From Streptomyces nigrescens (lineage in GTDB: Bacteria; Actinomycetota; Actinomycetes; Streptomycetales; Streptomycetaceae), in contig AP026073.1 in NCBI GenBank assembly GCA_024349765.1, positions 6,076,001-6,140,000 on the forward strand: a stretch of DNA of 64,000 nucleotides, written 5' to 3'. Below are positions 1 through 64,000 of the stretch, piece after piece. A program made the translations under genes and the position numbers. The notes beneath the pieces were generated by a model. The model searched no databases, was not told the origin of the DNA, and saw only the letters and a program-made list of their open reading frames with translations. The stretch's first letter is position 1. Each line of letters begins with the position of its first letter.

Positions 1-846
1 TACGACGCCCGGGTCTGGGACCAGTTCCTCGCGCAGACCGAGTCGGTGGCCAAGTCCGTGCCGTGGATGGTGACCACCGGCAACCACGACATGGAGGCGT
101 GGTACTCGCCCAACGGCTACGGCGGCCAGAACGCCCGCTGGTCGCTGCCCGGCAACGGCCCCGACGCCGAGAACGCCCCGGGGATCTACTCCTTCACCTA
201 CGGCAACGTCGCCGTCGTCGCCCTCGACGCCAACGACGTCTCCTACGAGATCCCCGCCAACCAGGGCTACACCGGCGGCAAGCAGACCCGCTGGCTGGAC
301 CGCCGCCTCGCCGAACTGCGGGCCGCCCGGGGCATCGACTTCATCGTGGTCTTCTTCCACCACTGCGCCTTCTCGACGACCAACTCGCACGCCTCCGACG
401 GCGGGGTGCGCGACGCCTGGCTGCCGCTCTTCGACAAGCACCAGGTGGACCTGGTCATCAACGGCCACAACCACGTCTACGAGCGGACCGACGCCATCAA
501 GGGCGGCCGGGTCACGAAGAAGATGCCGATCGGCGAGTCCGTCGACGCCGCGCGCGAGGGCATCGTCTACGTGACGGCCGGCGGCGCGGGCAGGTCCCTC
601 TACGACTTCCCGGTGCCGGACAGCTACGAGGGCCACGTCAAGGACCTCGACCACGTCGACACGTACCACTGGTCGAAGGGCCAGGTGAAGACCAAGGACA
701 CCGTGGAGTGGTCCCGGGTCCGCTACACCGGCTACTCGTTCCTCGCGGTCGAGGTCGCCCCGGGCCAGCGCCCGCGGATGACGGTCACCGCCCTCGCCGA
801 ATCCGGCGAGCGCATCGACCACTTCGAGGTGACCCGCTCCCACTGA
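1..846 (+). CDS. Metallophosphoesterase (purple acid phosphatase-like), 5' truncated
   Basis: The reading frame is already open at base 1 (first residues YDARVWDQFL), so this is the C-terminal 281 residues of a longer protein. It carries calcineurin-type metallophosphatase motifs in order: GNHD (metal and catalytic histidine), FHH with a following CAF, and GHNHVYER (last metal ligands). These ligate a two-metal centre that hydrolyses phosphate esters. The spacing and the VYER ending resemble purple acid phosphatase-like or alkaline phosphatase enzymes of Streptomyces, which are usually exported. The signal peptide region lies outside the window, so location is inferred. A perfect stem-loop follows 33 bases after the stop. 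Substrate cannot be assigned. Confidence 0.9.
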   Translation, partial: YDARVWDQFLAQTESVAKSVPWMVTTGNHDMEAWYSPNGYGGQNARWSLPGNGPDAENAPGIYSFTYGNVAVVALDANDVSYEIPANQGYTGGKQTRWLDRRLAELRAARGIDFIVVFFHHCAFSTTNSHASDGGVRDAWLPLFDKHQVDLVINGHNHVYERTDAIKGGRVTKKMPIGESVDAAREGIVYVTAGGAGRSLYDFPVPDSYEGHVKDLDHVDTYHWSKGQVKTKDTVEWSRVRYTGYSFLAVEVAPGQRPRMTVTALAESGERIDHFEVTRSH

Positions 847-879
847 GCGCACCCACCTCGCGTACGCACTCCCGCACGC

Positions 880-906
880 AGGGGCGCCCGCACACCGGGC
901 GCCCCT
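880..906. terminator. Stem-loop between convergent genes
   Basis: An 11-bp perfect inverted repeat (AGGGGCGCCCG / CGGGCGCCCCT) with a 5-base loop lies just after the metallophosphoesterase stop and downstream of the convergent small gene ending at 1011. It has no T run, as is usual for Streptomyces terminators, and may act in both directions. Confidence 0.75.
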
Positions 907-1010
907 GTCGGCGTCACGAGGGGCAGATCAGCCGGGCGACGGAGCACCGGAGCCGCCACCAGCAGCGGCACGGCACCGACGCCCGGGCCCCGGCATGCGC
1001 GCGGAGCATC

Positions 1011-1142
1011 TCAGTGTCCGGTGGAGCCGCCGTTGTCCCGGCGGTCGAGGGCACGCTGGAGGGCGGCCGCGGCGTTCCTGCGGTCGGCGTCGTTGGTCGT
1101 ACGCGCGGAGTGGCGGGTCCTGCGGACAGCGGTCTCGGCCAT
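1011..1142 (-). CDS. Small basic protein, 43 aa
   Basis: An ATG at 1142 is preceded by GGAG nine bases upstream and opens a 43-residue frame beginning MAETAVRRTRHSARTTND and ending GGSTGH. The body is basic and Ala/Arg-rich with a likely helix (residues 20-36, AADRRNAAAALQRALDRR-like composition). I recall similar short proteins annotated as hypothetical in many Streptomyces, but this was not checked. Function is unknown. The good ribosome binding site and coherent codon use argue that it is real; the short length keeps confidence moderate. Confidence 0.5.
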   Translation of the reverse strand: MAETAVRRTRHSARTTNDADRRNAAAALQRALDRRDNGGSTGH

Positions 1143-1486
1143 GATTCACGTCTCCAATGCCAAAGCCCCGAGAACGGATGGGATGCGTCGATCCAGAAGC
1201 GGGCCGGAAAGGGCGGGGGCTCCGGCGCAACAGGGGTCACCTGCGCACACGCACCGGGCCACATCCGCAGTCGCTCGATGGAGCGTTACGTTCGGCTCCT
1301 ACAAAGCTAGGACAGCCCGGCCGTGATGTCTGCACAATTACTTGGGCTTCCTACTATCTGAGACGGATTCCGTGTACTCGAACGAGTGATCCACGGACAT
1401 CCGCAGCTCACGGGGGGTCGCGCCTGGCTAGCGTCGCGTTGTCGCTCGCGCAGGACGGCCGAGCCCACACCGCACAGGAGGCGCCC
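1143..1486. other. Intergenic region, promoter side of the Uma2 gene and of the small gene
   Basis: No coding region is supported here. The stretch separates two divergent genes and is visibly more AT-rich than its flanks around 1290-1390, as expected for promoters. A partial palindrome ACTCGAACGAGT (1376-1387) lies about 100 bases before the Uma2 start; its role is unknown. The Shine-Dalgarno sequence of the Uma2 gene (AGGAGG, 1476-1481) closes the region. Confidence 0.4.
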
Positions 1487-2098
1487 GTGACCACAACGCC
1501 CGGCCCCGATCTGGACGAGACCCGGTGGCAGGCATGGAATGCCATGGCACTCCCCGAGGGATTCCACGCCGAGATCGTCGAGGGGTTCATCGAGGTGTCG
1601 CCCACCGGTCACCACCGGCACAGCAAGGTCGGCAACAGGCTGCGCCGGGAACTGAGCCGGTTCCTGGACGGGGAGTCGAAGCCGTACGTGGTCAACAACG
1701 CCCTGAACGTCATCCACGAGCGTCAGAGCTGGATCCCGGACGCCGTCGTCTGCCCGGAGGACGACGACAGGTTCGTCACCGATGACGGGCTCGGCCTGGC
1801 CGCCCGTGGGGTGCGGCTGGTGGCGGAGGTGGTCTCACCTGGCCAGAGCGAGGAGCGCGACCGGGTCCGCAAGCGCCGCGCCTATGCCCGCGCCGGCATC
1901 CCCGTCTATGTGCTGGTCGACGACCAAGACGGTGGCGGCAGCGTCACCGTGCTGGCCCAGCCCGCCCCCGAGGAGGCGGACTACCGCCAGAGCCACCGGG
2001 TGCCGTACGGGACCGAAGTGACCGTCCCCGAAGGCCCCGCCAAGGGATTCGTCATCGGTGAGGCGATCACCGGGCCGCCGCGGAACGCCCGTACCTGA
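1487..2098 (+). CDS. Uma2 family PD-(D/E)XK nuclease-like protein
   Basis: The GTG at 1487 is preceded by AGGAGG with a five-base gap, so this start (203 aa) is preferred to any earlier codon in the frame. The protein has the Uma2/DUF820 layout: an N-terminal strand region (EIVEGFIEVSP), a central PDAVV acidic segment, the EVVSP segment, and the RKRRAYARAGIPVYVLVD segment with the conserved basic residues. This fold belongs to the restriction-endonuclease-like superfamily. Uma2 genes are greatly expanded in Streptomyces and cyanobacteria and their biological role is not established. It is a single-gene unit ending at a shared hairpin with the convergent proline operon. Confidence 0.85.
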   Translation: MTTTPGPDLDETRWQAWNAMALPEGFHAEIVEGFIEVSPTGHHRHSKVGNRLRRELSRFLDGESKPYVVNNALNVIHERQSWIPDAVVCPEDDDRFVTDDGLGLAARGVRLVAEVVSPGQSEERDRVRKRRAYARAGIPVYVLVDDQDGGGSVTVLAQPAPEEADYRQSHRVPYGTEVTVPEGPAKGFVIGEAITGPPRNART

Positions 2099-2108
2099 GC
2101 CGAAGCCG

Positions 2109-2142
2109 ACGGCCCGGCCCCCGAGACGGGGAGCCGGGCCGT
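2109..2142. terminator. Bidirectional terminator between uma2-like gene and pruA
   Basis: Perfect 10-bp arms (ACGGCCCGGC / GCCGGGCCGT) enclose an additional CCCC/GGGG pairing. The hairpin sits between two convergent stops at 2098 and 2160. Confidence 0.8.
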
Positions 2143-2159
2143 GGTCGTACCCGTGGGGG

Positions 2160-3791
2160 TCAGCCCATGTGCGGGTAGCGGTAGTCCGTCGGGGGGACCA
2201 GGGTTTCCTTGATGGAGCGGGTGGAGGTCCAGCGCATCAGGTTCTGCTTGGCGCCGGCCTTGTCGTTGGTGCCGGAGGCGCGGCCACCGCCGAAGGGCTG
2301 CTGGCCGACGACGGCGCCGGTGGGCTTGTCGTTGATGTAGAAGTTGCCCGCGGCGAAGCGGAGCTTCTCGCAGGTCGCGGCGGCCGCGGCGCGGTCCTGG
2401 GCGATGACGCAACCGGTCAGGCCGTACGCCGAGGCGGACTCCATCTGGGTGAGCATCTCGTCGTAGTCCGCGTCGTCGTAGACGAAGACGCCGAGGATCG
2501 GGCCGAAGTACTCGTCCTTGAAGATCTCGTTGTCCGGGTCGGTGGAGACCAGGACCGTCGGGCGGACGAAGTAGCCCTCGCTGTCGTCGTACGTGCCGCC
2601 GGCCACGACCTCGATGGTCGGGTCGGCCTTGGCGCGGTCGATCGCCGCCTTGTTCTTGGCGAAGGACCGCTCGTCGATGACGGCACCCATGAAGTGCGAC
2701 AGGTCGGTGACGTCACCCATGGCGAGCGACTCGACCTCGGCGGCGAACTCCTCCTTGAAGCCGGCGTTCCAGAGGGAGGCCGGGACGTAGGCGCGGGAGG
2801 CCGCGGAACACTTCTGGCCCTGGAACTCGAAGGCGCCACGGGTCATGGCGGTCTTCAGCACGGCGCGGTCGGCCGAGGGGTGGGCGACGATGAAGTCCTT
2901 GCCGCCGGTCTCGCCGACCAGACGCGGGTAGGTCTTGTACTTCTCGATGTTCGCGCCGACCGTCTTCCACAGGTACTGGAAGGTCTTGGTCGACCCGGTG
3001 AAGTGGATGCCCGCGAGGTCCGGGTGGGCCAGCGCGACCTCGGAGACGTCCTTGCCGTCACCGGTGACCAGGTTGATCACGCCCTTGGGCAGCCCGGCCT
3101 CCTCCAGCAGCTCCATCAGCAGCACGGCCGCGAAGGTCTGGGTCGGCGAGGGCTTCCAGACGACCACGTTGCCCATGAGGGCGGGGGCGGTCGGGAGGTT
3201 GCCGGCGATCGCGGTGAAGTTGAACGGCGTGATCGCGTAGACGAAGCCCTCAAGGGGGCGGTGGTCCGAGCGGTTCCAGACGCCCGGGGAGTTCGCCGGA
3301 GGCTGCTCGGCGAGGATCTGGCGCGCGAAGTGCACGTTGAAGCGCCAGAAGTCGATCAGCTCGCAGGGGGTATCGATCTCGGCCTGCTGGGCGGTCTTGG
3401 ACTGGCCAAGCATGGTGGCGGCGGCCAGCGTCTCGCGCCAGGGGCCGGACAGCAGCTCGGCGGCCCGGAGGATGATCGCGGCGCGGTCGTCGAAGGACAT
3501 CGCGCGCCAGGCGGGCGCGGCGGCCAGCGCGGCGTCCACCGCGTCCTGGGCGTCCTTGACCGTGGCGTTGCCGTACGTGCCGAGCCGGGCTCCGTGGTTG
3601 TGCGGCTGGACGACGTCGAAGCGCTCGCCGCCGCCCATCCGGCGCTCGCCGCCGATGGTCATCGGCAGCTCCCGCGGGTTGCCGGCCAGCTCCTTGAGCT
3701 TGGCCTCCAGACGGGAACGCTCGGCGCTGCCGGGTGCGTAGGTGTGGACCGGCTCGTTCACCGGTACGGGGACCTGGGTCACAGCGTCCAT
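2160..3791 (-). CDS. pruA: L-glutamate gamma-semialdehyde (P5C) dehydrogenase
   Basis: This 543-residue protein is a full-length aldehyde dehydrogenase of the P5C dehydrogenase type. It oxidises glutamate gamma-semialdehyde (in equilibrium with 1-pyrroline-5-carboxylate) to glutamate with NAD+, the second step of proline breakdown. The catalytic cysteine is at about residue 328 in FQGQKCSAASR and the general-base glutamate at about 294 in VGETGGKDF. The ATG at 3791 has AAGGAG upstream. It lies 71 bases downstream of the proline dehydrogenase gene on the same strand, so the two form one catabolic operon. As in most actinobacteria the two activities are on separate polypeptides, not a PutA fusion. 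Confidence 0.95.
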   Translation of the reverse strand: MDAVTQVPVPVNEPVHTYAPGSAERSRLEAKLKELAGNPRELPMTIGGERRMGGGERFDVVQPHNHGARLGTYGNATVKDAQDAVDAALAAAPAWRAMSFDDRAAIILRAAELLSGPWRETLAAATMLGQSKTAQQAEIDTPCELIDFWRFNVHFARQILAEQPPANSPGVWNRSDHRPLEGFVYAITPFNFTAIAGNLPTAPALMGNVVVWKPSPTQTFAAVLLMELLEEAGLPKGVINLVTGDGKDVSEVALAHPDLAGIHFTGSTKTFQYLWKTVGANIEKYKTYPRLVGETGGKDFIVAHPSADRAVLKTAMTRGAFEFQGQKCSAASRAYVPASLWNAGFKEEFAAEVESLAMGDVTDLSHFMGAVIDERSFAKNKAAIDRAKADPTIEVVAGGTYDDSEGYFVRPTVLVSTDPDNEIFKDEYFGPILGVFVYDDADYDEMLTQMESASAYGLTGCVIAQDRAAAAATCEKLRFAAGNFYINDKPTGAVVGQQPFGGGRASGTNDKAGAKQNLMRWTSTRSIKETLVPPTDYRYPHMG

Positions 3792-3862
3792 GGCGGCCGT
3801 TTCTCCTTCGGTGGTCGGTTCGTACGTACGTAAGGGGCCGGGGGGTCAGCCCCGGGCCGCCG

Positions 3863-4789
3863 TCATCCCCGGGTCGCGAGCGACCGCAGGAAGAAGGCCA
3901 GGTTCGCGGGGCGCTCGGCGAGCCGGCGCATGAAGTACCCGTACCAATCGGTGCCGTACGGGATGTACACCCGCATACGATTCCCCTCGGCTACCAGCCG
4001 GCGCTGCTCCGCCTCGCGGATGCCGTAGAGCATCTGGAATTCGTAGTCCGCCGGCTTGCGGCCGTTGCGGTGCGCCAGCTCCTGGGCGATGGCCACCATC
4101 CGCGGGTCGTGGGACCCGATCATGGGGTAGCCCTTGCCGGCCATGAGGATCTTCAAGCAGCGCACATAGGCCCGGTCGACCTCCCGCTTGTCCTGGAAGG
4201 CGACGGTCGCGGGCTCCTTGTACGCGCCCTTGACCAGTCGCACCCGGGAGCCTTCCCCGGCGAGCGCCCGGCAGTCGTCCTCGGTACGGAAGAGGTAGGA
4301 CTGCAGCACCGCGCCCGTCTGGGGGAACCGCTCGCGCAGCTCGGCGAGGATCGCCAGGGTCGAGTCGACCGTGGTGTGGTCCTCCATGTCGAGGGTGACG
4401 GTCGTCCCGGCCTCGGCGGCCGCCTCGACCACCGGAGTGACGTTCTGCAGGGCCAGCTCGTGGCCGCCCGGCAGCGCCTGGCCGAAAGCGGACAGCTTCA
4501 CCGACATCTCGGCCTTCACGCCGAGCCCGTGCTCCTTGAGGGCCTCGGCCAGCCGGAGGTAGGCGTCGCGGTTGCGCAGCGCCTCCGTCGGGTCCGTGAT
4601 GTCCTCGCCGAGGTGGTCGAGCGTGACCTCCAGTCCACGCGCGGCCAGGTTGCGCACCGCGGCCATGGCCTCGTCCAGACGCTCGCCGGCGACGAACCGT
4701 TCCACCACGGGGCGGGTGACCGGAGCGGCCGCGACGACGCGTCGGATGCTGTCGCTGCGCGCTGCGGCGAGGAGCACGGGACCCAGCAT
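3863..4789 (-). CDS. Proline dehydrogenase
   Basis: This 308-residue FAD enzyme oxidises L-proline to 1-pyrroline-5-carboxylate, passing electrons to the membrane quinone pool. The (beta/alpha)8 barrel signatures are visible: KAEMSVKLSAFGQALP, DMEDHTTVD, and the C-terminal RMRVYIPYGTDWYGYFMRR segment, whose arginines bind the substrate carboxylate. I chose the ATG at 4789 because GGAGG lies six bases upstream (4796-4800); a start five codons earlier would overlap that site. It is first in the operon with the P5C dehydrogenase and is divergent from a PucR-type gene that probably regulates it. The symbol is left blank because putA properly names the bifunctional fusion. Confidence 0.95.
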   Translation of the reverse strand: MLGPVLLAAARSDSIRRVVAAAPVTRPVVERFVAGERLDEAMAAVRNLAARGLEVTLDHLGEDITDPTEALRNRDAYLRLAEALKEHGLGVKAEMSVKLSAFGQALPGGHELALQNVTPVVEAAAEAGTTVTLDMEDHTTVDSTLAILAELRERFPQTGAVLQSYLFRTEDDCRALAGEGSRVRLVKGAYKEPATVAFQDKREVDRAYVRCLKILMAGKGYPMIGSHDPRMVAIAQELAHRNGRKPADYEFQMLYGIREAEQRRLVAEGNRMRVYIPYGTDWYGYFMRRLAERPANLAFFLRSLATRG

Positions 4790-4995
4790 GGGGCACCTCC
4801 ACATTCAGGGTGACAAGTACCGGGCGGCGCCGGGCAGGGCGGACGCGTCGGCAAGATTGAGCCACCTGAAATTTAAGGATCGCGCCACTTCGCGGCCATC
4901 GACAGCTGTCACGCCTTCGTGGCCGGGATCTCAGACAGATGTATGAGAATGGGAACAGGGACGACCACTGCGACAGGAGAGGGGCCGAACGGCGG
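4790..4995. promoter_or_regulatory. Divergent control region of the proline operon
   Basis: This 206-base spacer separates the proline dehydrogenase start (minus) from the PucR-type regulator start (plus). It has an AT-rich patch at about 4868-4878 and a perfect 10-bp palindrome GACAGCTGTC at 4901-4910 that could be part of an operator. The assignment as a PucR target region is inferred from position only. Confidence 0.45.
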
Positions 4996-6270
4996 ATGCG
5001 GGGCGACTACCAGCAGCTCGTGGACGAGATCTCGGCGGCGCTCGGTGCACCGGCGACGCTGGAGGACCGGGACTTCGGGCTGATCGCGTTCGGCGCGCAC
5101 GAGGGCGAGGACGACGAGGTCATGGACCCGGTGCGGACCCGGTCGATCCTGCAGCGCCGCTCCTCGGCGGCGGTCCGGGCCTGGTTCGAGGCGTTCGGGA
5201 TCGCCCGGTCCACGACGCCGCTGCGGATCCCGCCGGACCCGGCCGCCGGCGTCTTCCGCGGCCGGATCTGCCTCCCCGTACGCCACCGGGGCGTGGTGCA
5301 CGGTTACGTCTGGCTGCTGGACGACGGGCACCTCACCGACCTGGCCCTGGGCGGCCGGGGCGCCCCGCCCGACCCGCGGATCGCCCAGGCGATGGAGACC
5401 GCGGCCCGGATCGGCGCGCTGCTGGCCGACGAGGCCCGCGCCGGCTCCGAACTCGGCGATCTGCTACGGGAGTTGCTGACCGGCCCGGCCGCCGGCCGGT
5501 CGGCCGCGGCGACCGCCCTGCGCGACGCGCTCCGCGACGTCCTGCGCTTCACCCCCGGTCTGCCGCTCACCCTGGTCGCGGTGGCGCCCTGGGACACCTC
5601 GGACACCGACGCGGCCCCCCTGCCGAGCCTGCCGGGTCTGCTCGCGGCGTGCGCACTGCGCTCCCCCGGCGGTCCCACGGGCCCGCCCGGCCCGCCCGTC
5701 CTGGCCGCGCTGGTCCGCCTGCGTGCTACGGGCGGGTCGGCCCCCGCCCGTACGGTGGCGGAACACCTGCTGCGCTCCCCGCGGGCGGGGAGCGCCCCGG
5801 CCGCCGCGGCTCCGGCCGGCGCCGGGCGGTCCCGTTCCGCCGATCGCTCCGCACCGCCCCGCCCGGGCGCGGCCGGCATCGGCAGCGCCACCCGGGAGCC
5901 GGCCGAACTCCCCACGTCCTGGCAAGAGGCCCTCGCCGCGGCCCGCGCGGCCCGCGCCGAGCCCCGGCTGGGCCCGGTCGCCCAGTGGGACACCATCGGC
6001 TCGTACCGCATGCTGACCGCCCTGCCGGTCACCGATCCCGACCCCGTGATCGGCCCTCTGCTCACCCCCGCACACGCCGAACTCGCCCGCACCGCCGAGG
6101 TGTTCCTCGACTGCGCGGGCCAGGCGAGCCGCACGGCCCAGGCCCTGGGCATCCACCGCCAGACCCTCTACTACCGCCTCGGCCGCGTCGAAAAGCTGAC
6201 GGGTCTCGACCTGGATGACGGGGAGCATCGGCTGCTTCTCCATATGGCCCTCAAGGTGGCGAGGCTGTAA
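4996..6270 (+). CDS. PucR-family transcriptional regulator, likely of proline catabolism
   Basis: The 424-residue product ends in a PucR-type helix-turn-helix: [20 protein letters not shown] followed by KLTGLDLDD. The N-terminal half resembles a GAF-like sensing region, and the middle holds a Pro/Ala/Arg-rich stretch (about residues 215-300) that is probably flexible. I preferred the ATG at 4996, which has GAGGGG 11 bases upstream; an in-frame ATG at 4939 has no visible ribosome binding site. It is divergent from the proline dehydrogenase operon, and PucR-type regulators typically activate neighbouring catabolic genes in response to the substrate, so proline sensing is inferred. Confidence 0.85.
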
Positions 6271-6280
6271 GCCTTCCGCT

Positions 6281-6790
6281 GCGCTTGGCTGTGCCTCCCA
6301 CGTACCCGGCTGTCCCGCCGCGGGTCGTCTCGCCGTTGCGCGCTTTGCGGCGCCTCCCACGTACTTGGCTTTCCCGCCGCGGTTGTTGTTCGCCGTTGCG
6401 CCTGCGGCGGGCTGGGTGGGTGTCGGGTGCGGTGACGGGCCTCCGGGGCCGGTTGTGTGGACTGCTGACGCTTTACGTCCACACAACCGGCCCCTCCGGC
6501 CCGTCCCCTCCCGTTGGGGGAGAAGAAAACAGCGGTGGGGGTGCACGTAATGCCCACGAGCGTGCAGCCAACAGACCAGGCCCGCCCCCAACCAGCCCTC
6601 ACCTCCCACTCACGGGAGGGGCTGGACCGGAGGACGAAGTCTGGAGGGCCGGCACCGCACCCGAAAACACCACGCCCGCCGCCAGGCGCAACGGCGAACA
6701 AGCCCCGCGGCGCCGCAGACAGGTACGTGGGAGGCGCCGCAAAGCGCAGCGCCCCGCGGCGGGAAAGCCAGGTACGTGGGCGAAGAAACA
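6281..6790. repeat. Repeat cluster, left side of the NCS1 gene
   Basis: The 609 bases between the PucR gene and the NCS1 gene hold no supported gene but a structured repeat. Two direct units of 57-60 bases (6281-6337 and 6338-6397) share the cores CTCCCACGTAC and TCGCCGTTGCG. They are followed by a large hairpin (6434-6505) and then by two units of the same family in the opposite orientation (about 6685-6780), so the whole is an imperfect inverted structure. The same family, inverted, recurs after the NCS1 gene. No transposase or target duplication is seen. Confidence 0.8.
6434..6505. repeat. Long hairpin, copy 1
   Basis: Two 29-base arms (6434-6462 and 6477-6505) pair except for one four-base internal mismatch block; the 14-base loop reads TGCTGACGCTTTAC. 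The inner part of the stem is CCGGTTGTGTGGAC / GTCCACACAACCGG. A nearly identical copy in opposite orientation lies at 8607-8678. It may terminate the PucR-gene transcript. Confidence 0.85.
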
Positions 6791-6879
6791 CCCGGTTCAC
6801 CGGACACGCCCCCCACCGAAACACTCGCTTTCTAGCGTCCGGCCTGACGAAATGGCCCCGGCGCCGGAGGAGACGTGGC

Positions 6880-8556
6880 ATGAGCGAGGCCGTTGTGGAA
6901 CGCAACGAAGAGACAACGCACGGCGGGGCACCCGACGACGTACGGCCCAAGCCAAGCGCAGCGGAAAGCGCAGCAGAGACCCTAGAGGACTACACCCTCC
7001 GGTTCGCGCCCCGCAGTTACCGCCGGTGGACGCCGGCCGTGGTGGCGACCACCGCGCTGGGCGGGATCGCGTACATGGCGGACTTCTCGATCGGCGCCGG
7101 GATCGGGCTCACCCACGGCACCGGCAACGCACTGACCGCGATCCTGGTCGCGGCCGTGGTCATCTTCGTCACCGGTTTCCCGCTCGCCTACTACGGGGCC
7201 CGCTACAACATCGATCTGGACCTGATCACCCGTGGTGCCGGCTTCGGCTACTACGGGTCGGTGCTCACCAGCGTCATCTTCGCCAGCTTCACCTTCATCT
7301 TCTTCGCGCTGGAGGGCTCGATCATGGCCCAGGGGCTGCGGCTGGGCCTCGGGCTGCCGCTGTGGCTGGGCTATCTGGTCGCCACGCTCCTGGTGATACC
7401 GCTGGTCATCTACGGCATGAAAGCGCTGAGCAAGCTCCAGGTCTGGACGACGCCGCTGTGGCTGCTGCTGATGGTGGGGCCGCTGGTCTACCTGGTCGCC
7501 ACCGACCCGGGCACCGTGCACCGCTTCGTGTCGTACGCCGGGACCGACGGCCACGGCGGGATCAACACCGCCTCCGTGCTGCTGGGCGCGGGCGTCTGCC
7601 TGTCGCTGATCGCGCAGATCGGCGAGCAGATCGACTATCTGCGGTTCATGCCGCCCAAGACCGAGGAGAACAAGCGCACTTGGTGGGCGGCCGTGATCAT
7701 GGCCGGGCCCGGCTGGGTCGTGCTGGGTGCGGTGAAGCAGGCCATCGGCCTGTTCCTGGCCGTCTACATCCTCGCGAAGGCCGGGCCGGCCGCGGCCACC
7801 GAGCCGATCCGGCAGTTCACCGGTGCGTTCGCCGCGATGCTGCCCTCCTGGCTGGTGGTGCCGCTGGCCGTGGTCCTCGTCGTGATCAGCCAGATCAAGA
7901 TCAATGTGACCAACGCCTACTCCGGCTCGCTGGCGTGGACGAACTCCGTCACCCGGGTCACCAAGCGCTACCCGGGGCGGATGGTCTTCGTCCTGGCCAA
8001 CCTGGCGTTCGCGCTGATCCTGATGGAGGCCGACATGTTCAGCTTCCTCAACGGGATCCTGGGCTTCTACTCCAACTGCGCCATCGCCTGGGTCGTCACC
8101 GTCGCCACCGACATCCTCGTCAACAAGTACCTGCTGAAACTGTCCCCGAAGATCCCGGAGTTCCGCCGCGGCATGCTTCACGCAGTCAACCCGGTGGGGG
8201 TGGTGGCCTTCACCGCGGCCTCCGGCCTGTCCATCGCGATGTACTTCCACGCGCTGGGCGACGCCCTCCAGCCGTACTCACCGGTGGCCGCCGCGGTGCT
8301 CGCCTTCGTCCTCACACCGCTGATGGCGGTTGTCACCAAGGGCCGTTACTACCTGCGGCGTTCCGACGACGGGATCGACGAGCCGCTGCTGGACGCGGAC
8401 GGCAACCCGAGCGCCACGAGCTACCCGTGCCACGTCTGCCGGCAGGAGTTCGAGCGCCCCGACCTGGCCGCCTGCCCGACCCACGACGCCATGGTCTGCT
8501 CACTGTGCCTCAGCACGGACCGCTCGTCCGAACACGTCCTCCCGGCATCCTCATAA
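6880..8556 (+). CDS. NCS1-type permease (cytosine/purine/allantoin-like) with Cys-rich C-terminal tail
   Basis: The 558-residue protein has about 12 hydrophobic segments from residue 45 to about 490 and the NCS1 layout, including the WTPAVV...GIG start of helix 1 and the SQIKINVTNAYSGSLAW segment in the second half. NCS1 members co-transport nucleobases or related nitrogen compounds with H+ or Na+. The ATG at 6880 has GGAGG nine bases upstream; the longer open frame before it runs through repeat sequence and is not used. The last 45 residues carry a cytoplasmic C-x2-C-x11-C-x7-C-x2-C pattern (CHVC, CPTHD, CSLC), which looks metal-binding and is not a normal part of a transporter. Substrate is unknown. 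Confidence 0.85.
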   Translation: MSEAVVERNEETTHGGAPDDVRPKPSAAESAAETLEDYTLRFAPRSYRRWTPAVVATTALGGIAYMADFSIGAGIGLTHGTGNALTAILVAAVVIFVTGFPLAYYGARYNIDLDLITRGAGFGYYGSVLTSVIFASFTFIFFALEGSIMAQGLRLGLGLPLWLGYLVATLLVIPLVIYGMKALSKLQVWTTPLWLLLMVGPLVYLVATDPGTVHRFVSYAGTDGHGGINTASVLLGAGVCLSLIAQIGEQIDYLRFMPPKTEENKRTWWAAVIMAGPGWVVLGAVKQAIGLFLAVYILAKAGPAAATEPIRQFTGAFAAMLPSWLVVPLAVVLVVISQIKINVTNAYSGSLAWTNSVTRVTKRYPGRMVFVLANLAFALILMEADMFSFLNGILGFYSNCAIAWVVTVATDILVNKYLLKLSPKIPEFRRGMLHAVNPVGVVAFTAASGLSIAMYFHALGDALQPYSPVAAAVLAFVLTPLMAVVTKGRYYLRRSDDGIDEPLLDADGNPSATSYPCHVCRQEFERPDLAACPTHDAMVCSLCLSTDRSSEHVLPASS

Positions 8557-8589
8557 CCCACCGGCGCCCACCCCCACCCACCGTTCCCC

Positions 8590-8830
8590 CTCCCCCAACG
8601 GGAGGTGACGGGCCGGAGGGGCCGGTTGTGGGGACGTAAAGCGTCAGCAGTCCCCACAACCGGCCCCGGAGGCCCGTCACCGCACCCACAAACCACCCAG
8701 CCCGCCGCAGGCGCAACGGCGAACAACACCCGCGGCGGAACAGACGGCTACGTACGGGGCGCCGCAAAGCGCAACGGCGAGCAACAACCGCGGCGGGACA
8801 GCCAAGTACGTGGGCGGCACCACAAAGCGC
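8590..8830. repeat. Repeat cluster, right side of the NCS1 gene
   Basis: This 241-base block is the inverted counterpart of the cluster at 6281-6790. A long hairpin (8607-8678) is followed by two units of the 57-60-base family at about 8711-8770 and 8771-8830 with the cores CGCAACGGCGA and TACGTGGG. It fills the whole spacer between the NCS1 stop and the convergent TetR-type gene, ending five bases before that stop codon. Confidence 0.8.
8607..8678. repeat. Long hairpin, copy 2 (inverted)
   Basis: Arms 8607-8635 and 8650-8678 with loop GTAAAGCGTCAGCA, the reverse complement of the loop in copy 1. Compared with copy 1 only two bases differ, and they are opposite each other in the stem (T:A becomes G:C), so pairing is kept. 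It sits between convergent genes and could serve as a terminator for both. Confidence 0.85.
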
Positions 8831-8834
8831 AAGC

Positions 8835-9422
8835 TCAGAGCACCTGCCCGCTGGTGACCCGCCGCAGCGCCGCCGCCAAGTCGTGCCCCGTAGGAAGCGC
8901 GTCGGGGGTGACCAGGGACTGGACCATCAGGCCGGTGAGGAGGGCCTGGTAGAAGGAGCCGACGACGCGGGCCGCCTCGGCGTCGACCTCCGTGTCGGGG
9001 ACGCCCTCGAAGATGGCGACCAGCCCCTCGCCGCCCTCCGGCAGTACGGCCCCGATCGCCTCCCGCAGGCCCTCGTCGCGCGGGAGCAGCCCCAGCACCT
9101 CGACCTGGGCGGCAATGAACTCCGGTTCCGTGGCGATGTGTTGGAGCACCCGGTCCCAGGTCTCGGCGAACCGCTCCAGCGGATCGGCGGAGGTCCGCGT
9201 GCCCTCCGTGGCGGCCGGCGCCTCGGCCATGCTCGCGCCCCACTCCTCGCTGGACGCGATCACCGCCTGGCGCATCAGGGCGTCCTTGGAGCCGTAGTGG
9301 TAGCCGATGGAGGCGAGGTTGGCGCCGGAGGCGGCCACGATGTCGCGGGCGGTGGTACGCGCGTACCCCTTCTCCAGCAGGCAGCGCTTGGCGCCTTCCA
9401 GAAGATCTTCACGGTGTCCCAT
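8835..9422 (-). CDS. TetR/AcrR family regulator
   Basis: The 195-residue protein begins with a TetR-type DNA-binding domain: LEKGYARTTARDIVAASGAN then LASIGYHYGSKDALM, the classical helix-turn-helix with the YHYGSK recognition end. The remainder is an all-helical ligand and dimer domain with no recognisable ligand class. It is convergent with the NCS1 permease, so it may control itself or the genes upstream rather than the permease. The ATG at 9422 is the first start of the frame. Confidence 0.9.
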   Translation of the reverse strand: MGHREDLLEGAKRCLLEKGYARTTARDIVAASGANLASIGYHYGSKDALMRQAVIASSEEWGASMAEAPAATEGTRTSADPLERFAETWDRVLQHIATEPEFIAAQVEVLGLLPRDEGLREAIGAVLPEGGEGLVAIFEGVPDTEVDAEAARVVGSFYQALLTGLMVQSLVTPDALPTGHDLAAALRRVTSGQVL

Positions 9423-9501
9423 GACGGCAGCCTAATCGCCGGCATACGCTCGTACCAGACGGGTGTCTTATACGTACGTCTACGGCGACCAGGTCCCTGC
9501 G

Positions 9502-9517
9502 CATGCCCATGGGCATG
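9502..9517. promoter_or_regulatory. 16-bp perfect palindrome upstream of the TetR gene
   Basis: The sequence CATGCCCATGGGCATG reads the same on both strands and lies 80-95 bases upstream of the TetR-type start. A dimeric regulator could bind it; autoregulation by the TetR protein is a guess from position. It is also in the downstream region of the PRC-barrel gene. Confidence 0.35.
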
Positions 9518-9541
9518 TCCTTGAGCACGCCCATGCGCCGG

Positions 9542-10141
9542 TCACCGGCCCCCCTCGCCACCGGGCCCCTCCGCACCCCTCTTCCTCCGCTCCTCAGGGG
9601 GCGTGGCCTCGGGCGTCTGCTCGGTGTCGCGCCGGGTGTCGTCCGGCCGGCCCTCGCGGGTGCGCTCCCCCGCTCCGGCCCCGGCCATCGGCCGGTCGAA
9701 CAGTTTGTTGCGCTCGCCCGGCGTCCGCGGCGAACGCCCGGTCTCCGTTCCGGGACGCGGCCCGGTGGGCCGCACCGCGTTCGTGCCGCCCGGCTCGCCG
9801 TGGGCGGGGTCCGTGGCGACCGGCCGGATCAGCCCGTAGTGGCGGTACAGCTCGGTCTCTTCGGACGGGTCGAGGTGCGCGTCGGCGTCGATCCGCGGGG
9901 CTTTCTTGATCGTCTCCTTGGCGTGCGGAACGTGCAGTTCGTCGCCGGTCCGGCGGGCTCCGGCGAGCGGGATGAACGTCTCCTTCATCCCGAAGAGGCC
10001 GGTGCGCACGGTGATCCACTCGGGCTCGTTGGTGGCGTCGTCCCGGTAGACCTGCTGCACCGTGCCCACCTTCGCGCCGTTCGCGTCGACCACGTGGAGG
10101 CCGGTCAGCTTCTGCGGGGTGTCTCCCAGAGGTGCGTTCAT
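9542..10141 (-). CDS. PRC-barrel domain protein
   Basis: The 199-residue protein starts at an ATG with GGAAGGAG eight bases upstream. Residues 1-90 form a PRC-barrel-like domain (LTGLHVVDANGAKVGTVQQV, then EPEWITVRTGLFGMKETFIP), a small beta-barrel also found in photosynthetic reaction centre H subunits and RimM. It is followed by a short DPSEETELYRHYGL motif typical of these actinobacterial proteins and then by about 85 residues of Pro/Gly/Arg/Glu-rich sequence that is probably disordered. Such proteins are often stress-associated in Streptomyces, but no specific function is known. Confidence 0.8.
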   Translation of the reverse strand: MNAPLGDTPQKLTGLHVVDANGAKVGTVQQVYRDDATNEPEWITVRTGLFGMKETFIPLAGARRTGDELHVPHAKETIKKAPRIDADAHLDPSEETELYRHYGLIRPVATDPAHGEPGGTNAVRPTGPRPGTETGRSPRTPGERNKLFDRPMAGAGAGERTREGRPDDTRRDTEQTPEATPPEERRKRGAEGPGGEGGR

Positions 10142-10429
10142 GGGTCTCGCTCCTTCCGCACGCGCCGGTGCGGCACGCACAGTTCCCATTGCGCGACGCC
10201 CGCTTCCGGCTTGCGACTCGAAAGGCCACGGGAGTGCCGGGCCGGGCGGCCCCGGGAGCCCCCTCGCGGCTCCCCCGACCCCACCCCCCGCTACGCCATT
10301 CGGGTGAATGCCTGACCGGCCGGCCGCACGGGCCGCACCCGCGGGGCGTGCGTACGAGGCCGGCACGCGAACGGGCCCGGACCCCGCCGAAGCGGGAGCC
10401 GGGCCCGTTGACCTGCGAAGACCGTCCGG
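10142..10429. other. Spacer between the PRC-barrel gene and serA with terminator
   Basis: No gene is supported. The right end (10370-10409) contains the serA terminator. The left end holds the Shine-Dalgarno and presumably the promoter of the PRC-barrel gene; no clear -10/-35 pair was identified. Confidence 0.4.
10370..10409 (-). terminator. serA terminator
   Basis: An 11-bp perfect inverted repeat (AACGGGCCCGG / CCGGGCCCGTT) with an inner CCCCG/CGGGA pairing lies 20 bases after the serA stop. No T run. Confidence 0.8.
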
Positions 10430-12022
10430 TCAGTGACCGAGGTTCACCGCGCGTACGGACGTCGCGCCGATCTCCTCGGAGATCTCGTTGAGCACGTTCG
10501 CCGGAATGGTGTCGTCGACGGTCAGCACGACCAGCGCCTCGCCGCCGACGTCGGCCCGGGAGACCTGCATGCCGCCGATGTTGATGCCCGCCTCGCCCAG
10601 GATGCGGCCGACCGTGCCGACGACGCCGGGGCGGTCGGTGTAGCGCATGAACGCCATGTGGTCGGCGAGCGTGAGGTCGATCGAGTGGTCGCCGACCGCC
10701 ACGATCTTCTGGACGTTCTTGTGGCCGGCGAGCGTGCCGGAGATCGACACCTCCTCGCCGCCGGCGAGCGTGCCGCGCACGGTGACCACGTTGCGGTGCT
10801 CGGGCGACTCGCTGCTGGTCGTCAGCCGCACCTCGACGCCGCGCTCCTGCGCGAACAGCGGGGCGTTGACGTAGGACACCGTCTCGTCCACCACGTCCTC
10901 GAACACGCCCTTGAGCGCGGAGAGTTCGAGCACCTTGACGTCGTGCTGGGTGATCTCGCCGTACACCTCGACGTCGAGCCGCATCGCCACCTCGCCGGCC
11001 AGCGCGGTGAAGATCCGGCCGAGCCGCTCGGCCAGCGGCAGCCCGGGCTTGACGTCCTCGGCGATCACGCCGCCCTGGACGTTGACCGCGTCCGGCACCA
11101 GCTCGCCGGCCAGCGCCAGCCGCACCGACTTGGCGACCGCGATACCGGCCTTCTCCTGCGCCTCACCCGTCGAGGCGCCCAGGTGCGGGGTGCACACGAC
11201 CTGGTCGAACTCGAACAGCGGGGAGTCGGTGCAGGGCTCGACGGCGTACACGTCCAGGCCCGCGCCGGCCACCCGGCCCTCCTTGAGCGCGCTGGCCAGC
11301 GCCACCTCGTCGACGATCCCGCCGCGCGCGGCGTTGACGATCCGGACCGACGGCTTGACCTTGTGCAGCGCCTCGTCGCCGATCAGGCCGATGGTCTCCG
11401 GCGTCTTGGGGAGGTGGACGGTGATGAAGTCGGCGACCTCCAGCAGCTCGTCCAGGGTCAGCAGCTTGACGCCCATCTGCGCGGCGCGGGCCGGCTGGAC
11501 GTACGGGTCGTAGGCGACGACCTTCATGCCGAACGCCGACATCCGCTGGGCGACCAGGACGCCGATCCGGCCGAGGCCGACCACACCGAGGGTCTTCTCG
11601 CTGAGCTCGACGCCGGTGTACTTGCTGCGCTTCCACTCGCCGTTCTTGAGCGCGGTGTTGGCCTGCGGGATGTTCCGCGCGGTGGCGACCAGCAGGCCGC
11701 AGGCGAGCTCGGCGGCGGTGACGATGTTGGAGGTCGGGGCGTTGACGACCATCACGCCGGCCTTGGTGGCGGCGGAGACGTCGACGTTGTCCAGGCCCAC
11801 GCCGGCGCGGGCGACGACCTTCAGCTTCTTGGCGGCGGCGATCGCCTCGGCGTCGATCTTCGTGGCGCTGCGCACCAGGACGGCGTCGACGTCGACGATG
11901 GCGGGGAGCAGTTCGGCACGGTCCGCGCCGTTGCAGTGCCGGATCTCGAAGTCCGGGCCGAGGGCGTCGACGGTGGCGGGCGACAGCTCTTCGGCGATCA
12001 GTACGACAGGTTTCGAGCTCAC
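10430..12022 (-). CDS. serA: D-3-phosphoglycerate dehydrogenase
   Basis: This 530-residue enzyme oxidises 3-phosphoglycerate to 3-phosphohydroxypyruvate, the first step of serine synthesis. The N-terminal catalytic halves flank a Rossmann domain (VVGLGRIGVLVAQR), with the catalytic Arg in NAARGGIVDE and the His-containing TPHLGAST. The C-terminal part has the intervening (ASB) domain and a final ACT domain (RYTDRPGVVGTVGRILGEAG), the form that is feedback-inhibited by serine. I chose the GTG at 12022 (product starting SSKPVVLIAEELSP) because it matches the usual N-terminus. It lies downstream of ilvC, separated by a terminator, so it is probably its own unit. Confidence 0.95.
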   Translation of the reverse strand: MSSKPVVLIAEELSPATVDALGPDFEIRHCNGADRAELLPAIVDVDAVLVRSATKIDAEAIAAAKKLKVVARAGVGLDNVDVSAATKAGVMVVNAPTSNIVTAAELACGLLVATARNIPQANTALKNGEWKRSKYTGVELSEKTLGVVGLGRIGVLVAQRMSAFGMKVVAYDPYVQPARAAQMGVKLLTLDELLEVADFITVHLPKTPETIGLIGDEALHKVKPSVRIVNAARGGIVDEVALASALKEGRVAGAGLDVYAVEPCTDSPLFEFDQVVCTPHLGASTGEAQEKAGIAVAKSVRLALAGELVPDAVNVQGGVIAEDVKPGLPLAERLGRIFTALAGEVAMRLDVEVYGEITQHDVKVLELSALKGVFEDVVDETVSYVNAPLFAQERGVEVRLTTSSESPEHRNVVTVRGTLAGGEEVSISGTLAGHKNVQKIVAVGDHSIDLTLADHMAFMRYTDRPGVVGTVGRILGEAGINIGGMQVSRADVGGEALVVLTVDDTIPANVLNEISEEIGATSVRAVNLGH

Positions 12023-12253
12023 GTGGTCTTCAGTCCTCACTAGTCCTTCGCGGACGGCCGTCCCGACGGCCGAAGGCGGTGAAGGGGGAAAGCCGCGTGG
12101 AAGACGCACGACATTGTGAGCCTGAACGCGCTTGTGATGGGCAGTGTAGTGGCGGTGGGGGGCGCGTCCTGTGCCGTTGCGGAAGGATCACCCGTGCGTG
12201 GTTCTACGCGGTGGACAAGGCGCCGCGGCGGAGCGCGGCCGGTCATACGGACG

Positions 12254-12282
12254 AGGGGGCCGCGAGTGTTTCGCGACCCCCT
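12254..12282 (-). terminator. ilvC terminator
   Basis: A stem of AGGGGG / ACCCCCT-type arms plus CGCGA / TCGCG with a short loop, starting 12 bases after the ilvC stop. It ends the ilvBNC transcript before serA. Confidence 0.7.
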
Positions 12283-12293
12283 GTCCACTGCCC

Positions 12294-13929
<1,636 letters not shown>

Positions 13930-13957
13930 GGTCTTCTCTCTTTCGCTCTTCGTCGTC

Positions 13958-15817
13958 TCAGTCGTCTTCGTTGTCGCCGAAGTCGGGACGCACGCCGCGG
14001 GCGGCCATGACCTCGTCGTTGGAGGTGCCGGCGGCGACCATCGGCCACACCTGGGCGTCCTCGTGGACGATGAAGTCGATCACGACCGGGCGGTCGTTGA
14101 TGGCATTGGCCTCTTCGATGACCTTGTCGAGGTCGGCCGGGTCCTCGCAGCGCAGTGCGACGCAGCCCATGGCCTCGGAGAGCTTGACGAAGTCCGGGAT
14201 GCGGGTGCCCGCCGAGGGCTGCTTGCCGTCCGCTTCGGGGCCGCTGTGCAGCACGGTGTTGGAGTAGCGCTGGTTGTAGAAGAGGGTCTGCCACTGGCGG
14301 ACCATGCCCAGCGCGCCGTTGTTGATGATCGCGACCTTGATCGGGATGTTGTTCAGCGCGCAGGTGACCAGTTCCTGGTTGGTCATCTGGAAGCAGCCGT
14401 CACCGTCGATCGCCCAGACCGTGCGGTCCGGCTGGCCGGCCTTGGCGCCCATCGCGGCCGGCACGGCGTAGCCCATGGTCCCGGCGCCGCCGGAGTTGAG
14501 CCAGGTGGCGGGCTGCTCGTACTTGATGAAGTGGGCGGCCCACATCTGGTGCTGGCCGACGCCGGCGGCGTAGATGGTGTCGGCGGGGGCGAGCCTGCCG
14601 ATCCGCTCGATGACCTGCTGCGGGGACAGGCTGCCGTCGTCCGGCAGGTCGTAGCCCAGCGGGTAGGTCTCCCGCCAGCGGTTGAGGTCCTTCCACCAGG
14701 CGCTGTAGTCGCCCTTGTGGCCGGCGTCGTGCTCGGCCTGGACGGCCACGATCAGGTCGGCGATGACCTCGCGGGCGTCACCGACGATCGGCACGTCCGC
14801 GGCGCGGTTCTTGCCGATCTCCGCCGGGTCGATGTCGGCGTGCACGACCTTGGCGTACGGCGCGAAGGAGTCCAGCTTGCCGGTGACCCGGTCGTCGAAG
14901 CGGGCGCCGAGGGTGATCAGCAGGTCGGCCTTCTGCAGCGCGGTGACCGCGGTGACCGAGCCGTGCATGCCGGGCATGCCGACGTGCTGCGGGTGGCTGT
15001 CGGGGAAGGCGCCCAGCGCCATCAGGGTGGTGGTGACCGGGGCGCCGGTCAGCTCGGCGAGCACCTTCAGCTCGGCGGTGGCACCGGCCTTGAGGACGCC
15101 GCCGCCGACGTAGAGCACCGGGCGCTTGGACTCGGCGATCAGCCGGGCGGCCTCACGGATCTGCTTGGCGTGCGGCTTGGTCACCGGGCGGTAGCCGGGC
15201 AGGTCGGTGTGCGGCGGCCAGCTGAACGTGGTCTGCGCCTGCAGGGCGTCCTTGGCGATGTCGACCAGGACCGGGCCGGGACGGCCGGTGGACGCGATGT
15301 GGAACGCCTCGGCGATCGTCTTGGGGATCTCGGCCGGGTCGGTGACCAGGAAGTTGTGCTTGGTGATCGGCATCGTGATGCCGCAGATGTCCGCCTCCTG
15401 GAAGGCGTCCGTGCCGATCGCCTTCGACGCCACCTGACCGGTGATCGCGACCAGCGGGACGGAGTCCATGTGGGCGTCCGCGATCGGGGTGACGAGGTTG
15501 GTGGCACCCGGGCCCGAGGTGGCCATGCAGACCCCGACCTTGCCGGTGGCCTGCGCGTATCCCGTGGCGGCGTGTCCGGCGCCCTGCTCGTGGCGGACGA
15601 GGATGTGCCGGACCTTCGAGGAGTCCATCATCGGGTCGTACGCCGGCAGGATCGCACCGCCGGGGATGCCGAACACGGTGTCGGCCCCGACCTCCTCCAG
15701 CGCACGGATGAGGGACTGCGCGCCCGTGACGTGCTCGACGGTGGCGGTCGGCTGCGGTCCGCCGGCGTTACGGGCCCGCGGCTGCGGATGGTGGGCCCCG
15801 GAGGCCTGCTCGGTCAT
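13958..15817 (-). CDS. ilvB: Acetolactate synthase large subunit
   Basis: A 619-residue thiamine-diphosphate and FAD enzyme that condenses two pyruvates, or pyruvate with 2-oxobutyrate, at the start of branched-chain amino acid synthesis. The catalytic glutamate sits in [14 protein letters not shown], and the ThDP/Mg2+ motif is [19 protein letters not shown]. The ATG at 15817 ([10 protein letters not shown]) has GAGAAGAG eight bases upstream; the frame is open upstream but that part is the leader region. Expression is very likely set by the leader peptide and attenuator at 15875-15993. Confidence 0.97.
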
Positions 15818-15874
15818 CTGCGTCTCTTCTCGAAGCTGAGGGTTTTGACGGGATTTGTGAGGTTGCTGTGCAAC

Positions 15875-15908
15875 AAAAAACCCCTCGTGCCGGGTGGCAA
15901 GCGAGGGG
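15875..15908 (-). terminator. ilvB attenuator (Rho-independent terminator in the leader)
   Basis: Read on the minus strand, CCCCTCG pairs with CGAGGGG and TGCC with GGCA inside, followed at once by six T residues (15875-15880). A T-run terminator is rare in this genome. It lies between the leader peptide stop (15952) and ilvB (15817), exactly where transcription attenuation would act. Confidence 0.85.
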
Positions 15909-15951
15909 AGCGCGTCGGTGCGGTCTGCTGGGCGGCGTAAGGGGCCCAGCT

Positions 15952-15993
15952 TCAGCCGACGCGCTTTCCAAGTACGAGAATTCGGGTGCGCAT
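15952..15993 (-). CDS. ilvB leader peptide, 13 aa
   Basis: ATG at 15993 with GGAGGG eight bases upstream opens the 13-codon frame [13 protein letters not shown], which ends in TGA. It contains consecutive Ile-Leu-Val and a further Leu and Val, the three amino acids made by the downstream pathway. Ribosome stalling at these codons when branched-chain aminoacyl-tRNAs are scarce would allow an antiterminator to form and block the hairpin at 15875-15908. I recall such a leader upstream of ilvB in other Streptomyces; the coding call here rests on the sequence itself. Confidence 0.85.
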
Positions 15994-16026
15994 GGCACTG
16001 ACCCTCCCCCTCTCGTGCACCGAGTG

Positions 16027-19000
16027 TCAAGTGGGTGGGACGGAGGTCTCACTATTTGAGCGCAATGGGGGATGCACCATGGCCTCCGGACCGGCCAGAC
16101 CCCCACGTCGGGCGGGCACTCCGCTGCCGCTGAGCACCACCGCGCGCCCCTGTCCCGCGTGGTCGGGAACGGGGTAACCGGTACGGGTCAGCGCCCGGCG
16201 CAGCCGGTGCTCGTCGAGCGGGCCGGAGAAGGCCAGGCCCATGCCGTGCGTGCAGCCCATGGAGCGCAGCGCGAGGACCTGTTCGGGCAGGTCGACGCCG
16301 TCCGCGACGGTCTGCATGCCCAGGTCGCCGGCGATCCGCAGCAGTCCGGCGGTGATCTTGTGCAGCCGGGAGGACTCCACCACGCCGTCGACCAGGCCGC
16401 GGTCCAGCCGCAGGACGTCGACGGGCAGCCGGCGCAGCGCGGTGATCGCGGCGTACCCGCTGCCGAAGCCGTCGAGGGCGATCCGTACGCCGAGCCGGCG
16501 CAGGGCGACCAGCCGGCGCTCCAGGTCGTCCAGCGGGATCCGGGAGTCACTTTCGGACAGTTCCAGGACGAGCTCCCGGGCGGGCAGGCCGTGCCGGGTG
16601 AGGAGCGCTTCGACACCCTTGGGGGACAGCGCGCGGTCCAGCAGCCGGCGGGCGGAGAGCCGGACCGCGACCGGGATCTGATGGCCGGCGCGGTGGCGCG
16701 CGGCGGCCTGCCGGACGGCCTCCTCCAGCTGCCAGCGGTCGAGCTCCGCGGCGCGGTCGCCGCCGTCGGTGTACCGGCCGCGGTCCCCGACCCGGAGGAA
16801 TTCGGCGGGGGTGAACAGGATGCCCTCGGCGGAGCGCCAGCGGGCGTGCGCGGCGACCGCGGTGACCCGCCCGGTGGCCAGGTCGACCACGGGCTGGTGC
16901 AGCAGCGCGAATTCGCCCTCGTTGAGGGCCGTGCGGAGCTTGGAGGCGAGCTCGGCGCGGTGCGCGACCTCGTCCTGCATCTGGGGGGCGTAGAGCTCGA
17001 CCCGGCCCTTGCCGGCCTGCTTGGCGCGGTACATCGCGAGGTCGGCGTTGCGGAGCAGGCCGGCGGGGGTGACGCCCGGTTCGGCGAAGGCGACGCCGAT
17101 GCTGGCCGCCACGCGGACGTCCCGGCCGTCGATGCGGTACGGCTCGGAGAGCTTGATGCGCAGCCGGTCGGCGATCTCGTGGATGCGGAACTCGCGGGCC
17201 GCGCGGTCGCGGGTGCCGTCGCCGGTGATCAGCGCGGCGAATTCGTCGCCGCCCAGCCGGGCCGCTATGTCGCCGGCGCGGACCGAGTCGGCGAGCCGGC
17301 GGGCGGCCTGGATCAGCAGTTCGTCGCCGGCCTGGTGGCCGATGGTGTCGTTGACCTGCTTGAAGCCGTCGAGGTCGATGTAGAGCACGGCGGTGTCGTG
17401 GTCACTGGCCCGCCGGCCGGTGACGGCCTGGGTGACGCGTTCGGTGAACAGCGCGCGGTTGGGCAGATCGGTGAGCGCGTCGTGCGAGGCGTTGTGCTGG
17501 AGCTGGGCCTGGAGCCGGACGCGTTCGGTGACGTCGCGGGAGTTGAAGATCAGGCCGCCGTGGTGGCGGTTGACCGTGGACTCGACGTTCAGCCAGCCGT
17601 CGACGCCGGAGCGCTGTCCGCCGGCGCGGAAGCGGCATTCGATGCGGGTGGTCGGCTCGTCCTGCGGATCGGCGGCGAGGAACCGGCGGACCTCGTGCAC
17701 CACCCGGCCGAGGTCCTCGGGGTGGATCAGCGTGGCGAGTTCGGAGCCGATCAGCTCCTCCGCGTCGCGGCCGTAGACGCCGGCGGCGGCCGGGCTGACG
17801 TAGCGCAGCACGCCGGAGGGCGCGGCGATCATGATGACGTCGCTGGAGCCCTGCACCAGGGAGCGGAAGTGGTTCTCCTTCTGGGCGAGTTCGTGGGTCA
17901 GGGTGATGTTGTCGAGCAGCATGATCCCCTGGCGGACGACCAGGGCGAGCACGACCGTGCAGCCGGTGAAGAGGACCACGCGGTCGATCCGCCGCCCGTC
18001 GAGAACGTTGGTGAGGATGCCCAGGGTGCAGACCGCGGCGGCCAGATACGGGGTGAGCGCGGCGAGCGAGCCGGCGAGCGGACGGCTGCCGTGCGGGACG
18101 CGGACGGCGGCGGGCTCGGCGAGCTCCTCCGGCTCCTCCTCCTCGGCCCGGCGGGCGACCCACGGCGCGTACGCGAGCAGCATCGAACCGGCGAACCACC
18201 CGGCGTCCAGGATCTGCCCGGAGCGGTAGTGCTCGCGCAGCAGCGGGGAGCTGAACAGGGCGTCGCACAGCACCGTCAGCGCGAGCGCGGCGATGGCGGT
18301 GTTGACGGCCGAGCGGTGCACCGAGGAGCGCCGGAAGTGCAGGACCAGGACCATGCTGACGAGCACGATGTCCAGCAGCGGATAGGCCAGTGACAGGGCG
18401 CTCTGCGCCACGCTGCGGCCCTGGAAGTGGGCGGTGTGCGCGAGCGCGAGGCTCCAGGAGAGGGTGAGGAGCGAGCCGGCGATCAGCCAGGAGTCCAGGC
18501 CCAGGCAGACCCAGCCGGCCCGGCTCACCGGGCGCTTGGCGAGCACCAGCAGGCCGACGATGGCCGGCGGCGCGAACAGCAGGAAGCAGAAGTCGGCCGG
18601 CGAGGGGCTGGGCACGGTCTCGCCCAGGATGACCTCGTACCAGCCCCATACGCCGTTGCCGATGCCGGCCATCCCCGAGGAGGCGGCGAACAGCATCCAG
18701 GCCGGCCGGAACCGGCTGCGGTGCCGGCGGGCGTACAGACCACAGGAGAAGGCCGCGACCAGGGCCGCGAAGCTGAGGCCGAAGTCCCCCATGAACAGGG
18801 CGACTTCGGTGGACCCCCAGCCGAAGGCGGCACCGAGGGCGTAGCCGCCGCAGACCACGGCCAGGACGACCTGTGGCACCGGGCTCGGCGGACTGCCGGC
18901 CGGCGTCGGTGGCCTGGAGAGCATCGCCCCGGGGGCGCTCACCGCACTCTCCCGTGGTCCCGTGTCGTCCGGCGCCTCGCACGGGGCGCCCGGTGGTCCC

Positions 19001-19152
19001 GCCGCTTCTCCGCGGGCGCTCGTGGATCCCGCATCTCGCGGATCGTCCATCGGCCGTACATCGCCCGTCGCCCCCCTCGCGTTCCGGATCTCGCATCGCG
19101 CCGCGGCTGTCCCGGCGCGATCCCCGCTCGGACGATACACCAGTTCCGTCAC
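16027..19152 (-). CDS. Membrane PAS-GGDEF-EAL protein with degenerate EAL domain
   Basis: Up to 1041 residues. About residues 93-410 hold eight or nine membrane segments, a PAS domain spans about 425-550, GGDEF about 560-735 and EAL about 745-990. The GGDEF motif (634-638) is intact, with an RxxD inhibitory site (RAGD, 625-628) five residues before it, so diguanylate cyclase activity with product inhibition is expected. The EAL domain has lost its key residues: EAL is AAH (767-769), the metal-binding Asn is Arg 831, the DD pair is DG (894-895) and EGVE is DGVD. It is therefore unlikely to be a phosphodiesterase. The start is uncertain: GTG 19152 has no clear ribosome site and ATG 19050 is an alternative. 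Confidence 0.9.
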
Positions 19153-19246
19153 TCAGCGACATAGGGTATCTACGGAGCGTGACGGCGTGCGGGGTGGTGA
19201 ATACCCACCGCAGTCGTACGGCCCCGTAGCGCCATCCGCGCCCCGG

Positions 19247-20209
19247 TCAGCCGGCGGTCGCGACGACGTTCCGCAGGGGTTCGCCGGCCGCGAAAAGCGC
19301 CAACTGGTCCCGCAGCAGCCGCTTCGCACGAGGCAGGAAAGCAGAGCTGGGGCCACCGACGTGTGGAGTGATGAGCACGCCCGGAGCGTGCCACAGCGGA
19401 TGCCCGGCGGGCAGGGGTTCGGGCTCGGTGACGTCGAGCGCCGCGCGCAGCCGCCCGGATTCGAGCTCGGCGAGCAGTGCCTCGGTGTCGACGATGGCCC
19501 CGCGCGCGATGTTCACGAGGAGTGCGCCCTCCTCCATCCGCGCCAGGAAATCGCGTCCGACCAGGCCACGGGTCTCTTCGGTGAGCGGAGTGGCGAGGAC
19601 GACGACGTCCGCTTCGGGCAGGAGGGCGGACAGGTCGGAGAGTGGGTGCACGGGGCCGCGCACAGTGTCACGCGCGGTGCGTGCGACGCGCACCACCCGC
19701 GCACATTCGAAAGGCGTGAGCCGGTCCTCGATGGCACTGCCGATCGAACCATAGCCCACAATGAGGACCGACTTGTCGGCGAGGGCGGGCCGGAAGCCCG
19801 GGCGCCACTCGCCCGCGTCCTGCGCCCGGACGAAGCCGGGGACGTCGCGCAGCGCGGCCAGAATCAGGGTGAGCGCGAGTTCGGCGGTGCTGGCGTCGTG
19901 CAGTCCGCGGGCGTTGCACAGCTGGGCCCCGGCCGGCATCTGCGGCAGCCCGGGCAGCATGTGCTCGATCCCTGCGGTGAGGGTCTGCACCACCCGCACC
20001 CGGTTCATGCCGGCCAGCGGCCGCAGGCTGACCTCCGTGCCCTTCATGTAGGGGACGGCGTAGAAGACGCACCGGGCCGGATCGGCCGGGTACTCGGGGC
20101 CGGCGTCCCAGTGGACGTAGTGGAGGCCGCCGGGCAGGCCCTCGATCTCGTCGGGCGGGATCGGGAGCCAGACGTCGTTCGGTTCGGTGCGCTGGTCTGC
20201 GGTTGCCAT
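19247..20209 (-). CDS. D-isomer-specific 2-hydroxyacid dehydrogenase
   Basis: The 320-residue protein has the family layout with a Rossmann motif VLIVGYGSIGSAIEDRL and the catalytic Arg (NIARGAIVD), Glu (TEPEPLPAG) and His (TPHVGG) in the expected order. It would reduce a 2-oxo acid or oxidise a 2-hydroxy acid with NAD(P)H. The N-terminal domain is short for a formate or phosphoglycerate dehydrogenase, and the substrate cannot be told. It is divergent from an aldo/keto reductase across an 89-base spacer, so the two may share regulation. Confidence 0.9.
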   Translation of the reverse strand: MATADQRTEPNDVWLPIPPDEIEGLPGGLHYVHWDAGPEYPADPARCVFYAVPYMKGTEVSLRPLAGMNRVRVVQTLTAGIEHMLPGLPQMPAGAQLCNARGLHDASTAELALTLILAALRDVPGFVRAQDAGEWRPGFRPALADKSVLIVGYGSIGSAIEDRLTPFECARVVRVARTARDTVRGPVHPLSDLSALLPEADVVVLATPLTEETRGLVGRDFLARMEEGALLVNIARGAIVDTEALLAELESGRLRAALDVTEPEPLPAGHPLWHAPGVLITPHVGGPSSAFLPRAKRLLRDQLALFAAGEPLRNVVATAG

Positions 20210-20298
20210 GGCCCGAGGCTATGCGAAGGGATGTTCTGCTCAGACGTTAGTTTGGTCCGTGCCCTTGATCGGGGGCGAGGGGACGGAGGCACAACCAG

Positions 20299-21330
20299 GT
20301 GGAGCGCAGGACAATCGGTGCGGCGGCTCTGGAAGTGGGCGCCGTGGGTCTCGGCTGTATGCCGATGAGCTGGGGGTACACCGAGTCGCAGCGCAACGGG
20401 GAGGGGTCCTTGCGGGCCGTGCACACCGCGCTGGACCGTGGCTGCAGCCTGCTGGACACCGCCGACATGTACGGACCGTTCACCAACGAGCTGTTGGTGG
20501 GACGGGCGTTGAAGGAGCGCCGCCAGGACGCGTTCGTCTCGACCAAGGTCGGGCTGCTGGTCGGCGAGCAGCACATCGTCGCCAACGGGCGGCCCGGTTA
20601 CGTCAAACGGGCCTGTGACGCCTCGCTGCGCCGGCTGCAGACGGACCGGATCGACCTCTACCAGCTGCACCGGGCCGACCCCGAGGTACCCGTCGAGGAG
20701 ACCTGGGGGGCGATGGCGGAGCTGGTGGCGGCCGGGAAGGTGCGGTCGCTGGGGCTGTGCGCGGTGGGCGCCCGGGCGGTGCGGCAGCCCCGCACGGCGC
20801 GGGCGGAGCGGCGGCCGGCCGGGGCCCGGTCGCGGTCCCGGACGCACGACGGCACGCTGGCCCAACTGGAGCGCATCCAGCAGGTGTTCCCGGTCAGCAG
20901 CGTGCAGGCCGAGCTGTCGGTGTGGTCGCGCCAGGCGCTGGAGGCGCTGCTGCCGTGGTGCGAGTCGCGCGGGGTGGGCTTCCTGGCGGCGATGCCGCTG
21001 GGCAACGGCTATCTGACCGGCACGCTCACCCCGGGGCAGGGCTTCGAACGGGAGGACCTGCGGGCCCGCCATCCGCGCTTCACGGCGGAGATGATGGCGG
21101 CGAACCAGCCGCTGGTGGCCGGGCTGCGGCGGGTCGGCGCCCGGTACGGCGCGACGCCGGGGCAGGTGGCGCTGGCGTGGGTGCTGGCCCAGGGCCGGCA
21201 TGTCGTCCCCGTACCCGGTACGAAGAAGGAGCGCTGGGCCGCGCAGAACGCCAAGGCGGCCGATCTGGTGCTCAGCGGCGAGGACCTGGCGGAGATCGCC
21301 GCGCTGCCGCCGGCCCGGCAGTCCTGGTAG
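20299..21330 (+). CDS. Aldo/keto reductase
   Basis: A 343-residue NADPH-dependent reductase. The catalytic tetrad is visible: Asp and Tyr in LLDTADMYGP, Lys in VSTKVGLL and His in YQLHRAD. The C-terminal cofactor-binding segment is VVPVPGTKKERWAAQNAKAA. The GTG at 20299 has GGAGG nine bases upstream. After strand LGLCAV there is an unusual insert of about 30 residues very rich in Arg and Ala (residues about 155-188) before the helix DGTLAQLERI; relatives usually have a direct turn there. Substrate is unknown. Confidence 0.9.
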   Translation: MERRTIGAAALEVGAVGLGCMPMSWGYTESQRNGEGSLRAVHTALDRGCSLLDTADMYGPFTNELLVGRALKERRQDAFVSTKVGLLVGEQHIVANGRPGYVKRACDASLRRLQTDRIDLYQLHRADPEVPVEETWGAMAELVAAGKVRSLGLCAVGARAVRQPRTARAERRPAGARSRSRTHDGTLAQLERIQQVFPVSSVQAELSVWSRQALEALLPWCESRGVGFLAAMPLGNGYLTGTLTPGQGFEREDLRARHPRFTAEMMAANQPLVAGLRRVGARYGATPGQVALAWVLAQGRHVVPVPGTKKERWAAQNAKAADLVLSGEDLAEIAALPPARQSW

Positions 21331-21455
21331 CCCGCCGGCAGGTCCGGTCCGCCGGGCGTGCGGGCCGGTCCGCCGGGCGTGCGGGCCGGTTCGCCGCGTC
21401 CGGCGGCCCGATGTGGTGTTCTTGTGCTCGCCCGGACGACGAGAGGACCCCTGCC

Positions 21456-22640
21456 GTGCAACGCCGTTCCCAGACCGCCGTGTTGGCCGCCGCTTCGCTG
21501 CTCCTGGCAGCGGGCTGCTCGAACGGTGGCGCGCAGCCCCCCGGCGGGGGTGGCTCCGCCACGGCGAAGAGCCCCGGTGCCTCGGCCGGTGCCGCCTCGC
21601 CGGGCGCCACCCCGTCACCCGCCGCGCCGTCCGCCAAGGGCTCGGTGAAGGTGACGAAGACGCTGGCCACCGGGCTGAAATCGCCGTGGGGCGTGGCGGT
21701 GCTGCCGGGCGGGGACCTGCTCGTCGGCTCGCGGGACACCGGCAAGATCGTCCGGATCGCCGCGGACAGCGGGAAGACCACCGAGCTGGGCTCGGTGCCG
21801 GGCGTGGCCCCGGGCGGCGAGGGCGGCCTGCTCGGCCTCGCGGTCTCCTCGGACTTCGGCACCGACCACCAGGTGTACGCGTACTTCACCACCGCGTCCG
21901 ACAACCGCATCGCCCGCATGATCTACGACGACAAGCGCCCGCCGGGCGACCAGTTGGGCGCGCCCGACACCATCCTGCGGGGGATCCCCAAGGGCGAGAT
22001 CCACAACGGCGGGCGGATCGCGTTCGGCCCGGACAAGATGCTCTACGCCGGCACCGGCGAGACCGGCGACACCGGGCTGGCGCAGGACAAGAGCTCGCTG
22101 GGCGGCAAGGTCCTGCGGATGACGCCGGACGGCGAGCCGGCGCACGGCAACCCCTCGGCCGATTCGGTGGTGTACGACTACGGCCACCGCAATGTGCAGG
22201 GACTGGCCTGGGATTCCGACCACCGGCTGTGGGCCTCGGAGTTCGGGCAGCACACCTGGGACGAGCTCAATCTCATCGAGCCGGGGAAGAACTACGGCTG
22301 GCCGGAGATCGAGGGCAAGGCCAAGTCCGGTCAGGGCGGCCCGGATTACGTCGATCCGGTCGAGGTGTGGAAGACCGACGACGCCTCGCCCAGCGGCATC
22401 GCGTACGCCAGGGGCTCCATCTGGATGGCGTCGCTGCGCGGTGAGCGGCTGTGGCGCATCCCGCTGAACGGGACGAAGCCGGTGGCCGCCCCGCAGGCGT
22501 TCCTCAAGGGCACCTACGGGCGGCTGCGGACGGTCGTGGCGGCCGGTGACGGCACGTTGTGGCTGGTCACCAGCAACACCGACGGCCGCGGCACGCCCCG
22601 TAAGGGAGATGACCGGATTCTCCGCCTCAAGGTGAGCTGA
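21456..22640 (+). CDS. PQQ-dependent sugar dehydrogenase-like lipoprotein
   Basis: The GTG at 21456 follows GAGAGGA and starts a 394-residue lipoprotein: a charged N-terminus, a hydrophobic stretch and the lipobox LLAAGC with Cys 21. A Gly/Ala/Pro/Ser linker (22-60) leads to a beta-propeller of the glucose/sorbosone dehydrogenase (soluble PQQ) family, with LKSPWGVAVLPGGDLLVGSR, GGEGGLLGLAVSSDF, IHNGGRIAFGPD and YDYGHRNVQGLAWD. Family members oxidise aldoses at the cell surface with PQQ. Whether this host makes PQQ is not shown here; many actinobacterial members are uncharacterised. Confidence 0.88.
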   Translation: MQRRSQTAVLAAASLLLAAGCSNGGAQPPGGGGSATAKSPGASAGAASPGATPSPAAPSAKGSVKVTKTLATGLKSPWGVAVLPGGDLLVGSRDTGKIVRIAADSGKTTELGSVPGVAPGGEGGLLGLAVSSDFGTDHQVYAYFTTASDNRIARMIYDDKRPPGDQLGAPDTILRGIPKGEIHNGGRIAFGPDKMLYAGTGETGDTGLAQDKSSLGGKVLRMTPDGEPAHGNPSADSVVYDYGHRNVQGLAWDSDHRLWASEFGQHTWDELNLIEPGKNYGWPEIEGKAKSGQGGPDYVDPVEVWKTDDASPSGIAYARGSIWMASLRGERLWRIPLNGTKPVAAPQAFLKGTYGRLRTVVAAGDGTLWLVTSNTDGRGTPRKGDDRILRLKVS

Positions 22641-22726
22641 TCCTTCTGGTCCCCTTTTCGTGTGTCCTGCCTAGACTCGGGTGGCAGGGGACGGGTGCGC
22701 GTCACGCCGAAGAGGGGGCAGGCACC

Positions 22727-22906
22727 GTGTTCAACATCGTGGAAGAACTGTTCGCGCCGGGCCGCAAGCACACCGACGAGGAGCGGCAGAAGATGTCGCT
22801 GGTCGTCGACGACATCGGTGACGGCGACCCGGGGAAGGGCCCGATAGACCTCTCCTCGGGGACCGTCGTCATCCGGGCGGGAGGGGCCGGCGGCCGCGCT
22901 ACGTAA
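22727..22906 (+). CDS. Small conserved protein, DUF6191-like, 59 aa
   Basis: GTG at 22727 with AGAGGGGG nearby starts a 59-residue acidic protein beginning MFNIVEELFAPGRKHTDEER and containing GDPGKGPIDLSSGTVVI. I recall this FxELFAPGRKHT...GPIDLdsG pattern as DUF6191 in Streptomyces, not checked. Function is unknown. It overlaps the convergent membrane-protein gene by eight bases tail to tail. Confidence 0.65.
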   Translation: MFNIVEELFAPGRKHTDEERQKMSLVVDDIGDGDPGKGPIDLSSGTVVIRAGGAGGRAT

Positions 22907-23342
22907 GGGGGCTGGCCGCGGCGCCGATCCGCGCCGCGGCGATGTCCCGGCTGCGGGCTGCGGCGACCGCACCGACCACCGGCATGGCGAGCAGGGCCAC
23001 GAATATCGGCCCGTAGCCGCCGTCGGTCGCCTCGGCCGTCACCACGACCTCTCCGGAGGACAGCGTGCCGCCGAGCGCGAAGCACACCAGCGCCCGCAGC
23101 GGCCCGGAGGCGACCAGACGGAGCGGGGCGTAGGCGAGTACGAGGCCGATGGCCGCGCCGATCAGGACGCCCACGGCAAGCGAACCCAGCACGGCGACCG
23201 CGGCCAGTGCCGGATCCTCCAGCGTGCTGTCACCCGGGCCGTAGAGGTACCACGTCACCATGGTGACCGCCCACAGCACCGCGCAGACGCCCGCCGGGAT
23301 GGCCCCGGCCCGCAGCCCGAACCCAAGCCCCCGCCGCAGCAC
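22899..23342 (-). CDS. Hypothetical integral membrane protein
   Basis: A 147-residue protein with four predicted membrane segments (about 10-32, 46-70, 78-98 and 110-128) and a short polar C-terminus (RSRDIAAARIG). No family is recognised. The GTG start at 23342 has only a weak GGGGAC upstream. The gene overlaps the convergent small gene by eight bases. Confidence 0.7.
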   Translation of the reverse strand: MLRRGLGFGLRAGAIPAGVCAVLWAVTMVTWYLYGPGDSTLEDPALAAVAVLGSLAVGVLIGAAIGLVLAYAPLRLVASGPLRALVCFALGGTLSSGEVVVTAEATDGGYGPIFVALLAMPVVGAVAAARSRDIAAARIGAAASPLT

Positions 23343-23468
23343 GGCGCGTGACGTCCCCAGACCGTCCCCGTATCCCGAACGCGCCGCCGCCTGCCGGCAT
23401 CCGCACCCGGAGCATCCCAGCGGGTCACCGGGCCCGCGACGAGGGGCCGGGCAGGGCTGCCGGCCGGG

Positions 23469-26400
23469 TCAGGACGCCGCCGGTTCGCCGAACAGGCGCA
23501 GCCGGTGGGCCACCGCGCCGGCCTCGCCGCGGCCGGAGACGCCCAGTTTGGCGAGGATGTTGGAGACGTGGACGCTGGCTGTCTTGGGCGAGATGAACAG
23601 GGCGTCGGCTATCTGGCGGTTGCTGCGGCCGTCGGCGACCAGGCGCAGGACGTCGCGCTCGCGCGGGGTCAGCCCGAGGGAGGCGGCGGGGGTTTCGGCG
23701 TGCTGGGTCTCCCCGGTGGTGCCGCCGTCCCTGCCGGCGCCGGCGGCCGCTGCGCCCGCTGCGTCCGCGGTGGCCGGTATCAGTCCGGGCAGCGGGATGC
23801 GGGCGCGCTGGGCGAGCAGGGCGAGTTCCTCGGCGAGCGGGCGGGCGCCCATGGCCGTGGCGGCGGTGTGCGCCTGGCCGAGCAGCAGGACGGCGGCCTC
23901 GCGCGGGGTGCGGCCGTCCAGCCCGGCGGTGGCCCGCTCGGTGCCGTGCAGCAGTGACTCCGCCCAGCGGTAGCAGGCCCGGGCGAGCTCGTACGGGCGC
24001 TCCAGCGGCTTGAAGGCGGCGACCGCCGCCGCCCAGTGGTCCGGGGTCTCACGGCCCTCGGCGCGGCGGAGCTCGGCCTCGACGGCGACCGCGTACGCCT
24101 CCCATATCGGGCAGGCCCGGGCCAGCTTCTTGGCGGCGTCGCGGATGCGGGCGAGGACGGCGGCCCGGCCGGGCCCGGCGGCCGGCAGCCCGCGGGCGTC
24201 CGACTCGGCGGCGGTGGCCCACCACAGCAACGGCCAGGCGTAGCGCTGGATACCGGGCGGCAGTCCGGCGTCCAGGGTTTCCCCGAGGATGGTCCGGGCG
24301 TCCAGGATGCGGCCCTGGTGGGCGGCGATCCGCAGGGCGTGCTGGGCCAGCGGGATGGCGTGCTGCGGCTGGGGGTCGTGGGTGCCGTAGTGCTCGCGGG
24401 CGACGGCCAGTTCGCGCTCGGCGGCGTCGAAGTCGCCCATTCCGAGGGCGAGGTCCGTGCGGCGGTTGGCGGCCAGGGCGATCGAGCGGGCGCTCTGGGC
24501 GAGCCGGCGGGAGTCGGCCGCGGCCTGGAGCGCCTCCTCCCAGCGGCCCAGCGACTGGAGCGATTCGGCGCGGTTGGCCATCACCCAGCAGGTCTTGTCC
24601 TTGAGGCCGTAGCGGGTGGTGAGTTCGATGCCCTGCTCGGTGACCTCGACGGCCTCCCGGGAGCGGCCGACGCCCTCCAGGAAGGACGGGAGGTTGACAT
24701 GGCCGCGGCCGATGGCGGTGAAGTAGCCGCGCTCGACGGCGCGGTCGAGGGCGGCCCGGAGGTCGGCGAGGCCCTCGTCGACCTCGCCGGAGTCGGTCCG
24801 CAGCCCGGCCAGGGTGAGCCGGGAGTTCAGCTCGGCCTCTTCGTCGCCGACCAACTGGGCGAGTTCCACGGCGCGTTCGGCGGTGGCGAAGGTGCCCGGG
24901 CCCGGTTCGTGCAGCACCGCCCAGCTGGCGACGGCGGCCGTCACCTCGGCGTGCACGGATGACGGCGGCAGGCCGCGCATCAGCTCCTGGGCCCTGCCGA
25001 GGTCCTCCCAGCCGTTGCCGCGGCCGGTGCCCTGGCAGAGCCGGGAGCGCTGCACCAGGAACCAGGCAGTGCGAAGGGGATCGTTCTCGTCGCGGAGGGA
25101 GCGCAGGGCGCGCTTGGTGATCGTGAAGGCGCGCTCGCTGTCGCCGGACAGCCGGGCGGCCACCGCGATCTCGGCGAGCAGGTCCAGGAAGCGGAGGGAA
25201 TCGTCGTCGCAGCCACAGGCCGGGTACGCCTCGGTGTAGTCGACCGGGCGCACTCCCTGGCGGACCTCGGGCGGGGCGTCGTCCCACAGCTCCAGGGCCC
25301 GGTCCAGCAGCCGCAGTTGCTCGGCGTAGGCATGGCGGCGCCGGGCCTGCACGGAGGCGGCGAGGACGGCGGGCAGCGCCTTGGCCGCGTCATGGGCCTT
25401 GTACCAGTAGCTGGCCAGCCGGGTCGCGCAGGCATCGGCGCGGACCAGGGAGGGGTTGGCCTCCAGCGCCTGGGCGTAGCGGCGGTTGAGGCGGGTGCGC
25501 TCGCCGGGCAGCAGGTCGTCGACGACGGCCTCGCGGACCAGGGCGTGCCGGAAGCGGTAGCCCGTGCCGTCGCCGGTGGGGACGAGGGTGTTGCTGCCGA
25601 CGGCGGCCCGCAGCGCCTCGATGAGGTCGTCCTCGGGCATCTGGCAGACGGCGGAGAGGAGTTCGTGTTCGACCGTGGAGCCGCCCTCGGCGGCCGTACG
25701 GACCACCCGCTGGGTGTCCTCGGGCAGCGCCTCGACGCGCACCAGCAGCAGATCGCGCAGCGGGTCGCTGAGGCCGTGCAGACAGCCGTCGGCGAGGCTG
25801 CGGGCCAGCTCCTCGACGAAGAAGGCGTTGCCCTCGGAACGCCGGAAGACCCGGTCGAGGGTGCCCTCCTCCGGTGCGCTGCCGTTGATGCCGGCGAGCT
25901 GGGAGCGGACCTCCTCGCGGTTGAAGCGGTCCAGCTCGACCCGCCGGACCGTGCGCATCCGGTCGATCTCGGCGAGGAACGGGCGCAGCGGGTGGCGGCG
26001 GTGGATGTCGTCGGAGCGGTACGTCGCCACCAGCAGGACGCCGGCGTCGTGCAGGGCCCGCAGGAGGTAGGCGAGGAGTTCGCGGGTGGAGCGGTCGGCC
26101 CAGTGGAGGTCCTCGATGACGATGACGAGCGTGCGCTCCGCGGCGAGGCGCTCCAGGAGGCGGGCGGTCAGCTCGAAGAGCCGGGCCCGGCCGATCTCCT
26201 CCCCGTGATTCTCGCCGGGCGTTTCCCCCAATTCCGGCAGGATGCGGGAGAGTTCGCCCTCCTGACCGGCGACCGCGGCGGCGAGCTCGTCCCGCAGATG
26301 CCAGTTGAGGGTGCGCAGGATCGCGGAGAACGGCGCGAAGGGCAGCCCCTCCGAGCCGATCTCGATACAGCCGCCGAGCGCGACCAGCGCGCCCCGGGCC

Positions 26401-26603
26401 CGCGCTGCCTCGCCGAACTCCTCGATCAGCCGGGTCTTTCCGACCCCGGCCTCGCCCCCGATCAGCAGGGCCTGCGGCTCGCCGGACGCCGCGACGCGGG
26501 CGAGCGCGTCATCGAGCGCGGCGAGCTCGGGCGCTCGACCGACGAACACGGGACTGACGGACCTGGTCTCCACGCGCTTGAGCATCGCACAGGGGTCCGA
26601 CAT
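23469..26603 (-). CDS. Large LuxR-type regulator with AAA ATPase domain (LAL/MalT-like)
   Basis: The 1044-residue protein begins with a P-loop ATPase: Walker A GGEAGVGKTRL and Walker B LVIVIEDLHWADRST. The middle 600 residues are helical repeats of TPR character (ALDRAVERGYFTAIGRGH, WVMANRAESLQSLGRWEEAL). The C-terminus is a LuxR helix-turn-helix (LTPRERDVLRLVADGRSNRQ ... ASVHVSNILAKLGV). Such proteins are ATP- and ligand-dependent activators; many sit in antibiotic clusters, but nothing nearby identifies a target. I used the ATG at 26603; ATG 26585 is also possible, and neither has a strong ribosome site. The frame is open further upstream through a tandem repeat. Confidence 0.88.
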   Translation of the reverse strand: MSDPCAMLKRVETRSVSPVFVGRAPELAALDDALARVAASGEPQALLIGGEAGVGKTRLIEEFGEAARARGALVALGGCIEIGSEGLPFAPFSAILRTLNWHLRDELAAAVAGQEGELSRILPELGETPGENHGEEIGRARLFELTARLLERLAAERTLVIVIEDLHWADRSTRELLAYLLRALHDAGVLLVATYRSDDIHRRHPLRPFLAEIDRMRTVRRVELDRFNREEVRSQLAGINGSAPEEGTLDRVFRRSEGNAFFVEELARSLADGCLHGLSDPLRDLLLVRVEALPEDTQRVVRTAAEGGSTVEHELLSAVCQMPEDDLIEALRAAVGSNTLVPTGDGTGYRFRHALVREAVVDDLLPGERTRLNRRYAQALEANPSLVRADACATRLASYWYKAHDAAKALPAVLAASVQARRRHAYAEQLRLLDRALELWDDAPPEVRQGVRPVDYTEAYPACGCDDDSLRFLDLLAEIAVAARLSGDSERAFTITKRALRSLRDENDPLRTAWFLVQRSRLCQGTGRGNGWEDLGRAQELMRGLPPSSVHAEVTAAVASWAVLHEPGPGTFATAERAVELAQLVGDEEAELNSRLTLAGLRTDSGEVDEGLADLRAALDRAVERGYFTAIGRGHVNLPSFLEGVGRSREAVEVTEQGIELTTRYGLKDKTCWVMANRAESLQSLGRWEEALQAAADSRRLAQSARSIALAANRRTDLALGMGDFDAAERELAVAREHYGTHDPQPQHAIPLAQHALRIAAHQGRILDARTILGETLDAGLPPGIQRYAWPLLWWATAAESDARGLPAAGPGRAAVLARIRDAAKKLARACPIWEAYAVAVEAELRRAEGRETPDHWAAAVAAFKPLERPYELARACYRWAESLLHGTERATAGLDGRTPREAAVLLLGQAHTAATAMGARPLAEELALLAQRARIPLPGLIPATADAAGAAAAGAGRDGGTTGETQHAETPAASLGLTPRERDVLRLVADGRSNRQIADALFISPKTASVHVSNILAKLGVSGRGEAGAVAHRLRLFGEPAAS

Positions 26604-26662
26604 TCCGGCAGGGGGCTTGATACCGGGGGCTTCATCACGGGGTTTCGTCCACGGGGTTTCCT

Positions 26663-26701
26663 CCACGGCTTCCCTCCACGGCTTCCCTCCACGGCTTCCC
26701 T
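26663..26701. repeat. 13-base tandem repeat, three copies
   Basis: CCACGGCTTCCCT is repeated exactly three times (26663, 26676, 26689), with a degenerate fourth unit just to the left. It lies 60-100 bases upstream of the LuxR-type start, in its leader, and could vary in copy number by slippage. Confidence 0.9.
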
Positions 26702-26724
26702 CGTGCGGGACCGGCCGGGCCCGG

Positions 26725-26925
26725 TCAGGCGGTGGCACGGCGTACCCGCCACCGCCGGGCCCGTCCGGTACTCACCCGCCCCTCGGGTTCGTCGCTGCCG
26801 GAGCGGGCGGCGGCCTGGCGCACGGCGCGCCGGCCGTCGATCGCCTCGCGCGCCAGACGCTGCCGGGCAGCCTCGCGGCGCAGCTCGTCCTGCCGGACCC
26901 GGAGCTCCAGTTCGAACTGGTACAT
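26725..26925 (-). CDS. Small charged helical protein, 66 aa
   Basis: The ATG at 26925 has GGGAG six bases upstream and starts MYQFELELRVRQDELRREAA. The 66 residues are nearly all charged helix (Arg, Glu, Ala) and end with a run of Arg. Short proteins starting MYQFEL are common next to other genes in Streptomyces, as I recall, and have no assigned role. A longer frame upstream exists but lacks a ribosome site and has noncoding-like composition. Confidence 0.6.
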   Translation of the reverse strand: MYQFELELRVRQDELRREAARQRLAREAIDGRRAVRQAAARSGSDEPEGRVSTGRARRWRVRRATA

Positions 26926-27202
26926 CTCGTTCTCCCTTGTGGCGTGGGCGGGTTGACGCCCACCGGTGCGGGCTCGTCGACGCCCGGTGGTGCGGACTTG
27001 TCGACGTGCTGTGACGTGCTCAAGCCTCGCGTCCCAGGGGGGTCCGCCACATCGGGAGAGTGCCCGATCTTCGGGTGCGGGGGTGCTTAGGAAATACGGG
27101 CGGCGCCCGGGAAAGGCCGTACGGGCGGCGCGCGCGGCACCGCCCGTACGTATCCCGGACACGAATGAGCTCCTACGGGGACCCCGATAAGGCCCCGCTG
27201 CC
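26926..27202. other. Spacer with promoter-side sequence and hairpin
   Basis: No gene is supported. A strong stem-loop lies at 27119-27149. The rest is upstream sequence of the small 66-aa gene. Confidence 0.4.
27119..27149 (-). terminator. Stem-loop after the membrane-protein gene
   Basis: Perfect 10-bp arms GTACGGGCGG / CCGCCCGTAC around an 11-base loop, 53 bases downstream of the stop at 27203 on the minus strand. Confidence 0.6.
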
Positions 27203-27781
27203 TTAGGCGCCGGGCCGGGTGCCCTTAGGGATGGTGGGCATGCTCCCGAACAGGTCGAGGTACATGCCCGCGGAGATCAGCAGCCCGAGCACGCCGAGGG
27301 CCAGCCCGCCCCAGGCGACGGCCCGCACCCAGGTGGCTCGCGGCCGGGTGAGAACCACCGCGGCGACCAGCGCCGCCAATACGGCGAAGACCCCGTTGAC
27401 GAGGGCCGTGGTGTGCCAGGGCGTCCCGTACATGGCGGAGATCTGGTCGGTGGCCTTACCGGCCTGGAGGTTGATCTGCCCCATCAGCGTCTGCCGCTCG
27501 GCCATCAGCGTGCCGAGCCAGGTGCCGGTGACGGAGGCGAGGCCGAGCCCGGCGGCGACAACGGCACCGGCACCGGCGGCCACGCCGGCGGTGCCGGGCG
27601 GTGCGGGCGCGTCCTGGTCCAGCTCCTGACCCTGGTCAGCGCCCTCGATGTCCTCGGCGTCCTCGGGGACCGCCGCGGCATCCGTCTCCTTCTCCGTGGC
27701 GACGGCCTGCGCCGGCACGGTCTCATCGTCGGTCCGCTTCTCGGTGGTGGCGGTGCTGTCGGTCGTCCTGGTCGTACCCAT
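27203..27781 (-). CDS. Hypothetical membrane protein with acidic N-terminal region
   Basis: A 192-residue protein. Residues 1-62 are Thr, Glu, Asp and Ala-rich and probably disordered; three or four membrane segments follow (about 66-88, 126-147 and 152-172). The loop between the first two (ERQTLMGQINLQAGKATDQI) could be extracellular. No family is recognised. ATG at 27781; it is 82 bases downstream of the MMPL exporter stop and may share its transcript. Confidence 0.7.
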   Translation of the reverse strand: MGTTRTTDSTATTEKRTDDETVPAQAVATEKETDAAAVPEDAEDIEGADQGQELDQDAPAPPGTAGVAAGAGAVVAAGLGLASVTGTWLGTLMAERQTLMGQINLQAGKATDQISAMYGTPWHTTALVNGVFAVLAALVAAVVLTRPRATWVRAVAWGGLALGVLGLLISAGMYLDLFGSMPTIPKGTRPGA

Positions 27782-27863
27782 GGGCGCGACCGTAGGGGCC
27801 GTGTCTGAGAGTGAGATGAGAACGGCGGGGAGCGGGCTCGACCGGGGGCCCTGTGAGCGCTTT

Positions 27864-30146
27864 CTACGCCCCCACCAGCGGTCGCTCGCCGTCCCTGGGC
27901 CCGGGCGGCCCCGCCGTATCGGACCGCTCCGGCGCCCCGCCCACCTTCTCCGGCGGCGGTTCGATGCCGATCCGGGGCAGCCACCGCTCCAGCCAGGAGG
28001 GCAGCCACCAGTTCGCGCCGCCCAGCATGTGCATCAGCGCCGGGACCAGCAGCGTACGCAGTACGAACGCGTCCAGGGCGACCGCGGAGGCCAGCCCGAT
28101 GCCGAACATCGCGATGGTGCGGTCGCCGCTCAGGATGAAGGCCGCGAAGACCGCGATCATGATGACCGCCGCCGAGTTGATCACCCGGCTGGTCTCGGCC
28201 AGGCCGACCCGCACCGCCCGGCGGTTGTCCCCGGTCAGCTGCCACTCCTCGTACATCCGCGACACCAGGAACACCTGGTAGTCCATGGACAGCCCGAAGA
28301 GCACCGACACCATGATCACCGGGAGGAACGGTTCGATCGGCCCGGCGCTACCCAGCCCCAGCTGCTCGCTCCCCCAGCCCCACTGGAAGATCGCGACCAC
28401 GACCCCGAACGAGGCGGCGACGGCCGCGACGTTCATCAGCGCCGCCTTGAGCGGCACCGCGAGCGACCGGAAGGCCAGCAGCAACAGCACCGACCCGAGC
28501 CCGATGACCACGCCGACGAACAGCGGCAGCTTGCCGACGATGACCGACGCGAAGTCGTCATAACTCGCGGTGACCCCGCCGACCGCCACCCGCATGGTGG
28601 TGCCGCGCTCGGCCTTCGGCAGGACGTCGGCGCGCAGCCTGGCGACCAGATCGGAAGTCTGCCGGGATTGCGGTGAACTGTCCGGGATGACGGTCAGCAC
28701 CCCGGTGCTACGACCCCCGTCGAATTCCGGCCCACTGACCGTGGCCACCCCGGGGGTGGTCCGCAATTGGCGCGGCAGCTTGTCGAAGGCGATCCGGTCC
28801 TTGGCGCCGTCCAACGTGCCGACCAGCGTCAACGGCCCGTTCGCCCCGGGCCCGAAGCCGCCGCCCCGCCCGTCACCGGGCCCGCCCCGCGCCATCAGGT
28901 CGTACGCCTTACGGGTCGTCGAGGTGGCCGGATCGTTGCCCTGGTCGGAGGTCCCGAGGTGGAGCCCGAACGTGGGCAGCGCGAGGGTGAGCATGACGGC
29001 GGCCGCGAGGACGCCCAGCAGCTTGGGGCGCCGCTCGACGAAGTCGGACCAGCGCGCGGCGATCCCGACCCGCCGCTCCTCCCGCGGCCCGTCCCCGGCG
29101 AGCCTCCGCCGCTCCCGCCGCCCGAGGGCCCGCATTCCGATCAGGCCGAGCAGCGCCGGCAACAGGGTCACGGACGCGGCGACGGTCAGCACGACGGTGA
29201 GCGAAGCCGCCAGCGCCACCCCGTTGAGGAAGCTGAGACGCAGGATGAACATGCCCAGCAACGCGATACACACGGTCGCCCCGGCGAACACGACCGCCCG
29301 CCCGGACACCGCCACCGCCCGCTCGGCGGCCTCTTCGACACCGAGCCCCGCCCTCAGCCCCTTCCGATGCCTGGTCACGATGAACAACGCGTAATCGATC
29401 CCCACCCCGAGCCCGATCAGGCTCCCGAGCATCGGCGCGAAGTCGGCGACGGTCATGGCATGACTGAGCAGCGCGATCCCGGCCGAGGCGGTGCCGACGG
29501 CCGCGACCGCGGTGACGATCGGCAGGAAGGTCGCGGCCAGCGACCCGAACGCGAGGAACAGCACCACGGCCGCCGCCCCCAGCCCGATGACCTCCGGCAA
29601 CTGCGCCCGCGGCGCCTCGGTCACCGCGATCCCGGCCCCACCCAACTCGACCTGCAGCCCGTCCCCACCAGCGGACCGCGCGACCTCGACGACCTTCCGG
29701 ACCTGGGCCGCATCCAGCTCATCGGTCGGCCGCGCGAACTGGAGCGAGGCGTAGGCGGTCCGCCCGTCCTGACTGATCTGCCGCGCGTCGGAGGATCCGT
29801 GCGCTCCCCGGGCGGGCTTGGGGCCGTACGGACCGTGCACCTCGGCAACCCCGGGCAGCCCGTCAACCCTCTCCAGGGTCTGCCGCATGGTCTTCTCCAC
29901 CGCACCGGCCCGCACCGTCCCGTGATCGGTATGCCACACGATGGTGTCGCTGTCCCCGGTCTCCCCCGGAAACGCCTTCTCCATCAGCGCGGTCGCCCGC
30001 CCGGACTCGGTCCCCGGCACCTCGTAGTCAGTGGAGTACGCGGCCCCACTCACCCCCGCGGCCACACCCACGCCCACAAACACGGCAAGCCAAAGAACGA
30101 TCACCACGATGCGGCGTTTGAGACACCACCGAGCCAGAGCGGTCAC
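27864..30146 (-). CDS. MMPL family transporter (RND superfamily)
   Basis: A 760-residue exporter with two repeats, each of one helix, a large outside domain (about residues 35-165 and 380-520) and five to six helices. Signature segments are GLGVGIDYALFIVTRHRKGL in the first half and SVLFGLSMDYQVFLVSRMYE in the second, which carry the proton-relay acidic/tyrosine pair of MmpL proteins. Relatives export lipids or hydrophobic antibiotics in actinobacteria. GTG start at 30146 with GGGAAG upstream. No regulator is adjacent, and cargo is unknown. Confidence 0.92.
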   Translation of the reverse strand: MTALARWCLKRRIVVIVLWLAVFVGVGVAAGVSGAAYSTDYEVPGTESGRATALMEKAFPGETGDSDTIVWHTDHGTVRAGAVEKTMRQTLERVDGLPGVAEVHGPYGPKPARGAHGSSDARQISQDGRTAYASLQFARPTDELDAAQVRKVVEVARSAGGDGLQVELGGAGIAVTEAPRAQLPEVIGLGAAAVVLFLAFGSLAATFLPIVTAVAAVGTASAGIALLSHAMTVADFAPMLGSLIGLGVGIDYALFIVTRHRKGLRAGLGVEEAAERAVAVSGRAVVFAGATVCIALLGMFILRLSFLNGVALAASLTVVLTVAASVTLLPALLGLIGMRALGRRERRRLAGDGPREERRVGIAARWSDFVERRPKLLGVLAAAVMLTLALPTFGLHLGTSDQGNDPATSTTRKAYDLMARGGPGDGRGGGFGPGANGPLTLVGTLDGAKDRIAFDKLPRQLRTTPGVATVSGPEFDGGRSTGVLTVIPDSSPQSRQTSDLVARLRADVLPKAERGTTMRVAVGGVTASYDDFASVIVGKLPLFVGVVIGLGSVLLLLAFRSLAVPLKAALMNVAAVAASFGVVVAIFQWGWGSEQLGLGSAGPIEPFLPVIMVSVLFGLSMDYQVFLVSRMYEEWQLTGDNRRAVRVGLAETSRVINSAAVIMIAVFAAFILSGDRTIAMFGIGLASAVALDAFVLRTLLVPALMHMLGGANWWLPSWLERWLPRIGIEPPPEKVGGAPERSDTAGPPGPRDGERPLVGA

Positions 30147-30446
30147 TATGTTGATCGCTTCCCGGGTTGTGCGTCGAGAACTCCCGGGTACGGGTGGTGC
30201 CGAGCGCTATGAACAGGGACATAGGGCCCCGCGCCTGTTTGGCACGCCGCCGGGGCCCCATCGGAGCAGAGTGACACCCGGAAAAGATCCTTTGACCTTT
30301 TTGTGGGGTTCCCCACAAAGGCGTGGGGTGGGGAACCCATGACCCGTCTGGAGAGAGCCAGGCGGGTCATCACCGATCAGGCCCTCAGCAATGTCACCAG
30401 CGCTTGAACGACCGTGCGCCCTGAGACCTTTCCCGGCACACGCATT
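30147..30446. other. Spacer between the RHS cassette and the MMPL gene
   Basis: No gene is supported. It holds the hairpin group at 30301-30370 and the upstream region of the MMPL gene. Confidence 0.4.
30301..30370 (-). terminator. Stacked hairpins after the RHS cassette
   Basis: Three overlapping inverted repeats occur. TTGTGGGG/CCCCACAA has a 2-base loop (30301-30318). GGGTTCCCCA/TGGGGAACCC (30306-30315 with 30329-30338) competes with it. ATGACCCGTCTGG/CCAGGCGGGTCAT (30339-30351 with 30358-30370) has one G-T wobble and a 6-base loop. They lie 77 bases after the immunity-gene stop and probably end the cassette transcript. Confidence 0.65.
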
Positions 30447-30656
30447 TCATTGAGGAATGGAGTCAAATACCTCAATTCCTGCATTTTTCATCTCAGTCAC
30501 GACAGCAGCGTACAAATCATTATCCTCGATGAGCAATACCCGCCGACTGGAACGGTTATAGATGACAGGCGCTATCGCTCTAGGCGTCTTGACGAGTACC
30601 CAATCCGCACGTTCCGTGGTCCAAAGGTAGTCGTACGATTTCATATCAGCGCTCAT
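30447..30656 (-). CDS. Putative immunity protein to the RHS toxin
   Basis: A 69-residue protein starting at ATG 30656 (MSADMKSYDYLWTTE), with GGAG nine bases upstream inside the end of the toxin gene; it overlaps the toxin by 11 bases. An in-frame ATG at 30713 would give 88 residues but needs a 68-base overlap. The sequence is mixed alpha/beta with VIYNRSSRRVLLIEDNDLY and no membrane segment. I do not recognise the family. Position directly after a polymorphic toxin, translational coupling and base composition (hand count 43-47% GC over 30421-30540) all fit an immunity gene. Confidence 0.65.
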   Translation of the reverse strand: MSADMKSYDYLWTTERADWVLVKTPRAIAPVIYNRSSRRVLLIEDNDLYAAVVTEMKNAGIEVFDSIPQ

Positions 30657-33600
30657 TTGGCAGATCTCCGTAGAATGGTCCACTTCCGTATGGTATCGCC
30701 TTGCCTCCCCCAACTGGAATCACCTTCGAGATGCGCTGAGGCGAGCCCATGTCTTCGAGAAGCCCCATCAGGGCTTTATCTGCCGTGCTGGGACGCGGCG
30801 TCCCCCCGGGATGCGTGTGATAGATGAACATGCGGTCCGCCTCAAGAGGAATTTGAACGGACGCCTCCACACCCGAGTACAGGTGGTATTGTCCACCTCT
30901 ACCACTTACCCCGGGACCATATTTGTAGGTCACGGCAAACTCAACACCGTGTTTCACGGAAAGATTCTCCATCTCTTGAATTGTCGGGCGCCGAGGGATC
31001 GCGATCCCCTCGCTTCCTGGCAGTCCTTCCCCAGGTCGCCCTCCATACAGAAGACGGTTCATTTCGCACGGTGACAGACCCAGGACATCTGCCCAAGTGT
31101 GCGGATTGTGGACATAGATGGTGGGGTTGGGGCCAGGCGTTAGACCGAGGGGATCCGCTGAGAGGTATCGAGCGTTGACGGCGTCGTATATTCGATGGAA
31201 GTTGTAGTGAAGTCCCGTTTCGACGTCGAAGTACTGGCCTGGGAACCTTAGGGGCATGTAGACCGCAGCATCGCGGTTCCAGGTGGTAGTTCCCCAGAGA
31301 GTGGTGCGAGCGCGCCAGGCGATGGAGCCGCACGTGTCAAAAAGTTCGGCGGGGCTGCCGACCAAGTCGGTGGCAATGACAAAGAAGCGCTGATCTATTT
31401 CCTGTTGAGGCGCGTCTATCAGGGCGATCATTTTACGTTCGGTCTGCGTGAGGGGGGCATGATCGCGGTGGTCCCAGGTAACGGATACAACTTCCTGACC
31501 GTGTGACGTGCGGGTGGTTTGTTCCGTGAGCGTGGGGCCGTCCCAGGTGAAATCTACTTGCTCGACGACTGTGATCGCGTTATTTGCGAGCCGTTGTTTG
31601 GCTATTCGACGTCCGGAGGGATCGTAGAGGTAACGCCACGTCGCGCCTTCCGGAGTGACCACGGATGTGAGGCGGTCTTCGGCATTCCAGGTGTAGCGCC
31701 AGGTGTCCGGCTTACGCGAGACGCGAGTTTTTTGGCGGAGGGTGACGCGACCCAGCTCATCGTGTTCATAACGGATGCGGCCGGCGTGGGTGATGTTGGT
31801 GCCCTCGTAGGTCCTTTCGCCTCGGGCTGAGGGGTTGGGGTGGCGGTCGGGCCAGGTGGCGTGGGTTTGGTTGCCGGCGGCGTCGTAGGCGTAGGTCTCG
31901 GTCCAGTCGGTGGCGTGGACGGCGGTGACGCGGCCGGCGCGGTCGAGGTCGAAGGTGCGGCGGCCGGTGTGGGAGTCGTCGATCGCGGTGAGGTGGCCGT
32001 CGGGGCGGTAGGTGTAGGAGCGGGAGAGGACCTGGTCTATCTCTGCGGCGGCGGTGTGGGGGGCTTGGGCGGTGCCGGTTCCGAGGGTGGTGAGGGACTG
32101 GGAGGTGAGGCGGCCGGTGGGGTCCCAGGTGTGGGAGAGGGTGAGGTTCTCGCCGATGGTGCGGGTGAGTTCTTGGCCGGCGGCGTCGTGGTCGAAGGTG
32201 AGGACGTGGCCGGCGATGTCCATGGCGGTGCGGTTGCCGGCGGCGTCGTAGGTGTAGGTGGTGGTGTGGCCGGTGGGGGTGGTGCGGCTGGTGCGGCGGC
32301 CCAGGGCGTCGTAGGTGAACGTCATGGTGCGGCCGTTGACTGTTTCGGCGGTGATGCGGCCGAGGATGTCGCGGGTGTAGGTGACTGTCGCGTCGGGGTT
32401 GGCGGCCTGGTGGAGGTTGCCGGAGGCGTCGTGGAGGTAGGTCGTCAGCAGACCCGCGGCGTCCTTGTGCGTGATGCGGCCGAGGGTGTCGCGGGTGTAG
32501 GTGGTGACCTCGCCGAGGGCGTTGGTGCGGGTGGTGAGCTGGCCGGCGGGGTCGTGGGTGTAGGTGAGGGTGCGGTCGTCGAAGTCCGTTTCGGAGGCGA
32601 GGCGACCGGCGGGGTCATACGCGTAATTCCAGGTCAGGCCCTGGGGATTGGTGACCTGCGTGAGGCGTAGTTCGGTGTCGTGGAGGAAGTTGTAGCGGAC
32701 GCCGTCGGGGTCGGTGCGGGCCGTGAGGAGGTCGAAGTGGCCGTATTCGAAGTGGGTCGTCTGGCCGATGGCGTCGGTGTGGGAAGTGCGGTTGCCTTCG
32801 CCGTCGTAGGTCCATTCCTCGGTGGCGCCGGTGGGGTCTATCCGGGCCAGCAACTTTCCTTCGACGGACCACAACATGTGGGTGGTTTCGCCCAGCGGGT
32901 CCGTGATGGAGGTGGTGCGGCCGAAGGCGTCGCGGCGGTAGTGGGTCACCGCGCCGAGGGGGTCGGTGACGGAGAGCGGGAGGCCGGCAGCGTTGCAGTA
33001 GAGGTGGGTGGTGTTACCAAGGGCATCGGTAATGGAAGCCACGTGGCCGCGGGCGTCGTGGGTGTAGGTGGTCGTGGCGCCGGTGGGGTCCGTGGACGCT
33101 ATTCGGTTGCCGGTGGCGTCGTAGGTGTGGGTCCAGGTGGCGCCGTCGGGACCGGTGATCGTCAGCGGATTGCCGTTGGCGTCGTACGTGGTGGTGGACG
33201 TGGAGCCGTCGGGGAGGGTGACGGTCACCGGGCGGCCGGCGTCGTCGTAGTCGATGGTGGTGGTGCGGCCCAGGGGGTCGGTGGTGGACAGGATTCGGTG
33301 CCCGGCATCCCGCACCGTCCGGGTGGTGGCGCCCGTCGGGTCGGTGGTGGCGACGATGTGGTGGTGGTCGTTGACCTGGTAGGTGGTGACCTGGCCGAGG
33401 GAGTTGCGGTGGTGGTTGGTGCGCAGGCCGGTTTTCGGGTCGGGGTCGCCCCAGGTGAAGTCGCCGCGGAGGTGGCCTTCGATGCCGCCCTGGGTGATGC
33501 AGCGGTCCTGGTCGTCGTAGACGTAGTGGTAGCTGCTGCTGTTGGTGTCGGTCCAGGAGGTGATGCGGCCGGCGTCGTCGTAGGTGAAGCGGAGGGGGAG

Positions 33601-35454
33601 GTTGGAGGAGTTGGTGACGGTGGTGAGGTTGCCGAGTTCGTCGTAGCCGTAGGTGACCAGGAGTTGGTCGCTGCCGTCGGGGGCGGCGCCGGCCAGGTGG
33701 AGGGCGGTGATGCGGCGCTCCTCCGTGGTGAGGAGGAGGCGGTAGCCGGCGCTGTGGGTGATGGCGAGCGGTGTGCCGTCTTCGGTGTAGTCGAAGGTGT
33801 GGTGGTTGCCGTGGCGGTCGGCGATCTCGTCGAGGACGGCGAGGTGGTCGGTGTAGGTGGTGAAGTAGCGGCGTAGGCCCGTCACCGGGTCGGTCAGGAC
33901 GTAGTCGCCGTCGGGGGTGAGTTCCAGGGGGGCGCCGTCGCCCTCTATCGGGCGGGTGGGGACGCCGACGGCCGGGTGCGGGTAGAGGAGGAAGTTGCCC
34001 TCTTCGCCGATGAGGATGACGCCCTCGGAGTCGATCTCCAGGCGCTGATCGACCGTGGACATCCAGGTCGGGCCGAACCAGCGGCCGGTGCGGTAGGACG
34101 ACTCGAAGGTGCGGGTGAAGGTGAGGGGGAGGCTGCCGGGGAGGGTGATGTCCGTTTGCGGCAGGTGCATGCGGCCGGTGGCCATGTCGATGGGGTCGCT
34201 GCCGAAGATCTTGCAGGCGGCGATCCGGGCCCGGTCGCGAACGGTGATCTTGCCGCCGTTGCGGGCAGCATGCCGCGCCCAGCTCTCGGCGATGTCCTTG
34301 GCACCGGCCCGAGCCGCTCCCTTGGCCAGGCCGCCCCCGCCCTTCCCTCCCAGGATGTTCACCCACATGGAACCCCAAGCGTCGCCCGGATCGCTGCCCC
34401 AGCCCGAGCCCAGCATCCCCTTGGCCGTCTCCACCGGGTGAAGAGGTGCCTGGGCCAGGCCCATGAGGGTCATGGCGGTGTTGTCGGCGAACTGGAAGGG
34501 GTGCGTGACGTTGTACGGGTCCAGCGGATTGATCTTGCGGCCCAGCTTGAGGGTGTCGGCACCGGCCTTCAGGGCACCGCCGGCTATGTGCAGATGCTCG
34601 AGGACGAGCGCCTGGCTGCCGTCCTTGAGGGCAGCGCCCGCGAGTTGGGTGAGGGCGGGCTTCTCGGGCGCGTGCGCCAAGGCGGCCTTGATGGCGTTGC
34701 GGGCGTGTTCGGCGGCCTCGTTGCGCTGGCTGCGGGCCTCCTTGAGCAGGTCCTGGGCGGCCTCGCGGCCCTCGGCTCCCGGGTCGACCTCGACGGTCGG
34801 CTCCTGGGGCATGGGACCGGGGTCCTGGCCCTGCTCGACGGCGGCGTTGTAGGCGTCGGCCTGGGAGTTGTACCTGTCGACCTTCGCCTTGTACGCCTCG
34901 AAGGAACGGCGGGTGGCTTCCTGGGCGTTGTGGTACTTCTCGATCGCCTCGGCGGCCTTGTGCTGGGCCCAGATCACCGTCTCCACGTACGACGTCAGTG
35001 CCTTGGAGGCGTCGTCGCAAGCGTCGGCGGCGTGCATCCACTGCTTGGGATGCATGTCGAAGGCCTCGCGGAAGGCATCGGCCGCCTTGCCGCTCCAGTG
35101 CTGGCCCGAACCCAGCTTGCGCATGCCGTTCGCCACCCGGTCGAACGCGGCGGAGAAGTCCTTGAGGTGGGACGCGGTCTCGGCGATCTTGCCGGGGTCG
35201 CCGTGGATGAGTTCCTTGGGATCCTCGGTGTCGCCGAGCTCGCGTTCGTCGACGTGTGCCCCGAGGGCGCCGGCCACCTTCGCGCCGCCACTACGGACCG
35301 CATGCGCCGCGCCGTCCAGGCCGACCGTCTCCAGCGCGTCACCGGTCAGCTCGGCGCCCTTCTCGACCACCTCCCCCGCCCCGCGCTCAATGGCACCCGT
35401 GATCTTGCTCGCGCCCTCGCCGACCGCGTCGATGGCATCACCGAAGATGCTCAC
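30646..35454 (-). CDS. RHS-repeat polymorphic toxin with T7SS-like N-terminus and JAMM-type C-terminal domain
   Basis: A 1602-residue protein in three parts. Residues 1-240 are helical with a WSGKAADAF motif, as in WXG100-related domains of type VII secreted toxins. About 400-1460 is a DUF6531 region (GSDPIDMATGRMHLPQTDI) and many RHS/YD repeats (YDAAGNRT type), ending in the RHS core signature RYLSADPLGLTPGPNPTIYV. The last 138 residues are the tip: EFAVTYKYG and then HTHPGGTPRPSTAD, an exact H-x-H-x7-S-x2-D JAMM zinc-protease motif, suggesting a deubiquitinase-like or isopeptidase toxin. The GTG at 35454 overlaps the upstream stop (GTGA). The last 1.1 kb is clearly less GC-rich than the RHS body (hand counts about 53% against 75%), the usual sign of tip exchange. 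Confidence 0.88.
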   Translation of the reverse strand: MSIFGDAIDAVGEGASKITGAIERGAGEVVEKGAELTGDALETVGLDGAAHAVRSGGAKVAGALGAHVDERELGDTEDPKELIHGDPGKIAETASHLKDFSAAFDRVANGMRKLGSGQHWSGKAADAFREAFDMHPKQWMHAADACDDASKALTSYVETVIWAQHKAAEAIEKYHNAQEATRRSFEAYKAKVDRYNSQADAYNAAVEQGQDPGPMPQEPTVEVDPGAEGREAAQDLLKEARSQRNEAAEHARNAIKAALAHAPEKPALTQLAGAALKDGSQALVLEHLHIAGGALKAGADTLKLGRKINPLDPYNVTHPFQFADNTAMTLMGLAQAPLHPVETAKGMLGSGWGSDPGDAWGSMWVNILGGKGGGGLAKGAARAGAKDIAESWARHAARNGGKITVRDRARIAACKIFGSDPIDMATGRMHLPQTDITLPGSLPLTFTRTFESSYRTGRWFGPTWMSTVDQRLEIDSEGVILIGEEGNFLLYPHPAVGVPTRPIEGDGAPLELTPDGDYVLTDPVTGLRRYFTTYTDHLAVLDEIADRHGNHHTFDYTEDGTPLAITHSAGYRLLLTTEERRITALHLAGAAPDGSDQLLVTYGYDELGNLTTVTNSSNLPLRFTYDDAGRITSWTDTNSSSYHYVYDDQDRCITQGGIEGHLRGDFTWGDPDPKTGLRTNHHRNSLGQVTTYQVNDHHHIVATTDPTGATTRTVRDAGHRILSTTDPLGRTTTIDYDDAGRPVTVTLPDGSTSTTTYDANGNPLTITGPDGATWTHTYDATGNRIASTDPTGATTTYTHDARGHVASITDALGNTTHLYCNAAGLPLSVTDPLGAVTHYRRDAFGRTTSITDPLGETTHMLWSVEGKLLARIDPTGATEEWTYDGEGNRTSHTDAIGQTTHFEYGHFDLLTARTDPDGVRYNFLHDTELRLTQVTNPQGLTWNYAYDPAGRLASETDFDDRTLTYTHDPAGQLTTRTNALGEVTTYTRDTLGRITHKDAAGLLTTYLHDASGNLHQAANPDATVTYTRDILGRITAETVNGRTMTFTYDALGRRTSRTTPTGHTTTYTYDAAGNRTAMDIAGHVLTFDHDAAGQELTRTIGENLTLSHTWDPTGRLTSQSLTTLGTGTAQAPHTAAAEIDQVLSRSYTYRPDGHLTAIDDSHTGRRTFDLDRAGRVTAVHATDWTETYAYDAAGNQTHATWPDRHPNPSARGERTYEGTNITHAGRIRYEHDELGRVTLRQKTRVSRKPDTWRYTWNAEDRLTSVVTPEGATWRYLYDPSGRRIAKQRLANNAITVVEQVDFTWDGPTLTEQTTRTSHGQEVVSVTWDHRDHAPLTQTERKMIALIDAPQQEIDQRFFVIATDLVGSPAELFDTCGSIAWRARTTLWGTTTWNRDAAVYMPLRFPGQYFDVETGLHYNFHRIYDAVNARYLSADPLGLTPGPNPTIYVHNPHTWADVLGLSPCEMNRLLYGGRPGEGLPGSEGIAIPRRPTIQEMENLSVKHGVEFAVTYKYGPGVSGRGGQYHLYSGVEASVQIPLEADRMFIYHTHPGGTPRPSTADKALMGLLEDMGSPQRISKVIPVGGGKAIPYGSGPFYGDLPNER

Positions 35455-36080
35455 TTGCCGTTCCCCCCGTGTCCCTGCTGGCCCTGCGGCTTCTCCGCCT
35501 CGTGGAAGTCCGTCGTGACCTCCACGTCCTCCCCGCCGTACTTGATGCGGTCCGGGACCGACTGCGCGTCCTGAAGCAACCGGTCGCCCGCTTCCAGCAT
35601 CTGTTCGCGCGAGTCCCGCGACGCCTTGGAGTTCGGGTCGAAGTCGGCGTTGGCCACCTGGGAGATCGGGTTGTCCCCGATGACCTTGTCCCAGGACCTC
35701 TTGTGCAGCTGCTCCGCGGTCAGGTTCGGATCGCCCATCGCGGCGTTCACGGTCTGCTTCAGGGCGTCCGAGAAGTACTGCTCCTGCTCGTAGTAAAGAC
35801 CAGCCGTGATACCCAGCTTCTTGGAGAATTCGTTGGCGTCCTGCATCAGGGTGCGTACGCCCCAGCCCCAGCGGTCGCAGAAGGAGTCCAGGACGGCGGC
35901 CAGGCCGTCATCGCCGCATTCCATGTTGTCCAGGGACAATCGGTCGAAACCGCGGCCCAGTTGGGCCTCCACGTCGAAGCCGAGTTCTTTGAGCTCGGCT
36001 GTTGCGGCCCTGATGCCCTTGGTGAGTTGCTCGAATGCCTCGGGCTCCAGCTGATAGCCATCTCCGCTCATCAGGCCCAT
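35451..36080 (-). CDS. Helical protein co-encoded with the RHS toxin, 209 aa
   Basis: The protein is mostly helix, with FEQLTKGIRAATAELKELGF at residues 16-35 and a Gly-Trp segment DRWGWGVRTLMQDANEFSKK in the middle, then a polar Gly/Gln tail. Length and helix pattern resemble ESX/type VII-associated proteins that precede large toxins in Streptomyces, but no family was recognised. ATG at 36080 has GGAG five bases upstream; ATG 36071 is an alternative. It overlaps the SseB-like gene by 10 bases and the toxin by four, so the three are translationally coupled. A role as chaperone or secretion partner is inferred. Confidence 0.75.
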   Translation of the reverse strand: MGLMSGDGYQLEPEAFEQLTKGIRAATAELKELGFDVEAQLGRGFDRLSLDNMECGDDGLAAVLDSFCDRWGWGVRTLMQDANEFSKKLGITAGLYYEQEQYFSDALKQTVNAAMGDPNLTAEQLHKRSWDKVIGDNPISQVANADFDPNSKASRDSREQMLEAGDRLLQDAQSVPDRIKYGGEDVEVTTDFHEAEKPQGQQGHGGNGK

Positions 36081-36529
36081 TTACGCTCCCCCTCGCGCGA
36101 AACGTCCGATATACCGTCAGATATGCCGTCAGGTATGTCGCTATCCGATGTGGCCGGGACATCGATGGCTGCCTGGTCGGGCACGATTCCGGCCACCGGC
36201 GGGAAGAGCGCACCCTGCTCGCTGCCCGCGTCCAGGGCCACCCCCGTAGGGCCCTCGATGGCGGGAATCAGCACGTCAAGGACGCGAGCGCCGGACACGG
36301 TCAGGTACCGCCACTCCGTGCCGGGCTCCGTGCCGCGACCCAGCGCGAAGCGGCACAGCGCCTCCTTGTCGGTGAAGGCGTACAGCCAGCGGATGCCGTC
36401 CAACTCAGTGGAGAGAAGCGTGTCATTGACCGTCGGAATCAAGACATGCGTGCGCCGGAATTCGCCCACGAGCGCGGCCGGATCTGGTTGACCGGCATGA
36501 ATCGCTGCCACCTCATCGATCAAAGACAT
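36071..36529 (-). CDS. SseB-family protein
   Basis: A 152-residue protein whose first 100 residues match the SseB N-terminal fold: EFRRTHVLIPTVNDTLLSTE, GIRWLYAFTDKEALCRFA. The tail is short and acidic with a repeated DIPDGISDGISD pattern. ATG at 36529 lies 42 bases from a good -35/-10 pair and has GGGGAGGGG upstream. SseB-like proteins in actinobacteria often accompany WXG100/type VII genes; here it is the first gene of the toxin cassette. Confidence 0.8.
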   Translation of the reverse strand: MSLIDEVAAIHAGQPDPAALVGEFRRTHVLIPTVNDTLLSTELDGIRWLYAFTDKEALCRFALGRGTEPGTEWRYLTVSGARVLDVLIPAIEGPTGVALDAGSEQGALFPPVAGIVPDQAAIDVPATSDSDIPDGISDGISDVSREGERKWA

Positions 36530-36570
36530 AACGGACCGAGCCCCTCCCCCGATTCCCTGCTCAACTGCCG

Positions 36571-36598
36571 AACATACTTTGGCATACGGCACTGACAA
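36571..36598 (-). promoter_or_regulatory. Promoter of the SseB-RHS cassette
   Basis: On the minus strand TTGTCA (36593-36598) and TATGTT (36571-36576) are separated by 16 bases, a close match to a housekeeping sigma promoter. The start of SseB is 42 bases downstream. Confidence 0.6.
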
Positions 36599-36805
36599 CG
36601 GGGTGTTGGACACGGGGGCGGCAGGGCGAGTGAAAGGCCGGGCCGAGGAAACCGGACCGCGGTTCTTTTCAGCTTCAATTACCTGGCCGTTTGGGCGGGG
36701 AGGGGATTCGACCCGCATAACTGGCGGCCGCCTCGCACTCCACTCCGCCCCCTCCGCGCCGGCTGTGGCTGCGCCGCGCGGGCCCGTTCGTCCGTGCCAC
36801 ACCCC

Positions 36806-36834
36806 TTGACCGGCGCATTGGTCTGAACCATTCT
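36806..36834 (+). promoter_or_regulatory. Chitinase promoter with an internal DasR (dre)-type site
   Basis: TTGACC (36806-36811) and CATTCT (36829-36834) are spaced by 17 bases. Between and overlapping the -10 lies TGGTCTGAACCA (36819-36830), which differs from the DasR element core TGGTCTAGACCA only in the two central bases. DasR represses chitin-utilisation genes in Streptomyces until amino-sugar phosphates accumulate, so this site would give chitin-dependent control. Confidence 0.65.
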
Positions 36835-36921
36835 GGGCGAGGGCCGGGAACGGCCCCTCGTCAGCGGTGGCCACCGTCTCGTGCAGTCCTCGGGTTTCCC
36901 CCTTCGGCACAGGAGACAGGT

Positions 36922-38643
36922 ATGCCCCGCATCGCAGCACGCGCCCGCACCAGACCCTCCCGCCACAGACGCCCGATCGCGTCCGTACTGACGGTCTTCG
37001 CCACCGCGGCAGCCGCCCTGACCGCCACTGCCCCCGCTTCCGCCGCCGACGTCAACGTCGCCAAGAACGCCGGCTACGAGTCCGGGCTGAGCAATTGGAG
37101 TTGCTCGGCGGGGAGCGGGGTCTCCGTCAGCTCGCCCGTGCACGGCGGCGGCGCGGCGCTCAAGGCGACCCCCACCGCCTCGGACAACGCGACCTGCTCC
37201 CAGACCGTGGCCGTCAAGCCCAACGCGACGTACCGGCTGAGCGCGTACGTCCAGGGTTCGTACGTCTACCTGGGCGCGTCCGGCACCGGAACGACGGACG
37301 TCTCCACCTGGACACCGTCGGCCACCGGGTGGCAGCAGCTCGCGACCAGCTTCACCACGGGGCCCAGTACCACCTCCGTCACCGTGTACACCCATGGGTG
37401 GTACGGGCAACCGGCCTACTACGCCGATGACTTCAGCGTGCTGGGGCCGGACGGCGGGGGCGGTACCGATCCCGGGCCCCAGGTTCCGGCGGCGCCCGGT
37501 GGTCTGACGGCAGGCTCCGTGACGTCCTCCTCGGTCACGCTCTCCTGGAACCCGGTCTCCGGTGCCACGGGCTACACCGTTTATCGCGACGGAGTGAAGT
37601 CGACGACTACCGGCGGCAGTTCGGCGACGGTGACCGGCCTCTCCCCCTCCACCACCTACCGGTTCCAGGTCACGGCCACCAACGCCGCCGGTGAGTCGCC
37701 CCGTTCGGCCGAGGTCACCGCCACGACCTCCCCCTCCGGTGGCGGCACCGACCCGTCCGTCCCCAAGCACGCGGTCACCGGCTACTGGCAGAACTTCAAC
37801 AACGGCGCGACGGTCCAGAAGATCAGCGATGTGCCGAACCAGTACGACATCATCGCGGTCGCCTTCGCCGACGCGACGACCACGCCCGGCGCGGTCACCT
37901 TCAACCTGGACTCGGCGGGCCTCGGCGGCTACACCGTCGACCAGTTCAAGGCCGACATCAAGGCCAAGCAGGCGGCCGGCAAGTCCGTCATCATCTCCGT
38001 CGGCGGCGAGAAGGGGACGGTCTCCGTCAGCGACTCCGCCTCGGCGGCCAACTTCGCCAACAGCGTGTACGCGCTGATGCAGCAGTACGGCTTCAACGGC
38101 GTCGACATCGACCTCGAAAACGGCCTCAATCCGACGTACATGACGCAGGCGTTGCGCTCGCTCTCCCAGAAGGCGGGCGGGAAACTGGTGCTCACCATGG
38201 CGCCGCAGACCATCGACATGCAGTCGACGTCCGGCGGCTACTTCCAGACGGCGCTGAACGTGAAGGACATCCTCACCGTCGTCAACATGCAGTACTACAA
38301 CAGCGGTTCGATGCTGGGATGCGACGGGAAGGTCTACTCCCAGGGCAGCGTCGATTTCCTCACCGCGCTGGCCTGCATCCAGCTCGAAGGCGGCCTCGAC
38401 CCGTCCCAGGTGGGCCTGGGCCTGCCCGCCTCCACCCGGGGCGCGGGCAGCGGTTACGTCGCCCCGAGCGTCGTGAACGCCGCCCTCGACTGCCTCGCCA
38501 AGGGGACGAGCTGCGGATCGTTCAGGCCGTCCCGGACGTATCCGGGCGTACGGGGCGCCATGACCTGGTCCACGAACTGGGACGCGGCGAGCGGTAATGC
38601 GTGGTCGAACGCGGTCGGGCCGCACGTTCACGCCCTGCCGTAG
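36922..38643 (+). CDS. Secreted GH18 chitinase with CBM and fibronectin III domain
   Basis: A 573-residue exoenzyme hydrolysing beta-1,4-GlcNAc bonds of chitin. An Arg-rich signal peptide ends at APASA (residue 41). A carbohydrate-binding beta-sandwich spans about 45-175 (NAGYESGLSNWSCSAGSG), a fibronectin III domain about 188-268 (SVTLSWNPVSGATGYTVYRD), and the GH18 barrel about 283-573. The catalytic DxxDxDxE-type motif is FNGVDIDLE with Glu 399 as acid; the canonical first Asp is Asn. The retaining mechanism through the substrate N-acetyl group is known for the family. ATG at 36922 has AGGAGA upstream. Control is probably by DasR. Confidence 0.93.
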   Translation: MPRIAARARTRPSRHRRPIASVLTVFATAAAALTATAPASAADVNVAKNAGYESGLSNWSCSAGSGVSVSSPVHGGGAALKATPTASDNATCSQTVAVKPNATYRLSAYVQGSYVYLGASGTGTTDVSTWTPSATGWQQLATSFTTGPSTTSVTVYTHGWYGQPAYYADDFSVLGPDGGGGTDPGPQVPAAPGGLTAGSVTSSSVTLSWNPVSGATGYTVYRDGVKSTTTGGSSATVTGLSPSTTYRFQVTATNAAGESPRSAEVTATTSPSGGGTDPSVPKHAVTGYWQNFNNGATVQKISDVPNQYDIIAVAFADATTTPGAVTFNLDSAGLGGYTVDQFKADIKAKQAAGKSVIISVGGEKGTVSVSDSASAANFANSVYALMQQYGFNGVDIDLENGLNPTYMTQALRSLSQKAGGKLVLTMAPQTIDMQSTSGGYFQTALNVKDILTVVNMQYYNSGSMLGCDGKVYSQGSVDFLTALACIQLEGGLDPSQVGLGLPASTRGAGSGYVAPSVVNAALDCLAKGTSCGSFRPSRTYPGVRGAMTWSTNWDAASGNAWSNAVGPHVHALP

Positions 38644-38852
38644 CGCGGGATCCGGCACTCACCCTCGCCCTCGCCCTCGCCACGGAACTCGCACCACACG
38701 CCCTTCCCGGGTACGCGCTCGCCGGCGCCCCACGCGTCGGCGAGCGCGGCCACGAGCGGCAGCCCACCACCGGCCTCGGCCCCGCCATCGCACCCATCGC
38801 CGGCCCGGGCACCAAGCGCCCGGGCCGGTGAGCCGGGTACGTGGCAGCCCAC
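38628..38852 (-). pseudogene. Remnant of an ATP-binding (RsbW/HATPase-like) protein
   Basis: The minus-strand frame contains GGGLPLVAALADAWGAGERV followed by PGKGVWCEF. This matches the C-terminal end of the small HATPase anti-sigma-like proteins that Streptomyces has in large numbers (pattern GrGLxLVxALADxWG...GKxVWxEl). Everything N-terminal to it, including the ATP-binding N-box, is missing, and the tail runs into a GAG/CTC repeat (GEGEGEGE) overlapping the chitinase stop. It is probably a decayed gene fragment. Confidence 0.45.
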
Positions 38853-39013
38853 CCGCCACCGCCGTGCGTGACGTGCACCGGCTATCGTCTACAGTCCTGT
38901 AGACGATAGACCGCTGGGCAGCGACCACCGACCGCGCGTGGTTCGCTGAACAGCGCCCGAAATGCAGTTGGTTGCCGAGGCGCGACGTACCGCGCCGGGA
39001 GGGCGGACGGACG
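38644..39013. other. Spacer between chitinase and the COG4705-type gene
   Basis: Apart from the decayed ATPase fragment and the 28-bp palindrome at 38882-38909, nothing is supported. A short CCCTCG-type repeat lies at about 38660-38682. Confidence 0.4.
38882..38909. promoter_or_regulatory. 28-bp palindromic operator
   Basis: Perfect 13-base arms CTATCGTCTACAG / CTGTAGACGATAG with a 2-base centre, about 105 bases upstream of the membrane-protein start. The core CTACAGTCCTGTAG contains the TACA...TGTA pattern of BlaI/MecI/CopY-type repressor sites. The repressor gene is not in this window. Confidence 0.7.
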
Positions 39014-39862
39014 ATGGCGCAGTCGACCGGTGGGGCAACGACCCTGCCCACCACGGGGGGAGGGCGGGGTCATGAGCCCCTGCCCCACACGGGAGAGAGC
39101 CCCGGCTGGAGCAAGGTGCCGCAGGTCACGGCCCTGTTCTGGGGAGTGAAGGTCCTCACCACCGGCATGGGCGAGACGGCTTCGGACTACCTCGGCCGGA
39201 CGCTCGGGCCGATACCGGCGGGCTGCCTCGGACTGGCCGGTTTCCTGCTGTTCCTGGTTCTCCAGTTCCGGGCCACCCGCTACCGGCCGTGGACGTACTG
39301 GTCCGCGATCGTCATGGTCAGCGTGTTCGGCACGATGGCCGCCGACGTCGTGCACGTCGTGGCCGGCATCCCCTACACGGTCTCGGCGGTCGCCTTCACC
39401 GTCGCGCTGGCGGCCCTCCTCGCGGCCTGGTACCGGGCCGAGGGGACGCTCTCGATCCACAGCGTCCGCACCCGCCGCCGTGAAACGTTCTACTGGGCGA
39501 CGGTGCTCGCCACCTTCGCGCTCGGTACCGCGGTGGGCGACCTCACCGCGGGCACCTTCCACCTGGGATACCTCCCCTCCGGCGTGCTGTTCGCCGCGCT
39601 CATCGCGGTGCCCGCGCTGTCCGGGCGGTTCCTCGGGCTGAACGCCGTCGCCGCCTTCTGGGGGGCGTATGTGCTGACCCGCCCGCTCGGGGCCTCCTTC
39701 GCCGACTGGATGGGCGTCTCCACCGCTCGCGGTGGCCTCGGCTGGGGCACGGGGCCGGCCACGCTCGCGCTCACGGTGCCGATCGTGCTGCTCGTGGGCT
39801 ACCTGGCGATCAGCCACAAGGACACGCCGCCCGAGCAGACCGGCGCACACCACGCCGTCTGA
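39014..39862 (+). CDS. COG4705-type integral membrane protein
   Basis: A 282-residue protein with about eight membrane segments. Two internal repeats start with similar motifs, FWGVKVLTTGMGETASDYL and VLATFALGTAVGDLTAG, the signature of the COG4705 family of uncharacterised membrane-anchored proteins. The ATG at 39014 has GGAGGG 10 bases upstream; the frame is open 14 codons further but without a ribosome site. A large palindrome upstream suggests control by a BlaI/CopY-like repressor, which often respond to beta-lactams or metals. Function is unknown. Confidence 0.8.
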   Translation: MAQSTGGATTLPTTGGGRGHEPLPHTGESPGWSKVPQVTALFWGVKVLTTGMGETASDYLGRTLGPIPAGCLGLAGFLLFLVLQFRATRYRPWTYWSAIVMVSVFGTMAADVVHVVAGIPYTVSAVAFTVALAALLAAWYRAEGTLSIHSVRTRRRETFYWATVLATFALGTAVGDLTAGTFHLGYLPSGVLFAALIAVPALSGRFLGLNAVAAFWGAYVLTRPLGASFADWMGVSTARGGLGWGTGPATLALTVPIVLLVGYLAISHKDTPPEQTGAHHAV

Positions 39863-39944
39863 CGGGGGGTACGAGCCGCGTCCGGCCCCTGCCCCTGGCC
39901 CTGCCCCTGCCCTGGCGCGACGGGTGCCGACCGCCCTCCCGTGC

Positions 39945-40425
39945 TCAGTCCTCGATCAACGCCGGGGCCAGTTCCCGGAGTTGGTCCGGGCCCGGGCCGC
40001 GGTTGGCGGCGCCGGGCTGGACGGCGACGTGGTCGGCGCCCGCGGCGAGGTGGTCCCGGCCCCGGCGCCGTACGGCGTCCTCGTCGCCCCGGGCCACGAT
40101 CGCGTCGACCAGGCGGTCGCTGCCGCCGTCCGCGAAGTCGTCGCCGTCGAAGCCGAACCGGCGGAAATCCGCACGTAGTTGGGGAGTTCCAGGTAGCAGC
40201 GGGTGTGGTGCTGCTCGCGGGCCGGGGCGCGAGCCTTGGCCGGGTCGGTTTCCCGCAGGACGGCCTGTTCGGGGGCGAGCAGCGGGCCATCGCCGAGGAT
40301 CTCGCGGGCCGGGGCGCGGGCGGTGTGCTCCGTGGGCGCGAAGTACGGGTGGCGACGGTGAGGCGGTCGGTGGCGGCAAGGAGCCGTCCGGCGTGGCTGA
40401 ACGCTTCCTTGGCCCGCACGCCCCG
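39945..40425 (-). pseudogene. Decayed LLM-class F420-dependent oxidoreductase
   Basis: Pieces of one protein occur in three frames in the right order on the minus strand. They are AKEAFSHAGRLLAATDRLTV (near 40410-40350), then HPYFAPTEHTARAPAREILG with LLAPEQAVLRETDPAKARA and LELPNYV (to about 40175), then FRRFGFDGDDFADGGSDRLV with DAIVARGDEDAV and AAGADHVAVQP to a stop at 39945. This is the pattern of luciferase-like F420-dependent enzymes, but the first third is missing, about 150 residues between pieces one and two are deleted, and at least two frameshifts separate the parts. Confidence 0.75.
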
Positions 40426-40440
40426 GTGGTACGTACGCGA

Positions 40441-40472
40441 AGCGGCCGCCCCTCCGTAGAAGGACGGCCGCT
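40441..40472 (-). terminator. gatB terminator
   Basis: AGCGGCCG (40441-40448) pairs with CGGCCGCT (40465-40472), with additional pairing inside, 27 bases after the gatB stop. Confidence 0.65.
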
Positions 40473-40498
40473 GAAGCAGGCAACCAGGGAGAGCGGGA

Positions 40499-42007
40499 TC
40501 AGCCCTCGACGCCCAGCTTCTCCAGGATCAGCTCGCGCACGCGCGCCGCGTCGGCCTGGCCGCGGGTGGCCTTCATGACCGCGCCGACCAGGGCGCCCGC
40601 CGCGGCCACCTTGCCGCCGCGGATCTTGTCGGCGATGGCGGCGTTGGCGGCGATCGCCTCGTCGACGGCGGTGCCCAGGGCGCCCTCGTCGGAGACGACC
40701 TTCAGGCCGCGCTTCTCGACGACGGTGTCCGGGTCACCCTCGCCCGCGAGCACGCCCTCGATGACCTGACGGGCCAGCTTGTCGTTCAGGTCTCCCTTGG
40801 CGACCAGCTCGGCGACCCGGGCGACCTGCACGGGAGTGATCGGCAGGGCCGCGAGCTCCACGCCGTCCTCGTTGGCGCGGCGGGCCAGTTCGCCCATCCA
40901 CCACTTACGGGCCGCGGCGGCGTCCGCACCCGCCTCGACGGTGGCGACGATCAGGTCGACCGCACCCGCGTTGAGGATCGACTGCATGTCGTGCTCGCTG
41001 ACGCCCCACTCCTCGCGCAGGCGGTTGCGGCGCACGCGCGGCAGCTCGGGCAGGGTCGCGCGCAGTTCCTCGACCCACTCGCGGGAGGGGGCCACCGGGA
41101 CCAGGTCCGGCTCGGGGAAGTAGCGGTAGTCCTCCGCCTCCTCCTTGATCCGGCCGGGCGTCGTGGAGCCGTCCTCCTCGTGGAAGTGACGGGTCTCCTG
41201 GACGATCTTGCCGCCGGAGGAGAGCACCGCGGCGTGCCGCTGGATCTCGAAGCGGGCCGCCCGCTCCACGGAGCGCAGGGAGTTGACGTTCTTGGTCTCC
41301 GAACGCGTGCCGAACTTCTCGGTGCCGTTGGGGCGCAGCGAGAGGTTCACGTCGCAGCGCATCTGGCCCTGCTCCATGCGGGCCTCGGAGACGCCGAGCG
41401 CCTTGATGAGCTCGCGGAGTTCGGCGACGTACGCCTTGGCGACCTCGGGGGCCCGCTCGCCCGCGCCCTCGATGGGCTTGGTGACGATCTCGATGAGCGG
41501 GATGCCGGCGCGGTTGTAGTCCAGGAGGGAGTGCCGGGCGCCGTGGATGCGGCCGGTGGCACCGCCGACGTGCGTCGACTTGCCGGTGTCCTCCTCCATG
41601 TGGGCGCGCTCGATGTGCACCCGGAAGACCTCGCCGTCCTCCAGCTGTACGTCGAGGTAGCCGTCGAAGGCGATCGGCTCGTCGTACTGGGAGGTCTGGA
41701 AGTTCTTCGGCATGTCCGGATAGAAGTAGTTCTTCCGGGCGAAGCGGCACCAGTCCGCGATCGTGCAGTTGAGCGCCAGGCCGATCTTGATGGCCGACTC
41801 GACGCCGGTCGCGTTGACGACCGGGAGCGAGCCGGGCAGGCCGAGGCAGGTGGGGCAGGTCTGCGCGTTGGCGTCGGCGCCGAGGGCGGTGGAACACCCG
41901 CAGAACATCTTGGTCTTGGTGCCGAGTTCGACGTGGACCTCGAGCCCCATGACGGGGTCGTAGGCGGCCAGCGCGTCCTCGTACGACACCAGGTCGGTGA
42001 CAGTCAC
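40499..42007 (-). CDS. gatB: Aspartyl/glutamyl-tRNA amidotransferase subunit B
   Basis: The 502-residue subunit binds misacylated Glu-tRNA(Gln) or Asp-tRNA(Asn) and phosphorylates the acyl group before amidation. The N-terminal kinase domain has [18 protein letters not shown], the zinc cysteines (CGC, CPTC) and the [20 protein letters not shown] segment; the C-terminal helical tail is the YqeY-like tRNA-binding domain ([20 protein letters not shown]). GTG start at 42007. It is the last gene of the gatC-gatA-small-gatB set and ends at a hairpin. Confidence 0.97.
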
Positions 42008-42039
42008 GGTGAAACTAACCTCTCAGGGTCCGGCGCCGG

Positions 42040-42282
42040 TCAGTCCGCGAGGACGTCGTCGTCGCCCAGACGGCGCAGTTCGCGGATGAGCAGGGCGACG
42101 CCGGTGACGATGGCGGCGGCGGAGACGACGGCGTCGACCAGCTGGAGCGTGTCCTGCTCCACCCGCGCCTTCTTCGCCTGCTTGACGACGCTCACCGCGC
42201 CGAACAGCGTGGTGCCGATGGACAGGTACGTACCGGGCTTGGACTTCTTGAAGCCCTTGGCCTTGGCGAGCTTTCCACTCAC
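42040..42282 (-). CDS. Small membrane-associated protein between gatA and gatB, 80 aa
   Basis: The protein starts with a Lys-rich region ([17 protein letters not shown]), has a hydrophobic stretch ([19 protein letters not shown], residues 48-66) and ends acidic (LGDDDVLAD). It overlaps the gatA stop by four bases (GTGA) and is 32 bases before gatB, so it is co-translated with the amidotransferase. I recall a small gene at this place in S. coelicolor too. Function is unknown. Confidence 0.75.
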
Positions 42283-43772
42283 AGTGACGGTGCCTCCTCA
42301 AGCAGCGGGTGACCCCACTTGGCGGTGAACGCGGCCTCGACCGCGGCGCCGACCTTGTAGAGCCGGTCGTCCTTCATGGCGGGGGCGACGATCTGCAGGC
42401 CCACCGGCAGCCCGTCCTCGGGCGCCAGACCACAGGGCAGCGACATGGCTGCGTTGCCTGCCAGGTTGACGGGGAGCGTGCACACGTCGGCGAGGTACAT
42501 CGCCATCGGGTCGTCGGCACGCTCGCCGATCGGGAAGGCGGTGGTCGGCGTCGTCGGCGAGACGATCACGTCGACCTGCTCGAAGGCCTTCTCGAAGTCG
42601 CGGGTGATCAGCGTCCGCACCTTCTGGGCGGAGCCGTAGTACGCGTCGTAGTAGCCGGAGCTCAGCGCGTAGGTGCCGAGCATGATCCGGCGCTTGACCT
42701 CGGGGCCGAAGCCGGCCTCGCGGGTCAGGGCGGTGACGTCCTCGGCGGACTTCGTGCCGTCGTCGCCGACCCGCAGGCCGTAGCGCATGGCGTCGAAGCG
42801 GGCCAGGTTGGAGGAGCACTCGGACGGCGCGATCAGGTAGTACGCGGCGAGCGCGAGGTCGAAGGACGGGCAGTCCAGCTCGACGATCTCGGCGCCCAGC
42901 TCCTTCATCAGCGCGACCGACTCGTCGAACCGCTGCAGCACGCCGGCCTGGTAGCCCTCGCCGCGGAACTGCTTGACGACGCCGACCCGCATGCCCTCGA
43001 CGCTGCCGTTGCGGGCCGCCTCGACGACCGGCGGGACGGGGGCGTCGATGGAGGTGGAGTCCATCGGGTCGTGCCCGGCGATCACCTCGTGCAGCAGCGC
43101 GGCGTCCAGGACCGTACGGGCGCAGGGCCCGCCCTGGTCGAGGGAGGAGGAGAAGGCGACCATGCCGTAGCGGGAGACGCCGCCGTAGGTGGGCTTGACG
43201 CCGACCGTGCCGGTGACGGCGGCGGGCTGGCGGATGGAGCCGCCGGTGTCCGTGCCGATGGCGAGCGGGGCCTCGAAGGAGGCGAGGGCGGCGGAGGAGC
43301 CGCCACCGGAGCCGCCGGGGATCTTGGTCAGGTCCCAGGGGTTGCCGGTCGGGCCGTAGGCGCTGTTCTCGGTGGAGGACCCCATGGCGAACTCGTCCAT
43401 GTTGGTCTTGCCGAGGATGACGACGTCGGCGGCCTTGAGCTTCTTGGTGACCGTGGCGTCGTACGGCGGGATCCAGCCTTCGAGGATCTTGGAACCGACC
43501 GTGGTCGGGACGCCCTCGGTGGTGAAGATGTCCTTGAGCGCGAGCGGGACGCCGGCCAGCGGGCCGAGCTCCTCGCCGCGGGCGCGCTTCTCGTCGACGG
43601 CGCGGGCCTGCGCGAGCGCGCCCTCGCGGTCGATGTGGAGGAAGGCGTGCACCTTCTCGTCGACGGCCTCGATGCGGGCCAGGTGGGCCTCGGTCACCTC
43701 GACGGCGGTGAGCTCGCCGGAGGCGATCTTGTCCGCGATCTCGGCGGCGGTGAGCTTGATCAGGTCGGCCAT
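42279..43772 (-). CDS. gatA: Aspartyl/glutamyl-tRNA amidotransferase subunit A
   Basis: The 497-residue amidase subunit releases ammonia from glutamine for the GatB reaction. The Ser-cisSer-Lys triad is in place: Lys 80 ([10 protein letters not shown]), Ser 155 ([13 protein letters not shown]) and Ser 179 ([11 protein letters not shown]). The ATG at 43772 gives the normal start [11 protein letters not shown]; the frame is open upstream through gatC and is not used. It begins five bases after the gatC stop. Confidence 0.97.
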
Positions 43773-43777
43773 GTCGG

Positions 43778-44074
43778 TCACTCCTCCCCCAGGATCTGCG
43801 GCACCTTGAAACGCTGCTGCTCCTGGGCCGGGGCGCCGGAGAGCGCCTGCTCGGGGGTCAGCGACGGACGGACCTCGTCCGGCCGCATGACGTTGGTCAG
43901 GGGCAGCGGGTGGGAGGTCGGCGGAACGTCTTGGTCGGCGACCTCGGAGACGCGGGCGACCGCGCCGATGATGTCGTCGAGCTGGGTGGCGAAGTGGTCG
44001 AGCTCTTCGTCCTTCAGCTCCAGACGTGCCAGCCGGGCGAGGTGGGCGACCTCCTCGCGCGTGATGCCAGGCAT
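43778..44074 (-). CDS. gatC: Aspartyl/glutamyl-tRNA amidotransferase subunit C
   Basis: The 98-residue subunit wraps around GatA and stabilises the GatA-GatB contact. It shows the family start [20 protein letters not shown] and the LRPD-like segment [15 protein letters not shown] at 44074 with GAGG nine bases upstream. First gene of the gatCA-small-gatB operon. Confidence 0.95.
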
Positions 44075-44089
44075 GCAGAGATCCTCTGG

Positions 44090-44131
44090 TGTTCTTGGCG
44101 GAGTGTTCTTGGCGGAGTGTTCCAGGTGGAG
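44090..44131. repeat. 14-base tandem repeat in the gatC leader
   Basis: Two exact copies of TGTTCTTGGCGGAG (44090-44103, 44104-44117) and a third, diverged copy TGTTCCAGGTGGAG (44118-44131). They lie 16-57 bases upstream of the gatC start, overlapping the 5' untranslated region. Confidence 0.9.
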
Positions 44132-44276
44132 TGATCTCGACGAGCACTCCGGTGAACTTTTCCGGCCCAATCCTATGGCGTACGGGTCAGCGGCCGCGAA
44201 ACCGTTTCGCCGGGGCGCGGCCCGTGCGGGCGGGCGCGCCCCGGTCAGCGGGGCCCGGGGGCCTGATCGGGCCCGT

Positions 44277-44535
44277 CGGACGGGTCGCCGTCGGCTTCCG
44301 GTGCGCCGCTTTCCGCGGGTCCGGGCGCGCCGTCGGCTTCCGGTGTGCTCGCGTTCTCGGCTGCGCTGTCGGCTTCGGGTTCGGCTTCGGCTTCGCTGTC
44401 AGGGTCGGCTTCGGGTTCGGCTTCGCTGTCAGGGCCGGCTTCGGCTTGGCTGTCGGCTTCGGCTTGGCCGTCGGCTTCGCCGGCGTTCTCGGCTTCGGCT
44501 TCGTTCTCGGCTTCGCTGGGTTCGGAGCGGGGACA
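44277..44535. repeat. Low-complexity GGCTTC hexamer array
   Basis: The 481-base spacer between the rmdB-like stop and gatC contains about 260 bases of degenerate GGCTTCG/GGCTTG units. In one minus-strand frame it would read as an Ala/Glu-rich acidic chain, but that frame has no start codon, so I treat it as a noncoding simple repeat, possibly a relic of a Glu/Ala-rich tail. The left part of the spacer has no further feature. Confidence 0.7.
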
Positions 44536-44555
44536 TGGGACGGCCGGTGGCCGGG

Positions 44556-46664
44556 TCAGTTCAGGACCTGTCCCGAAGGGCGCTCGGCGGCCTTCTCCGC
44601 CGCCAGGGCGGCCGTCTCCGATTCGCGGTGCCAGCCGTGCTCACCGCGAGCCCTCAGCCAGGCCGTGGTCTCGTCGGGCGGCATCGCGGCCGCCACCAGC
44701 CAGCCCTGGACGGCGTCGCAGCCGAGGTCGCGCAGCCGTTCCCAGGTCTCGTCGTCCTCCACGCCCTCGGCGACGACCAGCAGGCCGAGCGAATGGGCCA
44801 GGTCGAGGGTGCAGCGGACGATCTCGGCGTCCTCCGTGTCGACGGCCAGCCGGGCCACGAACGAGCGGTCGATCTTCAGCTCGCTGACCGGGAGGCGGCG
44901 GAGGTGGACGAGGGAGGAGTAGCCGGTGCCGAAGTCGTCCAGCGACATCTTCACGCCGTGGGCGGTCAGCCCGGCGAGCGTGTCGGCGGCCCGCTGTGGA
45001 TCCTCCAGCAGGACGTGCTCGGTTATCTCCAGCTGGAGGGCGCCCGGTGGGACGCGATGTCGGGCGAGCCGGGCCGCGACGGCGCCGGCGAAGCCCGGGG
45101 AGTGCACGTCGCGGGGGGAGACATTGACCGCGACCGGGACCTCCAGGCCCATCGCGCGCCAGCGCGCCACCTGGGCGAGCGCGGTCTCGAGGACGTATTC
45201 GGTGAGCCGGGGCATCAGGCCGGAGGACTCGGCGATCGCGATGAATTCGTCGGGCGGCACCCGGCCGCGGTCGGGGTGCACCCAGCGGACCAGCGCCTCC
45301 AGCCCGGCGACATGTCCGTCGAATCCCACCTTGGGCTGGTAGTGCAGCTCGACGTCGCCGGCGTCCAGGGCGCGCCGCAGATCGCCCAGCAGGCCGAGCC
45401 GGTCGGGGGTGTTGCCGTCGCGCTTGGCCTCGTAGAGCTCGACGCCGCTGCGGTCCCGCTTGGCCTGGTACATCGCCACATCGGCGCGGCGCAGCAGCCC
45501 TTCGGCGTCCAGGGCGTGGTCGGGAAAGACGGCGACCCCCGCGCTGGCTTCGAGCACGAGGGTCAGTCCGTCGAGGTCGAGCGGCGAACTGAGGGCGGCG
45601 ACGAGATTGCGGGCCACCCGCTGGGAGCTGGTGAGGGAGTCGGTGGTGGGCAGCAGGACGGCGAACTCGTCGCCGCCGAGCCGGGCCGCCTCGGCGCCGC
45701 GCGGGAGGGCGTGCCGCAGCCGGTCGGCGATCTGCAGCAGCAGGCGGTCGCCGGCGAGGTGGCCGAGGGTGTCGTTGACGGAGCGGAAGCGGTCCAGGTC
45801 GATGAGGACCAGGGCCGAGCGGGCGCCGATCCGCTCGGCCTCGTCCAGCGCGGTCCAGGTGCGCTCCAGCAGCCACTGGCGGTTGGGCAGGCCGGTGAGC
45901 GGGTCGCGCAGCTGCTCCTCGGCGCGGGCCCGGGCTATCCAGAGGGTGGAGTCCAGCGCGATCAGCGGGACCGCGAACAGCGGCAGCAGCAGCGGGGCGT
46001 TGACCGCGCAGACGGCGATCAGCGGGGCGATGCCGAGCAGCGCGATGCCGACCAGGGCCTGGCGGACGACCGCGGTGCGCGGGATGGCGGGGAGCTGGCC
46101 GCTGCGCGGGGTGAGGCTGAGCCACAGCAGGCCGCGGCTGACGAAGAGGTAGCCGCCCGCGGTGACGACGACTTCGGGGAGGACGGAGAGGTCCCAGGCG
46201 AGCGGGGTCCACGGCTGGCGGACGGTGGAGACCACGCCGAACGCGGCGAGGCCGAGCGCCGCGGCGCCGATGCCGAGGACGTCGACGGCGCCGTGCACCA
46301 CGGCCTGCCGCCAGCGGTTCCGGCGGGCGGCGCCGACCAGCACGACGACGGAGAGGCTGACGAGGGTGGCCGGGACCCAGCCGTACAGCAGCAGGACGGC
46401 GAGGGCGAGCGCCGCGCCGGAGCCCGTGCCGCCCCACCAGCGGTCGCGGCCGAGGGCGACGAGGTGGCCGACGATGACGCCGGTCAGGATCGCCAGCGAC
46501 CATCCCACCGAGCCTCCGGGGAACAGCGCGTCACCTACGCCCAGAGTCCGGAACACGCCCGTGGCGAGCGCGAGGCTCGCCACGGTGACGATGGCCGCGG
46601 GCAACGCGGGCACGACGAGCTGCCGGAGCCGCGACGCCGGAGCGGCGCTGTCGGTCGGTTTCAT
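44556..46664 (-). CDS. rmdB: Membrane GGDEF-EAL c-di-GMP protein, RmdB-like
   Basis: A 702-residue protein with about eight membrane segments (20-235), GGDEF about 252-415 and EAL about 425-675. GGDEF (330-334) is intact but no RxxD inhibitory site precedes it. All EAL residues are kept: EAL 456-458, Asn 514 (VAVNVSP), Glu 546 (LEITEH), Asp-Asp 586-587 (DDFGTGYSS), Lys 598 (LKIDRSF) and EGVE 633-636, so phosphodiesterase activity is expected and may dominate. The ATG at 46664 has AGAGGG seven bases upstream. Position between ligA and gatC is that of S. coelicolor SCO5495 (RmdB), which degrades c-di-GMP and affects development; this is recalled, not checked. Confidence 0.85.
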   Translation of the reverse strand: MKPTDSAAPASRLRQLVVPALPAAIVTVASLALATGVFRTLGVGDALFPGGSVGWSLAILTGVIVGHLVALGRDRWWGGTGSGAALALAVLLLYGWVPATLVSLSVVVLVGAARRNRWRQAVVHGAVDVLGIGAAALGLAAFGVVSTVRQPWTPLAWDLSVLPEVVVTAGGYLFVSRGLLWLSLTPRSGQLPAIPRTAVVRQALVGIALLGIAPLIAVCAVNAPLLLPLFAVPLIALDSTLWIARARAEEQLRDPLTGLPNRQWLLERTWTALDEAERIGARSALVLIDLDRFRSVNDTLGHLAGDRLLLQIADRLRHALPRGAEAARLGGDEFAVLLPTTDSLTSSQRVARNLVAALSSPLDLDGLTLVLEASAGVAVFPDHALDAEGLLRRADVAMYQAKRDRSGVELYEAKRDGNTPDRLGLLGDLRRALDAGDVELHYQPKVGFDGHVAGLEALVRWVHPDRGRVPPDEFIAIAESSGLMPRLTEYVLETALAQVARWRAMGLEVPVAVNVSPRDVHSPGFAGAVAARLARHRVPPGALQLEITEHVLLEDPQRAADTLAGLTAHGVKMSLDDFGTGYSSLVHLRRLPVSELKIDRSFVARLAVDTEDAEIVRCTLDLAHSLGLLVVAEGVEDDETWERLRDLGCDAVQGWLVAAAMPPDETTAWLRARGEHGWHRESETAALAAEKAAERPSGQVLN

Positions 46665-46820
46665 TCCGATCCCTCTCACAGCCGGCTGTGCCCGCGCCAC
46701 GGCAGGCGCACTCCTCAACAGTAGGCCGCGGAAGGCCGCCGCGGGCAGCGATCGGCGACGGTTGCCCGAATGCGACCCGGCATCCTGGATCAATCTGGTA
46801 TGCGCCGATGGGGTGACACC

Positions 46821-50082
<3,262 letters not shown>

Positions 50083-50159
50083 CCCGGAAGGGTATGCGGC
50101 GGCGGGCCCGGGGTGCGTACCCCGGGCCCGCCGCACCCGCCCGCGGAACCTGCGGCCCG

Positions 50160-51560
50160 TCACCGCCGGCCGCGCACGCCCAGCCAGCCGGTCACCGCGG
50201 CCACCGCCAGCGCCCCGGCCGTGAGGGCGAAGACGGCCCGCGCGCCCGGGTAGCCGCCGCCGGCCGCGGTGAGCACCGCGCCCATCCCGGCGATGCCGAC
50301 CAACGAGCCGATCTGGCGGTTGGCGTTGAGGGTGGCGCTGCCGATGTCGGCGTGCTCGCGGCCGGCGGCCTCCATCAGGACGCCGGTCAGCGCCGGGGAG
50401 CTGATCCCGCTGCCGATGTTGGTGGCGGCGAGCACCACCGCGAGGACCCAGTACGGCAGTCCGGGATGGACGATCAGAAAGAGCACGACATATCCGGCAG
50501 CCGAGAGGGCCAGCGAGGCGGTGAGCGCGGTCCGGTTGCCGAGGCGGTGCCCGATCCGGGCGTAGAGCATGTTGCCGAACGGGAGGATCAGCACGGCCGG
50601 GAGCATCTGCAGGCCGGCGGTCACCGCGCTCGCGCCGCGGGCCGTCTGGAGGAACAGCCCGAGGACGAACAGGGCGCCGTAGAAGGCGAAGTTGAAGAGG
50701 AAGCCGACCACGTTGGCCGCGGAGAACCGGCTGTCCGAGAAGAGCGCGACCGGCAGGACCGGCGTGCGGGCGGTCCGCTCCCGGACGACGAACCCGGCCA
50801 CCGCGGCCACGGTGACCGCGAAGGCGCCCAGCACGAGCGGCGCGGACCAGCCCTTGTCCGGCCCTTCGATCAGGGCGTAGCTGAGCGATCCCAGGGCGAG
50901 CAGCCCGAGGACGTGACCGGTGCCGCCGAGCGCCGAACCGCGGGCCGGGGTCGCCGCGATCACCCGGCGGGTGAGCAGCAGCCCCGCGGCGCCGATGGGG
51001 AGGTTGACCAGGAAGATGGAGCGCCAGCCCAGGGTGCCGACCAGGAGGCCGCCGATGGTCGGGGCGAGCCCCACGGAGGTGGAGACGATCGCCGACCAGA
51101 TGCCGAGGATCCTGGCCCGGCGGGCCGGTTCGGGGAACGCGTTCATCAGCAGCGACAGCGAGCTGGGCATGAACAGCGCGGCGCCGACACCCTGGGCGAA
51201 GCGGGCCGCCACCAGGACGGTGCCGTCCGGTGCCACGGCGCCGAGCAGGGAGGCGGCGGTGAACGCGGCGAGCCCGACGAGGTAGATCCGGCGGGCGCCG
51301 AACCGCTTGGCCAGCGAGCCGGCGAGCAGCAGCAGCGCGGCGAAGGCGAGGACGTAGCCGTCGACGACCCAGGTGAGGCCGGCCATGGTCAGGCCGAGGC
51401 GGGCCCGCAGGTCGTGCGCCGCGACGTTCATGATGCCGGTGTCCAGGCTGGCCATCACGAACCCGAGCGCCAGGACGAGGAGTTGGAGCCCGCCACGGGC
51501 CGCCGGTGCCGCGGACATCTCGCGCGCCGAGCCGCGCGCCGTCGCCTTCTCAGTGATCAT
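50160..51560 (-). CDS. MFS drug exporter, DHA2-like (14 helices)
   Basis: The 466-residue protein has 13-14 membrane segments, the DHA2 motif in helix 1 (LGFVMASLDTGIMNVA), motif A (GSLAKRFGARR) and a motif C-like GLAPTIGGLLVGTLGWR. Relatives expel hydrophobic drugs by proton antiport. The ATG at 51560 has no Shine-Dalgarno but fits a leaderless start (promoter described separately). It follows a MarR gene that very likely represses it. Confidence 0.9.
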   Translation of the reverse strand: MITEKATARGSAREMSAAPAARGGLQLLVLALGFVMASLDTGIMNVAAHDLRARLGLTMAGLTWVVDGYVLAFAALLLLAGSLAKRFGARRIYLVGLAAFTAASLLGAVAPDGTVLVAARFAQGVGAALFMPSSLSLLMNAFPEPARRARILGIWSAIVSTSVGLAPTIGGLLVGTLGWRSIFLVNLPIGAAGLLLTRRVIAATPARGSALGGTGHVLGLLALGSLSYALIEGPDKGWSAPLVLGAFAVTVAAVAGFVVRERTARTPVLPVALFSDSRFSAANVVGFLFNFAFYGALFVLGLFLQTARGASAVTAGLQMLPAVLILPFGNMLYARIGHRLGNRTALTASLALSAAGYVVLFLIVHPGLPYWVLAVVLAATNIGSGISSPALTGVLMEAAGREHADIGSATLNANRQIGSLVGIAGMGAVLTAAGGGYPGARAVFALTAGALAVAAVTGWLGVRGRR

Positions 51561-51566
51561 GCAATG

Positions 51567-51614
51567 AAGTTAAAGCTGTAACCGTCGCCCAGGCAATGAT
51601 TACAGCTATAACTT
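51567..51614 (-). promoter_or_regulatory. MFS promoter with paired MarR-type operators
   Basis: Two related AGCT-centred imperfect palindromes, GTTAAAGCTGTAAC (51569-51582) and ATTACAGCTATAACTT (51599-51614), are centred 30 bp apart, about three helical turns. On the minus strand TTGCCT (51591-51596) and TAACTT (51567-51572) form a -35/-10 pair with 18-base spacing, overlapping both sites. The -10 ends six bases before the A of the MFS ATG, so the transcript would start at the initiator codon. Confidence 0.65.
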
Positions 51615-51657
51615 TACGAAAGGCATACGGAACCGCCGACGCCGGACGGCGCAGGTG

Positions 51658-52098
51658 TCAGTCGCCCCGCCCCAGGGCCTTCAGCAGGTCGTCGCGCAAC
51701 GCGGCCCGCTCCTCGTGCGTGAGGTGGTCCAGCGGCGACTCCGTGCCCATCCGGCGCAGCAGATCGAGCCGCAACTCCCGCCCAGCCTCGGTCAGTACGA
51801 GCTGCTTGGCCCGGCCGTCCAGCGGATGCGGCTCCCGCACCACCATGCCCTGTTTCTCCAGCTTGGAGATGACATAGGTGACATTGGGCGGTTCGCAGCA
51901 CAGCACCCCGGCCAGCTCCCGCGCGGTCTTCGGCTCGCCGAGCTCCTCCAGCGCCTTGGCCTGCGTCGGGGTCAGGTCCAGCTCGGCGATCCGGCTGCGC
52001 TGATGGGCGTCCAGCCGGCGGCTCAGTTCGGTCACGAGCCCCCGGATCTCCCGGAACCCGCACCCCGCTGCCGCGGTCGACTTCGCTTCAGTGGTCAC
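51658..52098 (-). CDS. MarR family regulator
   Basis: The 146-residue protein has the winged helix of MarR: LTPTQAKALEELGEPKTARE, CEPPNVTYVISKLEKQGMVV, and the wing REPHPLDGRAKQLVLTEAGR. Residues CC at about 66-67 lie next to the recognition helix and could be redox-sensitive, as in some MarR proteins; this is speculation. It lies 97 bases before the MFS exporter and is the likely repressor acting at 51567-51614. GTG start at 52098. Confidence 0.92.
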   Translation of the reverse strand: MTTEAKSTAAAGCGFREIRGLVTELSRRLDAHQRSRIAELDLTPTQAKALEELGEPKTARELAGVLCCEPPNVTYVISKLEKQGMVVREPHPLDGRAKQLVLTEAGRELRLDLLRRMGTESPLDHLTHEERAALRDDLLKALGRGD

Positions 52099-52153
52099 TC
52101 TTGCAGCGTACGTCGCCGCGGCGGTCCTCCGGGTGGCCCGTGGGCCACGGTCC

Positions 52154-52843
52154 TCAGCGCCCCGGGCGCACCGTGACGTCGTTGATCTCCGCGTCCCGCG
52201 GCAGGTCGATGGCGGCGAGGATCGTCGCGGCCACCGACTCCGGGTCGATCCACCGGGACGGGTCGTACGCCTTGCCCTCCTGCTGGTGGGTGCTCTCCTG
52301 CATCGGCGTGGCCGTGCGCCCCGGGTAGACCGAGGTCACCCGCACACCGTTGCCGTGCTCCTCCGCCCGCAGGGAGTCGGCCAGCGCCTTCAGGCCGTGC
52401 TTGCTCGCCGCGTACGCGCTCCAGTTGGCGTGCGCGTTCAGCCCGGCACCGGAGTTGACGAAGACCACATGGCCCTTGGCGAGCCGCACCAGCGGCAGCA
52501 GCAGCCGGGTCAGCTCGGCCGGCGCCACCAGGTTGGCGGCGAGCTGCCGCTGCCACGCCTTGGCCGGCAGGTCGCCGACCGCGCCCAGCTCGATGACGCC
52601 CGCGATGTGCTGGAGGGAGTCGATCCGGTCCGGCAGCGGCTGCTGGCCGAGCGCGAAGGACAGCTTCTCCGGGTTGGCCAGGTCGCCCACGATCACATGG
52701 GCCGTGGGGAACCGCGCGGCCAGCTCCTTCGCGCGGACCGCGTTGCGCGCCAGCAGCCACAGCTCCTCGCCGCGCTCCGCCAGCCGCCGTGCGACCGCCG
52801 CTCCGATGCCCGACCCTGCGCCCGTGATCAAGTGCGTACCCAT
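52154..52843 (-). CDS. Short-chain dehydrogenase/reductase
   Basis: A 229-residue SDR with the nucleotide motif TGAGSGIG at residues 7-14, a catalytic Ser in FVNSGAG and YAASK with the Tyr and Lys. The chain is shorter than usual and the cofactor-binding ARN after strand 2 suggests NADP. It lies 55 bases upstream of the MarR gene on the same strand; substrate unknown. Confidence 0.9.
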   Translation of the reverse strand: MGTHLITGAGSGIGAAVARRLAERGEELWLLARNAVRAKELAARFPTAHVIVGDLANPEKLSFALGQQPLPDRIDSLQHIAGVIELGAVGDLPAKAWQRQLAANLVAPAELTRLLLPLVRLAKGHVVFVNSGAGLNAHANWSAYAASKHGLKALADSLRAEEHGNGVRVTSVYPGRTATPMQESTHQQEGKAYDPSRWIDPESVAATILAAIDLPRDAEINDVTVRPGR

Positions 52844-52890
52844 GGGCCCGATCCTAACGAGCCGTTCCTACGGGACGGCGGCGCGGCGGC

Positions 52891-53433
52891 TCAGCCCCTG
52901 AAGCCCGCCTTCTCCTCCAGGTAGGCCAGCGCGCCGACCCCGTCCGCCGCGAAGAACACCAGGTCGGTGAGGGGAAGCGGCAGGAAACCCTCGTCCTCCA
53001 TGCGCCGGAACTGCTGGTGCAAGCCGTCGTAGAAACCGGCGGTGTTCAGCAGCACGACGGGCTTGCTGTGCAGCCCGTGCTTGCGCAGCTCCAGGATCTC
53101 GGTGGCCTCGTCGAGGGTGCCCGTGCCGCCGACCATGATGACGATGGCGTCGGCGCGGGCCAGCATCTCCGCCTTGCGTTCGGCGAGGTCCTTGGTGACG
53201 ACCATCTCGTCGGCGCCCGCGCGCGCCTTGTGCGCCAGGAACTCCACGGAGATCCCGATCAGCTTCCCGCCGGCCTCCTGCACCCCGTCGGCCATGACCT
53301 TCATCAGCCCGGTGTCCGAACCGCCCCACACCAGCGCGTGCCCGCCCTTGCCGATCAGTTCGGCGAACCGGCGGGCCGGGGTGACGTAGCGGTCGTCGAG
53401 GTCGGCGGCGGAGCAGAAGACGCAGATGTTCAT
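52891..53433 (-). CDS. LOG family protein (cytokinin riboside 5'-monophosphate phosphoribohydrolase-like)
   Basis: The 180-residue protein starts MNICVFCSAADLDDRYV and has the Rossmann-like LVWGGSDTGLMKVMADGVQE and the active-site loop VGGTGTLDEATEIL, a variant of the family's PGGxGTxxE in which Pro is Val. LOG enzymes hydrolyse nucleoside monophosphates to base and ribose-5-phosphate. ATG at 53433 with AAGGTGG six bases upstream; a longer frame upstream is antisense-like and ignored. Confidence 0.88.
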   Translation of the reverse strand: MNICVFCSAADLDDRYVTPARRFAELIGKGGHALVWGGSDTGLMKVMADGVQEAGGKLIGISVEFLAHKARAGADEMVVTKDLAERKAEMLARADAIVIMVGGTGTLDEATEILELRKHGLHSKPVVLLNTAGFYDGLHQQFRRMEDEGFLPLPLTDLVFFAADGVGALAYLEEKAGFRG

Positions 53434-53455
53434 GCCGGCCACCTTACGAGCCGGG

Positions 53456-53496
53456 GGCGGCGGGGCGGCCGCCGCACCGGCGCCCGCCCCGCCGCC
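53456..53496 (-). terminator. gdhA terminator
   Basis: GGCGGCGGGGCGG (53456-53468) pairs perfectly with CCGCCCCGCCGCC (53484-53496), starting six bases after the gdhA stop. Confidence 0.75.
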
Positions 53497-53501
53497 CGCG
53501 G

Positions 53502-54938
<1,437 letters not shown>

Positions 54939-55096
54939 CTACTCGGCGCGCACGACGTCCCGGGGCGGTCACCGCCCGGTCCGGGCCGTGATGTCACGCA
55001 CGCCACACCGCGCACGCTTCCCGGACCGGTCCCACGGCCACCCCCAGGGGGCGGCCGCCGGTTGACACCACCGCCCCGGCCACCTCGGCGGACGGG

Positions 55097-56281
55097 TCAG
55101 GTGATCGCCAGACCGTCGAGGAAGCCCCGGACGTTGCGGCGGGTCTCGGCCACGCTGTCACCCCCGAATTTCTCCACTATTGCGTCGGCGAGGACGAGGG
55201 CGACCATGGCCTCGGCGACGATCCCGGCGGCCGGCACCGCGCAGACGTCGGAGCGCTGGTGGTGGGCCCGGGCCGCCTCGCCGGTGCGCAGGTCCACCGT
55301 CGCCAGCGCCCGCGGCACGGTCGCGATCGGCTTCATCGCCGCCCGCACCCGCAGCAGTTCACCAGTGGTCAGGCCGCCCTCGGTACCGCCGGCGCGGCCG
55401 GAGACGCGCCGGATGCCCTCGGGCGTGTTGACGATCTCGTCGTGCGCCGTTGAGCCCGGCACCCGCGCCAGGTCGAAGCCGTCACCGACCTCCACGCCCT
55501 TGATCGCCTGGATACCCATGAGCGCGGCGGCGAGCCGGGCGTCCAGACGGCGGTCCCAGTGGACGTGCGAGCCCAGGCCCACCGGCACCCCGTAGGCCAG
55601 CACCTCGACCACACCGCCCAGGGTGTCGCCGTCCTTGTGGGCCTGGTCGATCTCCGCGACCATCGCCTTCGAGGCGTCCGCGTCCAGGCAGCGCACCGGG
55701 TCCGCGTCCAGCTTCCCGGCGTCGGAGGGCTTGGGGTGGACGCCGTGGGGCGCCTTGGCCGCCGCCAGCTCGACGACGTGCGAGACGATCTCGATCCCGG
55801 CGGTCTCCGTCAGGAAGGAACGCGCCACCGCGCCCAGCGCCACCCGGGCCGCGGTCTCCCGGGCCGAGGCGCGCTCCAGGATCGGGCGGGCCTCGTCGAA
55901 GCCGTACTTCTGCATGCCGGCCAGGTCGGCGTGACCGGGGCGGGGACGGGTCAGCGGGGCGTTGCGGGCCAGGGACGCGAGCTCCGCCTCGTCCACCGGG
56001 TCGGCCGCCATCACCCGCTCCCACTTGGGCCACTCGGTGTTGCCGACCATGATCGCCACGGGCGAGCCCAGCGAGCGGCCGTGCCGCACGCCGCCCAGGA
56101 ACGTGACCTCGTCCCGCTCGAAGGCCATGCGCGCGCCGCGGCCGTAGCCCAGCCGGCGGCGCGCCAGGGCGTCCGCCACGACGTCGGTGGTGATCGGGAC
56201 GCCGGCCGGAAGGCCCTCCAGCGTCGCCACCAGCGCGGGGCCGTGCGACTCCCCCGCCGTCAGCCAGCGCAGCCTGCTCAA
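55097..56281 (-). CDS. aroC: Chorismate synthase (cluster-associated copy)
   Basis: The 394-residue FMN-dependent enzyme converts EPSP to chorismate. Family motifs are present: [57 protein letters not shown] and [20 protein letters not shown]. The product normally begins [14 protein letters not shown], and here that codon is TTG at 56281, overlapping the preceding monooxygenase stop by four bases (TTGA), so translation is coupled. Housekeeping aroC in Streptomyces sits with aroK and aroB; here it ends an operon with aroA, transketolase and a PhzE-like gene, which suggests a dedicated copy for a secondary metabolite. Confidence 0.93.
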
Positions 56282-57468
56282 CGGTCCGCTCCGGCGCCGA
56301 AGTCCCGTTCGCCGTGCAGCCATTGGACGGTGTCGTACAGGTCGTCCACGGTCATCGCGGCGAGCATGGCGTTGCGCTCGCGGGCCGCCTCGCCGGCCGG
56401 GTGGTAGAGCTGCCGGCCCATCTCCCGGGCCACCAGCTGGGTCCTGGCGGTGCGTTCGTGCCGGACCGCGTGGTACTTCTCCAGGCGCTGGACGACGTCG
56501 GCGGCCGGGCCGTCGAGGAGTGTGCCGAGCACCACCGCGTCCTCCAGGGCCTGGCAGGCGCCCTGGGCGGCGTACTGGAGCATCGGGTGCGCGGCGTCGC
56601 CGAGGAGGGCCACCCGGCCGTCGGTCCAGCGGTCGGCCGGGTCGCGGTCGCACAGCACCCAGGCCTTCCAGTTCTCGCCCAGCTCCAGCAGCCGGCGGGC
56701 GGTGGTGCCGAGGTCCGGGAATTCGGCGAGCACCCGGTCGCGGTCGGCGGGCACACCGGCCACCGCCTCGGTCGCGCCGTCGTCGCGGGTCGCGGCGAGG
56801 TTGAGGAACTCACCGCCGCCGACGGGATAGTGGACGAAGTGCCACTTGGGTCCGGCCCACAGCGTGACGGTGTTCCAGCGCAGGTCCTCGGGGACCTTGG
56901 CCATGGGGATGACGGAGCGGTAGATGGTGTGGCCGGAGACCCGGGGGTCGCCGTCGCCGAGGAGCTGGCCGCGGACGGTGGAGCGGATGCCGTCGGCGCC
57001 GATGAGCGCGTCCCCGGTGAGCCGTTCGCCGCCGGCGAGCACGGCGGTGACCGAGCCGGCGTCCTGCTCGTAGCGGACGACCGGGCTGTCGGTGCGCAGT
57101 TCGATGCCCTCGGTGGCCCGGCAGGCGGCCAGCAGCGGCTCGTACAGGCAGGTGCGGTGGACCACGGCGTAGGGGTTGCGGAAGCGGGTGCGGTAGGCGC
57201 CGGTGAGCGGCATCGACTGGACCTGGCGGTCGGTGGTGCCGTCCATGAAGCGCAACTCGTCGATGAAGACGGCCCGTTCGCGGACCGCGTCGCCGACGCC
57301 GAGCCGGTCCAGGGCGTGGAAGGCGTTGGGGCCGAGCTGGATGCCGGCGCCGAGTTCGGTGAAGGAGTCCCGGCGTTCCAGGACGGTCACCCGGTGTCCG
57401 TGCCGGGCGGTGGCCAGTGCCGCCGCGAGGCCGCCCACGCCGCCGCCGGCGATGAGTATCTTCGCCAT
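56278..57468 (-). CDS. FAD-dependent aromatic monooxygenase (3-hydroxybenzoate 6-hydroxylase-like)
   Basis: A 396-residue class A flavoprotein hydroxylase. The N-terminal dinucleotide fold is [20 protein letters not shown], the middle DG motif is [17 protein letters not shown], and the second FAD motif [20 protein letters not shown]. The Gln-Tyr after GDAAHPML and [13 protein letters not shown] resemble 3-hydroxybenzoate 6-hydroxylase and salicylate hydroxylase relatives. In this cluster the substrate is probably a hydroxylated aminobenzoate such as 3-hydroxyanthranilate, an inference from context. ATG at 57468 with AAAGG upstream. Confidence 0.9.
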
Positions 57469-57520
57469 GTCATGCCTTTCGTTGCGTAGTTGTGCGCGCG
57501 TTGCAGAGCCGCGGCGGTGG

Positions 57521-58774
57521 TCACACGGCGGGTGCGTGCGCCGCGTGCGCCGGGAAGCAGCGCCGCAGTGCGGTGTGGAAGCCGGGGAAGGTCTTGCTGA
57601 CGCAGCCGGGGTCGTCGAGCGTGATGCCGGGGGCGCGCAGGGCCAGCACGGAGAAGGCCATGGCGATCCGGTGGTCGCGGTGGCAGGCGACGGTGGCCGG
57701 GCGCGGGGTGCCGGGGTGCACGGTGATCCGGTCCGGGCCGGTCTCGACGGTGATGCCGAGCGCCCGGAGGTTGCCGGCGACCGCGTCGATGCGGTCGGAC
57801 TCCTTGAGCCGGGCGTGGCCGATGCCGTGCAGGGTGAGCGGGGCGTCGGCGAGCGGGGCGATCGCGGCCAGCGTCATGAACGTGTCGGAGATGTCGCCCA
57901 TGTCGAGGGCGAAGCCGCCGCGCAGCGGGCCGGTGCCGGTGACCGTGGTGGCGTGCTCGCCGATCTCGACCGCCGCGCCGGTGCGGCGCAGCGCCGTGAC
58001 GAACCGCAGGTCGCCCTGGAGGCTGTGCCGGCCGAGGCCGGGGACGGTGATCCGGCTGCCGGTGACGGCGGCCGCCGCGAAGAAGTACGAGGCGGTGGAG
58101 GCGTCCGGTTCGATGTGCAGGTCGGTGGCGCGGTAGCGGCCGGGGCGTACGGTCAGCGCGCCGTCCGGGCCGGTCTCGGCGGGGACGCCGAAGTGCCGCA
58201 TCAGGGCCAGCGTCAGGTCGAGGTAGGGGCGGCTGACCAGCCCGGCCGTGCGCAGCGTCAGCGGGGTGCGCAGCAGCGGCGCGGCGAGCAGCAGGCCGCT
58301 GAGGTACTGGCTGCTGAGCGAGCCGTCCAGGGTCAGTTCGCCGCCGTCCAGGCCGGCGGCGTCCACGGTCAGCGGGAGGCCGCCGCCGGGCGCCGTGGTG
58401 ATCCGGGCGCCGAGCGCGCGCAGTGCGTCGGTCAGCGGGCGCAGCGGGCGGGCCCGCAGCCGGTCGCTGCCGTCGAAGGCGTAACTGCCGGTGCCGGTGG
58501 CGGCGAACGGCGGCAGGAAGCGGGCGGCGGTGCCGGCGTCGGCGCACCGGACGCGGTGGCCGCCGGCCGGGCCGCGGCCGGTGCCGGTGACCTCCCAGGT
58601 GGCGTCGCCGGGCCCGGCCGTGATCGTGGTGCCGAGGCCGGTCAGCGCGTCGCGGAAGGCGACCGTGTCGTCGCTGACCAGCGGGGCGTGCAGGGTGGAG
58701 CGGCCGTCGGCGGCCGCGGCCAGCAGCAGGGCCCGGTTGGTGATGCTCTTGGAGCCGGGGACGGTGACCTTCAT
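57521..58774 (-). CDS. aroA: 3-phosphoshikimate 1-carboxyvinyltransferase (EPSP synthase)
   Basis: A 417-residue two-domain enzyme joining phosphoenolpyruvate to shikimate-3-phosphate. Signatures are PGSKSITNRALLLAA at the start, DAGTAARFLPPFAA, and the C-terminal RLKESDRIDAVAGNLRALG. The ATG at 58774 overlaps the transketolase stop (ATGA). As with aroC, it is a cluster copy feeding chorismate. The conserved Gly and Ala near DAGTAARF look normal; herbicide sensitivity class was not judged. Confidence 0.95.
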   Translation of the reverse strand: MKVTVPGSKSITNRALLLAAAADGRSTLHAPLVSDDTVAFRDALTGLGTTITAGPGDATWEVTGTGRGPAGGHRVRCADAGTAARFLPPFAATGTGSYAFDGSDRLRARPLRPLTDALRALGARITTAPGGGLPLTVDAAGLDGGELTLDGSLSSQYLSGLLLAAPLLRTPLTLRTAGLVSRPYLDLTLALMRHFGVPAETGPDGALTVRPGRYRATDLHIEPDASTASYFFAAAAVTGSRITVPGLGRHSLQGDLRFVTALRRTGAAVEIGEHATTVTGTGPLRGGFALDMGDISDTFMTLAAIAPLADAPLTLHGIGHARLKESDRIDAVAGNLRALGITVETGPDRITVHPGTPRPATVACHRDHRIAMAFSVLALRAPGITLDDPGCVSKTFPGFHTALRRCFPAHAAHAPAV

Positions 58775-60939
58775 CGGGTGTGCTCCCGGTGGCGGTCGCG
58801 GACCCGGGCGAGCGAGGCGCGGGCGGCCGCGGCGACCCGAGTGGCGGTCAGTCCGTACTGCTCGTACAGCGCCTGGTAGGGCGCCGACGCACCGAACCGG
58901 TCCAGGCCCAGGGCGGCTCCGGCGTCGCCGACCAGGGCGTGCCAGCCGAGGACCGAGCCGGCCTCGACGGAGATCCGGGCCGGGACGTCCGGCGGCAGCA
59001 CCTGGTCGCGGTACTCCTGGCTCTGCGCGCGGAACCACTCCAGGCAGGGCAGGGAGACCACACGGGCGGCGATTCCCTCGTCGTGCAGCAGGCGCTGGGC
59101 CTCCAGGGCGATGTGCACCTCGCTGCCGGTGCCGAGGAGGACGACGTCCGGGGTGGTGGGGGTGCCCTCGGGGGTGCGGGCCTCGGCGAGGACGTAGCCG
59201 CCCCGGGCCACGCCGTCGGCCGGGGCCAGGCCGGTGCCGGGCGAGCGGTCGAGGACGGGCAGGTTCTGCCGGGTCAGGCAGAGGCCGGCGGGCCGGTCGG
59301 TGTGCGTGAGGACGGTACGCCAGGCGATCGCGGTCTCGTTGGCGTCGGCGGGGCGGACGACGTCGAGGCCGGGGATGCCGCGCAGCGACCAGAGGTGTTC
59401 CACGGGCTGGTGGGTGGGCCCGTCCTCGCCGAGCCCGATGGAGTCGTGGGTCCAGACGTAGGTGACGGGCAGCCGCATCATGGCGGCGAGCCGGACGGCG
59501 GGGCGCATGTAGTCGGAGAACACCAGGAAGGTGCCGCCGTAGGGGCGGGTGCCGCCGTGCAGGGCGATGCCGTTGAGGACCGCGCCCATGGCGTGTTCGC
59601 GGATGCCGAAGTGCAGGGTGCGGCCGTAGCGGTGGCCGGGGAACGCGTCGGTGGCGAACTCCTCGGGCACGAAGGAGGGTTGGCCGGGCATGGTGGTGTT
59701 GTTGGACTCGGCGAGGTCGGCCGAGCCGCCCCACAGCTCCGGCAGGGTGTCGGCGAGCGCGGCGAGCACCGCGCCGGACGCCTTGCGGGTGGCCATCTCC
59801 TGACCGGGGGCGAACTCCGGGAGCGCCGCCCGCCAGTCGTCGGGCAGGGTGCGGGCGGCGATCCGGTCGTGAGCGGCGGCCCGCCGGGGGAATGCGGACC
59901 GCCAGTCCTGGTGGCGCCGTTCCCACTCCGCGCGCAGGGCCCGGCCGCGGACGCCGGCCTGGCGGGTCCGTTCGAGCACCTCGGCGGGGACGTGGAAGGA
60001 GCGCGCGGGGTCGAGCCCCATGGCGGCCTTGGTGGCGGCCGCCTCGTCGGCGCCGAGCGCGGCGCCGTGGATCTTGCCGGTGTTCTGCTTGCCCGGTGAG
60101 GGCCAGCCGATGAGGGTGCGCAGCGCGACGAGCGAGGGGCGGCCGGTCTCCGCGCGGGCGGCGACGAGCGCCCGGTGGAGGGCGGGCACGTCCTCGTAGT
60201 AGCCGTCGCCGCTGGTCCAGTCGACGTGCTGGACGTGCCAGCCGTAGGCGGCGAACCGGGCGAGGGCGTCCTCGGACTGGGCGATGCGGGTGTCGTCCTC
60301 GATGGAGATGCGGTTGTCGTCGTAGAGGACGACGAGGTTGCCGAGGCGCTGGTGGCCGGCGAGCGAGCCGGCCTCGTGGCTGAGGCCCTCGGCGAGGTCA
60401 CCGTCGGAGACGAACGCCCAGATGGTGTGGTCGAAGGGGCTGGTGCCCTCGGGGGCGTCGGGGTCGAACAGGCCGCGTTCGCGGCGGGCGGCCATGGCCA
60501 TGCCGACGGCGTTGCCCAGGCCCTGGCCGAGCGGGCCGGTGGTGGTCTCCACGCCCGGGGTGTGACCGAATTCGGGGTGGGCGGGGGTCAGACTGCCGGC
60601 GGTGCGCAGGGACTTGAGGTCGTCCAGCGTCAGCCCGTAGCCGGAGAGGTAGAGCTGGATGTAGAGGGTGAGGCTGGCGTGGCCGCAGGAGAGGACGAAG
60701 CGGTCCCGGCCGGCCCACCGCGGGTCGGCGGGGTCGTGCCGCAGCAGCCGCTGGAAGAGCAGGTGGGCGGCCGGGGCCAGGCTCATGGCGGTGCCGGGGT
60801 GGCCGTGGCCGGCGCGTTCGACGGCGTCGACGGCGAGCGCGCGGGCGGTGTCCACGGCGCGGCGGTCGAGGGCGGTCCACTCCAGGGGGGCGGTGGTGCC
60901 GGCGGGCTCGGGGGCGGGGGCGGTGGGTGCGGTGGTCAT
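58771..60939 (-). CDS. tkt: Transketolase
   Basis: A 722-residue thiamine-diphosphate enzyme interconverting pentose and triose/hexose phosphates and giving erythrose-4-phosphate, a shikimate precursor. Seen in order: GHGHPGTAMSLAPAAHLLFQ, the cofactor motif SDGDLAEGLSHEAGSLAGHQ with VVLYDDNRISIED, GIREHAMGAVLNGIALHGG and HDSIGLGEDGPTHQPVEHLW. Length equals housekeeping transketolases. The ATG at 60939 overlaps the SDR stop by one base (TGATG). Presence in this operon implies flux supply to the aromatic product. Confidence 0.95.
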   Translation of the reverse strand: MTTAPTAPAPEPAGTTAPLEWTALDRRAVDTARALAVDAVERAGHGHPGTAMSLAPAAHLLFQRLLRHDPADPRWAGRDRFVLSCGHASLTLYIQLYLSGYGLTLDDLKSLRTAGSLTPAHPEFGHTPGVETTTGPLGQGLGNAVGMAMAARRERGLFDPDAPEGTSPFDHTIWAFVSDGDLAEGLSHEAGSLAGHQRLGNLVVLYDDNRISIEDDTRIAQSEDALARFAAYGWHVQHVDWTSGDGYYEDVPALHRALVAARAETGRPSLVALRTLIGWPSPGKQNTGKIHGAALGADEAAATKAAMGLDPARSFHVPAEVLERTRQAGVRGRALRAEWERRHQDWRSAFPRRAAAHDRIAARTLPDDWRAALPEFAPGQEMATRKASGAVLAALADTLPELWGGSADLAESNNTTMPGQPSFVPEEFATDAFPGHRYGRTLHFGIREHAMGAVLNGIALHGGTRPYGGTFLVFSDYMRPAVRLAAMMRLPVTYVWTHDSIGLGEDGPTHQPVEHLWSLRGIPGLDVVRPADANETAIAWRTVLTHTDRPAGLCLTRQNLPVLDRSPGTGLAPADGVARGGYVLAEARTPEGTPTTPDVVLLGTGSEVHIALEAQRLLHDEGIAARVVSLPCLEWFRAQSQEYRDQVLPPDVPARISVEAGSVLGWHALVGDAGAALGLDRFGASAPYQALYEQYGLTATRVAAAARASLARVRDRHREHTR

Positions 60940-61664
60940 CAGGCGGCTCGCTTCCGGTCGAGGACGAGGTCGTGGCCGACGACGTACGAGGACTCGTCCG
61001 AGCAGAGCCAGACCACGGAGTCGGCGATCTCGTCGGCGGTGGCGTGGCCGGGGCCGGCCGGGCGGGGCCCGGCGGCGGGTCCGTCGACCGGGCCGGGGCT
61101 GATGGCGTTGATGCGGATGCCCTCGGAGATGTACTCGCCGGCGGCCGCGCGGGTCAGGGTGGTCAGGGCGGCCTTGGAGGCGGCGTAGGCGCCGAGGCCG
61201 GGGCGGAGGCCGTTGCTGAGGAGGTTGCAGGCGGTGTTGACGATGACCCCGCCGCGGTGCTCCTTCATGTAGGCGATCTCGTGCTTCATGGACGTCCACA
61301 CGCCGGTGAGGTTGTGGGCGAGCAGTTCGGTCCAGACGGTCTCGCAGGTCTCGGCGACCGGGCGGGCCGGGCCGGTGACGGTGACGTTGTTGAAGGCGAT
61401 GTCGAGTCCGCCGCAGCGCTCCACCGCGACCGCGACCATCCGCTCGGCGGCCTCGGGGCCGCCGCGGGTCACATCGGCCACCACCCGCTCGGCGCGGCCG
61501 CCGGCCCGGCGGATGGTGGCGACGGTGGCGTCCAGGGTCCGGGCGTCCGGTCCGGCGACCACGACGGTCGCGCCCTGGCGGGCGAAGGCGAGCGCGCCGG
61601 CCCGGCCGATGGCGTCGTCGCCACCGGCGACGAGCGCGACCTTGCCGTCGAATCGTGCGGGCAT
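60939..61664 (-). CDS. SDR, possibly a dihydro-hydroxyanthranilate dehydrogenase, with altered motifs
   Basis: A 241-residue SDR starting at ATG 61664 with GGAG seven bases upstream. The cofactor motif is VAGGDDAIG in place of TGxxxGIG, NNAG is NNVT, and the position 13 before the catalytic Tyr 160 (YAASK) is Asn 147 in NTACNLLS where the catalytic Ser is expected. The fold is otherwise normal, with GIRINAISPGPV near the end. In phenazine-like or 2,3-dihydroxybenzoate pathways an SDR oxidises the dihydro acid to the aromatic; that role is inferred. Confidence 0.8.
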   Translation of the reverse strand: MPARFDGKVALVAGGDDAIGRAGALAFARQGATVVVAGPDARTLDATVATIRRAGGRAERVVADVTRGGPEAAERMVAVAVERCGGLDIAFNNVTVTGPARPVAETCETVWTELLAHNLTGVWTSMKHEIAYMKEHRGGVIVNTACNLLSNGLRPGLGAYAASKAALTTLTRAAAGEYISEGIRINAISPGPVDGPAAGPRPAGPGHATADEIADSVVWLCSDESSYVVGHDLVLDRKRAA

Positions 61665-61939
61665 TGTGCTTCTCCTGTTTCCGCTGGGCCGGCGGCAGCC
61701 GGCGGGATGCCGTGGCATGAACTCTGGTTGCCGGCCGCCTTTTCGGACAACGGTGGCAACGGCACTCCGTCAAAAGCCCGGTACTCCGTCAGATGCCGCG
61801 GGTGGCCGGGCCGGAAAGGCCGCGGCGCGCAGCCCGGAAGGGTTTCTTCCGGCCCGGCGCCGCGGCGGTTTTCCGGGATCGCTGATATTCCGTGGGTGCT
61901 GGATTCGGGGCGTTCCGGTTTCCGGCGGTACCCGGCCGG
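61665..61939. other. Spacer between the SDR and the YdhR-like gene
   Basis: No gene is supported. The right part contains the hairpin at 61820-61865; the left part holds the SDR ribosome site and probably a promoter, so the SDR-tkt-aroA-FMO-aroC set may also be transcribed on its own. Confidence 0.45.
61820..61865 (-). terminator. Nested stem-loop after the YdhR-like gene
   Basis: Outer arms CCGCGGCGC (61820-61828) and GCGCCGCGG (61857-61865) enclose an inner hairpin CCGGAAG / CTTCCGG with a 5-base loop. It lies 75 bases after the stop at 61940 on the minus strand. Confidence 0.65.
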
Positions 61940-62272
61940 TCACCGTGCGAAGGCGAGTCCCAGCCCGGTCAGGTCGGGGATGGTGTGCTCCCCCTCGGTG
62001 GCCGCCTCGACGTGGAAGCGGTGCACCACGGTGGGTGGGTAGCCGATGAGTTCGGCGGCCCGGGTGGGCAGCGGCCGGCTCGCGGCCGCCTCCGATTCCC
62101 ACAGGAAGACCGCGCCCCAGCCGCCGCCCCCGGCGTCCGAGATCCAGAATTTCATCCGGAGCCCGGGCCACCGGGAAAAGCGTTCGACCGCCTCGTCCCG
62201 CAGGAATTCCCTCAGCGTTCGCGGGGTCTGGTCGGATTCCGCGAGGTCCCACCAGGCGATGACCGCTTTCAC
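61940..62272 (-). CDS. YdhR-like dimeric alpha/beta-barrel protein
   Basis: A 110-residue protein beginning MKAVIAWWDLAESDQTPRTL, with a central GLRMKFWISDAGGGGWGAVF and a PLPTRAAELIGYPP segment. This is the pattern of small ferredoxin-like dimeric barrels related to YdhR/ABM-type monooxygenases, which occur in secondary-metabolite clusters as cofactor-free oxygenases, cyclases or accessory proteins. The GTG at 62272 overlaps the PhzE-like stop (GTGA). Specific function unknown. Confidence 0.7.
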   Translation of the reverse strand: MKAVIAWWDLAESDQTPRTLREFLRDEAVERFSRWPGLRMKFWISDAGGGGWGAVFLWESEAAASRPLPTRAAELIGYPPTVVHRFHVEAATEGEHTIPDLTGLGLAFAR

Positions 62273-64000
62273 CGGGCGATCGCCTCCTTCTGCGCCAGGA
62301 TTTCGGCGAGCAGTCCGCTGACGATGCGGACGCCGTCCTCGGTCAGCACGGATTCCGAATGGAACTGCATCGACGCGAATCCGGGTCCGCGCAGCGCGTG
62401 CACCTCGCCGGATTCCGGGTCCCGGCTGATCTCGACCACCCCGGCCGGGGTCTCCGCCTTGTCCTCGGTGCTGTGCGCGGCGAAGGTGTTGTAGAACCCG
62501 ACCCGCACCCGGTCGCCGAAGAGGTCGACGGTCCGCTGGACGCCCTGGTTGGGGACCGCGCGGCGGACCAGGTCGAGGCCGAGCAGGGTGCTGAGCACCT
62601 GGTGGCTGAGGCAGACCGCGAGGAACGGCCGCCGCTCGTCGAGGAGTTGGCTGATCGCGGTCCGCAGGTGGGCGATCTTGGGGTGGCCGGTCTCCCGCGG
62701 ATCGCCCGGGCCGGGCCCCATCACCACCAGGTCGTACCCGTCGAAGGAGTACGGCTCGTCGAAGCGGCGTACGGTCACCGTGAGGCCCATGGAGCGCAGC
62801 TGGTGGTCGATCATCGAGGTGAAGGTGTCCTCGGCGTCGACGACCAGCACCCGCCGGCCGCTGAGCCCGGCGACGGCCCGGCCGGTCCGGTCCTCCTCGG
62901 CGGCGAGCCAGAACCCGGCGATGGTGGCGTTGCGTTCGGCCAGCGCCGCCTGCACGGTGGCGTGTCCGCCGAACCGCCCGCGTCCCGGTTCCGCCAGTGC
63001 GGACAGCAGCCCGGCGGCCTTGGCGCGGGTCTCGGCGACCTCGGAGAGCGGGTCGGAGTGGCGTACGAGGGTGGCGCCGACGCCGATCCGGACCCGGCCG
63101 CGCGGGTCGAGCTCCGCGGTCCGGATGAGGATCGCCGAGTCGAGCGTGCGGCCGCCGGCCGCGTCCCGTCCGATCAGGGCGGCGACGCCGCTGTAGTAGC
63201 CGCGGCCGGCCGGCTCGTAGCGGGCCACCACCCGGGCCGCGCTCTCCAGGGGGCTGCCGGTGACGGTGGGCGCGAACAGCGTCTCGTGCAGGATCTCCCG
63301 CACGTCGCGGGTGGTGTGGCCCTCGATGAAGTACTCGGTGTGCGCGAGCCGGGCCATCTCCCGCAGGTACGGCCCGACGACCCGGCCGCCGGACTCGCAG
63401 ATCCGGGCCATCATCTTCAGCTCTTCGTCGACGACCATGTACAGCTCGTCGGCCTCCTTGCGGTCGGCGAGGAATTCCATGACCTCGGGCAGGGTGGGCC
63501 CGGCGGGCGGGTAGCGGTAGGTGCCGCTGATCGGGTTCATCACGGCCTTGCCGCCGTGCACGCTGATGTGCCGCTCCGGCGAGGCGCCGACGAACGTCCG
63601 CCCGCCGGTGTGCACCAGGAACGTCCAGTACGCCCCGGCCTCGCGCTCCAGCAGCCGCCGGAAGAAGGTCAGCGCGCTGTGCGGCCCGTAGTCGGTGATG
63701 TCGGTGACGAAGGACCGCTTGATGACGAAGTTGGCGCCCTCGCCGGTGCCGATCTCCTCGGCGATGATCCGGCGCACGGTGGCCGCGTAGGCGTCGTCGT
63801 CGACGTCGAACGCCCCGTCGGACAGCGTGATCGGGACGTCGGGGATGCGGGCCAGCGCCTCGGCGACCGGCACCGTGTCCTGTTCCTCGACGGTGAGGGT
63901 GATCAGCGGTGCGCCGTCGTCGGGGGCGTCGAAGCCGCGCTCGGCGAGCTGGCGGTAGGGGATGAGGGCGAGCACCTCGTGCCGGGCGCCGGCGTCGTCC
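62269..64000 (-). CDS. PhzE-like 2-amino-2-deoxyisochorismate synthase, 5' truncated
   Basis: The frame is open to the window edge and 577 C-terminal residues are visible. It holds most of an anthranilate-synthase-like chorismate-binding domain (EEIGTGEGANFVIKRSF, GSPLESAARVVARYEPAGRG, IRTAELDPRGRVRIGVGATL) fused to a glutamine amidotransferase (VVMGPGPGDP, catalytic Cys in AVCLSHQVL, His and Glu in FHSESVL). This fused order, plus the preceding ALIPYRQLAERGFDAPDDGA segment, is characteristic of PhzE, which makes ADIC from chorismate and glutamine. ADIC can go to phenazines, 3-hydroxyanthranilate or benzoxazolinate. No isochorismatase (PhzD) is in view; it may lie beyond the edge. Confidence 0.88.
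   Translation of the reverse strand, partial: DDAGARHEVLALIPYRQLAERGFDAPDDGAPLITLTVEEQDTVPVAEALARIPDVPITLSDGAFDVDDDAYAATVRRIIAEEIGTGEGANFVIKRSFVTDITDYGPHSALTFFRRLLEREAGAYWTFLVHTGGRTFVGASPERHISVHGGKAVMNPISGTYRYPPAGPTLPEVMEFLADRKEADELYMVVDEELKMMARICESGGRVVGPYLREMARLAHTEYFIEGHTTRDVREILHETLFAPTVTGSPLESAARVVARYEPAGRGYYSGVAALIGRDAAGGRTLDSAILIRTAELDPRGRVRIGVGATLVRHSDPLSEVAETRAKAAGLLSALAEPGRGRFGGHATVQAALAERNATIAGFWLAAEEDRTGRAVAGLSGRRVLVVDAEDTFTSMIDHQLRSMGLTVTVRRFDEPYSFDGYDLVVMGPGPGDPRETGHPKIAHLRTAISQLLDERRPFLAVCLSHQVLSTLLGLDLVRRAVPNQGVQRTVDLFGDRVRVGFYNTFAAHSTEDKAETPAGVVEISRDPESGEVHALRGPGFASMQFHSESVLTEDGVRIVSGLLAEILAQKEAIAR

Follow-up and report, generated by a model that had tools for sequence, protein, structure and literature searches.

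Positions 55097 to 64000 of the window (the whole 64,000-nucleotide [nt] stretch of Streptomyces nigrescens DNA that was analyzed) carry seven genes, all on the minus strand (Table 1). An earlier note on this DNA had named the same seven, and AroC, AroA, Tkt, and FMO pass NCBIfam cut-offs. Its description of the genes as joined by overlaps of 1 to 4 bases holds for four of the six junctions: PhzE/NosA-like (4 nt), SDR2/Tkt (1 nt), Tkt/AroA (4 nt), and, provided that AroC starts at TTG, FMO/AroC (4 nt). The other two are gapped, by 275 nt between NosA-like and SDR2 (221 nt with a GTG start) and by 52 nt between AroA and FMO. What had been taken for the start of a cluster is the 3' end of the operon, whose start lies past 64000; the window edge falls inside phzE.

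Table 1. Genes in the in-window part of the cluster (window numbering).
Feature	Position	Strand	Basis
PhzE, ADIC synthase, C-terminal part	62269..64000 (whole gene 62269-64173, 634 aa)	-	PDB and Pfam
NosA-family protein, 110 aa	61940..62272	-	PDB 4za1 match
SDR2 oxidoreductase, 241 aa from ATG (to 61718 if GTG)	60939..61664	-	Pfam adh_short_C2, 1.7e-41
Transketolase (Tkt), extra copy, putative erythrose-4-phosphate supply	58771..60939	-	TIGR00232
AroA, EPSP synthase, cluster-specific type	57521..58774	-	TIGR01356, above cut-off
FAD hydroxylase (FMO), 3-hydroxybenzoate 6-hydroxylase type	56278..57468	-	NF006021
AroC, chorismate synthase, extra copy, last gene of the operon, probable TTG start	55097..56281	-	TIGR00033, above cut-off

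In window numbering, the full cluster spans 55097-87770 (~32.7 kb; C1:6131097-6163770 in genome coordinates), of which only the part in Table 1 lies in the window. The extension to about 87770, drawn from a comparison with 80 named loci, adds KAS III, an arylamine N-acyltransferase (NAT), exporters, SDR3, a cupin, a likely aromatic decarboxylase (Amh2), a transaldolase, PabAB, and regulators. All genes called in 55097-87770 were run against NCBIfam or Pfam. Of the genes that the earlier note proposed to look for past 64000, phzD and a DAHP synthase gene were found, and none for an NRPS, modular PKS, or prenyltransferase was detected among the genes called to 87770. The genes at 70321-75814 (~5.8 kb), located between an exporter gene and the SDR3-cupin-Amh2 block, have no relative with at least 45% identity in 83 loci, except for two genes in near-identical strains.

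AroC, AroA, and Tkt score 452, 369, and 736 against NCBIfam cut-offs of 212, 287, and 682, respectively. The genome contains a second aroC (91% identical, C1:2320981), a second aroA (40% identical [37-40%], C1:6455147), and a second tkt (63% identical, C1:1786734). Thus, the cluster copies are extra copies, and the caveat of the earlier note that aroA and aroC might be the housekeeping genes does not apply. Nor is the sequence past 64000 limited to tryptophan or folate genes, although PabAB is included there. In a comparison limited to proteins longer than 80% of the query, the cluster AroA and Tkt were far closer to their counterparts in other such clusters than to the other copies in the genome. 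With AroA from 21 other loci, the cluster AroA shares 66-73% identity, and with that of two near-identical loci, 97%.

Just past 64000, upstream in the operon, class II DAHP synthase, a DhbA-type dehydrogenase, and PhzD are encoded in operon order with PhzE. The dehydrogenase reaches 347 bits with TIGR04316 (cut-off, 300), and PhzD matches PDB entry 1nf9 (E 1.1e-90). Residues 4-626 of PhzE, which has the Pfam domains chorismate_bind and GATase, match 3r74 (E 1.6e-231), labeled in the PDB as anthranilate/PABA synthase component I and taken by us to be PhzE. The combination of PhzE, PhzD, and a DhbA-type dehydrogenase without PhzF is the one expected of the chorismate/DHHA route. It strongly indicates that the gene set should make 3-hydroxyanthranilate (3-HAA) via chorismate and DHHA, like those of limazepine and paulomycin. 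Lim6/Lim5 have been shown to perform the corresponding reactions of the 3-HAA route (PMC5958127), as was Pau20 for its step (PMC8097395). In limazepine, lim3-lim6 encode homologs of DAHP synthase, DHHA oxidoreductase, PhzD, and PhzE for 3-HAA, as here, but the pathway continues to an NRPS-made benzodiazepine (PMC5958127).

With a class II DAHP synthase so close to the window edge, the contrast with phenazine clusters drawn in the earlier note falls away; PhzD and the DhbA-type dehydrogenase lie there as well. The cluster had also been called unfamiliar, but paulomycin offers a close parallel for its 3-HAA front end, and the 3-HAA module itself is already known. By gene description, pau17-pau21 of the paulomycin cluster (Streptomyces paulus) comprise a 3HB6H-type hydroxylase, PhzE, PhzD, a DhbA-type DHHA dehydrogenase, and DAHP synthase (PMC4425429), and the full set of this ring A module is found here. 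The paulomycin ring is quinone-like (PMC4425429), and that cluster also has a KAS III (PMC4802897). In contrast to paulomycin, the present cluster additionally contains tkt, aroA, aroC, the NosA-like gene, NAT, the likely decarboxylase, and the cupin, and sugar and C-glycosyltransferase genes were not found.

The assignment of FMO to the 3-hydroxybenzoate 6-hydroxylase type in the earlier note was borne out: FMO passes the NCBIfam 3-hydroxybenzoate 6-monooxygenase model NF006021 (483 vs. 459). Its residues H210, Y214, and Q298 align with H213, Y217, and Q301 of 4bjy. This entry is labeled in the PDB as a probable salicylate monooxygenase; we take it to be Rhodococcus 3HB6H, in which the three residues presumably act. 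Together, the equivalog cut-off and the aligned residues make it likely that FMO hydroxylates 3-HAA at C6. Since 8x38, a decarboxylative vanillate 1-hydroxylase, is a slightly better match than 4bjy (E 1.6e-58 vs. 3.6e-56), a decarboxylative FMO was considered. The NCBIfam cut-off makes it less likely, as does the Gln at position 298, which is Pro in 8x38 and 8r2t.

The small protein encoded after PhzE had been called YdhR-like. It does not reach the gathering score of Pfam ydhR (PF08803; 24.5 vs. 27.1), and its clear PDB match is NosA (4za1, E 1.9e-23). By hand count along the 4za1 alignment, its K41 and E89 correspond to K49 and E101 of NosA, and both are invariant in a 24-sequence alignment. 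K49 and E101 are the catalytic residues of nosiheptide NosA, a terminal amide synthase of 151 aa (PMC4525488). The cluster protein, of the same sequence family, lacks the C-terminal loop 112-151, which is important for substrate binding in NosA (PMC4525488). No thiopeptide genes were recognized near the NosA-like gene. NosA-like genes occur in both 3-HAA and phenazine clusters, mostly directly after PhzE, but of the 30 best PhzE loci in the genus, only 11 have one within the 1.5-kb flanks compared. A PhzE match of at least 50% is absent from the DNA compared at 11 of the 80 NosA-like loci; one of these, L103, is a short contig that carries phenazine genes. In two Nocardiopsis loci, aroC and aroK-aroB flank the NosA-like gene, and no PhzE is labeled nearby. 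The NosA-like protein is thus not an obligate PhzE partner. Our guess is that it removes an enamine or enolpyruvyl group of pyruvate origin around the PhzE/PhzD steps. By analogy to the action of NosA at the dehydroalanine of nosiheptide, it might belong to a new NosA branch that acts in chorismate-derived pathways. Tentatively, it would hydrolyze an N- or O-linked enolpyruvyl group or a pyruvate imine, either aiding pyruvate release by PhzD or repairing pyruvate adducts of DHHA and 3-HAA.

For cross-locus comparison, 80 named loci with flanks of at most 10 kb were gathered via the NosA-like protein; some comparisons covered 83 loci. PhzE and DhbA are both present in 44 of the 80, and FMO in 39 of these 44, indicating that the association of the genes is not due to chance. 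DhbA and PhzF were mutually exclusive: 44 loci are DhbA-type, 23 are PhzF-type, and none contains both. At locus L144 (Streptomyces sp. UNOC14_S4), a single run of ~14 kb contains DAHPS-DhbA-PhzD-PhzE-NosA-KAS3-NAT-MFS and also SDR3 (61%)-cupin (80%)-Amh2 (76%), plus AroA and FMO. Because both blocks lie in one run there, we assigned the later genes to the cluster. Tkt, PabAB, and SDR2 were not found in the DNA compared at L144. According to gene coordinates in 384 genomes of the genus, Amh2 lies within 15 kb of a PhzE match in 9 of the best 13 Amh2 matches, and the cupin within 16.1 kb of one in 6 of the best 9 cupin matches. For the cupin matches of G289, G122, and G028, among these best 9, no listed PhzE is linked on the same contig. 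In the near relative G194, Amh2 and the cupin are placed as here, with Amh2 ~14.7 kb from PhzE (L071). Among the 44 DhbA-type loci, the cupin (at least 30%) and SDR3 (at least 50%) co-occur in 6, and SDR2 relatives with at least 50% identity are found in 10. Amh2 was detected in 5 of them and an asparagine-synthase-type amidotransferase in 7; no locus has both, which is close to chance (~0.8 expected).

The best PDB match of Amh2 is the metal-dependent hydrolase 2f6k (7.6e-36), followed by decarboxylases of 5-carboxyvanillate (1.1e-29), gamma-resorcylate (1.1e-26), and ACMS (5e-20). H11, H13, H158, H160, H210, and D277 are invariant in 6 sequences, and with the matches to solved decarboxylases they suggest an aromatic decarboxylase of the amidohydrolase-2 family. 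The cupin has a 3-His-1-Glu site (H58/H60/E65/H99, invariant in 11 sequences), and in the PDB it best matches proteins of the quercetin dioxygenase type (quercetin 2,3-dioxygenase 2h0v, 3e-22). Such cupins are common, with a match at E 1e-15 in 223 of the 384 genomes, and the cluster protein could instead of epoxidation catalyze quinone formation or ring cleavage. AtyE, a fungal cupin paired with an SDR, is described as epoxidizing a hydroquinone (PMC12356543). The Cys-His-Asp triad of NAT (C70/H107/D124) is invariant in 10 sequences, consistent with a predicted arylamine N-acyltransferase. The KAS III triad (C109/H248/N278) is invariant in 6; with the condensing triad intact, the acyl group may differ from a simple acetyl.

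Combining these assignments, we propose the following pathway. Transketolase and probably transaldolase would provide erythrose-4-phosphate, and class II DAHP synthase, AroA, and AroC would supplement the shikimate pathway up to chorismate. PhzE, PhzD, and the DhbA-type dehydrogenase would then convert chorismate via ADIC and DHHA to 3-HAA, for which the indications are strong. Hydroxylation by FMO at C6, para to the 3-hydroxyl, would likely yield 2-amino-3,6-dihydroxybenzoate. For the later steps, we infer that Amh2 decarboxylates this compound to an aminohydroquinone, that NAT acylates the amine with an acyl group prepared or handed over by KAS III, and that the cupin oxidizes or epoxidizes the hydroquinone and the adjacent SDR3 reduces the (epoxy)quinone. 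The predicted product, an N-acyl aminoepoxyquinol like LL-C10037alpha or an aminoquinone, is the outcome we favor as moderately probable. The scheme has no step for PabAB and its methyltransferase partner, whose occurrence coincides (12 of 83 loci, identical for both). The analysis supports the view of the earlier note that the genes look like a secondary-metabolism set channeling chorismate toward a hydroxylated anthranilate, with a product of the aminoquinone type as the best interpretation.

The likeness to the LL-C10037alpha pathway with DHAE I/II is one of predicted chemistry. We assume that its intermediates (3-HAA, an N-acyl aminohydroquinone, an epoxyquinone, and the reduced epoxyquinol) are those proposed here. 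The product could also be an N-acylated aminobenzoquinone without an epoxide, as in abenquines. The cupin would then make only the quinone, the SDR would recycle or reduce it, and a nucleophile would add. We regard this as possible but rather doubtful. The N-acyltransferase and decarboxylase would suit it equally, and the PDB matches of the cupin include RemF (1.5e-9) and a tetracenomycin-synthesis cupin (3.4e-4). Quinone-only cupins, TcmJ and MomA, are described (PMC12356543). The quercetin dioxygenase type of the best matches argues against it, as does the joint occurrence of cupin and SDR3, expected of an epoxidase-reductase pair, but neither is decisive.

Retention of the carboxyl group, the case for ring A of paulomycin, with Amh2, cupin, and SDR3 belonging to a separate neighboring pathway, appears unlikely. 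It would fit the same five-gene module in pau17-21 (PMC4425429), the 5.8 kb separating the SDR3-cupin-Amh2 block from the exporter gene, and the lack of Amh2 (at 60%) in 39 of 44 DhbA-type loci, an undercount given flanks of at most 10 kb. However, the single run at L144 and the proximity of Amh2 to PhzE in the genus argue for one pathway, and no glycosyltransferase or deoxysugar genes were found among those called in 55097-87770. A phenazine, pyrrolobenzodiazepine, or benzoxazole cluster is very improbable: DAHP synthase, PhzD, and PhzE are common to those pathways (PMC5958127), but no phzF, phzG, phzA/B, or NRPS gene was detected among the genes called in 55097-87770, and DhbA and PhzF never occur together in the 80 loci. 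A primary shikimate, tryptophan, or folate operon can practically be dismissed, since, although tkt, aroA, aroC, and pabAB belong to primary-pathway enzyme families, the genome has further aroC, aroA, and tkt copies, the cluster AroA and Tkt are much more similar to their counterparts in comparable clusters than to these copies, and the neighbors are a hydroxylase, an acyltransferase, exporters, and regulators.

Foxicin, an acylated Streptomyces aminoquinone like the product proposed here (PMC5318452), was first considered for its wide distribution and its aminoquinone. A foxicin-type cluster was rejected: Table 1 of that source contains PKS/NRPS genes, and no entry in it is annotated as PhzE, PhzD, DAHP synthase, AroA, or AroC (PMC5318452). 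The butuanimide epoxyquinone, derived from phenylalanine and PKS-NRPS-made, was also set aside. For abenquines, enaminomycins, and epoxyquinomicin, the titles and abstract openings of the literature matches listed contain no gene-cluster description. No cluster of the make-up reported here was found in the open literature searched.

For the bacterial hydroquinone epoxidases DHAE I and II, published descriptions date to 1991, and a discussion passage of PMC12356543 (2025) still refers to them by reaction only. The cluster family supplies candidate genes for such chemistry: the cupin (epoxidase), SDR3 (reductase), Amh2 (decarboxylase), and NAT (acyltransferase). They include candidates for the bacterial 2,5-dihydroxyacetanilide epoxidase, so far described by activity. 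The proposed role of the NosA-like protein would tie a thiopeptide-enzyme family to chorismate chemistry. Finally, the recurring module of 3-HAA formation and 6-hydroxylation may branch to differing fates of the carboxyl group, as suggested by the loci with Amh2 and those with an amidotransferase.

All of the genes that the earlier note had named were found in place on the minus strand. It had described them as joined by 1-4 nt overlaps, which applies to four of the six junctions (PhzE/NosA-like, SDR/transketolase (Tkt), Tkt/AroA and, if a TTG start is used, FMO/AroC, FMO being the 3-hydroxybenzoate 6-hydroxylase (3HB6H)-type FAD hydroxylase); the NosA-like gene lies 275 nt from the SDR gene and AroA 52 nt from FMO. 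The PhzE gene runs past the window end, with only part of it inside. DNA on both sides of the window (G000:C1:6076001-6140000) was added from the source genome (9.33 Mb, two contigs), and genes outside the window were called with a purpose-written codon-usage script. Beyond 64000, where a search for phzD and a DAHP synthase had been proposed, both are present and the operon runs on upstream. Since the DAHP synthase is shorter than its relatives (363 versus 381-404 aa), its start may lie further out.

Genes called beyond the window part of the cluster (window numbering)
Feature	Coordinates	Remarks
PhzD	64170-64814	same operon, upstream of PhzE
DhbA-type SDR	64844-65617	same operon, upstream of PhzD
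Class II DAHP synthase	65675-66766	same operon; 363 aa as called
KAS III	67162-68127	divergent from operon
Arylamine N-acyltransferase (NAT)	68204-68989	divergent from operon
MFS exporter	69040-70245	divergent from operon; best NCBIfam match Cmx/CmrA, under its cut-off
Gene without Pfam match, then DUF5753 gene	between 70245 and 72418	
FAD monooxygenase	72418-73533	best match Tet(X), far under cut-off
TetR	73644-74285	
MFS	74357-75814	
SDR3	76057-76815	
Cupin	76863-77351	
Amidohydrolase-2 (Amh2)	77390-78364	
LuxR protein, small	78571-78846	
MFS	78846-80075	
Transaldolase-type protein	80307-81422	
PabAB	81435-83519	
Methyltransferase	83519-84232	
PucR-type regulator	84542-86476	
DDE-transposase-like protein	86502-87770	

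The extent of the cluster was judged by proteins with at least 45% identity and 60% coverage in 83 other loci (80 named, three on plasmids). At the edges, AroC was matched in 11 of these loci and the transposase-like protein in six. None of the genes called beyond 87770 was matched in any of the 83 at these thresholds. Below 55097, the genes of glutamate dehydrogenase and the LOG family had their sole matches in L071 and L072, which are near-identical strains. The key locus for the extent is L144 (Streptomyces sp. UNOC14_S4), where a single run (1706-16046) holds DAHPS, DhbA, PhzD, PhzE, NosA-like, KAS III, NAT, MFS, an unlabelled gene, SDR3, cupin, Amh2, a LuxR-like gene, AroA and FMO; its SDR3, cupin and Amh2 are 61%, 80% and 76% identical to ours. 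By coordinate comparison, nine of the best 13 Amh2 matches among 384 genomes of the genus lie within 15 kb of a PhzE match (the source genome G000 and G194, G181, G328, G074, G257, G196, G062 and G032). Of the remaining four, G250, G071 and G331 have the match and the listed PhzE on different contigs, and in G301 the two are over 4 Mb apart. Six of the best nine cupin matches are within 16.1 kb of PhzE (G000, G194, G181, G328, G257, G074).

The enzymes predicted to lead from chorismate to 3-hydroxyanthranilate (3-HAA) were recognized by sequence: PhzE matches PDB 3r74 (E 1.6e-231), PhzD matches the PhzD structure 1nf9 (E 1.1e-90), and the DhbA-type SDR passes the DhbA model (347 versus a cut-off of 300). 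Excerpts of published work describe demonstrated conversions of chorismate via ADIC to DHHA by Lim6 and Lim5 (PMC5958127) and of DHHA to 3-HAA by Pau20 and six more dehydrogenases (PMC8097395). Paulomycin pau17-21 is the same five-gene set, including a 3HB6H-type hydroxylase; it was proposed for ring A, and production was lost on pau18 inactivation (excerpts of PMC4425429). PhzE-like proteins seem to be nearly ubiquitous in Streptomyces, since 361 of the 384 genomes gave a PhzE match with an E value of 1e-150 or lower. The source genome encodes a second one, 58% identical (G000:C1:1561911-1563644; L002; L011:8909-10864).

FMO passes the NCBIfam 3-hydroxybenzoate 6-monooxygenase model. Its H210, Y214 and Q298 align with H213, Y217 and Q301 of 4bjy, which we take to be 3HB6H and to depend on these residues; the Gln position is Pro in 8x38 (decarboxylative vanillate hydroxylase) and 8r2t. 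If FMO hydroxylates 3-HAA para to the 3-OH, the product would be 2-amino-3,6-dihydroxybenzoate.

The label "YdhR-like" did not hold for the small protein, which missed the Pfam ydhR cut-off and matched NosA (E 1.9e-23). Its K41 and E89, invariant in an alignment of 24 sequences, correspond to NosA K49 and E101 (counted along the NosA alignment), whose alanine mutants are inactive; the mechanism proposed for NosA is release of pyruvate from a dehydroalanine end (excerpts of PMC4525488). PhzE (at least 50% identity) is found in 69 of the 80 named NosA-like loci, 44 with DhbA, 23 with PhzF, two with neither and none with both. The NosA-like gene also lies 3' of PhzE on plasmids of Rhizobium leguminosarum (pCC283b_4, L152) and Burkholderia ubonensis (pMSMB2035, L151). 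These PhzD-PhzE-NosA-like sets are accompanied by PhzF and by a PhzG-like gene of the pyridoxal-phosphate-synthase type. In Rhizobium, genes for asparagine synthase, PhzA/B and a methyltransferase are present as well, a combination that would suit a phenazine amide. In Nocardiopsis metallicus (L116) and N. prasina (L118), the NosA-like gene has aroC on one side and aroK-aroB on the other, and none of the genes in the 20 kb examined is labelled as PhzE. Among the 30 top-scoring PhzE loci in the genus, the 1.5-kb flanks examined contain the NosA-like gene in just 11, so the protein is accessory and not required.

Other genomic copies of aroA and aroC, on whose existence the earlier note had made its reading depend, are present (AroC 91% and AroA 40% identical), as is a second Tkt (63%). 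AroA of the cluster shares 66-73% identity with its counterparts in 21 other loci and 97% with those in two near-identical loci; the identity of all 23 to the second AroA of the genome is 34-40%. For Tkt, the corresponding values are 76-81% (seven loci), 97-99% (two) and, for all nine against the second Tkt, 60-64%. Being closer to the copies of other loci than those are to the genome's other copies, AroA and Tkt are pathway-type copies; AroC may be a recent duplicate. The related clusters L086, L091 and L092 add aroK and aroE, and L086 and L092 also aroB, nearly a private shikimate pathway.

For the later steps, the best PDB match of Amh2 was an unnamed metal-dependent hydrolase, followed by solved aromatic decarboxylases. 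The triads of NAT and KAS III are intact, as is the 3-His-1-Glu set of the cupin, and the roles of these residues are taken to be those usual in their families; the best cupin matches were to YxaG/quercetin 2,3-dioxygenase (2.8e-22 and 3e-22). LL-C10037alpha reportedly arises from 3-HAA via 2,5-dihydroxyacetanilide. Excerpts of PMC12356543 describe AtyE, a fungal cupin partnered with an SDR, in hydroquinone epoxidation, and name the bacterial 2,5-dihydroxyacetanilide epoxidases DHAE I and II only by reaction. From this precedent and the matches of Amh2, NAT, KAS III and the cupin, we infer a route in which 3-HAA would undergo 6-hydroxylation, decarboxylation, N-acylation, epoxidation and reduction to an LL-C10037alpha-like product. 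PabAB with the methyltransferase, SDR2 (60939-61664), the Tet(X)-like monooxygenase and the exact acyl group have no place in this route. The PabAB and methyltransferase genes overlap by 1 nt, and the same set of 12 loci among the 83 carries both; 11 of these 12 are of the DhbA type. The pair could supply a second precursor or be a self-resistance copy. The DDE-transposase-like protein is found at 40% identity or more in 11 of the 44 DhbA-type loci (L073, L074, L080, L081, L083, L086, L088, L091, L092, L107, L127), eight of which have a PucR-type regulator, and may serve the cluster, since it recurs in these clusters.

The front half of the cluster is already known, and searches of open-licence papers turned up no description of a cluster with this whole make-up. 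We file it as a variant of the 3-HAA-derived quinoid clusters that is new as a whole combination.
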